Below, piece after piece: positions 1 through 64,000 of a stretch of 64,000 bases of DNA. A program made the position numbers and the translations under genes. Position 1 is the first letter of the stretch; each line of letters begins with the position of its first letter. Origin of the DNA: Ulota crispa (lineage: Eukaryota > Streptophyta > Bryopsida > Orthotrichales > Orthotrichaceae); contig OY987244.1 in assembly GCA_963920765.1 (NCBI GenBank), positions 3,598,501-3,662,500 of the forward strand, written 5' to 3'. The notes under the pieces are model-generated. The model did not search any database. It was not told the origin of the DNA and worked only from the letters and a program-made list of their open reading frames with translations.

Positions 1-711
<711 letters not shown>

Positions 712-926
712 TATCACCGGTTTTCTGAACGCTGGCCAAGTCGCTCCCTTCCCTCCATAGCTTCTCTTTCTCAAAACAATCTAGCAATGAATGCATCAAA
801 CCGCTTCCGAAACCGCATTTGTGTGAGTTTTTTTTGCGGGTGAATGATCTCGGAGCTCTTGAGGTGCCGTCGAGGCTGTACTGTCGATTACATGAACCGT
901 TTGACTGGTGCCGTTTCTTTCCTTCT

Positions 927-932
927 AATAAA
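927..932 (+). promoter_or_regulatory. Polyadenylation signal of the TPI gene
   Basis: A canonical AATAAA lies 216 bases after the TPI stop codon, inside a T-rich 3' untranslated region. Spacing fits a plant 3' end near position 950-1000. Inferred from position and motif only. Confidence 0.5.
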
Positions 933-1458
933 GCAACCTGTTTCTCATTCTACTTTCTGTGCTTTTTTCACGGATCCAATTTTTCTCATCACCTCTCATA
1001 AATTTGTGACAATGCGCTCTCACTCAGTGGACATGGCAATGCAGAGATGATCAATCATGTGTATGCATGACGCTGGCATGTGTTATGGTGAGATTTTGCT
1101 GAATGTGTTAGGTTTCATGAGCATCAAAGTTAGATACATGTACCGGGCTACCTTTGTATTTGGTTGAGATGTGCATAATCATGTTCAAATATGGTATCTC
1201 ATTCTGGCCTATTATTTGGGTCAAGAATCCTGCATTGCATTGGTGGTGCAAGTTTGGCAATTGCTGTTACCTTTGCAGGTGTGGCATCTACTGAACTTGG
1301 AATCGCTGGGTTGTATCAGTTCCAGTAGGCAATTGAGGGCTGTTATCTCGGTTTTGAAAAAGCTCAGTTAACCCTAAGCGCCCAAGCGGATCAAAACGGT
1401 CTGCATTCCCGTCTTATTTGGAATCTTTGGAAATCCTGGACAGTCAGGGTTAATGTAC

Positions 1459-1846
1459 TCAACATTGCATTTAGGTTGCCTTACCCCAGAAAGTTGATAG
1501 TTATCTTATGACTTATTGTTTGGTCACTTAGAACATTTGGAGACAGCATGCAACTTTTTAGATACTAGGATTTCACAACGTTTACAATTTGGATGACTCA
1601 TTGCTTGGCCACTTGAAATACTTGGAGACATATGCAACTCTTTAGGGTTTAGGAATTCACAAGGTTTACAACTTGGATGTTGCTAGTTTGCTTTTTCCAC
1701 ACCTTTGTTGCTATTGTCAGGTCTCTTAACAGTTATGTATTGCAGTGTCCATTGATGAAAATTATTGTATAATCAGTAAGCATTTGTTTACTGTGAAATG
1801 TCAATACATTAGTGTGGGGGCAACCTAAACGCAATATTCAACATAG
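1459..1846. mobile_element. TIR element family T1, copy 1
   Basis: The ends are inverted repeats: CATTGCATTTAGGTTGCC on the left, and on the right CAACCTAAACGCAATATT, which reads back as nearly the same sequence. About 390 bp, no coding capacity. Three more copies with the same ends occur at 13973-14598, 55930-56248 and 62026-62347. The interior has conserved blocks (a GTTTACAA stretch and 'ATTGATGAAAATTATTGTA'). Non-autonomous DNA transposon; superfamily not determined because the target duplication is not clear. Confidence 0.65.
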
Positions 1847-2920
1847 TTATAGTGGAAAGGAGAACTTCCTCTCTCTTTCAATGCACCCAAGAGGACAGGA
1901 TAGGAGTAGTACAGACGACTCACTGTCGTAGACCTAGCAATCTATGGGGTATTGGATCTAACGAAGTCCTATTTGAAGTACAAAGGATCCTGTTGTTTGT
2001 ATAGATTTTGAAGGTTAATGTAATCAACTTTACTAAGACCCCATTTTTGAAGTCTTGACTACAATTAACTTGCAGTTTTGCATAAACTCTACCCACTTTA
2101 CTCAACGATTGGGATTCTTATAGGGTTGAGATTAGGATTCTTTCTGTCATTGCATTAATGTAGTTGACCTACAGGAAAAATCCCTTGTAGTGAACTGGGA
2201 TTCTTGTCCAGGTTCTCTATAGTTCAAACTATCCCACGTGTATATGTTAAAATTTCTATCGACATTATCTCGTGTCTTGTAAATTTTATTTTTGAACTTG
2301 TAGAAAGATACACTAGAGGTAGTTGCACCTCATCCAAGAATGAAACTTCTATGAAGAATGAGAAGTTGTGGAATGGAAATAGGAGCCAATGAGAGCATTT
2401 CTTCATGGAAGAAGGTGTGATTGTTCTTTTGTGGGTGGTGGAGAATGGAGAATGAGTTTACCTTGAAAATGGTGATGTGCTCAATCTTCAAAGAATGAAA
2501 CCTCCGCAAATTGAGGAGAGAGTGCCACGTCAAATTGTCAAGTGCCACATCCCCATTTTTTGAAGATTGAGAATGGGGTGAAGGTGTGACTATCCCTACT
2601 GCATAGAACATTTAATGCTTGATCACGTGGATTTTAGAGACTGAGAAGGTTACTAGGAAGCAAAGCAAAGAAGCGAACTGTGAACCGAATTCATGTCACT
2701 GTTCTATTATTAGAGCAGGTGACCACCAAATGATAAGTACACAAATTCAAAAACTCTTTTTTTTTTTTTCAATTGGGCTGGCTTTTGGGCATTTCATGTT
2801 TTTCATGAAAGATGACGTGGACCATGAAGAAGCACACAAGGTTTTTGTGTTTATTTTGAACATTTGTCATTAGTCCTTTGTGCTATGTGGCTTAGGGTGG
2901 GTAGAAATGGGACTGCTTAC
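1847..2920. other. AT-rich intergenic or intronic stretch
   Basis: No convincing coding region. It lies downstream of the minus-strand exon ending at 2921, so it may contain further introns and 3' exons of that gene, but I could not pick out a conserved exon. A run of T occurs near 2756-2770. Confidence 0.4.
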
Positions 2921-3166
2921 CTCTCATGTAGAGTGGTAACGCCTGGAATGTCAAAGTCATAGTGCAGATCCAGTGCTGCCTCCCTCATCAGAGTTTCTGA
3001 CAAAGGGTTTTGGAAGGGGGTAGGTGTAGTACCCCGGGGTTTCTCTTGGGGTTTTGCTGGTGCTGGAGGAACTCCTGGAGGTTCAAACTGCCCTAATGCC
3101 TCCAATGGTTCATGGTTAGCTTGAGCCATATTGTTCAAGTCCCATTGTTCAAACGCTGGATTTAAC
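2921..3166 (-). CDS. Internal exon of an unrecognised minus-strand gene
   Basis: On the minus strand a strong acceptor (TTTTTCAG, 3167-3174) and a strong donor (AGAG|GTAAGC, exon edge 2921) bracket 246 bases open throughout. The peptide contains NPAFEQWDLNNMAQANHEP, a proline-rich middle (GVPPAPAKPQEKPRG) and DLHYDFDIPGVTTLHER. Composition is like a real protein, not a shadow frame. Codon phase at the 5' edge (one base) complements the exon at 4192, so the two can be joined in frame across a 1025 bp intron. I do not recognise the family. Downstream exons should lie below 2919. Confidence 0.5.
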
Positions 3167-4191
3167 CTGAAAAACCACTCACCCCAATAGTACTGAGTAT
3201 GGCATGTAGGCCATTACTACAAACAAACTATGCCTTGCCCTCATTTTGCGCAATCTTGTTTACATTTTTTCTCTCTTTTTGGTGTTTGTCCTATCCAACT
3301 TGTTTCGATCTCTCTCTGCCTTCCTTTTGCACCCTCCCTTTTCCTCCTACCCCCAATGTTGTAATGACTTTCCACCCTCCCTTCCCTCTCTCTATTAAAG
3401 AATTTCAATTTTTTGACATTAGTAGAGAATTTTGAATTCCTTGAGACACATAGACACTTGAGGCTTTATTATTACAACTTTTGCAAAATTCAAGTTTAGA
3501 CTATAAATGTGGTCCACAAAGCTCTTTGTTATCACAATTGTTTGCACTTTTTATGACAAAACAAAGTGCCCAATTGAGAGTACTAAGTGACTTTTCAATT
3601 GGATATGAACTTTCAACAAACACTACAGCTCCATGTTTGCAAAAGCAAATAGATTCTCCATTGTAGATTATTCAACCTATTAATTGTGAAAGAAAAGGTC
3701 ATATATGAAAGAGGTGTTGTGCACAAAAAAGTTGCAATTTTTGCTATGCCAAAAAGAATATTTTGACTGATCCATGTGTTCATTACTCACTTTTCATCCA
3801 AAACTCTACCCAAGCCAATGTTTTGCAATACATGTGCAGATGTCCCAATATCACTATCTCAAGAGAACCCTCAAACTTTAATTACCACTCTCATGGAAAT
3901 GTCTGAAACACAACATGTCCCGTAGACATTTAGTGCATGATACTTATAAGTTATAAGTAATAATTATTGCCACAACACATACCCATTAGCTCAAAAGCAA
4001 TTCCATCGAGAAGAAGAGCAAAACCCAGGCTTTCATCTTGGTGGTCTTGAACTTTTGATAACTTTTTTTGTGACGGAGCAATAGTCTATGCGCTCAAATT
4101 TGAGAAGAGTTGTTGGTTATAAACGTCATGCACCATACAAAGAAGGTTAGAAATGAGAGAGACAGAGGGGGGATGGAGTGAGGAGTCTTAC
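3167..4191 (-). other. Putative intron of the minus-strand gene
   Basis: AT-rich DNA between the donor (CA|GTAAGA, exon edge 4192) and the acceptor before 3166. No other feature seen. Both splice sites match plant consensus and the phases agree. Confidence 0.45.
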
Positions 4192-4600
4192 TGAGAAGCG
4201 TCAGGAGAGATCTGCTTGGTCCCAGGAATGGAATCCTGAAACGATCCAGACTTGCTGACGGAGTGGCTGCCACTGCCCTCCTCCCCCGGCTCGCCTCCTC
4301 GCCAGCTGCTGCTGCTGCATGGCCTCTTGCAACACGAGCAACTCCTCGACGTCGAATCATCATCGCTCTCAAACGCCGACGACGTCGACGACGCCGACCG
4401 CGCCTGCCTCCGGCTCCGAGCACTCAACAGCTGCACCCTGCGCTTCCTCCGAGTTGTTGGCTTCCTTCTCCGAGCTTTGGCTGCTGCTGCTGCCGCTCTG
4501 GGCCTCGTAGAGCCACTTGGCTTTTGGTTCTTCCCTCTCTTCCTTTTCTGCTGACCTGCCTGTGCCCCAAAACCCTCCCTCAGGGTTTTGAATTTGTGCA
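4192..4600 (-). CDS. GC-rich exon of the same unrecognised minus-strand gene
   Basis: A GC-rich island in AT-rich DNA, open on the minus strand from about 4600 to a donor at 4192. The encoded segment is basic at first (KRKRGKNQKP, then an alanine run and RRRKPTTRRKRR), followed by serine- and acid-rich sequence (SAFESDDDSTS), a Cys-rich patch (CSCCKRPC) and SGSFQDSIPGTKQ. No in-frame ATG begins the block and a stop lies just upstream, so it should be entered by splicing (possible acceptors after TGATCAG or GGCACAG). Its 3' phase fits the exon at 2921-3166. The basic stretch suggests a nuclear protein, but the function is unknown. Two other minus-strand frames are also partly open because of GC skew, which lowers certainty. 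Confidence 0.4.
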
Positions 4601-4687
4601 CTGATCACGTGTATAAGGTATGTACACCCGTTAGTAATACCAGCCATTTAGTGACATCTAAAATTAAACCTAACAGTAAGCACTTTT

Positions 4688-4750
4688 GCACCCAAATACG
4701 ACACATATGCACCCAAATCAGACACGTAAGCACCCAAATCAAACACGTAA
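4688..4750. repeat. 21 bp tandem repeat, three units
   Basis: Three head-to-tail copies of a unit starting GCACCCAAAT and ending near ACACGTAA, starting at 4688, 4709 and 4730, with a few substitutions between units. Confidence 0.8.
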
Positions 4751-5348
4751 GTTGACATAAGGAAATAAAAATTGTGTAGGTGGAATTTTATGATTGAGTG
4801 TGACATGATCTTTTTGTTGTCATGACATGGTTTTTTTGTTGTCGTTTTTTCATGAGTCTTGTGTTTACAATAGGTAAGTCTAGGAAGTTGCCTTCAACAA
4901 TTCATATTTTATTCATATGATCTCTAGAAAATTTAAAAGACAATTTTCCTTGAATGTGTACCCATTCCCTAACAAGCACATGCCATTAGATTCTCAAAAC
5001 ACCCTCCCAATTACCATGTCTAAAGTAAGTGTCACTTTTGGGTGTACATCCTTACATTGGGTTCAAACAAAAAACACCATATTCGTTAGATTGGGAGAAA
5101 AAGTGGTCCCACTTTGTACTTCACCTTGATCTAGAATAGTCACCTTGAACCAGATTTGAAGGTATCAGATTTAGTCTGAGCCACTAAGATTTTTTCCCTC
5201 GCAAATTCCTCCTCTCAAGTGAGGGCACATGTACCAAAAAAATGTTGCTAGCTTGGTTGTACATAATCATGTACAACCTGCAGAAGTCCCAAAATGTACC
5301 CTTTTTCCCAATTTAACAAATATGGTGTTAAAAGTAGAATCTCCAAGT

Positions 5349-5505
5349 ACTACAAGAGAGCAATGTCAATTTGGATTTTATTTGTCAATTAGGGCACCCC
5401 AATTGACACTTTTTGTCAATTTGGACATGTTTTTGTCAAAGTTTTGTCAATTCAGACATTTTTGTTAATTTGGACATGTCAAGTTGGACACTATTTCCTT
5501 GTAGT
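5349..5505. mobile_element. Short CACTA-like TIR element, related to 10559-10739
   Basis: Starts ACTACAAG and ends CTTGTAGT, an inverted pair. The interior is built of short phrases such as GTCAATTTGGACATG and GTCAATTAGGG that recur in the element at 10559-10739. About 157 bp, non-coding. The end type resembles CACTA-superfamily MITEs, but no clear 3 bp target duplication is visible. Confidence 0.5.
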
Positions 5506-5519
5506 ATATGGTTCCTATT

Positions 5520-6260
5520 GTTATATTGCTTGTACGTTTGTTGATTCTTGTAGAGGTTTTGTGATTCTTGTTGAGGTTTTTAGTGATTTGGGTTGAGTTT
5601 TTGGTGATTTTGTTTGAGTTGTTGGGGCTTCTTGTTGAGATTTTTCTTTTGTGATTTACGTTAAGTTTTTGGTGATTCTTATCAAAGTTTTGGTGATTCT
5701 TGAGGGTTTTTTTTTGTATTGAGCTTTGGTGACTCATGTTGAGTTTTTGGTGATCATGGTTAAGTTTTGGGGGATTAAGGTTGAGTTTTTGGTGCTTCTT
5801 GTTGAATATTTTAGTGATTTAGGTTGAGTAATGTTTTGGTGATTTATGTTGATTTTTTGATGATTAGGTTGATTTTTTTTGTGATTTATGTTTGAGTTTT
5901 TGGTGATTTTTATTAAAAAAAAATTGGTGATTCTTGAGGGTTTTATGGCAATTTGTGTTGAGCTTTTGGTGACTTTTGTTGAGTTTTAAGTGATTTAGAT
6001 TGAGTTTTTGGTGGTTATGGTTAAAATAAATCACTAAACAAAACTCAACCTAAATCACCAAAAACTTAAGTTTTATGGTGATTCTTGAGGGTTTTTTTAT
6101 GGCATTTCTGTGTTGAGCTTTTGGTGACTCATGTTGGGCTTTTGGTGGTTTGGGTTGAGATTTTTTTGTTGATTTTTTCTTGACATTTTTTTAAAAATTT
6201 GGAAAAATTTTGGATTATATTTGGAGATGATTGTTTGAGTTTTATTGTTTCTTGTTAATG
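5520..6260. repeat. Degenerate T/G-rich minisatellite-like region
   Basis: Irregular repetition of phrases such as TTTTTGGTGATTT, GTTGAGTTTTTGGTG and GATTCTTGAGGGTTTT with variable spacing. Open frames across it translate to Asn/Lys/His/Thr-rich low-complexity sequence and are not believable genes. A short inverted block (TAAATCACTAAACAAAACTC) occurs near 6030. Confidence 0.6.
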
Positions 6261-7022
6261 ATTGCAAGGGAGTTTCAATCAATTGCTCCAAATTGTTGCT
6301 TATTTGAATAGTATAGATATTAGGGTTTAAAATTTTATTTACAAAGTATTGTTTTTAAGGTATTGCGTATTTTGAGAATCAAAACATATTTTGGGTATTA
6401 GCAATTGGGTGAGTGTTAGGATTGGGTGTTTCTATCTTATCATGTTATGAAAAGAATGGCTACTCTTGCATTAAATTTTCTTTATTTAATATGGAGTCAA
6501 AGCTTGGTATGAGTATGTTGTGTTTCAATTTTAACAAATATGAATTACATGATGTTTATTGAATTTGTGACATCCACCTTGCTTAGCTTTGACAATGTCT
6601 TTGAGGGATATAATTCTCTTGGTGTTGGCTTTGATGTTGATTTTGACCGTCCACTTATGTTACCGTAATGCTTCATTATACTAAGTTAATTGACTATCTC
6701 TAATTGTGACATGCATTTGCATTGTAATAGTGCATGATACATTAATCCCTAGTGAAACTTCAATATTTGCAATGAAACTTTAAGATGATTGATTCTAGCA
6801 TAGTTATGTCATTGAAGCCCACAAGTTGGCTAATTCTTTTATCCTCAAAAAGGGAGCAAACCAAGCTTTGGGACGTTTGGGGTTCAACAACAACCATTGA
6901 TTTGAAACCAAAGGTTGCATTTAGATCTATTGATGCCTGTTGGTGCATTTATGTGAAGTGATTTTGAGTAAAGCCAAATGGACCAAGACGTTACTATAAA
7001 TGTAATCATGCCAAGTATATAA
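6261..7022. other. AT-rich stretch without recognisable feature
   Basis: No coding region, RNA gene or clear repeat seen on either strand. Confidence 0.4.
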
Positions 7023-7890
7023 AGTACATTTGGGTACACGAAACATACAAACCTTAATTTGAGCCACTCAAGTTTTTTTTATAAAGACATGGAGTATAAG
7101 TGGGTCATTTGGGTAGGAAAAATATCACTGCATTCTTATGCAATATAAAGCAAGTATACCAAATTTCAGTTTCTAAAAACCAAAACTCCATTTTTGGTGA
7201 ATTGTTTTATAGGAAATTCATGATTTTACATGATAATTTATTGAAAAGTATTGGTGATGAATTTTTGAGATTTGATTCCATGGATATGTAGGAAACATCC
7301 ATATGCACATCTTCCATGCTAAAAAACCCCCTTAAATAACAAAAACTTTACTAGCAAAAGATTCAATGAAACTTGTAATAGGCCTAAATTTTGTAAAATA
7401 CATATTTTTGTTTTTTAACTAGCTTTTCATCAAGTAAACAAAACATGATGTTTAGAGATACAAACTTAGTTACAATATTTGAGTCAAACAACAAAATTTT
7501 ATTTTCATAGAAAAATATGTATTTTACAAAATTTGGGCCTATTACAAGTTTCATTGAATCTTTTGCTGGTAAAGTTTTTGTTACTTAAGGGGGTTTTTTA
7601 GCATGGAAGATGTGCATATGGATGTTTCCTACATATCCATGGAATCAAATCTCAAAAATTTATCACCAATACTTTTCAATAAATTATCATGTAAAATCAT
7701 GAATTTACTACAAAACAATTCACCAAAAGTGGAGTTTAGGAATTGAAATTTGGTATACTTGCTTTATGTTGCACAAGGATGCAATGGTATTTTTTACTAC
7801 CAAAATGGACCACGTATACTCCATGTTTTTATTAAAAAAATCTGCCTGGCTCAATTAGGGTTTGTATGTTTCCTATACCCGATTGTACAT
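7023..7890. repeat. Long inverted repeat (hairpin), arms about 385 bp, loop about 100 bp
   Basis: The left arm (about 7023-7410) is repeated in reverse complement at about 7511-7890 with scattered mismatches. Landmarks pair in order: GAAACATACAAACC, ATGGAGTATA, TTGGTGAATTGTTTT, GATTTGATTCCATGGATATGT, ATCCATATGCACATCTTCCA, and CAAAATACAT-type sequence next to the loop. Transcribed, it would form a long double-stranded RNA. Parts resemble the tandem units at 17320-17790. Likely a foldback-type transposon or an inverted duplication. Confidence 0.8.
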
Positions 7891-8185
7891 GAATCCATTA
7901 TAGATGAAGCTTTGAAGTAGTCATAACATAAAATTCTCATTAAGACAAGAACCATTGTTGATAATAGAAAGAATTTTTGACACCTATGTTGTGTTTTTTC
8001 TTGCTAGTGTGTACCAAAAATCTAGTTACACCTTAATTTCTTGATACACATAGAAATTTATAGGAAATGCATCAATCATTTAGACTATTAATAAAGAAAT
8101 TTCTCATCTCTAAATAACTTATGAGTTGTTAAGAAATTGCCAATGATGGGTCTAGGGGCTTGACCCCCTAAAGCCACTTCAAAGG
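7891..8185. other. AT-rich spacer
   Basis: Nothing recognised. Confidence 0.3.
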
Positions 8186-8315
8186 AAAAAGAATATGTGT
8201 TGGCAATATTAGTTGTATCTTTATTGGAATAAAAAAAATGGAATAAATAGAAAAAGAAAATGTGTTGGCAATATTAGTCGTATCTTTATTGGAATAAAAA
8301 AAACGGAATAAATAG
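8186..8315. repeat. Tandem duplication, about 65 bp x2
   Basis: Two adjacent copies of a unit containing TGTGTTGGCAATATTAGT and TATCTTTATTGGAATAAAAA, starting near 8186 and 8251. They differ at a few bases, so the duplication is fairly recent. Confidence 0.8.
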
Positions 8316-8879
8316 AAAATGAAAAAAAGGCAACAAAAACAACAACAAAAAAAACCAGATTCATAAATTTTTCCTAAACTTAAAACAAAGTTTATATAAA
8401 CAAATCAATATACACATATTTTAACTGTTCAGCTAAAATCAAATTTAAAGGCAATCACACTAAATAGTATGTACCATTCCTAAGGTAAAACAATGTAAGA
8501 AAATTTAACAAAAAAATATAAAAGTAGAAAAAAGTTGGTTTCTATTATTGATGCAATCATAAAGCAATAGTTGGAGAAATACGTCTTAATTTATACATGG
8601 ATGCTTCATTTTAGTTATGAGATTGTAAGTAAAAGCTAAACGGAACTAGTGGATTCTCACGAAGCCATTTTCAGAATAATGATTAGTATTTTGAGGCCTA
8701 GTCAAAAGCTCAAACACATGATTTTGTGATTTGAAGCAATATACGTAGTATGGACTTGGTCTAAAGTGTAGAAAATGTATAGTCTCAAAATGCAAAATGT
8801 CTTTAATTTCAACAAGAATAAACAAAACTATCAATCATAATTATAAAAAGAGAAGAACAAAATTACTCATAGATTGTAT

Positions 8880-11800
8880 GTGATCTCATATTCAAACTTT
8901 TTATTTATCTATGGATTTTTATTTGTTGATTATGAAACATGTTTAATGGCCTAATTATTATTTATTTTTTCATACTACCTTGAATAGGGCAATTTTTTGG
9001 AATACTTTTTGGGTTATTGGATATTTTCCAAGATTTGTACTTTCTGTGTATACTATATCAAGTGTGTAGAAATACCAAGTTACAAACTAAGATTGCTATT
9101 AGTGGTCAAATATACTTAATAAAGAAAATCGTGCAAAGTGTTTGATACATGGCTTGTTTCTTTAAATTTGCTAGTAACAGAATGCATAGATCTTCTTATC
9201 ATGATTTTTTTTTTTTTAACATTATGAATCATCAAAATGTAAACTTTAGCATGTCATAGGTAAAAAATAATTGTTAGAATTGGAAATTTTGTCTTTTGGT
9301 AAACTTCGAAGAACAATCGTTTAAAATTGATGTGAAATAAATGATTTTTTTTATCTTTTTGTAGGAATAGCTTCTAATCACAAGGTTTGACCATCAAGAA
9401 AAACAATATCTCAATTTTATTGTGAAACTTATACTCCGTACTTTATAAGACGCTTTTTTGGGTCAAACACTCCTATGCCTTCAAAGGTTGTAGAGCAACG
9501 TAATTTTGTGAGATGGCATTTTAGTCTACATTTTGAAAATTTTGTATTATCGCATTTGACTGCATTGTAAAGAGAAATACGATTTTATGCATGTCACAAA
9601 TGCAATGGACAATTGCAGAAAATCTACTTAATTATAATAATTATTTAGTAACATCATTATTATACTTGTGGAAGCTATGTTGGTTTGCAATTGACCACAA
9701 ACTTAAATACAATTATTAGATTTTAAAATTATGTGTCGCGGGTGATTACACAAAGTCATCCACAATTATTATTGTTTTGAAAGGGATTAGCAAGTTTGTC
9801 CACGAGACTTAGAATTTTATTATAGTTGTCAGTTTATCTCATAGTTGTTAGTTTAGCACTAAAAAGAAGAGACTTCTATCAAATCATATAGTGTGTACAA
9901 TAGTTATGAATGTTTTAAATAAGTCCTTACTAAAAATATATGCTACACTAGCACTATCCCTTCATTTGTACATGATTTGTGGACACTTATCCTTTTATTT
10001 GTAATTGACTTGTGGACATTAGTGTCATATTCTTTTGAGAATGGGACCATTGAAATTGGAAGCTTTTGCACCAAATAGTATAAATAAATCCTCCAAATTT
10101 GAGAGGGACCTAGTGAAGCCAAGATCTAAGATTCAAGTGCTCAAGATTTTATTTTATAAACACCTAATGTGTGTAATATAGGTGAAGAGACAAGAGCAAA
10201 GTTCCTTGCATCATAATTGTTGGTTTGAAAACCACAATACCACATATTGTCCAAGGAAGTTTTGAGCTTCTTTGGTAAAAATCTTACATTTCTCATTTTC
10301 AAGTAGTTATTTCATTGCATGCATTAGATATTACTTGTATACTTGGAGTATTGTTAGACGTTTCCCAATTTTTTTAATCCAACTGATTCAAATTTCAAAT
10401 AATTTTTTTACATTTCATTTGGTTAGCTTTCTATTGTTTTCTGGATCTCTCAATCATTGATACCACACGCATTCAATCCTCTCAGATTATGCATTTGACA
10501 TAAATTCTAAAGACATCCCATGTTACGTATCAATTTGTTGAGATAACTTCCACATGTCCACTAGTGGAAGGGAGGAGTTTCAATTTGGACATTTTTTTTT
10601 GTCAATTAGGGAGCCTTTATTTGGGAGCCTTTATTTGGACACTTTTCTGTCAACTTGGACATGTTTTTTTCAGATTTTTACCAATTTGGACATTTCAGTC
10701 ACTTTGGACTTGTTACTCCGGACAGTTTTTCTTGTAGTGACTTATCAAATTGTGAAAACTTACAAAAGTACATTTAAGAAGCTCATGTGTCCTCCAATGC
10801 CGTGGAAGGGGTTACATGTATAACTCGCTTTCAGCCAAGCAACACGTCAGACTGGTTGCTGGATTTAGGACGTGAAAGAGGAATAAAAGGGTACATGATC
10901 AGCATGAGCTTAAAACTTACGCTTCCCTACAAAGCGATCCTTTCCATCAATCCCATCAGGGCTTTGCTTCTTTCAAGTGGTTTTGATAATTCTACAAGCA
11001 GCTTGTGCTTCCAGTAGTATTCCTTACCCATGTTTCACGGAATGTGTGGGGTGCCAAGTAAATGTACCATTGATATTGCATGATCTCCTGAAAAAAACTT
11101 TGTTTTAAAAATTAACCCTTAAAGGTCACATCAAGGCCCTTGGGCTGAGTTGGGTCTTCAGTGTACTTTGAAATACTCTTTGATGTTTTACGTTTAAGGG
11201 AAGTTCACACCATGTTCTGAAAAGGCCCAAAGTCCAGGTCCCAAGTTTTATCAATTTCTCAAAATATGAGTGGTTGAGAGGTTAAAAATTGAAACTTGTA
11301 ACTTAGCAAAATGTTTTAGCTTCAAGTTTTGATTCACTTACAAATATTTGGATTGAAATACCTTTTGATGTAGACAACAAGAACGTGAGAATTTGTTCCA
11401 AGTAATGGATTTAGCAAAAACTCAAACCTAATTTAAGAGCTATTTTTTCTTTTTAATATTTTGCTCAGTGCATTTAAATATGCAGTATTTGATAAACTCT
11501 ACATAGTCTAATGTCTAGAAAGAATTTCCATCCTCTGAAAGAAAAAAAACTAGAAGTGAGTGTGTTGATGTGTGTTGTCTATGACTTTCGTGAAGAGATT
11601 CCTCAACAACGGACCAATCTTGTACTTGGAGATTTTAGTTCTACAAACGTGCCTGACATTGGAATGTTCATGGATTATCGTGGCCTCATACAATATATAG
11701 TTTACCGTTGTAACCCATAACCTCATAAAATATAAATTTTCTTAGTTGAGTTTTTATTTACTACGCATGTACAACCCAGTTTTTTTGGAAATTAAGTGAC
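8880..11800. repeat. Old segmental duplication, copy A
   Basis: Blocks match 18215-20570 in the same order and orientation: GGATATTTTCCAA near 9018, CCTCCAATGCCGTGG near 10791, GTACATGATCAGCATGAG near 10892, TTTCACGGAATGTGTGGG near 11033, and GACATTGGAATGT with following sequence near 11656. Copy A carries about 1.3 kb (roughly 9156-10495) and a CACTA-like element (10559-10739) that copy B lacks. No intact gene is evident in either copy. Identity is perhaps 75-85 percent by eye. Confidence 0.65.
10559..10739. mobile_element. CACTA-like TIR element inside duplication copy A
   Basis: Begins CACTAGTGG and ends CTTGTAGTG, with the same internal phrases as 5349-5505 (TTTGGACAT, GTCAATTAGGG). The paralogous site in copy B, near 18513-18520, reads ACTTACACTTATCAAATTG without the element and acts as an empty site, which supports insertion after the duplication. 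A 17 bp direct repeat (GGGAGCCTTTATTTG) lies inside. Confidence 0.6.
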
Positions 11801-11939
11801 CTTAAATTGGTACTTGAGGAACAGAGGCTTGGGACCTAGCGTAAATAGTCATGCAACGTACAACTACACAAGTACAAAATTTGAGCATGTTTCTTAAATT
11901 TTAGAGATGTACTTAACATGTCTCCCTTCTCAGTTCTCA

Positions 11940-12830
11940 CTAGTAGTGAGTCGGCCCTTTCATTTTTGGCATCAAAGTGTCACTTGTCCCCTCCACATTG
12001 GAGTAAAATTGGAGGGAAGGAAGTCTAGTGGTGGAAATTGGCACTCTTGTGCTGAAAAAAAAGGGCTAGTAGTGATTGATATTAGGGTCGCTTCAACACA
12101 CTGGTTGAAGGTGGAGAGGTGATCAACTTCCACCAATCAAATTGCAAGAAACTAAGAGTTTGGAACCTCATATTCAATTAATACGGAGTTGCATGTTATA
12201 TGTGGAGTATATCTAAACCAATGTAATGTCCACATACACTCCATATGCAATTCCATATTGATCAAATATGGGGTTTTGGCCTCTTGACCCTTCACACTGG
12301 AGGCCCAAGTCTAAAGTTCCTCACCCCCCATGACATCACCCTTTCATTCAAAACGACGGTCTCTCAAGAAAAGTTTGGGTCAAGCAAAAATGGAGACCCA
12401 AACTATGGTTGAGAGGCTGTCACTTTTTTTTCATAAAATAATCAAAAGTCAACAAGATCTTGGCAGTTAGATTTGGAAGGTCTAATAAATGCTATGACTT
12501 TGGTCTTTGGGCTTGGCCTTTGGAGGCTTCACACTATGGTCATTCAAGTGAGAGGCTGTGGAAGATTATGACTTTGAACTTCAAGCTTGGCCTTTGGAGG
12601 CATCACACTATGGCCATTTAAGTTGAGTAGTTGCGGAAGCTCATTTCCAAAAATTTGGCCTTTGGACTTGGTCTTTTGAGGCTTCACACTAAGGGAGGCC
12701 AAAAAGTGTCAAAAACAATATTTTATCACCTATTTTCAACCAATTTCTTTGACCTCTCAACAAAATTTGGCCACTCAATCCCATGGACTCGCAACTTGGT
12801 TGGCCATAGTGTGAAGCGGCCCTTAAGCTT
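11940..12830. repeat. Inserted repetitive block with imperfect tandem units
   Basis: Sequence flanking this block (GGACCTAGCGTAAAT before, GGAAGAACAAG.GCATTGCC after) is contiguous at 42900-43060, so about 0.9 kb was inserted here or lost there. Inside, about three imperfect 80-90 bp units between 12480 and 12700 repeat 'CTTGGCCTTTGGAGGC.TCACACTATGG'. The direct phrases GTGAGTCGGCCCTT and GTGAAGCGGCCCTT sit at its two ends. No coding region seen. Confidence 0.5.
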
Positions 12831-12975
12831 CCTTGCGGAAGAACAAGGGCATTGCCCAACAATTCGAAAGGTACCAGTAGTTGCTTTTAATTAAACCAAT
12901 TTTTTGGAAAGCAAGATGCTTGAATATAAATTGTACAACATAATTAAGATACTAGAATTAGTACCAATGCTCACA
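12831..12975 (+). pseudogene. Degenerate copy of the 43027-43389 coding-like sequence
   Basis: Matches 43035-43180 (GAAGAACAAG, GCATTGCC, GATGCTTGAATATAAA) but is broken by stops. A remnant of an unrecognised coding sequence or of a transposon; see the longer copy. Confidence 0.4.
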
Positions 12976-13389
12976 ACTGGCTAACATTTTAATTTAAGTC
13001 ATATTAATTTATTTTTTTGTGAATACAAAAGAATTGAGTATGAGGGAGTTATTTTGAATATTTAAAACATTTAGCTGTGTGTTTAGCTAGTTGAGCTAAT
13101 AACTAAAATCATATTTGGGATGAAGTTGCAAGTGGGCATGACCAAGTGGCGGGCAATGCAATAAATAATCTCAAAGCCTACAAAGAAGGACTAAACTAGA
13201 AGCAACAATTAGGAATTGCCAAGAGTTAACTCCCATAGACGTTTGGAACTGGAAAAGCTATAGGAAATAACAAACACATTACAAAATGTTGCATGGAAGT
13301 GTGTTGGAAAAAAATAAATTTGGTAATGATATGTTGACACTTTTTTTTTTCTGAGAAGCACAAGAATTTTGGGGTCTTGATTTCCTTAA

Positions 13390-13830
13390 CCTCTAAAGGA
13401 ACATTGTCCCTTTGGAGGAAAAATGGGATTTCGGGCATGTACCTATGGCTAAATTACTTTGCATGATTTTCTGAAACTCAAAACCACACCTACCCACAAA
13501 CTAAAACTTCTCATAACTTTCATCTCATCTATCGAAATTGAATGATTCAAAGCTCCGCATGCCTATGTAAGACTGAAGAGCCTATTTCAGATTTTAATTT
13601 GAAAAAATGAAATTTTTAAAAAAGTTTTTGGTTGCCCAAGGAATAGCATTTTCTAGGAATTCATTTTTAACTTCTTCAATAAATGTCAGAATGAAGAAAA
13701 AATGACATTTCCACGTAGGTCTTTGAATTCCTCACCTTCAATAAAAGTTTCAAAAAATCATGCAAAGTAGTTTAGCCATAGGTACATGCCCAAAATCCCA
13801 TTTGTCCCTCAACCCTTAGTCCTTTAGGGG
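13390..13830. mobile_element. TIR element with about 60 bp inverted ends
   Basis: Left arm 13421-13479 and right arm 13746-13806 are inverted copies, with GGCATGTACCTATGGCTAAA opposite TTTAGCCATAGGTACATGCC. The right-arm sequence also occurs singly at about 41970-42050, where 41720-41860 matches the element interior. Roughly 0.4 kb, non-coding. Superfamily not determined. Confidence 0.65.
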
Positions 13831-13972
13831 CTAAATTGGAAAATGCTGATAACTGTGACTAATTCCAATTGTTCATGGAAGTTGGTCCTAAGTCCTATGC
13901 AATGAACCATTAGAAAAGGACACATCAATCAAGTGAGTCATGTAGAAATTAACCTTCTTTTGCAAACTATAC

Positions 13973-14598
13973 TAAATACTAAATTTAGGTTATCTTAACA
14001 ATTAGGTTGCCTTACCTTGGAAAGTTACCTCATGACTCATGGCTTGGCCACTTGACAGCACATATAGCTCCCTTTACATTAAGATTTCACATGGTTTATG
14101 ACCTAAGTACCACTAGTTTGTTTTTCTGCAACTTATTTATTATTGTCAAACATTTGAAGGTTTATTTATTATAATAACCATTAATGAAATTATTGTAGTA
14201 TTAGTAAGTATTTTTATTTAGGAAATTTTTTATGGATACCCTTGAAGTTTGCTAGAATTGTATAGATATTCTTGGTTTTTCAAAAATTGCACAAATATCC
14301 TGGGACCATAATTTTTAGGCTATTGTTCTATTGCAAGCCACTTCTTTCTCTCTTGTGTGCATGTTATTTATTTATTTTTTATTGCACTCCTTACTTTAAC
14401 TTGGTCACAAAGGAATGCATAACAAAAAAACGCATAAAAATTATGGTCCAAGAGTATATGTGCAATTTCTGAAAAATAAGGGATACCTATACAAATATGG
14501 CAAACTTCAAGGTATCCATAAAGTTTTGCCTTATATTTATATAGTGTAAAATGTCAATAATATAGAGTGAGGCAACCTAAATGCAATATTCAGTGTAC
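13973..14598. mobile_element. TIR element family T1, copy 2 (interrupted)
   Basis: Ends with CAACCTAAATGCAATATTCA, the T1 inverted terminus, and starts in AATTTAGGTT / TTAGGTTGCC sequence. The interior aligns with copy 1 but is split by a younger inverted-repeat element at 14228-14523. Confidence 0.6.
14228..14523. mobile_element. Inverted-repeat element nested in T1 copy 2
   Basis: About 60 bp ends are inverted copies, with TATGGATACCCTTGAAGTTTG on the left pairing with CAAACTTCAAGGTATCCATA on the right. 296 bp, non-coding. It sits inside T1 copy 2, so it is the younger of the two. Confidence 0.7.
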
Positions 14599-14686
14599 TT
14601 TCCTCAATCAGATGCTGACCTGGCGCTGACCTGGCAATGATTGATTGTCAACAGATAGACCACACTCTTCTAGTAATAGTCTCACT

Positions 14687-15014
14687 AAGGTAGGAGGCTC
14701 ATAAATGGAGCATCTAAGGGCTGAAACTGAATTTTGGGTAGGTGAAACTCCTTGAAATGATTTTTAGTAAACTTCCCTTGAAAGACAAGAAGAATGAGCA
14801 TATAACCCAAGTTGTTTCATAATTTTTGGAACTTTGTGGAATTAGTTATGAATATTTGAAGTGGAAAGGCCATATGGCTCTATAATGGAGCACCTCCTCA
14901 AATGTACATGAGCTGTACATTATTGAAGGGTTAAAAATATAAGATGTACAAAAAGAGTACATTTGAGGAGGTGCTCCGAATTTGAGTCTGCTTCAAATTT
15001 GAGCCTCCTACCTT
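14687..15014. mobile_element. Nested inverted-repeat element
   Basis: Outer inverted ends AAGGTAGGAGGCTCA (14687-14701) and TGAGCCTCCTACCTT (15000-15014) are perfect over 15 bp. Inside, 14887-14907 and 14957-14977 form a perfect 21 bp inverted repeat around a 49 bp loop. Probably two MITE-like units, one within the other, or one element with subterminal hairpins. Confidence 0.65.
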
Positions 15015-16548
15015 AATCCTTAACCCCTAATGCCTAAAGGTGTTTTTCTTGTTTTTGGAAGGCAATTTTGAAGTTTTTGATTTGTCTTTGTAAGATCATT
15101 ATTAAACATCAAAATAAAATTGTAACCTGCGTCCGGAGGCAATGTTCACAATTACATGACCAACAATGAACTGAACAAAGATTTCTTTCCAAGGTTGCAA
15201 AAAAACCCAAAGAAATGAACATTGAGAAGGTGAGAATAGGGAAACAGTGAAAGAAATGGACTAGGTAAATCGCAGTTGTATCCAAGTAATAACCCAGTTG
15301 TATAGAATTGCATAAACAACTGCAACACGACTCTATCACAACCAACGCAATGAAATGCATTCACATCCACCTAGAACTGGATTTTTGTAGAAGAAAGCGC
15401 TGCCCATGGCAACTAAAGTGAGGAAAAAATTCACATGAACAAGAATTGAGAAAAAAAAATGGTGCAGTCATGTTCTAGTCGTATTTTAGTAGGGTTGTAG
15501 TAGTATCATGAATCCACCTTCAACTATAGTACAATTGCGTTGGATGACATAAGCCACATCAATAGTTTACATCCAAGAAGTGATAGAAAATAAATGATGA
15601 AAATGTCTACATCCCTTGTAGTTGTCACCTTGGTTTTGTAGTTGTATATGCAACTGCAATACGACTACGTACAACTGCTATACAACTGGGTACCTTAAAA
15701 GTCAACTTCTTGGCATGTCAGCTACTTTTCCCTAGTCACTCCCTAAACCTGCAACTGACCCGGACATGGTAGTTGGGAGGTTGCAGTTGTTTATACCCCC
15801 ATTTCCTTCTAGTATACAAATTGCAATGTGGGCTTGAGTTGTTTTATTTAGAAGCTGGGAATGTAAAAAAGGCACTTGTAAAAATATTCAAATTCAATAT
15901 TAAAGCATTTGATGTAGTCTTTTGAAATATTGTAAATTGCAATGTGGATTGTGCTGCCCTATTTAGAACATGAGAAGGTGGAACATTCTTGTATTTGATC
16001 TTCTTTCTTTGAAAAGGTGGAAATTTATGAAATTTTGTATCCTCTAGTTTTCAAGTACTTTGCCTTGATTATTTATTATAATGTATCATTATAAACGTAT
16101 TAGCATCATATTTTTTGTCATCCTTTCATCTACATTCATCGATTTCATTTTTCATTCATCCAATATGATTCTTCATTTGTTCTTTTCAATAGATGAATTT
16201 CATACAACATCAAAAAAATAATTCATATAATGACCATTTTTGCATATTTACAATTGTAAGAAGTTCATTAAATTATCATTTTCAACTTCCAAATTCTCAA
16301 GAATTTTTGCTCACTGCTCAACGCTTTGCGCTCACACTTTAGCACCCCTGGCCAGCGTCACAACTACCTACAACCATGGTATCTCACCCAAAACCCAGCT
16401 TTAAGTTACGCAGTCCTCCAAACCTTCGGTGATAGATCCTTCAACTGAACAATGGTTGCCATTGAACAAAAAATGAATGCGAGCTAAAAAAATCCCCCAA
16501 AGTTTGAGATTCAAGTGGCAAACCCGCAAAATTCACCAAAGCTGGAAG
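15015..16548. other. Gene-free stretch with weak inverted repeat
   Basis: No gene seen. ACCCAGTTGTATAG near 15293 and its inverse CTATACAACTGGGT near 15680, with many 'CAACTGCAA' phrases between, hint at another old TIR element. The rest is AT-rich and featureless. Confidence 0.35.
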
Positions 16549-16618
16549 CCAAAGACAATTGCAATACAGCCAAAGACAATTGCAATACAGCCAAAGACAA
16601 TTGCAATACAGCCAAAGA
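16549..16618. repeat. 21 bp tandem repeat, three units plus a partial
   Basis: Three exact copies of a 21 bp unit beginning CCAAAGACAATTGCAA, followed by seven more bases of the unit. It makes both strands open in this interval; the resulting short ORFs are not taken as genes. Confidence 0.9.
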
Positions 16619-17319
16619 TTGCAACCTCTCAAGAAGAAAACTTCTTTGTTATTGTGATTGCTGGCTTTTACTGTGATGTGAACAGCTTGGTTACTAACCA
16701 CGTCATTAGAAACCATAATTACGTCTGGAAGTTAAAAAAACTCCAAATCTGATTGTGCTGTGTGAACAAAAGAGGTTTTTTGGCTAACAACAGTGGTAGG
16801 CCATATCTTCGTTTTGCAAGTGTGAAGGGACCCTAAGCACGTTAAACTAGTTGTCACTTGTATTGCTAATGGATTAGTTATTATTGAGCTTGTTAATTAG
16901 TAATTTTGACCTAACAAGCAGTTTGTTGTTGAGTGTATCCATTGAAGGCATGTCTTGCAAGACTGTTTGCCGCCAACTCAGTCACACATGTTGACAATAT
17001 TTTCACTTTGATAGATTATTGCATGCATACTCAGTTTTTGCACGTTTTTGTTTCAGCTGTGCATGTAGAGTTCATGCTTTTGGATAAATCAAATTCTAAA
17101 CTTTGGACATTTGGGTTGTGTTTAATGATCTTTCAACAAAATATTTATGTTGTCTTAGTGATTTGACATGTATTTGATATTTTATGACTCATACTTTGCA
17201 CTAATGGTTGTGTAACTTGCAATGTTGGAATTTGCAAGCTGAAATTGCCATGCACAGGTGTAGTATAGTATCCAGCATCCCATTTGATTATTTCATTTTT
17301 TTGCATAATATAAAATTTA
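16619..17319. other. AT-rich stretch without recognisable feature
   Basis: Nothing recognised on either strand. Confidence 0.3.
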
Positions 17320-17790
17320 ATTGTCATTTGTTGACTTGCATAATAAACATCCTATTCTTATGCAATTCAAATCAATTATACCAAATTGCATGTTCAAAAA
17401 AGCAAAATTCCAAATTTAGTGATTATTCTATAGCTTTTACATAAAAATTCATTGAAAAATATTGGTGATGGATTCTTTAAATTTGACAGTAAAGGTATTA
17501 GGCCACATCTATACACGTATTTTTCATATTGAGCAAAAGCCCAAAAGTTTTTGAAACATGTAATTGCCATTTATTGACTTGAATAGTAAACATCCAATTC
17601 TTATGCAATTCTAATCAATTATACCAAATTGCATGTTCAAAAAAAAAGAAAGGTCCATGCAAGGCTCCATGTTTGGTGATTCATTTTTTTAATTTTCAAG
17701 TTTTTGCATAAAATTCATTGAAAAATATAGATGATGGATTTTTTAGTTTGCTAGCAAAGCCATGTAGGACACAATGATACATCTATTTAC
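17320..17790. repeat. Tandem duplication, about 240 bp x2
   Basis: Two successive copies, starting near 17325 and 17568, share CAATTATACCAAATTGCATG, ATTCATTGAAAAATAT and following sequence at moderate identity. Both are related to the arms of the hairpin at 7023-7890. Confidence 0.6.
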
Positions 17791-18214
17791 ACATTTTCAA
17801 ATTAAAAAACATCCCAATTTTTTCAAATTATGATCTATGTAAAGTTTTTTTTTATCAAAATTTTCCAATTAGGATGTTTCTATATTATTATTTCATTTTG
17901 TTGGATGACCTTATTTGTAATTAATTTTGAAAAAAAAAAGTAATATTTTACAATTTTGGTCAAATGCTGCTGATATTGAACTCTTTATAGATCATATTTT
18001 GAACACCTTTGGTAAATTCAAGCATGAAAAATATGTGTATGGGTGTTTTCCATGTACTTTTGCTACCAAATTTCAAAAAATTGTATCCCATTTTTGTTGT
18101 TGAATTTTTGCTTAAAGCAATAAAAGTGAAAAAATTCAACAAACATAGATATTTGCTTTTTCAAAAATGCAATTTGGTGTCTTTGATTTGAATTGCATAA
18201 GAACTGGATAAATA

Positions 18215-20570
18215 TTTTACTTGGCTATGGATTCTTATTTGTTAATTATGGACATGTTTAAAGGCTTGATTAACCATTTTTTGCATATTGCCCTGAATGC
18301 AAATTTTTGGAAGATTCTTTTGGATTATTGGATATTTTCCAAAATTTATTTTTTCTATGTATACTAGATCAGCTTAGTGTGTGGAAATACTAACCTAAGA
18401 TTGCCTTTAGAGGTCAAAAATACTTAATTAAGAAAACAATGCAAAGAGTTTGATATTTGCTTGACATATTCTAAAAACATCTCATGTTATGTACAAATTT
18501 AATAAGACAACTTACACTTATCAAATTGTGAATATTTATAACAGTACATTTAACCCTTATATGTCAATGGGGACAAAAATTGCCCTAGCAAATACACTGA
18601 ACCCGTATATTTGCGACGATAGGCCCCGGCACTTAAGGATTAAAAAACCCGTGTGTCCTCCAATGCCGTGGGAGGGATTATATGTTCAACACACTTTCAG
18701 CCCAAAAACATGTCAAACTGGCTGCTACATTTAGGGCACAATAGAGGAAAATAAAAAGGTACATGATCAGCATGAGTTTACTAGCTTATGCTTCCCTGCA
18801 AAGCGATCCCTTTCCATCAGTCCCATCAAGACTTTGCTTCTTTCAAGCGGTTTGATAGTTCTAGAAGCAGCTCATGCTTCCAATAAATTTCTTACCCATG
18901 TTTCACGGAATGTGTGGGTGTGCCAAGTACATGTACCAATGATATTGCATGACCTCATGAATATAAGGTAGAAATACCATAAACGGTTAAAATAAGCCAC
19001 TTTAGACTATAAGATATGGGGAATTTCTTGAGAAATTAAGCTCAATTTGTGCAAAAACAAGGATAAGAAAGAGTAACATAATGGTTACCTCTAGAACCTT
19101 GTTTGAAAACATGAGTGAATCAATCAAATGCTAGAAAATAGCATCTTTTTAGAATATTTCAGAATTTTTTTCAAAGCTAGCTATTGTTGGCATTGTGAAA
19201 ACTATGAAGCCTTCAAAAGGCCTTTAAAAATGAATTATGGCTATCTCAATTGCCAATTACTACCAAGGAAAGTGGCCACCCTCTTTTAAAGCAACCATAT
19301 TGGATTCTAGGATCTCAAATGACTAAAGTTAACTACCACTTGTAAAGTTCTTGTCCTATTGGCTTTCTGTTGGATGCTTTGTGGCATTGAGTGGCGCCGC
19401 TTGTCAACGAGGTGGCTAGAGTTTTGCGCATCTTTGAACTTTGTGCTGTTTAACACTATCTAAGCATCTCTCACGCCGTTGAAGTGTATGCAACTTCTAA
19501 ACAAGACTGGAAAGGTTGGAATACAATTGTATCACAAGCCCTTCTCTTGCAAAACTCTTGAGCCCCAACACACAAATCCTTGCCGTTGAAAATGCAGACT
19601 CTTGAGTCCCTCACACACAGACTGTCAATGTTGGAAATGGCAGGCTAGCGCCGTTGTTGAAAAGCTGAACTCCCGCCCACCTTGTGAGTATTGACATTAC
19701 ACTTGGCATCAATTACGCCACATCAATGGCTCTCCAATGATCCAGTCACAACCTGCAGTAATCACAAGACCCCATCCAAACTCAGGGCCTTTTCAAGGCT
19801 TCATATTTTTCCTAATGTTTCAAAACGGTCTACTTCTCCAAGTAGAGAGGAGGTAACCGTTTATGATATTCCTACCTTAGTTACTTTGTTCCAAAACCTA
19901 ACCCTTAAATGTTGCACCAAGATCATTGGGATGGGTCAGGTCTTCAATGTACTTTGAAAACTTCTTTGATATTTAAGTGATGTTTAAAGTTTAAGGGAGG
20001 TTCACACTTCACACCATGTTCTAACAAGGCCCAAAGTCCAAGTCCCAAGCTTCATTGAGTTCTCAAAATTTGATTGGTTGGGATGTTAAGTTCCAAGTTT
20101 TGATTCATTTACAAATTTTTGTATTGGAACACTTTTTGAAAGTGTTGGCAACAAAGACGTGAGATTTTTTTTCAAGTAATGGATTTAATAAAAACTAAAA
20201 ACCAAGTTAAGAGCCAATTTTTCTTTTTAGTATTTTGCACAAACGCTTTAAATATGCCATATTTGATCATTTCTACATAATTTGAAGTCCAAAAATACTT
20301 TGCCATTCTCTCACAGAAAGAAAAAGTAGAAGTGTGTGTTGATGTGTGTTATCTATGAACTACATGGGGAGATTCCTCAACAAGGGACCAATCTTGCACT
20401 TGAAAAATTTAGTTCTACAAATGTGCATGACATTGGAATGTCCTTGGATTATCATGGCCTTATACAATCTATAATTTACCTTTGTAGCCCATAATCTCAT
20501 ATAACATAAATTTATCTTGGTTGAGATTTTACTTACTACGCATTTACAACCCAATTTTTTTGGAAAGGGA
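18215..20570. repeat. Old segmental duplication, copy B
   Basis: Collinear with 8880-11800 (see copy A). Copy B contains a 916 bp TIR transposon (18964-19879) absent from copy A, and lacks the CACTA-like element of copy A. Small insertions also differ near 18555-18650. Confidence 0.65.
18964..19879. mobile_element. Non-autonomous DNA transposon with about 26 bp TIRs
   Basis: Left end TAAGGTAGAAATACCATAAA continuing CGGTTA; right end the inverse (TAACCGTTTATG through CCTACCTTA) with about two mismatches. 916 bp, AT-rich ends and a more GC-rich middle (about 19380-19700), no transposase recognised. The element is missing at the paralogous place in copy A (near 11095), giving an empty-site comparison. 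Target duplication not resolved. Confidence 0.75.
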
Positions 20571-21400
20571 CCTTAACCCCAAAATGATCATGAGGACAAA
20601 ATGTGTCCTTGACCAATTTTTGAAATTAAATGAAATCTTACCAAACCACTACTTTCAATAGTTTATATTTTGAAAATTTCTTTTTGAAGTTTAGTTTTAG
20701 CTTCAACAATTTGATTTTAAAAATAATTGATTATGATTTTTCAATTCAAGATTTTGTTCACTATTGTCGCTTGCAATCTCTTGACTTTTTAATATTGAGG
20801 CCTCTTGGGAATGAGCCTCAAATACATTAGATCTTTGAGAAAAAAATACATTAGAAATTCTTTAAAAAAAATTGTAAAGTAGATTTTGAGAAGTTATAAT
20901 TCGATTAGGGTATTGCATGTTAGGCCCTTTGACCTCATATATTTTTAATGACCAACTTGTTAAATTTAACAAGTGAAAAGAAGATTAAAAGATTTCAAAT
21001 CACTTTCACAATTTTAATACCCTCATGATCAAACATTATGATCTTTCAAACCATACAAGACATTGTTGTGTTTTCTTTTCTAATGTGATCTCTAACATAT
21101 CTAGTTTGATTTCACACAACTACCCCTAAAGACCCAAGCCTTTTTTTCTGTGAAAGTCACTAAAAACCGCCACTTTGGGGAGAATGAGTAGAAAAGTAGG
21201 AATAAAGTTTGTTATGCAAATCCAACCATAGAATCTTGCCCCAGACTAGAAGAGGTATTTGTGAGAAAAAATCAGGTCATTCTAGATGGAAAAAAGGGAG
21301 ATGTTTACTTTTGAAGTGAAAAAAAATGATTTTATTCCATGTTGTCTAAAAAATTCAAAAGTCTTTTGCCACTCTTACATGAAAAAAATTGCTCTACACA
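20571..21400. other. AT-rich stretch without recognisable feature
   Basis: Nothing recognised. Confidence 0.3.
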
Positions 21401-21512
21401 AAGTTGATGTTGTGTAAATAGAGATCGCTAAACACAACACATCGCGTACTATCACTAATAGCAGATAAAAACAAAAATGTAACCCAAAAACATATATACA
21501 AATATGCTTTCA
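21401..21512 (-). repeat. LTR2-family fragment (tail)
   Basis: Matches the right part of the element-2 LTR (31712-31823), ending TTTCA at 21512, one base before a second LTR2 piece. Part of a head-to-tail LTR2 arrangement. Confidence 0.7.
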
Positions 21513-21513
21513 A

Positions 21514-21619
21514 TGATAAGATACAAAATCTAAGCACTTAAGCGTTAGTCAAGCTACCTCTTACTTTGCTCACGGGAGAATCCAAGAGTGCAAGGAGAAA
21601 CGTGAAAGATAGTATAAAA
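21514..21619 (-). repeat. LTR2-family fragment (head), broken at 21619
   Basis: Matches the first ~106 bp of the LTR at 31365-31823, starting TGATAAGATAC. It stops abruptly at GTATAAAA, where truncated LTR1 sequence begins. 21444-21619 is nearly identical to 31295-31470 on the other side of element 1, with four visible differences, all transitions. Confidence 0.75.
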
Positions 21620-22510
21620 ATCAAAGGGTGGGTCTCAATTTTTTAGAGAGCACCCAAACCCGCAACTTCTACCCACTATAACTTCTTCAATAAAACTCCA
21701 AATGAAATGATTAAAGACAATTTGAAAAGCTATGATAACAAACTATCACTTCTAAAATTTTGAGAAGAAAATCTCATATTGTCCAAAAGTTGTAGCTCTT
21801 CAAAATCTCGGCTTTCTCTTAACAAAAAGGCAGCCACCTTCAAACCTTCACACTTCCATAACTTTCTCGTCCAAGCTTCAAACCTCAAGTTTAAAAACTT
21901 TCTAGAAAGCCAATAATAAAATAAACACTCTCTCCAAATCTTGTTGCAAAATGATATACAGATCATAAGTTATGGCTTGTCGAAGTCTCAGCCTTTCTTC
22001 ATAGTTTGGCTTTTTGACTCCAAAATTCAAACACTCATAACTTTTGCATCACAACTCCAAATCAAACTTGCAAACTCATTTTGGAAAGGTAATCACACAA
22101 GGAACAACCTCCTCAAATTTCAATTCAAAATCACGTATACACAGAAAAAAAACTCACATCAAAGTTTCGGGATTTTTCCCCTTCTTCTCACCAACACTCA
22201 TACACTAACTTCCAACAACTAAGGGATCTTTCCTCCACAATTTCGACCCTATCTAAGGTAGGGAGGTGGGGCACATCAGCCCATGCCCTCCATATCCTAA
22301 CCCCACCATAGATGCCAAACCTTTTCTCCTTTCACACCTTCCCTATTGACTTCTAAACCCTTAGTATTTTTATTCAAACAAAGGCAAAATATATGAGCCT
22401 TCCAAAACATCTAGATAAACATATGAAAATGATTAAATTACAAAATAAATGCCATCGTAAAGTGGCCACGTGCCCTTGCAAGCATATAATAGCGTCAAAC
22501 GCTTGTCTTC

Positions 22511-22765
22511 AGTCGCCAAGTCGTGAACTTGGTTGGCTGGAGAAGCGGTCGTCTCTGGTCGCCCGTCGGTCCGGGTTCGAATCCCATCGGACTCGTCGAG
22601 CGGTGACGGCGGCTCACGGCTTGGCAGCTAGTGAGGCAGGAAATTGGCCCAGCCAACCCGCTACCTACTCCCCTGAGCTGTGCATGTGACAAGACGGCGC
22701 AGCGCACTGGAATCTATGGCCGCTGCGCTGTCACCAAACCGTGGTCCTCACCACGACCACCCCTT
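22511..22765 (+). repeat. tRNA-derived SINE-like unit inside left LTR1
   Basis: A GC-rich block in an otherwise AT-rich LTR. It contains an A-box-like TGGCTGGAGAAGCGG (22534-22548) and, 40 bp on, a perfect B box GGTTCGAATCC (22574-22584), the spacing of an internal Pol III promoter. A 3' body with no tRNA resemblance follows, to about 22765. It is present at the same place in the right LTR, so it was in the LTR before the last transposition. Exact ends and target duplication are unclear. Confidence 0.65.
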
Positions 22766-22826
22766 TTGCTTCAACTGTTGATTTATTGAAATCAACACAA
22801 ACATTAACATATAACGAATATCTACA

Positions 22827-22846
22827 TGATGGAGATATCTCCATCA
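22827..22846. repeat. Perfect 20 bp palindrome at LTR1 terminus
   Basis: TGATGGAGATATCTCCATCA reads identically on both strands and forms the last 20 bases of the LTR (start of U3 on the minus strand). It is repeated at 31270-31289. Confidence 0.9.
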
Positions 22847-22861
22847 GGACATGCACCCTCT

Positions 22862-24157
22862 CTAAACCTGCACATCCTCCGGTATGTGCCAAGTTTGCTC
22901 GTCCTCTATATCTTGGTTGTCTTCTGCATCTTCCAAATCTTCATCTCTATCTTCAGCTCCTTCGTGGCTTCGCACCTCTTGAGGGTTAAAAATCTCCTCA
23001 AGGTCTTCATGATGAAATCTTCCACTCCTTCGAAAAGCTTTAATTTGTTTACCAGTAACAGGCACGCGCAGAGAAGTCCCATCCAATTCTCTAAGTGAAT
23101 AAGTGCCGTTGGTGTGCACTTTCATCACAACATAGGGTCCAAACCATCTCTTAGCAAATTTGCGCATTGTACTATACTGATGCTCCAATGTACTGTCAAA
23201 TACAAGGACCCAATCACCCTCTCCGATCTGCTTGGTTCTTAATCTGTGTGTTTTGTCGAATCGCTCTTTATTGCTGAGCCTCGCTGTCTTCATCTTCTCC
23301 AATGCAATATCAAGGTCACTTGACAACCTTCCAAGCTGCTGAATCCGAAGTTTCAACAGTCTTTCTCTGCTTATACCATCCTCCTATGAAAGAAACACCC
23401 ATGTGAGAATATCCTCTTCCGCCGGCATAATAGGTTTCTGCCCATACACAAGTTCGACAGGCATGTAATCAGTAACTGTACTGTGCGTAGTTTTGTCGGC
23501 CCACAAAGCAAATGGTAATAGCTTTGGCCACATATTTGGTTTGCCTCTACAAGCTTTAACCAAAGCATGAATAATCGGAGGATGCCCTCTCTCAATTTTG
23601 CCATTAGCCTTAGGGTTGTAAGCCGTCGTCAGCTTCAACTGCACACCATAACGTTTGAAGAACTCTTTGGCCTCAGTGGCATTTACTTCTCCTCTGCCAG
23701 CTCTCATTCGGCCAATGTTGCCATAACGACTGAAGATGTCTTCGAGTATAAATCGGCATACATTTTTGGTAGCCTTAGTCCTCAAGGCTCTGCCCTCAAC
23801 GAAATTTGAGAGCTCCTCTTGTGCCAAAACAAGGTACTTCATTCCCCACATAGCATTTGGCATGGCTACCAAATCTATCATCCACTGAAAATGGATTGCT
23901 AGAGGGTAAGCAGGATGTAATTCATCTCTGTAGCGCACCTTGGATTGCAGTTGGCACACCACACAAGAAACTACAAACTCTTCAACGTCTTTGTAAAGTC
24001 CTTTCCACCAGTACCTCTCCTTGATTTTTGTATAAGTGGCCCATACACCTCTGTGACCTGCCCAAAGAGTATCATGGAACTCCTTGAGAACTTCAGCTTT
24101 GGTCTTAGAGTCCCCTACCACTCTCAATGGTACTTCATCAGCTCTTTTTTCCCTCTT
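22862..24157 (-). pseudogene. Element 1 integrase and C-terminal domain
   Basis: Minus strand. Zinc-finger-like start with HRGVWAT...RYWWKG and CVVCQ. Core: first acidic residue in WMIDLVAMP; the segment expected to hold the second Asp reads MRAGRGEVNA, with Gly (codon 23696-23698) in the expected place; the Glu is present in NGKIERGH. A GPY/F-type motif (RWFGPYVVMKVH) follows, then an acidic tail ending at 22862. Two in-frame stops interrupt it, near 24158 upstream and near 23384. Loss of the second catalytic Asp and the stops indicate this copy cannot integrate by itself. Confidence 0.85.
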
Positions 24158-26449
24158 TCATAAAAATCCTTCTCTCAAAAGATATCTATAGGATTGATGC
24201 CTGATGTCTTTGAATGTTTTGTCTGTCCATCCTTCTTGCAGCTTCATTGTGCTCAAATATAGCCCAATGTCTTTCAATTTTTCTTCATAAAGCTCAGTTT
24301 TGAATGGTAAAGCATCGATCGATGAGCTCTCAGCATCTATCGTCACCACATAGCCTCCATGCAATAAATCTTCGACATCTTCGTGGCCCATCATCTCATC
24401 TTCATTAGAATACCTTACCCTAGACAATATATCGGCAACAGAATTCTTTTTGCCTTCAATGTGTACTAGAACCGGATTCATAGATTTGATGTAGGCGATC
24501 CATCGAAGCATTGCAATGTCTGGTGAAGAACAATTTGCTATCATCCCCAGCAAAGGTAAGCAATCAGTCTCCAGTACCACCTCTGCTCCAATAAGGTAGT
24601 TTCTGTCCGCCTTCAGAGCTGTAAGAGCACCCCATAGTTCTCTTTTCACTTGTGGATATGCTCTTTGACGCTCTGTCAAAATCCTTGCTTCAAATCGAAT
24701 AGCAAATCTTTTGCCTTCCTCATCATCTTGTCCAATAGCCTAACCTATGGCAATTGGACTTGTGTCAACAGTCACGATCACCGGCCTCTTGCAATCATAG
24801 TTCACTTACTTGAGAACTGGTGGCGACTCCAAAATCCTCTTCAACTCTTTCATAGCTAAGTTTTGCTCATTTTCTCAAATGAATTTGATCCTCTTACGCA
24901 ATAATTTGTAGAGAGGCTCTGATATATGAGCAAAATGGGGAATCCATATGTGATAGAAGACACAAGCTCCAAGAAACCTCCTTACTTCGGTGATATTGCT
25001 ACAGGCTTTCATTCTTCCAATAGCATCAACCTTTTCAGGATTAGGTTTTCTTCCATAAGAGCCACATAAGTGCCCAACCACCAGAATTTCATTCACCCCA
25101 AATTTTGACTTATCAATGGATAGAGTCAAATTCACCTTCTCAAGTCTGCCCAAGATTTGAGCCACGTCATGGATATGGTTGTTCACAAAGGCTCGGCAAC
25201 CATCACTCTGAACCGTCAAGTCTCTTTGATTCTCCTCGCATCCTTTTATTGGGATATCATCCACAAAAGGTATGGTTTTCTCTGGCACAAAGTCTCTTAA
25301 AATTTGATTCATAGCGCTTTGCATGTGTGCCACTGAATTAGTAGCGTCTTGAGGCAATGTGCACATACGCACCAATCCAAGAGGAGTTTTCATGGTCGTC
25401 AAATCCCTGCTTTGAGCAGCAAGTTGGAATTGATCATAATCAGAGTATAGATCTCCAATGGAATAGATTGCATGTCCAGCAAATGCCTCCGCCACTTCGT
25501 CCACAATAGGGCCTGATCCTTTGTTTCTGATTGTAACTTTGTTTGCAGGTTGCATATCTTGAATGAATCTCAATGCTCCTGACTTCTTTGGCACAGTAAA
25601 CCAACGGTTTGAATATGGGGCCATTGAAGGCTCTAGTATGCCCATGCGTGTCTTTTCTTTGAGCAACTCCACTAATTTCGGCAGTAGAGCTCTAGGCACT
25701 GGAATAGGCTTCAAATCCCATGGTATATGTGGTACTGTGAATATGACCATTGGTGCTACAACACTTGGCTGCACACATCCAATCTCATCTGAAGAAGAAG
25801 CAAAAGCCTTTCCATGCATCAAAAGCATGTCTTGAAATTTCTTTCTCTTTGGCTCAGTCAAGAAACCATCTCCTCCAATCTTGAGGTTAGCTAGAGTCTC
25901 TTTGGTGAATTTGTGTCCAATTCTCCTTGACTCTCTCAAACTTGGCTCTTTCTCAGCTTGTTTGATGTCATCATCAGTGTCAAATGGTAGCTGAGTAGCC
26001 ACTAGCTTCACCTTCTTGTTCACAGTCTTGTACTTGGTATGTACTGCAGCTTCAGGTCTATGTCCATTGATGTTAGAAGAACACAGCTTTGCCATTGCTG
26101 TAGAAATTTCATGATGCATTGCAGCTGTATGGACATCAATAAGACAATGAGTAGTCGGCTCTGCACCCTCATTTGTCTTCAAATCTTGCAAAGTATGCAA
26201 GATATCATCTGGCATACCACTTTCTTCATACATACCAGTAATGCTCTCATCTTCTTCAAGAACCTTCATTTTTTTTAGGTTTTTCTCTTTCTTTTTGATA
26301 AATCTTCTATGTACATGGTCCAAGTCTTTGGCATCCATGAAACTCGCAAATCCACATTTTGTCACGCTCAAAAATCCGCACTTGAAAGCAGTATGTATAT
26401 TGGGGAATTTTCTAGTATTGATATCCTTGGCACCCGTGGTTCCCCACAT
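24158..26449 (-). pseudogene. Element 1 reverse transcriptase and RNase H
   Basis: Minus strand. A spacer with many acidic and basic residues comes first. RT signatures are RWFTVPKKSGALRFIQD, DLYSDYDQFQLA and the active-site box PFVDDIPIKG (FVDD). RNase H follows with ERQRAYPQVKRELWGAL, VLETDCLPLL and a DILSRV-type end. Stop codons break the frame near 24872, 24805 and 24740; each is one transition away from Arg, Gln or Trp. A frame change separates this block from the protease near 26450. Domain order and motifs are clear. Confidence 0.88.
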
Positions 26450-26463
26450 CCCACGTGTGCCCT

Positions 26464-27045
26464 CTAGAAATCCGGAAAGTTCAAAGAAGTCGGCAAAGAT
26501 ACTTCTCTGAGTTGCATTCGGTGCCTCTCGTAGTTAGCTCTCACAGTTAAAAACTGCACTGACTTCTTCCCATCTATACTTCGAATTCGAGCATAGTGAG
26601 ATCCATCATCTAATACTTTGGTCTCCATGCGTGAGGCAGTGATGAAAGGTTGGCCCAGAAGCACTGAATATGCTCCAGTATTCTGAACAAAGAAATTTTG
26701 CTCAACCTCCACATCTCCAATCTTTGCTGGCACTGAAGGGCAAGCTCCATACAATGAACTGCGCCCATTGTTAGCTGCTCTCATCACCCAGCCATGTTCT
26801 GTGTCAATTGACCATTTGCCCTTCTCATAGGTCTTGCGAGATATGATGTTGATCTCTGAACCATGATCTACAAGGGCCAAAACAGACTCATCCATTCCAC
26901 CAAGCTTCACTCTCGTCTCAGTGGTGGCTCTAGCCCAATACGATTGCTGAAACTCAGTCTCGACATCATGAGGTCCATCAGTAGAATGATCACAACTGAA
27001 CTCAAAAGTCTTAGCTTCAATCTTTGATACTCCATCATCAGATGT
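26464..27045 (-). pseudogene. Element 1 aspartic protease
   Basis: Retropepsin-type motif VLALVDHGSEINIIS: the usual D-T/S-G triad is DHG here, followed by a second conserved stretch (SVLLGQPFI) about 80 residues on. The upstream part joins the zinc-binding region but is split by a stop at 27046. The protease processes the Gag-Pol polyprotein in such elements. Confidence 0.7.
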
Positions 27046-28068
27046 CTAAACTTTTGCCTCATTAGCCTTTCCATTTGAGCGGTGCACCCTCTCTGGCTCT
27101 TTTCTTGCCACCTCCGTGAGTGTAATTTCACTGCAATGAGCCTCATGATCTCCCATCATGGCAAAAATTTCGCCAATCTCAATCTCTTCATCGATGGTCA
27201 TGTGAGTGTCCAAAGCACTCACCATCACAGTCTCTGCTGTCATCTGTCTCTTTCGCTTGATGATGTCGATAATCAGCTCATGGAAGTCTTTCTTGGCTAT
27301 GCCAAATGCTTCCCTCAATGTGAACTCGATCTTGGCATCCAAGATCCTCTCCTCCAATAATCCCTTCATATCAATGGAAGTCTCAATATCGGACTGGAGC
27401 TTGTAAGCAGGGCTCTTCCCCTTTGGTTTGCCAGAATCTTCTTTTTCATAACCTCTTCCGCTTCTGCTAGACTGCCCCCAGTCTTTATCAGGAAGCAAAT
27501 CATCCTCAGGGTGCACAAAGTTTGGACTTTGTGTCTTCGAGCGCGTTTGTACTCTGCGCCTCGACTCATTTGCAGAATCTTTCTGCGCTTGAGCCCTCTT
27601 CTTTAATGAAGGCTCTTCACCATCTTCAGCTTCAATTCTTCCACGCTTCTCTTCAACTGAGGCCTCATAGTGATCAACGTTGGCTTGATCTCTCTCCAAA
27701 AATGCTTTGATGCTGCTTGCATCAACCGGGTCTTCCCATCCAGTTACATTTCTGATGGCTTGAGCTCCTGATTTCATCAGTGTGGCTCGTTGAGCGGGTG
27801 AAGCTCCAATTGAGTGCTGCTCCACTTCAATGTGGTATGAATCAGCCTCACGTACATGTATGGAACTAGATCGTCCCATTTTTCTCTCTATAAGTTTCTT
27901 CATCCCTCCTCTGCCAAAGTTGGTCTTTAATAGTGTCTTTGTAGATGAATCATGAAACTTGCCGTTAATGAATTCAACAATGCCATCTTTCAAGGCTTCG
28001 TCGCACTTTGTGCAGTCTCGAAGACGACGCTTGCCATCTTGCTTGCTCTTGTCACACCATATACATCT
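27046..28068 (-). pseudogene. Element 1 gag C-terminal/linker with zinc-binding cysteines
   Basis: Right after the gag stop the frame continues with CIWCDKSKQ...CTKC, two CX2C pairs where related elements have a CCHC knuckle. A charged linker follows. The stop separating it from gag (near 28069) and the one ending it (27046) are single-base transitions from sense codons. Probably part of one continuous Gag-Pol in an active relative. Confidence 0.65.
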
Positions 28069-29052
28069 TCAAGGAAGTGTCCTCCCTCCATCAGATGGCT
28101 GTGACGAGGAAGAAGAGCCAGATGCTTGAGACTTCCTCAATTCAATAAACTCCACCTTCAGCTCTTTGAAACTCTTGATGAGTTCTTCAAGAGCATTACC
28201 TTCGTTGGTTTTGGTGGTCTTCAAGATAGAGCCTGGAGTTATTGATGATGATGGTGCAAAAGATACTTTGGGATTTTTTGGAGCTGAAATTGGATTAGTG
28301 TCTACTCCTGCTCCAAATCCTCTTGACCTCACACGTTGTTGTTTGGCCAACAAGGTCACGGTCTCTTCCACCCTTCTCCAATCGGTGGTAAAACCACCTT
28401 CTGTGGTACGATTTCCAAGAAGTAGAAGAAGTTTATCCTCCAATGCAGCATCAGCTGCTTGAAGGAAAAGCTCTGCCTTCTTGGTATTGAGGAGGCGTCT
28501 CTCAATCATGGGTAACTGAGAAAACTTCTTCTCAAAGGCCTTCAGCAGCTCATGAGCACCCATGTTGTCTCCTGGCCGCTGCTCCACCCATTCTAGAAAA
28601 GATCTTCTGGTCATCTTTTCCGTGTCCTCGTCAAAGTACTCGTCACGTAGACGTTCAGCAAAGGCAATCCAAGTGTGAACTCTTTCGCGGATCTCTCGCA
28701 CACGGTCATGAATGTCAGGCACAACTGCCATGTCGAAGGTAGCCATCATTCGATTTTCATCAACTTGATGCACCTCCATCTCGCAAACATAGGCTCGCAA
28801 AAACTTGGTTATGTTCTTGCCGTCAAACCTACCAGTCTTCACAACAATAGCTTTCAACGCCTCGGTGGCTACTTGACCACCCTGGTTGGCTCGATGTTGC
28901 TCCATGAATATGGCCAATGCTCCTAGAAGATCCTCCATTGGCATCTGAGGTCCACCAACACCTCTGGTAGTGGCGCTTGGAACCTCTCGAGGCAAATCAG
29001 CTCCACCGGCACCACCGGTACTGGCGCCGAAAGCCTCGTTACTGTCTCCCAT
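28069..29052 (-). CDS. gag: Element 1 Gag
   Basis: 327 codons, starting 30 bases or so inside the primer-binding region. Gly/Ala-rich N-terminus, then a helical retrotransposon capsid-like section (KTGRFDGKNITKFLRAYVC through KFSQLPMIERRLLNTKK) and a Ser-rich end. It should form the particle around element RNA. It has no internal stops, but an active element would likely read on into the zinc-binding region. Confidence 0.8.
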   Translation of the reverse strand: MGDSNEAFGASTGGAGGADLPREVPSATTRGVGGPQMPMEDLLGALAIFMEQHRANQGGQVATEALKAIVVKTGRFDGKNITKFLRAYVCEMEVHQVDENRMMATFDMAVVPDIHDRVREIRERVHTWIAFAERLRDEYFDEDTEKMTRRSFLEWVEQRPGDNMGAHELLKAFEKKFSQLPMIERRLLNTKKAELFLQAADAALEDKLLLLLGNRTTEGGFTTDWRRVEETVTLLAKQQRVRSRGFGAGVDTNPISAPKNPKVSFAPSSSITPGSILKTTKTNEGNALEELIKSFKELKVEFIELRKSQASGSSSSSQPSDGGRTLP

Positions 29053-29079
29053 ATCAACAAACGCAATAATCGCCCCAAA

Positions 29080-29100
29080 GCTCTTTCAGTGGAAGCACCA
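29080..29100 (-). other. Primer-binding-site-like sequence of element 1
   Basis: On the minus strand TGGTGCTTCCACTGAAAGAG begins three bases after the LTR end (...CCCGACA). TGG is the complement of the CCA end of tRNAs. Sequences like TTTGGTGCTTTCA at this place are familiar in plant gypsy elements. The particular tRNA was not identified. Confidence 0.6.
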
Positions 29101-29605
29101 AAATGTCGGGTTGAGAGGAGCGCGCCTTGGGAACACGCAGGGTGTCTTGCTGCAATCGTGCGTTGCCGACTGAAAACGTTGTCAATCTTGGATTTCTCTT
29201 CAAATCTTCAGTTTTCAGTCTTTCGTTGGCCTATCATGTGGCTGGCTCTAAGGGTATAAGGGTCAAGGTAGGGATAAGAGCCCACTGGATACGGGACGGG
29301 TAGATCGGGACAGCAGACACGAGCTGCCGTCCGTATGACGGGATCCTAAAATCAAATTCACGATCTGCTGGCCAAAACTCCAGATCGTGAGAACAAAGTA
29401 AGTCTCGACCATGTGGGTGATCAATCCCACTTCGTCACCACGACAATAAATGGGGTTAAGTTTGGTTTAACCCAAACTGCCCGCAACAAGGTTTACAAAA
29501 TAGAATGGAAATGAATTGACACACGAGCCTCCAAAACCGGCTAGGAATAACAAAGCCACATCCCACACATACATAAAAAGTAAACCCAAAACATTCCTCT
29601 TGAAA

Positions 29606-29695
29606 TCTTCATATCTTCAGATCTTTAAGTCTTCATGTCTTCAAGTCTTCATGTCTTCAAGTCTTCATGTCTTCAAGTCTTCAAGTCTTCATGTT
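29606..29695. repeat. 8/16 bp minisatellite in right LTR1
   Basis: Repeats of CTTCATGT and CTTCAAGT alternate about ten times. Low-complexity; open frames here are not genes. Confidence 0.85.
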
Positions 29696-30953
29696 TTAAT
29701 AAAAACAATGAGGAAAATCACAAATAACAAGTCCTAGAAAAGGCAGCAACCTTCTATCTAATGCCACAGATGGCTCAAAGATTCAAATGCTAAATGTAAT
29801 AGCCATTTGAAAAGCTCTCCTAACCTTCTAACATCCCTCTAAATTTCAACTCAATCTAAGATACTGTCCAAAAGTTATGCAAGTTCAAAGTAGAGGCTCT
29901 TCTTCCTCTTTACAAACTAAACACTGCCTCTAAAAACCTCTATAACTTTTGTTCTATACATCACCCATAGAAACGTAATATCAATTTAGAAAGATGATAT
30001 CACTAGCTTCAATCCATAAAATTTGCACTTCAAAACAAAACTTTGTCCGAAAGCTCTAGTCAATCAAAAGGTGGGTCTCAATTTTTTAGAGAGCACCCAA
30101 ACCCGCAACTTCTACCCACTATAACTTCTTCAATAAAACTCCAAATGAAATGATTAAAGACAATTTGAAAAGCTATGATAACAAACTATCACTTCTAAAA
30201 TTTTGAGAAGAAAATCTCATATTGTCCAAAAGTTGTAGCTCTTCAAAATCTCGGCTTTCTCTTAACAAAAAGGCAGCCACCTTCAAACCTTCACACTTCC
30301 ATAACTTTCTCGTCCAAGCTTCAAACCTCAAGTTTAAAAACTTTCTAGAAAGCCAATAATAAAATAAACACTCTCTCCAAATTTTGTTGCAAAATGATAT
30401 ACAGATCATAAGTTATGGCTTGTCGAAGTCTCAGCCTTTCTTCATAGTTTGGCTTTTTGACTCCAAAATTCAAACACTCATAACTTTTGCATCACAACTC
30501 CAAATCAAACTTGCAAACTCATTTTGGAAAGGTAATCACACAAGGAACAACCTCCTCAAATTTCAATTCAAAATCACGTATACACAGAAAAAAAACTCAC
30601 ATCAAAGTTTCGGGATTTTTCCCCTTCTTCTCACCAACACTCATACACTAACTTCCAACAACTAAGGGATCTTTCCTCCACAATTTCGACCCTATCTAAG
30701 GTAGGGAGGTGGGGCACATCAGCCCATGCCCTCCATATCCTAACCCCACCATAGATGCCAAACCTTTTCTCCTTTCACACCTTCCCTATTGACTTCTAAA
30801 CCCTTAGTATTTTTATTCAAACAAAGGCAAAATATATGAGCCTTCCAAAACATCTAGATAAACATATGAAAATGATTAAATTACAAAATAAATGCCATCG
30901 TAAAGTGGCCACGTGCCCTTGCAAGCATATAATAGCGTCAAACGCTTGTCTTC

Positions 30954-31208
30954 AGTCGCCAAGTCGTGAACTTGGTTGGCTGGAGAAGCGGTCGTCTCTG
31001 GTCGCCCGTCGGTCCGGGTTCGAATCCCATCGGACTCGTCGAGCGGTGACGGCGGCTCACGGCTTGGCAGCTAGTGAGGCAGGAAATTGGCCCAGCCAAC
31101 CCGCTACCTACTCCCCTGAGCTGTGCATGTGACAAGACGGCGCAGCGCACTGGAATCTATGGCCGCTGCGCTGTCACCAAACCGTGGTCCTCACCACGAC
31201 CACCCCTT
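30954..31208 (+). repeat. tRNA-derived SINE-like unit inside right LTR1
   Basis: Identical copy of 22511-22765, with the B box GGTTCGAATCC at 31017-31027 and the A-box-like element at 30977-30991. Confidence 0.65.
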
Positions 31209-31294
31209 TTGCTTCAACTGTTGATTTATTGAAATCAACACAAACATTAACATATAACGAATATCTACATGATGGAGATATCTCCATCAAGACA

Positions 31295-31363
31295 GCGTAC
31301 TATCACTAATAGCAAATAAAAACAAAAATGTAACCCAAAAACATATATATAAATATGCTTTCA
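31295..31363 (-). repeat. LTR2-family fragment (tail)
   Basis: Begins GCGTACTATC five bases after the end of LTR1 and ends TTTCA one base before a complete LTR2. Matches 21444-21512. Confidence 0.75.
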
Positions 31364-31364
31364 A

Positions 31365-31823
31365 TGATAAGATATAAAATCTAAGCACTTAAGCGTTAGT
31401 CAAGCTACCTTTTACTTTGCTCACGGGAGAATCCAAGAGTGCAAGGAGAAACGTGAAAGATAGTATAAAACTTAAGAAAATACAACAAGCTTATTCTCTC
31501 TTAAAAACACCTCACAAGACTTGACTTGGTAAACAATGCCAATTTAGGGAAGTAACATGCCTTAACTAATCCCAAACCCTAAGTTGCCTTAAATAAAGTG
31601 CCACCTAGAATGAGGTGCCAAAGGCCCTAACCTTGTCCAAAACTACTAAAAACAAAGATCATCTACTAATGACATACATCTAATGTGGCATAGCCACAAT
31701 GCTACATCACGTGACAATTGTTATGTAAATAGAGATTGCTAAATACAACACATTGTATACTATCACTAATAGCAAATAAAAACAAAAATATAACTCAAAA
31801 ATATATATACAAATATGCTCTCA
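31365..31823 (-). repeat. Element 2 left (3') LTR
   Basis: 459 bp with TG...CA ends (TGATAAGATA...GCTCTCA). Its inner edge abuts a polypurine tract on the minus strand. It matches the right copy at 41093-41427 over the first ~335 bp. Confidence 0.8.
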
Positions 31824-31838
31824 ATTGTCCCCCTTAGC
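31824..31838 (-). other. Polypurine tract of element 2
   Basis: The minus strand reads GCTAAGGGGGACAAT directly before the LTR start TGAGAGCATA. Position and composition fit the plus-strand primer of LTR elements, and it fixes the LTR boundary at 31823. Confidence 0.75.
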
Positions 31839-32762
31839 TGGCTAATAGAGACCCACGAGTCAACTAGGACTATATTAAAAGTATAGCTAGATCCAAATGC
31901 TAAGATGAATAGAAAGTATTCAACATCTATCTACACCAAAGGTGAGATTGTTGGCGGCCGACAATGACAAATGAACATGATGAAAAGAAAGTATAAAAGA
32001 TTGTAGGCCGGGTGCAATAATAAGCCCTATCATCAATCACCTTTGGCAAATTTTTTGTGTCAATCTTTTATTCAATTTTCCATTAGTCCAATCTTGTGTA
32101 CTGCAAATTTGGCGCTTAGTCAACTAATGTGGCAACGTTGTCATTTTGAACATAAGAGGTTTGACTTCAAGAGATTATTAGCGCTTATCCGGAGATGTAG
32201 CATGGCCTGAAGATCTCATACAATAAGGACAAATCCAATCTCTTAGAGGCAGAGTTGACAAGGGTGGAACTAAGCATGCCATATGTCAACCACGTTGACA
32301 CTGGTCACATAAAAGTATAGTAGCCGCGCCTTACTTCTCTCCACAAACAAAACAAGGTAATCCATCTGGCACCACTGCCAACTCTGGCTGTACGGTACCA
32401 TCAATGGGCAAGTGACAAGGAGTACAATTTTTAGAATGCTCCCTGCATTTTCGTCCATCTTTGCCTTTCAACAAAAGAATGCCACTAGGCAAGACATTCT
32501 TTGCGCAAAGAATAGTACGTCATGCTCTGACATCTAATGTAGTAGGCGCCTTACGCTGCAAATACACATAGTCTCATTGAGAGAACCTTCACAGTTGAGG
32601 TTGATAAGCGCCACTATGAATGTACGCATAATGCAAAGAATCTTAATATTAGGCTCTGTGTAAGTTCTACAAAGCCATAAACATGGCCCTCCTGAAGAAC
32701 TCAACCCGATCATGTAGGTATTGAATCCAAATATTTGAACTATCCAAGTCCACAATTGAAGC
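31839..32762 (-). pseudogene. Element 2 region downstream of integrase core
   Basis: Between the integrase core and the polypurine tract. Short broken frames remain, including a Cys-rich piece (near 32270-32458) and a piece at 32534-32806. No domain recognised. Probably the integrase C-terminus and 3' untranslated region. Confidence 0.4.
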
Positions 32763-33500
32763 TTATTTCTCCTGCACAGAACTAGGCAAAATAGGCTCCC
32801 ATCCATATAGCAACTGATAAGGGTTGTAAGAGGCCAATAAAGCTTGCTTACTAAAACGGTAACCTATGGCAATCCATGATAACATCAAATTCCACTCTTG
32901 ATGGTTTCCATGAAGCAATCCATACTTGCGTAAACCACGTTTGACTGTTTGAACAACCCGTTCAGCCAAACCATCCGCCTTAGAGTGATCTCTAGAGGTG
33001 GTGCGGTGATCAATGAAAGCCTTGGTACATAGAGTCTTAAAAGCCTCTAGAAACTCTTGGCATTGGTCTAATAAGACTTTAGCTGGTGCTCCAAAACGTA
33101 CCAATACTTGGTGAAGAAATGCCATAGCCGCTAACTCCAAAGATTTCTGAGGCAAAACAACCAGTTCAATCTATTTGCTAAAATGCTCTATTATCACTAA
33201 TACGTATTTGGCTCTACGTGGGGTGATAACAAATGGTCCGAGCAAAGTCTAAAGACCAACAATAACCTAAACTTATGATAAATAAAGGCCTCAACTGTAG
33301 TGATAAGGTGTTAAAACTTGATCTTACTCGATCACACACCTCACACCGAAAAACATAGGTAGAAACTTGCCGGTACATGCCAATCCACCAATACTGATTG
33401 CGCAATATAGAATGCGTTTTGCGCACTTTAAAATGACCAAGCTCCTCATGCATTTGATGTATTAAAGAAACTCTCTGGTCCAATCGAGGAACTATGCGCT
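32763..33500 (-). pseudogene. Element 2 integrase
   Basis: Minus strand, two main pieces. The N-terminal HHCC zinc finger is visible as HQMHEELGHFK ... YVFRCEVC, followed by the first acidic residue in WSLDFA. The second piece has LLDQCQEF with the second Asp and ADGLAERVVQT with the Glu, then RYGLL-like and PYQLLYGWEPILPSS ends. The D, D and E are all present, but stops and a shift near 33160-33214 disable it. Confidence 0.85.
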
Positions 33501-33540
33501 TAGCTCTATCTGGTTAAATTCATATCAACAAACCGTCATT

Positions 33541-34300
33541 TTAATGGAACCTTGCTATTCGATGGTAAATTTTGTCTCGTTCCATGGTATAAATACTCAA
33601 AAAAAAGGATCCATGCTGGAATTTGTGCAACACCACTATGTCTTTCCACACATCTCTAATATTCTGAGACTTATCAAACTTGTCATTCAAACCTAGATCA
33701 ACCGCTTCAGTAGCAAAGCTTGACATCAAAGTAAAATAAACAACTGCGTGCCAGCCTAGGTCTCTTTTCCTGTCGCAATTCCCATACCATTTGACATCAG
33801 TCAAATCCTCATCAAAAGGACTTAGATTACAAGAAAGCCCATCCGCATCCAAGTTAGTAATATCAGCTCGATAAACAACCTCAAAGTTGTACTCTTGAAA
33901 CAGCAAAACCTACCTAGCAAGCTTGCCAGTAAATTTATCTGATTCTATAAGCTACTTTAAAGGTTGATGGTCTGTAACCAATGTGAATCGCTACCCATAT
34001 AAATAAGGCCGAAAATGTGAAATGGCCCATGCCGTAGCTAAAGCTTCTCCCTTATAAAACGAATAGTAAGACTCTATTAAGTTGTTACTCCTTGAAGCAA
34101 AGGCAATAACATACTCTTGTCCCACATCATCTATCTGAGTAAAAACTGCACCTAATTCCATTGTATTTCAATTTGTATGCAATTAAAAATGCCTAGTAAC
34201 ATTATGACGTCGAAGCACAAGTGCTGAATCCAACTTTTGCTTTAACGTATAAAAAGACGGCTACTGCTCACGGCTCCATATTCATATTTGGTCTTTGTCA
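33541..34300 (-). pseudogene. Element 2 RNase H
   Basis: Minus strand. Open from 33906 with FQEYNFEVVYRADITNLDADGLS, the usual C-terminal end of gypsy RNase H (a stop precedes it), and earlier broken stretches reading LVTDHQPLKYL near 33960. A spacer to the integrase follows. Confidence 0.75.
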
Positions 34301-35330
34301 GTGAGCATAATCAAAGGCTTGGCAATCAAGCTAAAGCTTTTGACAAAGCAGCGATAATAATTTGCTAAGCCAAGAAATGCGCGCAGCTGAGAAATATCAC
34401 AAGGTGCTAAAAGCTTTTAAAGAGCATCCACCTTTGCCTGCTGTACGCCAAGTTCTCTTAGAACTATCATGTGTCCAAAGTACAACAACCGGTCATGGAA
34501 GAATTTGCACTTGCCATAATGCAAGCGCAATCTCCACTTTCGCAACCACTCAAAAACGGCTTGCAAATGCCTCACATGCTCTTGAGGTAAACTACTAAAG
34601 ACAATAATATTATCAATATAGCACCAAGCAAATGGCAATCTAGTCAAAACACAGTCCATTACCCTTTGAAACTCAGCAAGTGCGTATTTAAGACCAAATG
34701 AAAGAAACTTCCAATGATAGAGGAGATCTTTGCCATCATGATCCACTCCTGACAATGCAGTTTTTCACAATTTTCCAACCGTAGTGGCAACTGATGGTAT
34801 CTAGATTTCAAATCTAATGTACTGAAGATTTGAGCCAATCCTACTATATCAAATAACTCTTCCGGCATTGGCATAGGATATCGGTCCAATTTGGTCTTTT
34901 TATTGACCGGACGATAATCTCTACACATCCTCTTCTCAGTCTAAATTCTAAAAATATTATTTTTAGAAGGCATCACCATAGCACAAGTGTACTTGCCATT
35001 AGATAACTCAATCAAACCTGCAGCTAAAAGCTCTTGGCATTGGGTTTGAACACCAGTTCTTTTAGAACTATTCAGGTTATAAGGACGTCTGAAGATCAGA
35101 TGATCATTCTTAAGCTAAATGTGAATGCGCTTGCTTTTATAACCCTTCAAATCATGAAGGTTAAAAGCAAAGCAGCTCCGATACGAGTGCACAAATGCTT
35201 GCACCTCATATGCCTCAACATCTGTGACATGATGACCTAAACTCAAAGGCCAATTATCAAACTTTCTAGTAGTCTTCTCTAACAACAGACCACCGCCAGA
35301 TGTGGACACAATCTGTGGTTGCTAATCAGA
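34300..35330 (-). pseudogene. Element 2 reverse transcriptase
   Basis: Minus strand. CRDYRPVNKKTKLDRYPMP and IFSTLDLKSRYHQLPL are typical fingers and palm motifs. The active-site box reads CYIDNIIVFS: the second catalytic Asp of YIDD is Asn (codon 34609-34611). LRAFLGLANYYR follows near 34380. At least one stop before CRDYRP and one frame change near 34740 break the ORF. Confidence 0.88.
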
Positions 35331-35559
35331 AGAGGAAGGTACAATATCATTGCCTCCAGCATCACCATTTAAGGCCAAAATAGCAAAAGCTTTTTGAGCT
35401 TGAGCTCCTCCAAAGTTTACCATTGAAAATGAAAATGATGCTCATAATTATCTTGAACTGTAGCGATTGACATTTCCACTGCTCCATGACCATTATCCTC
35501 TGTCCTCAAAGTGAACGAATAGTCATTTTACTGCTGAACAGCAAGGCGAATGCTAACAG

Positions 35560-36601
35560 CTCAAACCATGGTATGAAGATCCATAGCCTGGCCCAATACA
35601 AAACATCGTTGATCTTCAGTGAGATCATGAATTACTGTAGTGCCAGAAAAAAAATCCATGGCACGCTTTTGCTCACCCACATTGGATTCTTCATAAGCGT
35701 AGCTATGAGAATCCCACACCATGTCAGGTCAACGTACTTAAAATGCAAAGGACTTAAGATATGTAACAAAGGTTGATAATGCCTCACAAGGCTTTTCAAC
35801 TTTGTTGATCAAAGCAAAAGGAAGTGAATTATTTTTTGTTACAACCAAAGATTCTTTGTGGTCATCCAAAAAATCCTTTACAACACGCCCTGAAGGTTTA
35901 ATAACTCGTGAAAGTGCCTTAGCCAATATAGAATGTGACATCATGTTGGTCCAAAGCTAACGTGGTCAACAAATAAACAACCCTAATGGCGTGGCATCCA
36001 CAAAGGTTGGAAGACCAAGAATTTGGCAAATGTAATGGCCATCATCCATTACCTTTAGGCAATCATTGCTCAATGGAGATACATTTTCAAAAATATACGC
36101 GAGTAGAATAGTTTGATGGTTATACCACCATTGTATAATCTTCATTAACTCCATAAAAGTGCTAGATCTTGGGTCATCTAACCCTTGACTTGCATCCACT
36201 TGTGAATGACATTGGTAAAGCTATCTTGCCGTAAGCAAATCAACGTGGCCCAACCTCTTCAAATTCTCATCACCAATAAAGGCAATGTCTCTAAAAATGT
36301 GGCCAAAACATCCATGAATGGATGACGGAGGCAATTGCTCAGAAAACTCAGCTATCAACTTTTGAAAATGATGTCAGGCTGCTCTGGTAGGCACATAACT
36401 GTTATCCACATGAACGTATCGCCAAACTATGAGCCTAGCCTCTAAAATGGCTGCTAATCCGGCACCAATGCTTCCAAAAAGCTCCACAAAAGTGATTTCG
36501 TCTACAAATACACGCCAATGAATAGGTTGTCCAAACATAAAGCTAATGGGAGGAGTAGAAACCAAAGAATCAAAAGGTATAGAAGCTGCAATATCCATAC
36601 A
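35560..36601 (-). pseudogene. Cytosine-5 DNA methyltransferase domain inside element 2
   Basis: Minus strand, between protease and RT. C5-methyltransferase motifs appear in canonical order: motif I FVELFGSIGAGLAA (S-adenosylmethionine binding, about 36491-36450); the motif IV region after LGHVDLL, where the expected Pro-Cys-Gln reads Leu-Tyr-Gln after a stop (Tyr codon 36215-36217); QGLDDPRSSTF after it; motif VI YIFENV (36080-36088); and a C-terminal GEQKRAMDFFSGTT and QRCFVLGQAMDLH that correspond to motifs IX and X (about 35690-35570). Stops break it at several places. The loss of the catalytic Cys means no activity. Such an enzyme would methylate DNA, perhaps the element's own; that role is inference. 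Upstream pieces to 36826 may belong to it or to a linker. Confidence 0.85.
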
Positions 36602-36826
36602 TCATCGGGACAATCTCTGACGGCTTGTCCAAGGTGACAAAGCATCCTTACAATGCTGAAGTGCAGTCACCAAAACTGGTAATTCTTGCCGGTCCTCTGA
36701 AAATGCAGCAGCAAACGCCAAAGTCTCCTCTAAAAACAAAAGATCAAATTGAAGGTTCTTCAAAAATGCTGAGCATTCAAACATAGCATCAGCAGTCATA
36801 GATATAGTCAATGCTGCAAATGCCAT
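36602..36826 (-). pseudogene. Element 2 linker between protease and methyltransferase
   Basis: Alanine-rich helical piece (AFAALTISMTADAMFECSAF...) read in the same frame as the methyltransferase, separated from it by one stop at 36599-36601. No domain recognised. Confidence 0.5.
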
Positions 36827-37705
36827 TGGAATAAGCTCCTTCTAGCCATCGCTAAAACACCATTCTAGTAAACCCCACGCCTTTTTGATCCAATTATCCA
36901 TATCGAAATCAAGAAGGTAAAACGTCCACTAACCAACTAGAATATCATAGTTAGTAGCATTCATGATAGCAAATCTAAAAGAAAAGTGAAAATAGATAGA
37001 TCTCCCGCCTACTCAAAAAATCAGTTGTAGAAGCTCTTTGGTATAATCTGTAACACGCCCCGTGCCCTCAACTAAAATGACAATAGTGAATGGACAAGGT
37101 ACCAAGTTTTTAGCAGTCAAACCAAGTTTTGCCGTCAAATGCTTGTCAATTATAATTGGCTAGGCATCTGAATCCATCATTGGTCTAAGTGGAGTAGCTC
37201 GATGACCATGCTCTGTACTACATGAAACCACAAACATTCCATTATTATTTATTAAATAAACAATACTTGGGTGTACAGCCTGTCGTTCTCTTTCGGATTT
37301 TGCTGAAACATCAGCAGGATAAACTACTCCCGCCGTTAGAAGCGCATTTATAGATGAATGATGCGGTGTGTGGCTATCCACATCCTCACTAAATGCTGCA
37401 ATGGCTTCAGCTGCAAGTTTAGCTCGTAATTTTGCTTGAGTCTCTGAATCTTCAACTGAATAACTCTCGGCAACAGCTTGAGAAACCTGAAAAGATGGCA
37501 TGTCCGTATTCCTTTCTAAAACATGTCCCACCATATAAAAAATCTCAGAGGTTTGGAAATCAGATGCCATCAACTCTGAGCCAAAAAATATTGGCATTTG
37601 CATAACCTTAAAAATCATGGTTTGCAATAAATCAGATGAGGCAAAACCCTCAAAATGTGGAAGTACAACAACTGGGAGTTTGCCCGTGGCAACAATATTA
37701 ACCAA
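36827..37705 (-). pseudogene. Element 2 aspartic protease
   Basis: Minus strand. A 181-codon piece ends RPMMDSDA at 37160, followed by a TAG and then PIIIDKHLTAKLG; the D-S-G triad expected for a retropepsin is D-S-D here. NATNYDILVG, about 75 residues on, matches the second conserved element of such proteases. The Gly-to-Asp change and the stop both fit G-to-A or C-to-T. Confidence 0.7.
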
Positions 37706-37728
37706 ACCAAAAGATAATGGCAGGGTGC

Positions 37729-38033
37729 CTAGCCAATAGAATCAGCATGATCACTATGGCGTGCGCGTGAGACAGTAGTGACATCTAATATTGGTGAATA
37801 AACTGATCCATCAGTAGTCTGAGATTGGGTAGCAGCTGCAGCTCCCAATTTTTTAGATGCAAAAAATATGTAATGCTCAGAATTAGAATAACCAGTTATC
37901 TTCTTAGAAGGTCTCTCAAAATCAGAAATTTGAACCAATGATACAGAGGTTTTGAGCTTTTGCTTCAACTCTGTTATTTTGGCCTCAAGAGTCTTCTCTC
38001 TTCGTGATTTACTAGCTATAAAACTAGCTGACT
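37729..38033 (-). pseudogene. Element 2 gag-pol linker
   Basis: Broken frame with LKTSVSLVQISDFERPSKK and Ser/Thr-rich sequence between gag and protease. No domain recognised. Confidence 0.45.
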
Positions 38034-39170
38034 TTATCTCGGAATGAAGTTGAAATTAGTAATCCTTATCTGGTTAGAGCTGTCACAATCGTGACACTTT
38101 AAAGCCTTCTTCTTGGGCTTAGCTTCACCTTTCATATCTTTCTTTTTAGTAGCTTTGGATGGCTGAAAAAGAGTCTTGGGTTTCTCTAAGCAATCTTTCT
38201 TGATATGTCCATCTTGCTCACATTTCCAACAATGTACTATCTTCTCTGGTTTAATATTCGCCAGATTGCTAGTGACAGCAAGGGTCTTCTTAGATTTGGA
38301 AAAATTTGTCGTGAAAGTGATCATATTCGTAACGTCATGACGATAAAGAGTCTAGTCACATCTCTCAACGACAGCAAAAACTTTGGTTAAAGTAGCCATA
38401 CTCTCATAATCAAGAATAATCCGCAGGGATGCAAAATACAACAACTGCTTGTCGATCTTTGACAAAAAGATCTTCACAAGCTGACTTTCAGTAAAAACTC
38501 CACTAGACTTGACAACAAACCGTGCTAAGCAGATGTACATTGTATATGGCGTATCTTCATTCTTCCTCTAAAAATCTTGGATACTCTGCATTTGATCATG
38601 ACGGAATCTGCCTTATTCCACTTCTAAATGTTTAATGAACTGCGCTAGAGGATCAAACCGGGGTGAGGAGTCAACTATGGCCAGTGTTGCCTGAATAACT
38701 TGAGTCATGCGCAACATGATGGGTGGTATAACAGTCTTTGTTCTAAATCTCAGAACTATTGCTTTGTCTTTAGGATTCTCGGAGGCCTCTACTTCACCCT
38801 CGCTAGGTCTCTCCTTTACCTTCACAGTTAAGGAGGCTAAGGCAGCTACTGCGCCATCTTTAAGAGCTGAAATAAGCTCTATTTGCGTCTCCTAGTAAAA
38901 CTGCACCTCAAAAAGCTCAAGTTGATGAGCATGAGTCTACTGCTCATAGGTCTGAAGGCCCTCAAACTCTAAATGTTAAGGCAAAATCTCAAAAGCAAAC
39001 CAGTCATTGAGACTAAGTGATCTCAAGTGATTCTCCTTCATCCATGTACAAAAGCGAAGCCACCAATCAGGAAAGGAGATCTCCCTGGTGATTTTTGACA
39101 ACCAATCATGCACTAAATTGCAATGATCATCCTCCATATTGTAAAACGTGCCAAAACTCAAGATCCAAAG
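38034..39170 (-). pseudogene. Element 2 Gag with CCHC zinc knuckle
   Basis: Minus strand. The last piece (38034-38324) has a perfect nucleocapsid knuckle CWKCEQDGHIKKDC (CX2CX4HX4C), followed by lysine-rich sequence and a further CHDC. Upstream pieces (38352-38540, 38613-38825, about 38976-39170) carry the capsid-like part, with FDPLAQFIKHLEVE and DWWLRFCTWM. Several stops intervene. Confidence 0.8.
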
Positions 39171-39271
39171 TCCACTAGTAGTATTTAACATCGAATCAGG
39201 CTGAAAAGCCTCATTGGTATCTACCGCTAGCCCAAAGTCTTTGGTATAGTTACACAAATGAAAAAATGATC

Positions 39272-39376
39272 CACAATGACTAAATGACAAAGATTGTAAT
39301 AACCAAACAACGACTACAAAATAACTATAAAATGACTGTATAATCATGGTTTAGTCATTGTCACTTAGTCATTGTG
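39272..39376. mobile_element. Short inverted-repeat MITE
   Basis: CACAATGACTAAATGACAA on the left and TTAGTCATTGTCACTTAGTC through CATTGTG on the right form an inverted pair; 105 bp. It resembles parts of the MITE at 52978-53120. No clear target duplication. Confidence 0.55.
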
Positions 39377-39621
39377 AACCCGTTTTTTGTCTGTGTCACA
39401 TTTCAAATAGTTTGATGAAGAAAACTGATAATATCGACTTTTAGTCTGCACCATGAACAGACAATATAGGTACTTGCAACTATCTACAAGCTTATGGCAA
39501 TCTGCAATTATCTAAAGGCTTAGGGCAATTTGACCTGCAATCACCAGCAAATTGTGTGATTCACCAATAATAACATCTGGTAAGCACAGGTTCAAGACAT
39601 ACAAAAAGGTTTCGTCGGCAA

Positions 39622-39810
39622 TTAATCCAGCTTCACTTCCATAATATGCCCACCCTCAACGAACATAAAACGGGACAACACTGAATATATTCCAACAACA
39701 ATGACTGCAAACAAAAAGAAGGTACCAAAAATCCAAAATACAAATCTTGGATCATCTTCCTCAAACAACAAATAAGCAAAAATAAAACCTGCACAACCAA
39801 GTAACAACGT
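39622..39810 (-). pseudogene. Exon-like block encoding two membrane segments (host-gene-like)
   Basis: Minus strand: an acceptor (TTCTTTAG) precedes 39810 and the block stays open to a stop at 39622-39624. The peptide has two hydrophobic stretches (LLLGCAGFIFAYLLF and WIFGTFFLFAVIVVGIYSVL) joined by EEDDPRFVF, and ends GHIMEVKLD. It reads like the last exon of a small membrane protein and not like retroelement coding. Family not recognised. Confidence 0.4.
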
Positions 39811-40015
39811 CTAAAGAACAAGCCACTGTCAATCTACAGTGAAGTTCAAAACATGCTAACCTTTAGCCACTTCTCTAAAATGTCACCGCCACCCCATCAA
39901 AAGATTGCGTGTTAGACAACATTGTCATCCACATGTGCTCCTTCTTTCCGGCCTAAAACTATCACTCAATGACAAATAAGCAAAAAAAAATGAAACCAAC
40001 ACAACTGACGCTCAC

Positions 40016-40092
40016 CTATGGTAGGTGGTAAATAGCAAAATGGAATGCAACGACCTGCTATTCCAATGCCCCCAAACCCAATGTCCAACAAT
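40016..40092 (-). pseudogene. Second exon-like block upstream of 39622-39810
   Basis: 77 bp on the minus strand between an acceptor (TTGTGAG) and a strong donor (CATAG|GTGAGC). One frame reads LLDIGFGGIGIAGRCIPFCY, again membrane-protein-like. The phase does not join directly to 39810, so a further exon (perhaps near 39900-39955) would be needed. Tentative. Confidence 0.3.
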
Positions 40093-40372
40093 CTCACAAA
40101 TTTTTTTGACAATCTTCTATAAAATTAGTTGTAATGCTTAGGTTATGAAAATCCAATGAATTGCTTTTAAATTGTTTGGGTAATGTAATTAAACCAGATC
40201 TTTCATGAGCTTTAGCAGGTAATCCTTGGCTTAAATTCTGATTATGTGAAAAACCAAGAGGGGGAGATTCACAGCCAGAGATGGCTGGGGTTGGCTATGG
40301 TTGATTGTTAGAAACCGGATGAAAATTTAAGGGATAAATGGGATCTGGGTGATGAAACTCCAGCTCCCCTGA

Positions 40373-40760
40373 TGGTCGCTGCTCCGCTGCAGGCCTTCCC
40401 CGACATCGCCAGCTCCGGCACCTGCTCCCTCGACGCTGCCGAATCTGTCTCCCGAAACCCTAAGGCTTTCGTCGCCTCTCCGGCCAGCTCGCCCCTCCCG
40501 CAGTCCCGCTCGTCGAAGCTCCTGCGTGCTGCTCCCGGACTGCTAGTCGAGCGTTGCTCCCGCTACTCTCGACTCCGGAAACCCTAATTTTTTTTTTTTT
40601 TTGTCGTTGGTCGTCCCGCCTTCCTGCTCGTCGCAGCTGCCGGTGCCTTTTGCTGCGCGGTCGCGTGGCGGTCCGTCTCCGAAGTCTGAAACCCTAACTT
40701 TGAACGTCGAACTCCGCCCGGCTCCACTCAAGCTCCCGAAACCCTAGTTCTCACGTCGAA
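40373..40760. promoter_or_regulatory. GC-rich island with repeated telo-box motifs
   Basis: GC-rich block in AT-rich DNA with GAAACCCTA repeated at about 40464, 40577, 40689 and 40738. AAACCCTAA (telo box) is common in 5' regions of plant housekeeping genes. With the exon-like blocks at 39.6-40.1 kb this may be the promoter and 5' end of a small minus-strand gene. A plus-strand ORF of 71 codons is probably incidental. Confidence 0.35.
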
Positions 40761-41092
40761 GTCGCTTGCTGCCCGGACTTGTTTCGTCAAGCTCAGTCAC
40801 TGCTCCGTACTCCGGTCAGCTCCCACTAAATTCCAAATACTCAACAAAAAACAAACCACAACTAAAAACTAAAACTCGGACAGAAACTAAAAACCCTAGT
40901 TTCTCTCCTGCACAAGCGCCTCTGCTCAAGGCTTCTGCATAGCTTCCGTATGGATCAAGCTCACAACTCTCAACAAAAATAACGCATCTGTACTTACTCA
41001 ACCGTAAATCCAGAACCATAAACTAAACACCCAAAATCTCTATAAACCACAAAGATTCAAGACCAGCAAAAAAAACGGCATTATTTGTTGAG

Positions 41093-41427
41093 TGATAAGA
41101 TACAAAATCTAAGCACTTAAGCGTCAGTCAAGCTACCTCTCACTTTGCTCATGGGAGAATCCAAGAGTGTAAGGAGGAACGTGAAAGATAGTATAAAACT
41201 CAAGAAAACACAACAAGTGTACTCTCTCTCAAAAACACCTCACAAGACTTGACTTGGCAAAAAATGCCAATTTAAGGAAGTAACGTACTGGTCACTTCAA
41301 ATGAGGTGCCACCTAGAATGAGGTGCCAAAGGCCCTAATCTTCCTCAAAACTACTAAAAACAAAGATCATCCACTAATGACATACATTCAATGTGGCATA
41401 GCCACGATACCACATCACGTAACATTG
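41093..41427 (-). repeat. Element 2 right LTR, truncated
   Basis: Starts TGATAAGATACAAAATC and follows the left LTR until CACGTAACATTG, then diverges; the last ~124 bp are missing. The left LTR shows T where this copy has C at several places. Confidence 0.75.
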
Positions 41428-42334
41428 AGGTTTATTTTTTTCATGTAGAAGACCAAGTTAGGTATGTGTGGGAGAATTTTCAATTCAATTGAAACTATAC
41501 AACACATGGAAAAAACTAGAAAGTAGAAAAAAATAAAGAATGAGTCAAATCACTAAATTGTCAAAAACTTAATTATTGAAATAAAAAATGAAAATCCCAA
41601 TTATCATAACGTTGTAATAAGCAATCTACTTCCTTAGGTTTAGTATTTTTTCCAAAATATGGAAAATTGTGGAAAATAAAGGACTTCAAAGTTTATTTTA
41701 GAGTAGAGTATCCATAATTGCCCACAAACTAAAACATCTCATAATTTTCATTTCATTGATTGGAATTGAATGATTCAAAGCTTCCCACATATAAAAAAAA
41801 TCTAAAGAACCAGTTTCAAATTTTTATTTTAAAAAAATGCAATTTTAAAAAAGTTTTTGGGCTGCCAAGATTGCCCTCCCTCTGCTGGGTAGCAAACATT
41901 CTTGCATAACCTCTTTGTCAAATGTCAAAATGAAAAATTAGATACCCATGTAAGTTTTAGAACTCCCCACCTTCACTAAAAGTTTCAAAAAATCCCGCAA
42001 ACTAGTTTAGCTATAGGTACATGCCTAAAATCCATTTGTCCCCCAAGGGGATTGTTGGGCCTTTAGGGGTTACAATTCAAAAAGAATTAATACAACTTAT
42101 CAAAATGTTGACTTATTGTTCAAATCAGAGCCCGGGTAGATCACTTATGCATTTTAGAAATGATGTGCGGCATAATATAGCAAGGGGTTTATTCAATGGA
42201 GAGAAAATCTATAATTAAATCACAAATAAGAATGGGAACATTCAAAGTGGTACATCCAATATAGATAACATAGGTACACTACAAACATGGAGCATTATTA
42301 TTTTTTACAACTAATGTAGGGTAATAAATATATG

Positions 42335-42432
42335 GGTATCCTATGCAATACTATGTAGACTACTTTAATTAGTATGGATTGAAGGTATCCTATGCAATAC
42401 TATGTAGACTACTTTAATTAGTATGGATTGAA
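42335..42432. repeat. 49 bp tandem duplication
   Basis: Two exact copies of a 49 bp unit starting GGTATCCTATGCAATACTAT, at 42335 and 42384, followed by the start of a third, diverged unit. Confidence 0.9.
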
Positions 42433-43026
42433 GGTATCGTATGTAGTACTGTTGAGAATACTGTATTTAATATGGGTCTTTATTCAAGCAGGTGAGCATA
42501 AAGTAGGGTGAGAACAAGAAATCTAAACTTTTCTACCCTAGTCAGGTACAACCATCAAATATGCACATAACTCTTTTGTCCTTCTTACCCTAGATTTTTT
42601 GCCATTACTTTGCTTAAAATTTTATTTTTCCACTTTATAAAAAAAATGGCCTAGAAAAAAATGGAATCTTTAAAGCCGTATAAGTAATTATTGAGTGCCC
42701 TAAAATATGTCATTTTGCCAAATTTTATAATTACAGAGGCCCTTTTATTTTTGCTAGGAAGTAAATAGCCCCTTAAAAATTACCCGTTGTTGCACAGGGG
42801 TACCCAAAGATACAAAGAGTGATCTACCCAAGAATTAGAGCAAATTCCTAGAAGCTCAGGAAATTCCAAAGTCATTTCAGGATTAATTTGGCACTTGAAT
42901 AACAGAGGCTTAGGACCTAGCGTAAATGATCATGCAACATTCAACTAGACAAGTACAAAATTTAAGCATGTTTTGTAAATTGTAAAGATGTACCTGACAT
43001 GTCTCCCTTCTCTTTGGTAGTGACTG

Positions 43027-43389
43027 ATGTTACTTGTGGAAGAACAAGTGCATTGCCTTGCAATCCAAAAGGTACAAGTAGTTGCTTTGAGTGAAATAAA
43101 AAATTTAGAAGGAAAGATGCTTGAATATAAAATGTACAGTATTGTTAAGAGATGTTCACACTTGGTATCAATGTTTGGGGAGAATCGGCGTTTAGTGCAT
43201 TGTCAGCCAATTGAAGTTGCAAATAAGTTGATAGAGTTTGAAACTGACTATTTCCTCAATCTCTCTAAAAATGTCCAAAAAGCTTCCTTTGCTAAGGATC
43301 AATTGTCTTTTAGTCTTTGTGCTAGTGACACATGCATTCTAGAATCAATATATCATCTACCAAATGTATGCAAAATCTCCAAGCTTTGA
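43027..43389 (+). pseudogene. Coding-like remnant of unknown family
   Basis: 120 codons open, with ordinary protein composition (MLEYKMYSIVKRCSHLVSMF, then HCQPIEVANKLIEFETDYF, ending CKISKL). A shorter, broken relative lies at 12831-12975, so it belongs to a dispersed repeat. No domain recognised; it may be a fragment of a transposon or a captured gene. Confidence 0.35.
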
Positions 43390-43399
43390 TGTTGCCATT

Positions 43400-45492
43400 T
43401 AGGCACCCAAAACCCATGCAAAATGTACCATATTTGTGTATGGTGCTAGCTTCTTGTTATTGACTATTTAAAGATTAGTAGCAACAATGGTACCTCATAT
43501 GGGCAAGGCCAAGCTTGTTAGGAGAGTTATACTCTCTAATTCCTTAACTTGCCCCCCATAAGATCATTGAACATGACAAACGCTTTCTTAGCATTTGAAA
43601 TCAGCAAAATGGAGCTTTTTAGTGGTATAACAAAATGTGTCTAATTTGAACATTTTTAGAGGGACAAAGGGAGTATCAACCAAAAATTGATCAGATTTTA
43701 CAACGTTTTTAATTATAATGTATCTAAGTATGAATATAGTAAATACTTGGTGCTATCTAGCAAAAAAAAAAAAAAAACAGTTAAAAATGGGAAATACCAG
43801 ATTTTAGATGGTGAAACCAAAACTACTCCCCATAAGCTGCTTGGTAAGTGTTAAGTAGATTCATTTCAAAAATCCTAGCTAAAACTCTTTACCAATATAA
43901 ATGAGATGTCTCAATTTCACAATTCATCAAATATACTCCAATGACGTATTTAGCTAATTTTAGACTATGCAATGTCTAGAAATAAAATTCAAACAAATAA
44001 AACTCCAAAATCAAAAAAAATCAAAATACAAAGGTTCTGATTTAACGTGCATGCTGCCCCTTGATTCACACGGGCATAAAAAGAGACCAAACCTTCATGT
44101 CCAGCTCGAACGTAACTACACCTAAGTGCAACTTAATTGTAAAACCGATTATAGACCATAAATCTCTACCTAAGACACAAACACCTTTAAAATATGAAAA
44201 CATAAGTTTATTTATCAAATTACACCTATAATCACCATTTTAAAAACCAGTGAGTCCTTCCTCCTTCCACAAAGTATCCAGAAAATGTATACAAAAAGAA
44301 TCTAGAATGTTCTTTCAATGACCAACAAGATTACAAAACAGGGCCGGAATTCAGTGTCCATTGCTTCATCCACAAAATACCATCCATCTACTGAATATCA
44401 CCACTTACAGAACGTCATCCATTCACCGAATATCATTCATCTAATTGTCCTCAGACCGAAGTCCAACGTTGTCTAGCCTGGAATCCGACCGCGCTTCTTT
44501 TTCTTCCACAACATTTGTCTCTCGACAAACTCAACCAGACAAATTGCATTTCCGCATACAGAAATCACACTTTTAGTGCAGAAGATTTCCAAGTTCATGA
44601 TTGCAATTAGTCACGTTTCCTTTATGATCAAGCAATGGATCTTTTCCTAACAACTCTACAACATATAATGATGGACAAAATAGACTACGTACTTAAGGAA
44701 CCAAACATTGCTCTGACTTGGATTAACACACTGCATTAAATCAATTCAATAATATAGTAGAGTATGAATTTATCTGTTTTGTATGTGTTTATACTTTATA
44801 CACTCCAATTTTGCCAAAAGTGACATATGTCTAATCTACTTTCACCCCATGGCTAGACCTACCACGGCAGTTTTCGGATTGAGTGCATATCAAATTCACT
44901 GTCAAAAATGAAGCAGATGAATATATTTTGACCAAATGAAACTTTTGGTGCAAATGTGAACTGTTTTAATGAAATGAAACTTTAAAGACATGCACTACCC
45001 ATCTGCCTCTTAGACAATTTTTTCTCTCCCCTAAAGCCATGTTTCTTGAGAAATTTACAAGAAAACATACTCATGTTCTTACAATTCTTGAGGACGTTTT
45101 CTGTGATTTATCTAAATGAGTTTTTTTGACATCAATGTTAATACAAAGAACATCAACATTGATAGGAAGGTATGTTTTTTGAAACATTAAAAAAAACAAA
45201 GGTTTCCACTTGTGATAGCTACCTTCAAATATATAAAAAAACTTCCATGAAAGTTGAGTTCAAAATGCCTACCATAAAGTAATCATAGATAAAACAATCT
45301 ATCTAGATTAAAAAATCTTCCAATTGCTAACCTTTGCACTCTTTATATCAATGAGGTTACACTCAAATATCTCCTCAACTTCAAAACTATTAGAGAAAAA
45401 GTTTCCACTCCTTAATACAATGATGACTAATTTGAACACTTCCCTAAATGCAAAGATACTAAAGAACTCAAGTTCCCCTCTATTTCTAGTAA
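43400..45492. other. AT-rich intergenic stretch
   Basis: No gene seen. The right end should hold the 3' untranslated region of the PK-NB-LRR gene. A run of A occurs near 43769. Confidence 0.4.
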
Positions 45493-48400
45493 TCATGTCA
45501 AACTTGAACACCCCACCAACCTCAAAGATGTAAAGGAAGTCAAGTTCCCTACTCCTACTGGCAATGATGTCAAACTTGAACACGCATCCAAGCTCAAAGA
45601 TGTCAAGGAAGTCAAGTTCCCCACTCCTTCTGGCAATGATGTCAAACTTAAACACCCATCCAAGCTCAAAGATGTCAAGGAAGTCAGGTTCCACAATCCT
45701 TCCGGCAATGATGTCAAACTTGAACACCCATCCAAGCTCAAAGATGTCAAGGAAGTCAAGTTCCCCACTCCTTCCGGCAATAATGTCAAACTTGAACACC
45801 CCCCTAACCTCAAAGATGTCAAGGAAGTCAAGTTCCCCACTTCTTTCGGCAATGATGTCAAACTTGAACACCCATCCAAGCTCAAAGATCTCAAGGAAGT
45901 CAGGTTCCCCACTCCTTCCGGCAATGATGTCAAACTTGAACACCCCCCTAACCTCAAAGATGTCAAGGAAGTCAAGTTCCCCACTTCTTCCGGCAATGAT
46001 GTCAAACTTGAATACCCATCCAAGCTCAAAGATGTCAAGGAAGTCAGGTTCCCCACTCCTTCCGGCAATGATGTCAAACTTGAACACCCCCCTAACCTCA
46101 AAGATGTCAAGGAAGTCAAGTTCCCCACTTCTTCTGGCAATGATGTCAAACTTGAACACCCATCCAAGCTCAAAGATCTCAAGGAAGTCAGGTTCCCCAC
46201 TCCTTCCGGCAATGATGTCAAACTTGAACACCCCCCTAAGCTCAAAGATGTCAAGGAAGTCAGATTCCCCACTCCTTCTGGCAATGATGTCCAACTTGAA
46301 CACCCTCCTAATCTCAAAGATGTCAAGGAAATCAGATTCCACAATTCTTCCGGCAATGATGTCAAACTCGAACACCCATCCAACCTCAAGAATGTCAAAG
46401 AAGTCAATTTCCCCACTTCTTCCGGCAATGATGTCAAACTCGAACACCCATCCAAGCTCAAGAATGTCAAAGAAGTCAATTTCCCCACTCCTTCCGGCAA
46501 TGATGTCAAACTTGAACACCTCTCCAAGCTCAAAGATGTCAAGGAAGTCAAGTTTCCCACTTCTTCCGGCAATGATGTCAAACTTGAACACCTCTCCAAG
46601 CTCAAAGATGTCAAGGAAGTCAAGTTCCCCACTCCTTCCGGCAATGATGTCCAACTTATACACCCTCCTAATCTCAAAGATGTCAAGGAAATCAGATTCC
46701 ACAATCCTTCCGACAATGATGTCAAACTCGAACACCCATCCAAGCTCAAGAATGTCAAAGAAGTCAATTTCCCCACTTCTTCCGGCAATGATGTCAAACT
46801 CGAACACCCATCCAAGCTCAAAGATGTCAAGGAAGTCAGGTTCCCCACTTCTTCCGGCAATGATGTCAAACTCGAACACCCATCCAAGCTCAAGAATGTC
46901 AAAGAAGTCAATTTCCCCACTCCTTCCGGCAATGATGTCAAACTTGAACACCTCTCCAAGCTCAAAGATGTCAAGGAAGTCAGGTTCCCCACTCCTTCCG
47001 GCAATGATGTCCAACTTATACACCCTCCTAATCTCAAAGATGTCAAGGAAATCAGATTCCACAATCCTTCCAACAATGATGTCAAACTCGAACACCCATC
47101 CAAGCTCAAGAATGTCAAAGAAGTCAATTTCCCCACTTCTTCCGGCAATGATGTCAAACTCGAACACCCATCCAAGCTCAAGAATGTCAAAGAAGTCAAT
47201 TTCCCCACTCCTTCCGGCAATGATGTCAAACTTGAACACCTCTCCAACCTCAAAGATGTCAAGGAAGTCAGGTTCCCCACTTCTTCCGGCAATGATGTCA
47301 AACTTGAACACCCCCATAAGCTCAAAGATGTCAAGGAAGTCAAGTTCCCCACTTCTTCCGGCAATGATGTCAAACTCGAACACCCATCCAAGCTCAAGAA
47401 TGTCAAAGAAGTCAAATTCCCCACTCCTTCCGGCAATGATGTCAAACTTGAACACCCCCATAAGCTCAAAGATGTCAAGGAAGTCAAGTTCCCCACTTCT
47501 TCCGGCAATGATGTCAAACTTGAACACCTCTCCAAGCTCAAGAATGTCAACGAAGTCAATTTCCCCACTCCTTCCGGCAATGATGTCAAACTTGAACACC
47601 TCTCCAAGCTCAAAGATGTCAAGGAAGTCAAGTTTCCCACTTCTTCCGGCAATGATGTCAAACTTGAACACCTCTCCAAGCTCAAAGATGTCAAGGAAGT
47701 CAGGTTCCCCACTCCTTCTGGCAATGATGTCAAACTTGAACATCCATTCAACCTCAAAGATGTCAAAGAAGTCAGGTTCCACAATCCTTCCGGCAATGAT
47801 GTCAAACTTGAACACCTCTCCAAGCTCAAAGATGTCAAGGAAGTCAAGTTTCCCACTTCTTCCGGCAATGATGTCAAACTTGAACACCCCCATAAGCTCA
47901 AAGATGTCAAGGAAGTCAAGTTTCCCACTTCTTCCGGCAATGATGTCAAACTTGAACACCCATCCAAGCTCAAAGATCTCAAGGAAGTCAGGTTCGCCAC
48001 TCCTTCCGGCAATGATGTCAAACTTGAACACCTCTCCAAGCTCAAAGATGTCAAGGAAGTCAAGTTCCCCACTTCTTCCGGCAATGATGTCAAACTTGAA
48101 CACCCCCCTAACCTCAAAGATGTCAAGGAAGTCAAGTTCCCCACTCCTTCGGGCAATAATGTCAAACTTGAATACCCCCCTAACCTCAAAGATGTCAAGG
48201 AAGTCAAATTCCACAATCCTTCCGGCAATGATGTCAAACTTGAACACCTCTCCAAGCTCAAAGATGTCAAGGAAGTCAAGTTCCCCACTCCTTCCGGCAA
48301 TGATGTCAAACTTGAACACCAATCCAAGCTCAAAGATGTCAAGGAAATCAGATTCCACAATCCTTCTGGCAATGATGTCAAACTCGAACACCCATCCAAG

Positions 48401-49161
48401 CTCAAGAATGTCAAAGTAGTCAATTTCCCCACTCCTTCCGGCAATGATGTCAAACTTGAACAATGACTCAAGTTCAAAGATATCAAAGAGCTCAAGTTCC
48501 CCACTTCTTTTGGCAATTTAATCAAGTTTCTACATCTCCTCAAATCTAAACTCTTTAAAAAACCGAAAGCTGCTAATTGCATTAAAGTGCTCTCTAGAGT
48601 CAAAAGACACTCCATATCATTTGTCAACAATGATTTTGTTGATAAAATAGATGTTGGCAAACATCCAAAAAATGAACATCCTCTCAAGTGCAAAACATTC
48701 AAAGATGTCCAAGTTCTCCATAGATTTGGAGTATCAACCAACTTGGTCCAATTCAAATCCACTTCAATCTCCTTTGACAAATGGCAATCTTCTTCTTCAA
48801 TTGCTTCAACCCTATCATGTGAAATCTCCTTAGAATTCATCAAATGCAACGCTGATCCATAAGATCTATTCTCTCCCGCATTCTTGAATGACCTCGATTT
48901 TATGTTTGAAGACTTGACTCTCCTTTCAAGAGCTTGAGATACTTCCTCTGATATTTCAACCATAAACAACTTCAATCCATGGGACCGTCCACCAATTGAC
49001 AACAACAACCTCAAATTGTGAAGAGTTTCTTCCAAATTGCACTCATCACTCCAAAATACCAATAGCCGAAGCTTGCCCAAATCACATGAATGGTCTTTCA
49101 AAAGACAAGACACATGGCTCAAAGATGCTTTCCAAGAAATGCCTTCAAGCTTCTCAACATC
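45493..49161 (-). CDS. Exon 3: leucine-rich repeat domain
   Basis: Begins DVEKLEGISWKASLSHVSC, with a linker typical of the NB-ARC/LRR junction, followed by irregular LRRs (LVDTPNLWRTWTSLNVLHLRG). From about 48460 down to 45540 come about 40 units of 24 residues on the pattern LTSLTSLSLxxCSSLTSLPEE/GVGN. Variation concentrates at a few positions in each unit (S/R before L, the two residues before C, E/G near the end), the solvent-exposed side. It ends after a degenerate last unit (FTSLRLVGCSSLT). The units are far more alike than in most NLRs, a sign of recent tandem expansion. Confidence 0.93.
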   Translation of the reverse strand, partial: DVEKLEGISWKASLSHVSCLLKDHSCDLGKLRLLVFWSDECNLEETLHNLRLLLSIGGRSHGLKLFMVEISEEVSQALERRVKSSNIKSRSFKNAGENRSYGSALHLMNSKEISHDRVEAIEEEDCHLSKEIEVDLNWTKLVDTPNLWRTWTSLNVLHLRGCSFFGCLPTSILSTKSLLTNDMECLLTLESTLMQLAAFGFLKSLDLRRCRNLIKLPKEVGNLSSLISLNLSHCSSLTSLPEGVGKLTTLTFLSLDGCSSLTSLPEGLWNLISLTSLSLDWCSSLTSLPEGVGNLTSLTSLSLERCSSLTSLPEGLWNLTSLTSLRLGGYSSLTLLPEGVGNLTSLTSLRLGGCSSLTSLPEEVGNLTSLTSLSLERCSSLTSLPEGVANLTSLRSLSLDGCSSLTSLPEEVGNLTSLTSLSLWGCSSLTSLPEEVGNLTSLTSLSLERCSSLTSLPEGLWNLTSLTSLRLNGCSSLTSLPEGVGNLTSLTSLSLERCSSLTSLPEEVGNLTSLTSLSLERCSSLTSLPEGVGKLTSLTFLSLERCSSLTSLPEEVGNLTSLTSLSLWGCSSLTSLPEGVGNLTSLTFLSLDGCSSLTSLPEEVGNLTSLTSLSLWGCSSLTSLPEEVGNLTSLTSLRLERCSSLTSLPEGVGKLTSLTFLSLDGCSSLTSLPEEVGKLTSLTFLSLDGCSSLTSLLEGLWNLISLTSLRLGGCISWTSLPEGVGNLTSLTSLSLERCSSLTSLPEGVGKLTSLTFLSLDGCSSLTSLPEEVGNLTSLTSLSLDGCSSLTSLPEEVGKLTSLTFLSLDGCSSLTSLSEGLWNLISLTSLRLGGCISWTSLPEGVGNLTSLTSLSLERCSSLTSLPEEVGNLTSLTSLSLERCSSLTSLPEGVGKLTSLTFLSLDGCSSLTSLPEEVGKLTSLTFLRLDGCSSLTSLPEELWNLISLTSLRLGGCSSWTSLPEGVGNLTSLTSLSLGGCSSLTSLPEGVGNLTSLRSLSLDGCSSLTSLPEEVGNLTSLTSLRLGGCSSLTSLPEGVGNLTSLTSLSLDGYSSLTSLPEEVGNLTSLTSLRLGGCSSLTSLPEGVGNLTSLRSLSLDGCSSLTSLPKEVGNLTSLTSLRLGGCSSLTLLPEGVGNLTSLTSLSLDGCSSLTSLPEGLWNLTSLTSLSLDGCLSLTSLPEGVGNLTSLTSLSLDACSSLTSLPVGVGNLTSFTSLRLVGCSSLT

Positions 49162-52100
49162 CTACATTTCAACAAGTATAAACTCATCAACATGTGGTGC
49201 TTATACAAATGACAAGGTGAAAAATAAACTCAATTTTAAAGCACCTTATTGGTTCCAAATCACCAAAAAGACAATAACTTCTAAACAACTCTTTCTATAT
49301 ATGCAACACGTTACAAGCAATTCATCCATATTCCACATGTTCAAATCATACCTTGCATGTCAATCCACCTTCAGGTATCAATGATGTGTTCCAAATTCTC
49401 GTGCCAACATACTCATTCTTAGCAATCATCCGTCCCATGTCACGTAGATGGTCATGCATATCAAGAACTTCACCTTCTTTGTGCACTTTCATCAATGACA
49501 TATCAATCAATCTTTGCAATTCCCGCACTGGAAGAGTGTTGTCTTTAGCCCATATTTGCAAAGCTCTCTCCTTTGATATACCTTCAGGATACACATCTTT
49601 ACAAAAGAAACAAGCCATATCTAGAAACATTCTCTTCTCAACTTCATTGCTCAATCCGTCAAAGCTTATTCGCAAAGTGTTCCAAACTTCATCATTACCA
49701 TCTAGGCTTCTTCCTCTCTTCATCCTTTGCACAGCATGTTCCCAACTTCGTAGCTTTCTTCTTCCTTGAAGGAATGCACCCATCACTTTTAAGCTCAAAG
49801 GCAAGCCGTTGCAAGCTTCCACAACACGCTTGACCAAGTCAACAAAGTTTGGTGTCAATAAATCATCATTCCAAGAAAGATGGATATTGAAGAGCTTTGT
49901 GGCTGCCACATCATTCAATGCCTCAACCTCAAATCTTCCCTCTTCTCTCACAAACGCTTTTATTGAGCTCCAATTCCGTGTTGTCAAGATTATTGTAGTA
50001 CCCTTGCTAGCATGCACCACATCAAGAGGAACCACATCATGAACTTGGTTTTCATCCTTGATATCATCCAATATCAAAAGAACCTTCTTTGTGGCCAACA
50101 ACTCTCTCATCATCTTTTGAGCATGCTCCAAGTCTTGGCATCTCTCTCTACATCCAAGGTCTTGCAAAATCTTGCACGATAATTGGTGTGAACCATGATA
50201 ATCTTTTGATTGCGCAATAAAACAATGTCCGTGATATGCAGACCGAATGCTCATATCATTGTATATTGCCCTTGCAAGCGTCGTCTTCCCAATTCCACCC
50301 ATGCCAACTATTCCCACATAACTCATGTTCAAAAAACCTTGTGCTTTCAACACTTGAGTATCCAAATCAACCTCTTCATTTGGCAACACTCTTGATTCAT
50401 CCACCACTTCCTTGTGCAATTCTTTTGCTCTATCCACCTTCACATACACAAATCTCACAATCAAAAGGACTACCAAAATATTGCAAATCCAATTCACCCC
50501 CACCACAATCAATTCAAAGTGCAACAATAAATGAATAGTTCAAACATATCCAACTCAATGCATGTCTGTTCAAGATCTTGCACCTGCAAAGTACAAGTGC
50601 CAAGGACCTTGAGATCTCTTCTTAGATCACAAAGATCAAATTGTGCAACCATTTTGTACGAATATATGCCCATCAAAAATTTCCTTTTCATGTTTGAGAG
50701 CCTCCCACAAATATCAAAAAACATTGGGCGTGAAAGAGGATCAAAGGCCCAACACTCTCGAATCAAATCTGTGAGCTCCCCAAAATTGCTTGGTAAATCA
50801 GGTCTCAAACCCTCCCCTCCTTGACCACTTTTGTCTAATATCTTCTTCAACACATCCTTGCGCTTCAAAGCAACATATGGTTGAGTTCCTGAAAGTATCA
50901 TTGAACATATCATAGCAAATGACCACACATCAGCTTGCAATGGATACATAGGACTTCCGCTCTCTTTGTACATTTCAGGAGCCATGTATCCAGAAGTGCC
51001 AATGGTATGTTGTGTTGGCTCTTTACTCTTTGGCACGCTATAAACCTCCAAATGAGACATCCCGTAGTCTGTCAACTTGACCACACGAAGAGGATCAAAC
51101 TCCCTCAATGTTATTGGGCCTAATAACACATTTCCCGGCTTCAAGTCAAGATGAGCCACTTGCATGTCGTGAAGGTAGTGCATACCCTTTGCAATTTGGT
51201 GCATGATGTCAATTGCAAGATGATAAGGAATGGGTTGTGTGATCTTCTCCAATGCATCAATCAAACTCATGTCCATTTGCTCCATCACCATCCACATTTC
51301 AACCTCTCCTTTGTCATCACCCTCTAAAGCTCCAAATTCTTTGTCAACCCCACATCCATAGAATTGAACAAGATTTGGATGGCTCAAACCTGCCAATATG
51401 CCAACTTCCTTCAAAGAACTTACAATAAGTTCTCGATTTACTTTCAACACTTTGGTTGCACTCATAAGTCCCAACCAATTTGTCTCAAACACACATGCAC
51501 AACTTCCTTCACCAATATTTCTGATAATAGTAGGTTTCTCCAAATTAGGTAGAACCTCCAAATCATTCAAGTCTCCGCCATCAACTCGCTCCAAGTTTCT
51601 CAATCGCAGTAACATATGATTCACAATCTCACACTCTTCCACACCTTTGTAATCTTCAAGCCTCTTCTTCATCACCCGTTTGTCTTCTTCAACTTCTTCA
51701 TAAGAAGCACCGTCAAATTGGATACTCATCATGCCATGTGATACACCTAGATGGCACTTCAAAAACATGCCATGTGCACAATCATAGCAACACTTTAAAT
51801 CGCAAAGCAACTCTCGAAAAGCTTCCTTGTTTTGGAGTTGAAGCACCACCGCATGACACCACTTTTCTTGCTCACAAGTTCTTTTAACCAACTCCACCTT
51901 CTCATGAAGGCAACATAAGTCTTCAAACACATACTTCATCTCAAAACCATCCTTACCAGCTGATAACATTGTCCAAACCTCCTTAGACACTTGGATGAGC
52001 TTGCCAACCAAATGAACACATTGATTCTTATTCAACACTTTTGTCTTTGCCGATGATTCCATAAGTTTCAAAGACTTCTCAAGGCCTTGTACAAGGTTGA

Positions 52101-52242
52101 GCAACTTCTCACAATGCCCTCTTCGACGTTGTAAAACAACCTTCTTTCTCCTGCCAAAAAGACCTCCATTAGCAATGATGTTGCCTTGCTCAACAAATAC
52201 AAACTCAAGCAACAAGGCAAGTAGTACAAGATGATTGAGCAT
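45493..52242 (-). CDS. Protein kinase - NB-ARC - LRR resistance-type protein (three exons)
   Basis: Three minus-strand blocks join in phase 0 at consensus splice sites: 52242-50584 (553 codons), 50437-49352 (362 codons) and 49161-45493 (1222 codons plus stop), giving about 2137 residues. Introns are 146 and 190 bp, with donors CAG|GTGCAA and AAG|GTATGA and acceptors GTGAAG and AATGTAG. Order: short hydrophobic N-terminus, helical region, protein kinase, NB-ARC, some 40 LRRs. This is the PK-NB-LRR (PNL) class known from mosses. It probably acts as an intracellular immune receptor, with the LRRs sensing, NB-ARC switching on nucleotide exchange, and the kinase/helical part signalling. All diagnostic motifs are intact, so it looks functional. 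The start is ATG at 52240-52242; an upstream TTG in frame is not used. The splice model is inferred, not shown by RNA. Confidence 0.85.
45540..48460. repeat. 72 bp tandem array encoding the LRRs
   Basis: About 40 head-to-tail 72 bp units with core phrases GGCAATGATGTCAAACTTGA and CTCAAAGATGTCAAGGAAGT (plus strand). Higher-order similarity is visible: neighbouring groups of two to six units recur as blocks (for example the block at 46310-46510 recurs at 46670-46780 and 47030-47230). Because the period is a multiple of three and no unit has a stop in the other frames, long shadow ORFs run across on both strands. Confidence 0.95.
49352..50437 (-). CDS. Exon 2: NB-ARC domain
   Basis: 362 codons. 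Motifs in order: P-loop GIVGMGGIGKTTLARAIY, kinase-2 KKVLLILDDIKD, RNBS-B GTTIILTTRNW, GLPL as CNGLPLSLKVMG, RNBS-D-like MFLDMACFFCKD, and MHD as EVLDMHDHLRDMGRMI. An intact MHD and the Asp pair in kinase-2 indicate a working nucleotide switch. The LDMACFF sequence is closer to TIR-type NLRs of flowering plants. Part of the adjacent intron (50438-50583) is also open and would add a hydrophobic stretch if retained. Confidence 0.92.
50584..52242 (-). CDS. Exon 1: N-terminal helical region and protein kinase
   Basis: Residues 1-20 are hydrophobic (MLNHLVLLALLLEFVFVEQ), a possible membrane anchor, followed by RRKK. Residues about 35-210 are predicted-helical with many Leu, Lys and Cys, recalling the four-helix bundle of MLKL-like and RPW8-type proteins; this comparison is by composition only. 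Kinase: glycine loop IGEGSCACVF (about 243-252), Lys in SATKVLKV (about 267), catalytic loop HLDLKPGNVLL (HLD instead of HRD), DYG instead of DFG (about 392), GYMAPEMY, DVWSFAMI and a final Arg in LSRPMFFDI. The Lys, the catalytic Asp, the Asn and the metal-binding Asp remain, so activity is possible. Relation to tyrosine-kinase-like plant kinases is likely. Confidence 0.85.
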
Positions 52243-52977
52243 TTCACACAAGAATACTCTTGAATAAATTCATAGGTAGTTCAAATCAATCAAAAATTTC
52301 ATCTCATTTACCAAGGCTACAAATACACAACCTTAAATCAACCAAAATATGCAACATCAAAGAGCTACAAGAACACATTTCAATTGTAATCCTAATTACA
52401 CTTGCAATTTCAAACAAAACCAACATTCCAATTGCACTTACCACATGGTCCACATGACTTTTATGCATTTGCAAAAGGCAGCAACTGCCAAAAGGCTCAT
52501 CATCCACATCAAAGGAAGTGCCATCTAATTCAACATGCCACAAAACATAATCTTCAATATTTTACATCACATTCCAAACACAAGACAATCATAAACTATC
52601 ATCCAAGCACATCAAATTGCAAGGGTTCAAACAACCCTCAAACATGTTCATCAATCAAACAAAAATCAACCCCAAAAAACTTTCATAACATAAAAGTTCC
52701 ATATCAAACTCTACCCATGCAAACCTCTACCAAGCCAAACATCACATACTTTGCTCAATTACATCAACAACTATACGAAGCACACACCATACCACTTTCA
52801 TAACTACAACCACATAACGCAAAGCCATAGACTACCAATATGATAATGCAAATTTATGGCATACATTACAATCCATTTGCCAATTAAGAGACAATCTAAC
52901 AATTTACTTTGAGCATCACATCAAAAACAAAATTACAAGATTGATTATCCCATGCCATACAATATAGAGTACAAGTG
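52243..52977. other. Probable promoter and 5' region of the PK-NB-LRR gene
   Basis: AT-rich sequence upstream of the gene. No TATA box assigned with confidence; the plus-strand ORF across 52402-52803 looks incidental (His/Thr/Asn-rich low complexity). Confidence 0.3.
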
Positions 52978-53120
52978 CACTAGAAGAAAAATGTGTCCTA
53001 ATCAATTGGTTCACAATGACTACAAATGTCCTAAACAACTATACAATGACTCAATTACATTTGTTTAGGACATTTGTAACTATTGTGATCTAGTTGTTTA
53101 TTTCACATTTTCCTCTAGTG
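52978..53120. mobile_element. CACTA-superfamily MITE with 3 bp target duplication
   Basis: 143 bp. Left end CACTAGAAGAAAAATGTG; right end CACATTTTCCTCTAGTG, its near-perfect inverse (CACTAGAGGAAAATGTG). It is flanked on both sides by GTG (52975-52977 and 53121-53123), the 3 bp duplication expected of CACTA elements. The interior also folds (ACAAATGTCCTAAACAACTA against its inverse around GTTTAGGACATTTGT). Confidence 0.85.
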
Positions 53121-53123
53121 GTG

Positions 53124-55929
53124 TTTCATTGTGTAATCGAGTTCTAGTTTTTCTAGTAGAACAGAAGCATGACTAATAAAAATCCATAATACAACCACTT
53201 TATAAAAACCCACAAACAACACATATGCATGGAAACTACAATCCTAGAAGCGTGCGACACCATGAAAATGCATCCTCATTGGCATTTGGATGACAATTCC
53301 AATGCATCAAAAATTGCCTTATCTAAGTATTATATATAGAAATTCCAAGCCTTGAAATTTCTCCAATACGCCATTGTTTGTCTAAGACCAAAATAAGAGC
53401 TAACAACAAGTGAATCATACACATCCAACCTCAATAACAAAAGATTGGGTCAAAAGGGAATCTAGTGGGTCAATGCAACAGCTCTTTGCAACAAGATTCA
53501 AATCTGACCTCAAATGCGTAAGCGCAACAAATTAGAGTTATTGACATACAAAACAAAAGTTGCAATCCCTAATAGTGTCATGTCAACTTTAGAAGAACAA
53601 GGCTCTACTTCACAATAATTGCACAAACCTCAAACATTGTCAATTTCCCATTTAGAAAACAACACACTACCAAACAAGGGTCCATTGATTTCTTTGTATT
53701 ATATCTACTTATTCAAAACCTATGTTGGATTACCAATAAACAAAGCAATGATGCCAAGTCAAAGAAAGCAAGTCAACCATATCCAAAACAACCTCATGTG
53801 TTCTTGAACCCTTAATCATACTAATTACCAAGACCTCAATTCTAAACTTGTTCTTTGCCAGTCAAAACCTAAAGAGCAATCAATCAACAAGTACCTAAAC
53901 TTGTTGTAAACATCTCAAAGTACCAATTACTACAACAAATCACACAAATGTCAATCTTAAAGAAGACACACTACATTGACTAAACAAAACATTGATAAAA
54001 GTAGATTGATAATGAAACCAAAGTACATAAGAAAATACACTACAACAAATTCTCCAAAGATACTAATAATTTGCACATCCAACAATTATGTCTTATGCTA
54101 AACAAGCAATACAACAAAAAAATCGCGACCATTTAAACCAAAACTTCAATCCAAATGTACTTAAAAACGACCTCAAGCATTCATTCAAATAATAGTATTA
54201 TAGAGCTCTTCTCATGTGTTTCCAAACCTTTGGGTCAAAAAGTTGAGATCATACCTACAAGTCTTGGAAAATTTCAAAATCACAAAGAAGGAAAAAATGT
54301 AGAGCCGTTGATATCTCAATTTCATACTTCAATTCCATTCTATGATATTGGTTACAAAAGCATCATTTCAAATTAAAACATCTAGGTTTTGATGGTATCT
54401 AACAAAAAGGCCATGACTTGGCATTTCATTTTTTGTGGACCCAAATTATGGCCTAACGGCCATGTTAAATCTAATCCTTTGACCGTCAAACTTTGAAAAT
54501 GTCTTTTGAATTTTGACCTTGACTCACACCGTATAAACTTGGAGGTTGATCTCAAACATCAAACCAGTAAAAAAACAAAGATTGCAACCTCTAAGGACCC
54601 TATATTGGCCTTGACTTCTATTATGGAGCAACCATGAGCTTTGCAAGTTACTATTGCATACTAAAAGACAAGTGACAACATAGTTTGTTACTATTAATAA
54701 AATCAAAATTTGCAAATAAACACTTGCAAATTGTGTTTTCCAATTTATTGGGTGCTCATACAATTACCTTATTTATTTAATTATCATCATTTTCATACTA
54801 ATTGAAGTGAAAAACTTAAAAAGACATATCCAACAACCTAGTTTGTTCAATTACTAGTCCTATTCATTCACATAGATTAAAATATAACATGAATTTATGT
54901 GCTCCACACTTGGTCCGCCACTCAATAAATTAGCCAATTTAACCACCAGGATCATTTCAAACAACAACAACAAAATTAAGGTATTCCTTTGCATGAAGGA
55001 AATTGAACTCCTAAATATGTTGAATAGTACTTCTTCATATTTGTTGAATTATTTTGGGCATGGAGTTTCTTTACTCAAAGTATTTTTGGTCTATGTCATA
55101 ATCAAATATCCTCTCACAAAAATTAAAAAAACAACTTGAAAGTGAAGTTTTCACATATTCATATCAATTATACAATTAAGGGACAAAACTCAAGTACTAC
55201 ATAATCTAGTTATAATGAGTAGATAAAAGGTTATCAAAAAACTTTGGCTCAAATTACATTTGCCTTAATGTAACAAGTTTTATTTCTAGATTATAAACAA
55301 ATATACTCCATGCCATGTGTTTCTTTTCAAGGATAAGTTTGAAATCTAGATCCACTAGATCCACTAGATCACTAAAGAACATGATTTATTCAGAGTTTGA
55401 AAAAACATCCTTTCTTTATTCCATTTGTTTCTCTAAAACCTGGGGTACTCGTCTATTTTGAAGAAAACAAAAAGCAAAAGATTTTTCTTCATCAAAGAAT
55501 TAGAATAAAGATGCTTGATATCACAGTGTGTACACCTCCAACACTCAATGCTCCTTTATAGTATCACATACCATTAGCAAGACCTGACTATGAAAAATGG
55601 CTCAAACTCCTGTAGGAGACATTCATCTTGAGGCCGGTGGGGAATCAAAAAAATTGAAATGCATTCAAATAAAAAGACTTCATTAACTTCATCCAAGTTC
55701 TTTGTTCAACTTTCTTCAATACTCATCCATGATGAAGTGAATCTCGACATGTCACAAGTTGTATAATATAATATTCTCTTCGAGACGGTCTTGAACCATT
55801 TCTTTTCAATCTAGCCTACTGGTTGTCAATACTACCCAGGTTAATCGAAGGTCAAGGTCAAAAAAGACACTCTCGCCCTTTTAACTAACCTGAAAACAAG
55901 TGGAAGACAAAAGAAACCGGTACGGACAC
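53124..55929. other. AT-rich intergenic stretch
   Basis: No gene, RNA gene or clear repeat recognised. Short ORFs have low-complexity composition. Confidence 0.4.
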
Positions 55930-56248
55930 TACACTTAACATTGCATTTAGGTTGTCCCACACTAATTTCTTGACGACATATTAGTGGTATTACATCATTT
56001 AGATATTTACGGCTGCTACAGTAATCTTCATCACTAAGTATTGCAGTAAATAAATTTTAAAAGGTTTATTAACAACAACAAAGTTCTAGAACAACAAACT
56101 CATGGCTTTTAAGTTGTAAATCATGTGAAATCCAGGTTTTTAGAGAGTTGCATGCACCTCCAAGTGGTCAAATAATGAGTCATGAGATAATTTTCCAGGG
56201 TAAGGCAACTTAATTGTCAAGGCAACCTAAATGGAATATTCAATGTAG
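55930..56248. mobile_element. TIR element family T1, copy 3 (inverted relative to copy 1)
   Basis: Starts TACACTTAACATTGCATTTAG and ends CAACCTAAATGGAATATTCA. Internal blocks match copy 1 in reverse complement (CACACTAATTTCTTGAC, ACTCATGGCTTTTAAGTTG, CCTCCAAGTGGTCAAATAATG). Confidence 0.7.
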
Positions 56249-56249
56249 G

Positions 56250-57600
56250 TTAGAATACCAACTCTTCAAGATTGGTGTTTCCATTAATGGTCGGACCCTC
56301 CACGGAATTGCCCACGGGTGCAACCGTTGTGCTCACCCAAGCAAGACTATTTGGCTCCACATGGAGATACCGACCCTCGAAGGAGCAACTCCGCTACTAG
56401 TTCACAACTCTACTCAAATTTGCCTTACCCGGCTCCACGGGCTCCACTGTTCAACACAGGAAAACTTATTTCGATTCCCGGTGATATAAGTCCGGAGATT
56501 CCCGGTGATTCCAGATGTGAACACGTCGTGTTCACATCTATAATCTCCGGACTCAACAGGAATATGATCACCGGAAATCGAAATAAGTTTTCCTGTACAA
56601 GCCGTTGTGGAATTGTAAGCACTTGCACTGTAATTCAAGGTTCGGACGTTCGCAACATCGTGTACATTCAAAGCAATGCTTGTAGGACTTACCAGAAGAA
56701 GCTTTCTGATCTTCAACCCCGACCAAGTCTAGTCCATTTGCACCTCGGAGTCTGCTTTTATCATGTGATCACAAAAGCTCCAACGAAATAAACCTCAGGA
56801 ACTCTCACGTTGTAAGTAGAGATTGCTGCAGGCCTCCGTCACCTCTTACTCCACTCCTCGTCGCACTTCCGTTCCGGTCACCGATTCAAAGCTCTTCACC
56901 GAAGTCCTTTCGCTGCTGCAAAAATGGCGTGCCCGTGACTATGGCTGAGTAACTTTACCTTTGCAAGTAACAACGCCTCTCTCGTACTCGATCTGAAAAT
57001 ATTCGTTCATACCGACAGTTTCGGAAACGAAGTAGAGCTCTCCTGACATTCTACCAATCTCTCGATAATCTGACAGAACTCACTGCTTGTGATCTCCTTC
57101 ATCATCCAAGGTAAGAAACACGTGCTACGCTTCAAATTGAACGACGAGAAAGTTCGGGACATACCTGACTAGGTGGTTGTGCTCGTCGACGACCACTCCC
57201 GCCCTCACCGACAATCTGAGATGAAGATCCACAGACGTCGACAACGCAAACCATCACGCGCGAAGAACTTCCGCCGAGGGAAAGGCTTCGCAAACTCAAA
57301 GACTCGTAAGCGGCTCACGAACTGAGCAGTAGGGAAGATGGAGGAAGTGCGCAGTGGTCAGGCGGAGCAACAAGCGCCATAGCCAGCGGGCGAGGGTTTG
57401 GAACTTCGGACAGGACCAGGTGTTACGCACGTACTGGCAATGCTTGCACCCCACGTGGGACCTGTGACCCCACCTGCAGAATAGTCTTGCTTGGAGTAGG
57501 ACCGTTTCTTTGCGCTTGGCATGCATGATCGACCGAGTCAAGGTCCGACCGACAGGTAGTTGAAAGCTAGCCGATTGAAATGAGAAAAAAACGGTGCGCA
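56250..57600. other. GC-richer region of unknown function
   Basis: Markedly richer in G+C than its surroundings, with many CpG. Such islands elsewhere in the window accompany genes or their 5' ends, but I see no convincing coding region. ORFs of 157 codons (56318-56791, plus) and 104 codons (57296-57610, minus) lack recognisable domains, and the first runs through a hairpin. It may be a promoter/5' exon region, or another transposon. Confidence 0.35.
56456..56596. repeat. 141 bp hairpin, arms about 65-70 bp
   Basis: Outer arms ACAGGAAAACTTATTTCGAT and ATCGAAATAAGTTTTCCTGT are perfectly inverted; further pairing blocks are CCGGTGAT/ATCACCGG, GTCCGGAGATT/AATCTCCGGAC and AGATGTGAACACG/CGTGTTCACATCT around the centre at 56526. 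Either a small MITE or a transcribed hairpin such as a young small-RNA precursor. Confidence 0.85.
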
Positions 57601-58291
57601 ATGTAAACATCGGCTAGTTTAAAATCTATAAAAATGTATATGTATATTGTTAGATAGAGAAAATAACCGCAAGTAGTTCCAGTTCAAAATGGAAATTGAA
57701 GGATATCAACCAAAAAATCTCAAATATTTCTCCAACCTTGTGACCGACCACGTTCATGGACTGCACAATAAGTGTAAGGAGGAATTGATTCCTGAATCTA
57801 CAAAGATATAAGACTTACAGATATTCCAATTGAGATTACCCCGAGATTACCTCCACACCAGTGTTTTTTTTGGGCTTCATGAGGTCACCTTGTCAGAAAT
57901 TGGACCAATGCTCCTCTCTCCCTCTCAGAATTCTCCATTCTTGTGAGGGCATGTGGCACTTGGTAGGTGAAAAAAAAACATTGCTCCACACATGTCCCAC
58001 CAGACGCTACAATTGGACTTTGGGCAGCCTTGCCCCTCCTGATTCTTGCACTTCATGCGCACCACCATGGAGGTTTTTGCAAATGTTTGTATGGGATTTT
58101 TGGTGGTTAGTTTTGTAGGGCTCTTCTTGTATTAGTAGCTATTCGACGTAGTTTCCAGTTTGCTTCTAAAAGATGTGGTTAAAGTTATAGCAATGGGGAC
58201 CTTCACGGATACCCTTGCAGAAAGAAAACGTAACCTCCTTAGGATTTGCGTGCATGGGTTGTTTGCAAACAACTTTGAGAAGACGAGATAG
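57601..58291. other. Intergenic stretch
   Basis: Nothing recognised. Confidence 0.3.
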
Positions 58292-58456
58292 CCATTCGAT
58301 CATTGGAAGCTTCAGCTAGCTCGTCGCAAAGCATCGATCCTGCGCAATCGGAAAACCATGACTGACGATCGCTTGTTTGTTGTCACGACGACGGCATCGC
58401 AAGCATTGCAGGACAAAGCCGCGCTCTCCTTTGCACGCACTTTCATCAATCCTAAG
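58292..58456 (+). CDS. Isolated exon-like block, 55 codons
   Basis: Bounded by an acceptor (GAGATAG|CC) and a donor (CCTAAG|GTTGTA), both in phase 0, and GC-richer than its flanks. One frame reads PFDHWKLQLARRKASILRNR, then DDRLFVVTTTASQALQDKAA and FARTFINPK, sequence with ordinary protein composition. Stops lie immediately upstream in frame. No partner exons or family recognised; it may be a captured gene fragment. Confidence 0.3.
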
Positions 58457-61400
58457 GTTGTATCGCCATATTCGTTAATTTGGGAAGAAACGCCCATTTT
58501 TGGAATAAATTAGGTTTAAGGTGATCACCTTAAATTGAGCTCTAGGTTTTAGCAACGTTTTTTTTGGTACATGTGTCTTCACCTAAGAGGAGGAATTTGC
58601 AAGGAAAAAAATCTTAGTGGCTCAGACCAAATTTGATACTTTCAAATTTGGCATTTAAACAGTTTAAGGAGAAAAAATGGGTTTAAGGTGAAGTACAACT
58701 TGGGAATCTGGTTTTCCCAATTTAATGAATATGGCGTTTTATACTCAAAATCCCCTAACCTCCTTATTTCACAATTCACTCCCTTAGAGCATCTTTTGCC
58801 ACCCACTTGGAGAAGCCCCTAGAAATAAGGTTTCAAGGGGATGGGAACATGAGGTAGCAAGGTAGAGCGTGAAATTCCCTTACAACATGGCATGACGATC
58901 TCTTGCAATTGCATTGATGTTGGAAATTAAGCCTAGAGTGTTAAGTACTCAAAGGGCACGTGCAAGGGGCCATGAAGGGGTCCGGTACAAAGCTGAAACT
59001 TTTAGTGAATTTGACTTAGCCTAAAAGGCCCTAAGCCTGCATATTGGCATTGACAAGTACATTCCAATTGGAGACTTGTAACAAAAAAGCCATTATGAGT
59101 TGAATCCAAAGGGCTCATCCACTCATGAAGCAAGTGGCAAGAGATGCTCTTACAACCCTTCAATGCATGCATTGCTCTTGCAAGATGGTAATTCAAGCCT
59201 GATTGTTGTCCATCTTGTGTCCCAATAATTTTAATGATCAATTTGTGAAAATTTTGCTTGATGAGAATTTGCTCAATTTAGGAAACTAGCAGAAATTTGC
59301 CAATAAAAATCATTGAGCACGGCTCTTGTTTCCATAAATACAAATTTTGGCATGGACTTACTACCAATACAAATCAAGGGTCTGTGTTGCCATGGCATGC
59401 ATAGGACCAATGATTTGTTGCAATCATCTTAATTGGTTCTAAGTTGTTAACACTACTACACAAGTTATTTCAACTCCTATGCCTCACACTCTTAACCCTT
59501 TAAGGACCACGCAACCATATTTTGGTCGTTGGGTGTGGTTTTTGGCCTGTAGGTTGAAATCGCTTAGTAATTTGGAATTTGGTCTTGAAGTACGCATGTG
59601 ATCACAAGAATTTTGCATCCGTCTAAAAAAATAACAATGCAATCGAGTATGTGAGTGGAAAAATAATGGTGTTTATACAATATGGCTTCAAAATACGTAT
59701 TCAATTTTTGTCAAAGATGGATCAAAGCAACAACACAATACTTCAAGTATGCAAGAAGAATGTCAAATTTCAATTGCACAATTCTAAAAAGCTTCAAATT
59801 GTTTAAGAAATACGCTTGTATTGTTTTCCTATACGATAGTAGTATAATTGTAGTATTTGAAGATCTATTGAAATGTTGTTGTCATTTTGGCTTTAAAATT
59901 TGTCATCCTACATTTAAGGCCAATTCTTGATTGTTTTCACCAATTGGATTTTCCAGAATAATTATCAAATTTCTTGTAGAACCGGTTTAGGGTAGCAAAG
60001 ACAGTGGGTTTTTTGACCCTTTTTGTCCACTTAGCTACACCTTGTGATTGCTATTTTTGTCTATTTTGTGTGAAACTAGTCTTGTTGGAAAGGTGGGAAA
60101 CCTTGCTTTCTAGAAATGTAAGGCTCTTCTCAATCGAAGCTTGCATGAAAGGTTAACATTCAAAACTAAACAAGAATGAAACACAAGAGATTTTCCACAT
60201 ACGGCTCACTCAATCATTATAATATATCACCTCCAATGGTAGATCTAGCAAAAAAATTGGTGCTTTACAGTAAACAAGGTGTATTTCCCATTTGTACAGT
60301 TGGATTATTGAAAATGGGTCCATATTTGAGTCAATTCCAAATCTAAGCTTACAACCCTTGTTTTCAGTAGGTTTTGTGAAAATGGGTGTGGTTGTTAAAG
60401 GGTTAACCCCTGAAGGGCCCTTGGGCTCTAGAGATACAATACTAAATACGGTCGCATTCAATATTCATAAGTTTGAATTAGCTAGAAATTAAGTGTTACA
60501 ATCATACATATTGAAAGGTTGTATGATGATGGGTGCATAATTTTTTTGGAAAGCCCTCAGAGCAACTCAAATACGGCTGTATATATGGCCGTATATATGA
60601 CTAGAGATGGCCGATGGGCCATTTAGGGGTTAATGCTATTGCACAAATTCAAGAAATAAGTGAATTGATTTGCAAAGTGAACTAGTTCATAATAATTTAG
60701 GTGAATTTAGTATAGTATGGGTCACAATATTTAGATGTTATTTCAAATACCATGACTCAAGTGGTAAGAGTTTTGGGATTTTTTGCAAGCATGTATCTTA
60801 TTTAGAAAATGCCTGAAAAATATTGCATTATGGAGAATATGCTACTAAGTTACTATCTAAAAGGTAGCAGAAGGTTGTTGCTAGAACTATTTTTAGAGAA
60901 CATGGACAAGGAACATATCATATTTTCATGGTAATTAGGCAATATTTACCCAAATTAGTGTAAATTAATTTTGCACGTTGGTATTCATGAAGTTTTTTTT
61001 AAGGGTCAAGTAACTTGCATCCTATTGCACATGTAAGGAAAAAAATGGTTAAAATCATCTATGTGTGCACGTTCAGACTTAAAATCAGCTGATTATATTG
61101 ATAATTTTCATTCAAATTTTGGTGCATTTATTGTTTATTTTAGAAGTGCTAAAAGATCTCATCCATTTTTCCACCCAAATTTGTTAATGTTAGGGAGAGT
61201 TTACACAAGGAGTTAAGACAATTTTGGAGCCTCTACAACTTCTAATGCTTGGCCTTGCATTGGTTACTTTTTTGAAATAAGCCATAATGGCTTTATACTA
61301 CTAATTATGACCAAGATTTTAAAACCTATTTTAGTATTTGAAAACCATGATTTGACATGGCTCTAATTTCAAAAATTAGATCCTCCAAAAAGAGAGGTCA

Positions 61401-62025
61401 ATTCTTGGCCTCCAAGCCATTGTCAAAAACTTATTAATTTAATTGAAAAATAATCTTTTGAGGTACGGTAGTCGACACTTTAGGATGGAATAAAACTCTC
61501 ATTAACTCTACTCAATTTATTTTTTATATATCCCTGTTCTTCTAAAATTTACATGAGGCCAAAGCCTTTACAGAGAAGGGGATTGACCCCATTGTTATAG
61601 TCTTATTATAATGGGTGCTTGCGGTTGCTCAAGGCTATTCTTGGGGCCATTTTGGACTAAACTTTTGGTTGAAGTGGCCCCAACTTTTCATACCTTTCAC
61701 TTCTAATATGAATTTGCTATTATAGTAACCATGTCAAAAGGAAGTAAGATTTAATTTTAGCAAAAACTTGTCCAAACAAAATTTTATTTACACTAGCATA
61801 GGGAGAAAACTAAATTAAATCTCATGCTAGACTTAACAAATTTTAACACCTTGTTTGTGTTTGTGCGGCCAAGGTGAACAAGCTTTAAAATTTTATGAAT
61901 AAGGATATATGTAAAAATCTACCCTTATTTTGGAGTTGGTCATTCTCATTTGGTTTTGGAAAATCCACCCAAAAACAAGGTTTATGAATCCAAATGTGAA
62001 TTCAAAACCTCCAAATTCAATCTCC
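58457..62025. other. Long AT-rich stretch, old repeat remnants only
   Basis: No gene seen. TTAACCCTTTAAGG near 59497 and the loosely inverse GGCCATTTAGGGGTTAA near 60618, with GGGTTAACCCCTGAAGGGCCC near 60399, hint at a decayed TIR element of about 1.1 kb. Phrases like AACCCTTAAAGG also occur in the duplications at 11.1 and 19.9 kb. Confidence 0.3.
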
Positions 62026-62347
62026 TACACTAAATATTGCACTGAGGTTGCCGCACACTAATTCCTTGACATTTTATACTATATGCATACTTTCAATTAC
62101 TGCAACAACTATTATTGATAAATATTACAAAAAACAACTTTTAATGCAATTAGCAACAATAAAAAGTCGCGGAAAAATAAAATATGACTTCCAAATTGTA
62201 AACCATGTGAAGCTCTAGTATTTAGATAGTTGTATGTGCCTCCAATTGGCCAAGTAATAAGTCATTAGGTAACTTTACAAGTTAAGGCAACCCTAGTTTG
62301 TCAAAGCAACCTAATTGTTGAGGCCATCTAAATTCAATATTCAAGGT
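62026..62347. mobile_element. TIR element family T1, copy 4 (same orientation as copy 3)
   Basis: Starts TACACTAAATATTGCACTGAGG and ends ATCTAAATTCAATATTCAAGG; the interior aligns with copy 3 (CACACTAATTCCTTGAC, CCTCCAATTGGCCAAGTAATA). It is the most diverged of the four copies. Confidence 0.65.
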
Positions 62348-62940
62348 AATGATAAGTTTGTAACAAGGTTTGTAAATTCTTACAATTTTTGACATTTAAT
62401 AAATAGGAGCTTTTTAACCTTATATTCACAAACACAAACAAGATGTTAGAGTCATTAAATCCAGCATGAGATTTAATTTACTCTGTAAGGGATATTTTTC
62501 TTTTCAAATAAATTTAGGGAATTGCTAAAGCCACATCCAAAATTACTAACACCACACCCCTATGAGCATGAATTTGAGGATTTAATGCTATTCTTTTTTA
62601 TTCAAGTGGTCCATCATTCATTCTATTTACCACCTCCTTAAAAAATATATATACAAAACAAAATTTGAACTTTTATTGCACCATTGCTATTTTTTTGATG
62701 CATTTTTGCTTTAAATATTTCAAAAATCCTATATTTTTCATTTCAAATTCAAGCACCTCCAATTTTTTTGAATGTAGCCTTAGAATGATAGAGGTCAAAC
62801 AAATCTTTTGATCCAAACCAAAAAAATCAGCATTAAATTCTCACATTTTTTCCTCAAAGCACACCGCATTAACAATTTTGGGTGTGACTTTAGCAATTCC
62901 CTAAATTTAGCAGTAACTTCCTAAATTTAGCCACAAAGCT
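62348..62940. other. AT-rich stretch upstream of the SAM-domain gene
   Basis: Nothing recognised; distal promoter DNA at best. Confidence 0.3.
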
Positions 62941-63295
62941 AACACCAGCAGGAACGTGCCACGACAGCAGTTGCCTGTCCACTTCCCGCCAAGATGAACA
63001 GGCCAAAGACAGGCGCCGTCGTGGTGGTGGCGGCCTCGCGGGCACTGCGCCACTATCGGTGTCGGTATCAACAAGCGTATTCTTGTAGCAGAAACACCAC
63101 CACTGTCAGTCACTCACGCTCTCCACCAAAACAAGTGCATCCCTTTCGCAACATTACAGCAGTCGTAAACACCACCACCACCACCATGTCTCCGTCCTCT
63201 CGTTTTTCAAAATCCTCTAATGCTACACCTCTCTGCGTAATGCATCTTCTCAAAACCCTTGTAGGTTAAGCACCGGCTCCAAAGCACATGCAGTC
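62941..63295 (+). promoter_or_regulatory. GC-rich leader/promoter of the SAM-domain gene
   Basis: The base composition changes sharply to GC-rich about 350 bp before the ATG at 63296. A short ORF (62994-63269) in it has low-complexity Thr-rich sequence and is taken as leader sequence, not a gene. Confidence 0.45.
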
Positions 63296-63908
63296 ATGTC
63301 GCTGGAGCAACCACAGTCAAAGCGGAAGCGAAGGCCCAGTGTGCGCTTAGGCAAAATTGGCGAACTCGGATTCACTGCGACACAGTTGGAATCCAAGCAG
63401 CAGCTCCGGAAGCAATCACTACTCGAGGAAGAGTGGAGTGTGGTGGAGCCTGCGGTCGCCACAGCGTCGCCGGTGGTTGTTAGTGCACCTGCAAAGCGGC
63501 GGAGTAGTGGAGCTTGTTTGCGATGGGCAGGGAGTAAAGTACACAGGTTTCAAGAAAACGATGTTGCCGCAACATCGGATCGCGCGAGAGATGACAGGGA
63601 TGAATCTCCGGTTTGGTTCCTTGCAGGCTCAAAGGAGCAACTCGAGAACGGAGCGTCGGAGGAGGCAAACCCTAATTTCCAGGGGGCGATCGAGGACGGT
63701 CTTCATGGGCGAGGATCGGTGAGGCCGGTTGTAAGGAGGAAGCACGAGACTCCAATTAGGGATCCGAGTGTTGCAGGAGAAGCTTTTGCCAACGGCACTG
63801 TTGTTATCACTCCGAGTTCTAGCCAAGGACTTGCATTGTCAGCCGGGGTTACTGGATGGTTGCAAGAGCTTGAATTAGGGAAGTACGCGGATTTCTTTGA
63901 ATACAAGT
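63296..63908 (+). CDS. SAM-domain protein, first exon (gene continues beyond window)
   Basis: ATG at 63296. The N-terminus has a basic block followed by RRPSVRLGKIGELG, a motif I associate with plant nuclear SAM-domain proteins of unknown function (R-P-x-V-R-L-G-x-I-G). A variable, charged middle of about 130 residues follows, with KRRSSG, an acidic/Asp stretch and VRPVVRRKHETP. The end is the start of a sterile alpha motif: VTGWLQELELGKYADFFE. The exon should end at a donor within AAGTGTATGTC (GT at 63907 or 63909), where the SAM helix is cut; past it the frame runs into a repeat-like palindrome and a stop at 63980-63982. SAM domains mediate protein-protein or RNA contacts. Confidence 0.75.
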
Positions 63909-63934
63909 GTATGTCAGACATGAATTATCACAGC

Positions 63935-63956
63935 TTCCATAACTTAAGTTATGGAA
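63935..63956. repeat. Perfect 22 bp palindrome in the first intron
   Basis: A 22 bp sequence centred on CTTAAG reads the same on both strands (ends TTCCATAAC / GTTATGGAA). AAGTTATG and CTTTCATAAG phrases follow. Possibly the end of an inverted-repeat element in the intron. Confidence 0.8.
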
Positions 63957-64000
63957 CCCAAGTTATGAGCTTTCATAAGTAGGGGTTATGAGTGTCTCAT

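Follow-up and report, generated by a model that had tools for sequence, protein, structure and literature searches.

The minus strand of a 64,000-nucleotide stretch of Ulota crispa DNA, referred to here as the window, contains a Ty3/gypsy-type element that spans approximately positions 31298–41424 and bears the remains of its own cytosine-5 (C5) DNA methyltransferase (MTase). The best explanation of the data, which we consider very probable together with the steps of expression, packaging, and integration proposed below, is that the element is one dead member of a retrotransposon present in many copies, with gypsy domain order and an MTase of the DNMT3 type. Plants use DNA methylation to silence transposons, so that it is paradoxical for a transposon to bring the silencing enzyme along.

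The element is organized as gag, protease, and MTase, followed by one UAG stop, and then reverse transcriptase, RNase H, integrase, and a PHD finger. The reading frames are open in the relative L010, a metagenome contig (CADCWO010000201.1), and are present as remnants in the window, where all parts lie on the minus strand. The LTR-like 5′ terminal repeat A1 (41093–41424) starts with TGTTACGTG and ends with TTATCA. The gag remnant with a CCHC zinc knuckle (38034–39239) was located by tblastn with the gag and ORF1 of L010 (46%), and its match to PF00098 (E 0.0016) is below the cut-off. The protease region and linker (36541–37723) were located with ORF1 of L010 (45%); the counterpart of the L010 motif DSGAQ starts at 37174 and reads DSDA followed by a stop, and the protease of L010 ORF1 matches PF13650 with an E value of 7.8e-4, below the cut-off of that profile. 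The ORF2 remnant (32184–35321; 66–74% in tblastn with L010 ORF2) contains the reverse transcriptase, RNase H, and integrase, and pieces of the window match RVT_1 (1.8e-16) and Integrase_H2C2 (4.6e-16). The reading frames of L010 contain the Pfam domains RVT_1, RNase H, Integrase_H2C2, and rve, and the order protease–reverse transcriptase–RNase H–integrase, which is shared by the window, is that of Ty3/gypsy elements. The integrase of L010 is followed not by a chromodomain, of which none was found at E ≤ 0.01 in Pfam, but by a PHD finger (PF00628, 4.3e-10, ORF2 residues 990–1034), which corresponds to 32190–32350 in the window translation. The ends of the L010 contig overlap by 127 bases, as would be expected if the assembly had looped through a repeat. 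The contig is filed under a cyanobacterial metagenome-assembled genome, and the related protein P0001 also has a bacterial label; these filings, cyanobacterial or Obscuribacterales, are probably binning errors in the public data, and L010 appears to be mis-binned.

The MTase domain (35560–36540) can be read in a single frame. FVELFGSIGAG (motif I, 36490–36458) is followed by DLLTAR, a stop, and a damaged motif IV, in which a tyrosine (36217–36215) occupies the position of the PCQ cysteine of the sister copy L003. FENV is located at 36091–36080, PR-stop-LWTN of the motif VIII region at 35965–35945, RAMDFFSGTT at 35665–35636, and VLGQAMDL at 35599–35576. The order I–IV–VI–VIII–X is thus the usual, unrearranged one, and tblastn with the L010 reading frames places all the motifs between the protease and the reverse transcriptase, as the initial annotation had proposed. 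The metagenomic MTase P0001 aligns with the window copy (L001) over 388 amino acids with 53% identity. There are seven in-frame stops within 36538–35560, and because of the stops, frameshifts, and replacement of the catalytic cysteine by tyrosine, the window copy is dead and can encode no working MTase. The annotation had also placed the enzyme inside the pol region. Its position between protease and reverse transcriptase holds, but in L010 the gag-pro reading frame ends with the MTase as its final domain, ahead of the stop and outside the reverse transcriptase–integrase frame.

The window copy alone has no match in Pfam at E ≤ 0.01, PF00145 included, and none in the PDB at E ≤ 10, and therefore sister copies and relatives were used for the identification. 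PF00145 matches the sister copy L003 at 2.6e-6 (27.5 bits, above the curated cut-off of 22) and ORF1 of L010 with 45.9 bits, also above the cut-off; the match to the sister L008 (5.2e-4) is below it. A PF00145 search had been suggested when the segment was first noticed; it thus fails for the window copy and succeeds for its sister. Together, the sequence comparisons confirm the window segment, above chance, as a decayed C5 MTase domain of the DNMT3 type.

Sequence, profile, and fold comparisons identify the element MTase as DNMT3-type, not CMT/MET-type. Its closest solved enzymes are DNMT3, and the family profile matches DNMT3A at 5.6e-25 and DNMT2 at 7.2e-6. The structure predicted from 12 alignment rows was poor (pLDDT 47.8), and that from 57 rows was good. 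In a 91-row MTase tree, the enzymes of the elements group in a single clade (100/98), separate from a group of DNMT3A and two host DNMT3s (99/94); the sister relation of the two is limited by several long branches and by DNMT3 rows that fill 28–42% of the columns. The viral-contig and bacterial MTases fall outside both groups. The outgroup MTases are distant matches from viral contigs (L009, 33%) and genome contigs (L011, 30%), and the scans of such contigs gave, besides L010, distant MTases only. The phylogeny that the initial annotation had called for thus sets the element enzyme apart from the intron-bearing DNMT3 genes of the host.

That a host MTase gene or pseudogene landed by chance in one gypsy copy is extremely improbable. 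The host genome could have supplied one, having at least three intron-bearing DNMT3 genes as well as DRM and CMT exons of its own, identified by eye, but the copies of the element contradict such a capture. In the 275 Mb genome (157 contigs), the MTase segment occurs at at least 39 further loci with 76–81% DNA identity; at 38 of these loci the match covers 1026 or more of the 1042 bases, and at the remaining one it is in two pieces. The count derives from 41 rows, one of which is the window and two of which belong to a single locus, and is a lower bound, as 40 of 82 first-look candidates were scored. In the copies whose next stretch was read, the MTase is followed by the stop of the element and the start of ORF2; its sequence groups with the MTases of other elements, apart from the host DNMT3s; and relatives with the same layout exist elsewhere. 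The initial annotation had named beforehand, as outcomes against its reading, the lack of a significant profile match, or a match to host CMT/MET genes only combined with absence of the segment from all other copies; what was found is a sister copy that matches PF00145 and a segment repeated at 39 other loci. The reading of the element as gypsy-type and equipped with a C5 MTase is thus borne out, and it is present in many copies.

The genome contains at least 40 copies of the element, and those that were read are decayed. Merged copy lists give up to 59 places, part of which were checked as element copies. One copy of a second subfamily, L025, retains a stop-free stretch of 384 amino acids in the MTase frame. 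When 11 copies were pooled and compared with the window copy, transitions exceeded transversions (1896 versus 403), and the fraction of differing sites was 0.49 for CG, 0.49 for CHG, and 0.33 for CHH. The excess of transitions and the higher divergence at CG and CHG than at CHH sites fit decay driven by methylation. Two pairs of loci have equal scores and opposite orientation, L003 and L004 (G000:C3, 32.77 and 32.75 Mb) about 20 kb apart, and L053 and L054 (G000:C4, 9.41 and 9.40 Mb) about 12 kb apart; both look like inverted segmental duplications that hold the element.

An MTase that acts on RNA, or serves as a non-catalytic, Gag-linked DNA-binding module, is an unlikely reading of the domain. 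It draws on the related Klebsormidium enzyme, which produced no DNA methylation in yeast, a result that its authors called inconclusive, and on RNA methylation, which was raised as a possibility for the enzymes of LINE elements (PMC5890265). The conservation of the element enzyme speaks against it: WPCQ is invariant in all 12 rows of the MTase alignment, W116, C118, E161, N162, and R201 are each at least 90% conserved in the 57-row alignment, and the family profile, as given above, matches DNMT3A far better than DNMT2.

The gag-pro-MTase and reverse transcriptase–integrase frames are separated by a UAG codon (35322–35324). At the end of ORF1, L010 reads AAG TAG CAA TCA, and ORF2 follows without a change of frame; the window reads TAG CAA CCA (35324–35316), and L025, which is closer to L010 in the tree, reads TAG CAA TCA. 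UAG followed by CAR YYA is the readthrough consensus of TMV, and a rice gypsy element has been cited as a readthrough candidate (PMC2754532). The full motif is present at 21 of 30 loci including the window, a stop at 28, and CAA at 29; the 30 loci were fetched from 40 scored among 77 candidates, and two pairs look like duplicates. This conservation is high but not unique, as 17 of the 342 nine-base windows of the stretch, that of the motif included, are conserved at least as well. The UAG column has a stop fraction of 0.93 and the next highest column 0.27, after setting aside three upstream columns (beyond about codon −27) in which most copies have a stop, one column being represented by just two copies; we read the three as out of frame through an indel of the window copy itself. 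RNA folding 3′ of the stop has a z-score of −3.4 in L010 and −1.6 in the window, and no conserved structure is claimed. From its sequence context, we infer that UAG-CAR-YYA is a readthrough stop. Such readthrough is not general in the wider family, since P0060, P0136, P0140, and P0210 encode MTase and reverse transcriptase in one stop-free reading frame.

The repeats of the element are arranged in the order A–ORFs–B–A–B. Repeat A is present at both ends, and B, which stands before and after A2, at the 3′ end and internally. A polypurine tract, AAGGGGGACA (31826–31835), directly precedes B1 (31717–31825), which abuts A2 (31365–31716), and the truncated B2 (31298–31364) completes the element. 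The tract was found in the same position in four of four copies read (window, L035, L037, and L010). A1 (41424–41093) and A2 (31716–31365) have an identity of 0.903 over 331 aligned sites, with 29 transitions and three transversions (K80 0.106). Other copies give the length of B, about 109 nucleotides, and the direct contact of B1 with A2. When B1–A2–B2 was used as a query, 34 of 40 scored loci including the window, out of 216 candidates, matched positions 1–527 or 1–528, five matched A–B2 only, and one ended at position 461 of 528. Six other 5′ ends that were read contain CTTGGCAAAG or a close variant 3′ of A1. The sequence resembles a primer site, for which no tRNA was identified, and its counterpart in the window, CTCAACAAAT, is more changed.

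The ends of the element are TG...CA, and a 4-bp target duplication, read by comparing the bases that precede TGT of A with those that follow ACA of B2, was found in all nine copies read, exact in four and one transition off in five. The 3′ boundary was fixed after seeing the sequences, and one of the exact cases has mutated first bases of A; agreement this good is expected by chance in about 5 of 256 copies. Five of the nine copies consist of A–B2 alone, the product expected from a recombination of A1 with A2, and in the other four the 5′ and 3′ ends are 10–14 kb apart and enclose an MTase copy. No duplication was seen at the ends of the window copy itself, where B2 is truncated. Most LTR lineages of plants typically duplicate 4 or 5 bp of their target (PMC6317226).

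The repeat order is described as typical of DIRS elements (PMC5890265), and a DIRS-type element integrated by a tyrosine recombinase, with a misleading gypsy appearance, would account for it. We regard this as very unlikely, given the target duplications with TG...CA ends and the domain content of L010: the two stretches searched, its reading frames except for the gag portion, which lies at the other end of the contig, contain RVT_1, RNase H, Integrase_H2C2, and rve but yielded no tyrosine recombinase or phage-integrase domain at E ≤ 0.01 in Pfam. The view of A1 and A2 as ordinary LTRs was also dropped, given the B repeats, the position of the polypurine tract, and the target duplications.

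By the ordinary rules of reverse transcription, the LTR would then be B–A, and the linear cDNA B–A–ORFs–B–A. A circularly permuted LTR is suggested, because the tract precedes B in an element with TG...CA ends and 4-bp duplications. A two-LTR circle opened at the B/A joint, which reads ACA-AT-TGT in the genome of the window and ACA-GC-TGT in L010, would give the inserted form A–ORFs–B–A–B if only one of the two possible joints were used. The polypurine tract, the primer-site-like sequence, and the target duplications thus provide a testable account of DIRS-like repeats on a gypsy-type element.

For the living relatives of this gypsy-type retrotransposon, these features can be combined into a putative replication cycle. 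A small share of ribosomes would read through the UAG, so that the MTase would be made at the level of Gag and packed into the particle with the template. The packed enzyme may methylate the new cDNA of the element before or during integration, with protection of the cDNA or quieting of the new copy as possible effects; that self-methylation hides the element or spares the host, as the initial annotation suggested, is likewise hypothetical. The PHD finger may read histone tails and steer the integrase, and the integrating form would be the circularly permuted B–A LTR. The stop turns the dose into a testable statement, in which the MTase would be made along with Gag and the polymerase would be rare.

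Relatives of the element occur well beyond this genome. A search with the L003 copy identified 18 proteins at E ≤ 1e-3, none of them named to a eukaryote, with metagenomic matches reaching 7e-141. A search with an alignment of 12 of these identified 193 proteins, of which 120 were listed; three of those listed carry an organism name, namely Calypogeia fissa (P0032), Marchantia polymorpha (MARPO_0008s0049, P0045), and, with a bacterial label, P0001. In Marchantia, a single reading frame combines a CCHC knuckle and a DSGAQ protease motif, both recognized by eye, with the MTase, which is the only domain called by Pfam. The integrase tail of L010 identified 267 proteins, and among the 120 listed the PHD tail matched in 119. 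According to the family profile, 50 of these 120 contain an MTase in the same reading frame, in one of two placements. The MTase precedes the reverse transcriptase in three (P0136, P0140, and P0210), lies between reverse transcriptase and integrase in 20, and precedes the integrase in 27 whose listed frame has no reverse transcriptase; a cruder count grouped P0136 with the last set. In three scanned members of the 20 (P0156, P0170, and P0179), RNase H lies between the reverse transcriptase and the MTase. Family-profile MTase stretches directly before the integrase, in frames without a reverse transcriptase, are also found in Volvox reticuliferus (P0158, 55.8 bits) and Tetrabaena socialis (P0173, 87.4 bits). 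Neither has a PF00145 call at E ≤ 0.001, and thus these volvocine stretches are diverged or decayed.

The before-integrase MTases, together with P0102, form one clade in the 91-row MTase tree (99/86). Their elements, plus one row without an MTase in its frame, also form one clade (98% SH-aLRT) in an integrase–PHD tree, which was built by a quick method with a midpoint root from 68 of 109 rows, after dropping those with neither reverse transcriptase nor MTase in the frame. A division of the MTases into two sister clades by placement is not supported: those before the reverse transcriptase are not recovered as a clade in the MTase tree, where P0060 and P0057 branch outside the rest. One acquisition with a later move of the MTase fits these data most simply; several related acquisitions are the alternative. 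Since the before-integrase placement is one clade in both trees, the element MTases are one clade, and the host range is wide, an old acquisition is favoured over an event in Klebsormidium only. The liverwort relatives and the diverged volvocine ones make an old origin of the family within the green lineage probable. The initial annotation had proposed colonisation of this plant's ancestor by a related element; related elements do exist, but given these hosts its wording may be too narrow.

The closest known system is KnitGypsy-Dnmt3 of Klebsormidium nitens, compared here through its published description rather than its sequence. It shares the gypsy-like domains, an unrearranged Dnmt3-type MTase in the polyprotein region, and DIRS-like repeats in the order A–coding–B–A–B (PMC5890265). 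The present element differs in belonging to another plant genome, with at least 40 copies that are decayed where read, and, relative to that description, in the PHD finger on the integrase and the readthrough-type stop between MTase and reverse transcriptase. The terms PHD, readthrough, and split direct repeat are absent from the main text of that paper, in which the one mention of a stop codon refers to decayed LINE copies. No sequence named to K. nitens is among the element relatives listed. SymbioDIRS-Dnmt3 of Symbiodinium also combines a Dnmt3-type MTase, which methylated CG in yeast, with A–B–A–B repeats, but has a tyrosine recombinase and a DIRS polymerase and was treated as an independent acquisition (PMC5890265). 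The precedents that the initial annotation had mentioned are therefore real; the published account treats the cases in one charophyte and in the dinoflagellates as separate captures (PMC5890265), and the K. nitens and Symbiodinium cases are repeated in a 2025 survey (PMC12344493).

Chromoviruses and other plant Ty3/gypsy clades share the order protease–reverse transcriptase–RNase H–integrase (PMC6317226), but the present element has a PHD finger instead of a chromodomain after the integrase, an MTase, and permuted terminal repeats; neither methyltransferase nor PHD appears as a word in the main text of that source. Plant and animal DNMT3s resemble the element MTase in sequence, fold, and motif order, but the latter is fused to gag-pro in L010 and forms its own clade. 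In the open-access literature, with subscription journals thinly covered, we found no report of MTase elements in land plants or volvocine algae, or of a PHD integrase, a readthrough stop, or a permuted LTR in such elements.

Elements of this kind are thus present in two liverworts and in a further plant genome, while volvocine elements retain diverged remnants of the MTase, and the liverwort, green-algal, and environmental relatives suggest that the kind is older and more widespread than the alga of its first description. The present data offer a possible reason for the DIRS-like repeats on the gypsy-like domains of KnitGypsy. A broader proposal, which we put forward tentatively and consider rather doubtful, is that these elements may represent an unrecognised class of green plant and green algal retroelements between Ty3/gypsy and DIRS. 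Its DNMT3-type MTase would have been acquired once, deep in the lineage, and now stand either ahead of the reverse transcriptase or after RNase H and ahead of the integrase; some members of the class would make it at the level of Gag by means of a UAG-CAR-YYA readthrough stop. With their PHD-finger integrase, the elements would integrate as a permuted B–A LTR, from a two-LTR circle opened at the B/A joint, and the circular cDNA would be methylated before landing, as a silent or 'self' mark.

The window contains three further features. A second, distant gypsy-type element with long open stretches lies on the minus strand at 23201–26533 and has 23% identity to L010 ORF2 across reverse transcriptase–integrase. 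An inverted repeat at 7180–7740 has 230-base arms that are 97% complementary and separated by 101 bases. At 45307–49161 on the minus strand, about 43 very regular copies with a spacing of 72 bases encode 24-residue leucine-rich repeats of the SLTSLPEGVGNLTSL type (LRR_14, 8.6e-153), and three other frames of this array are also open, over about 960–1070 amino acids.
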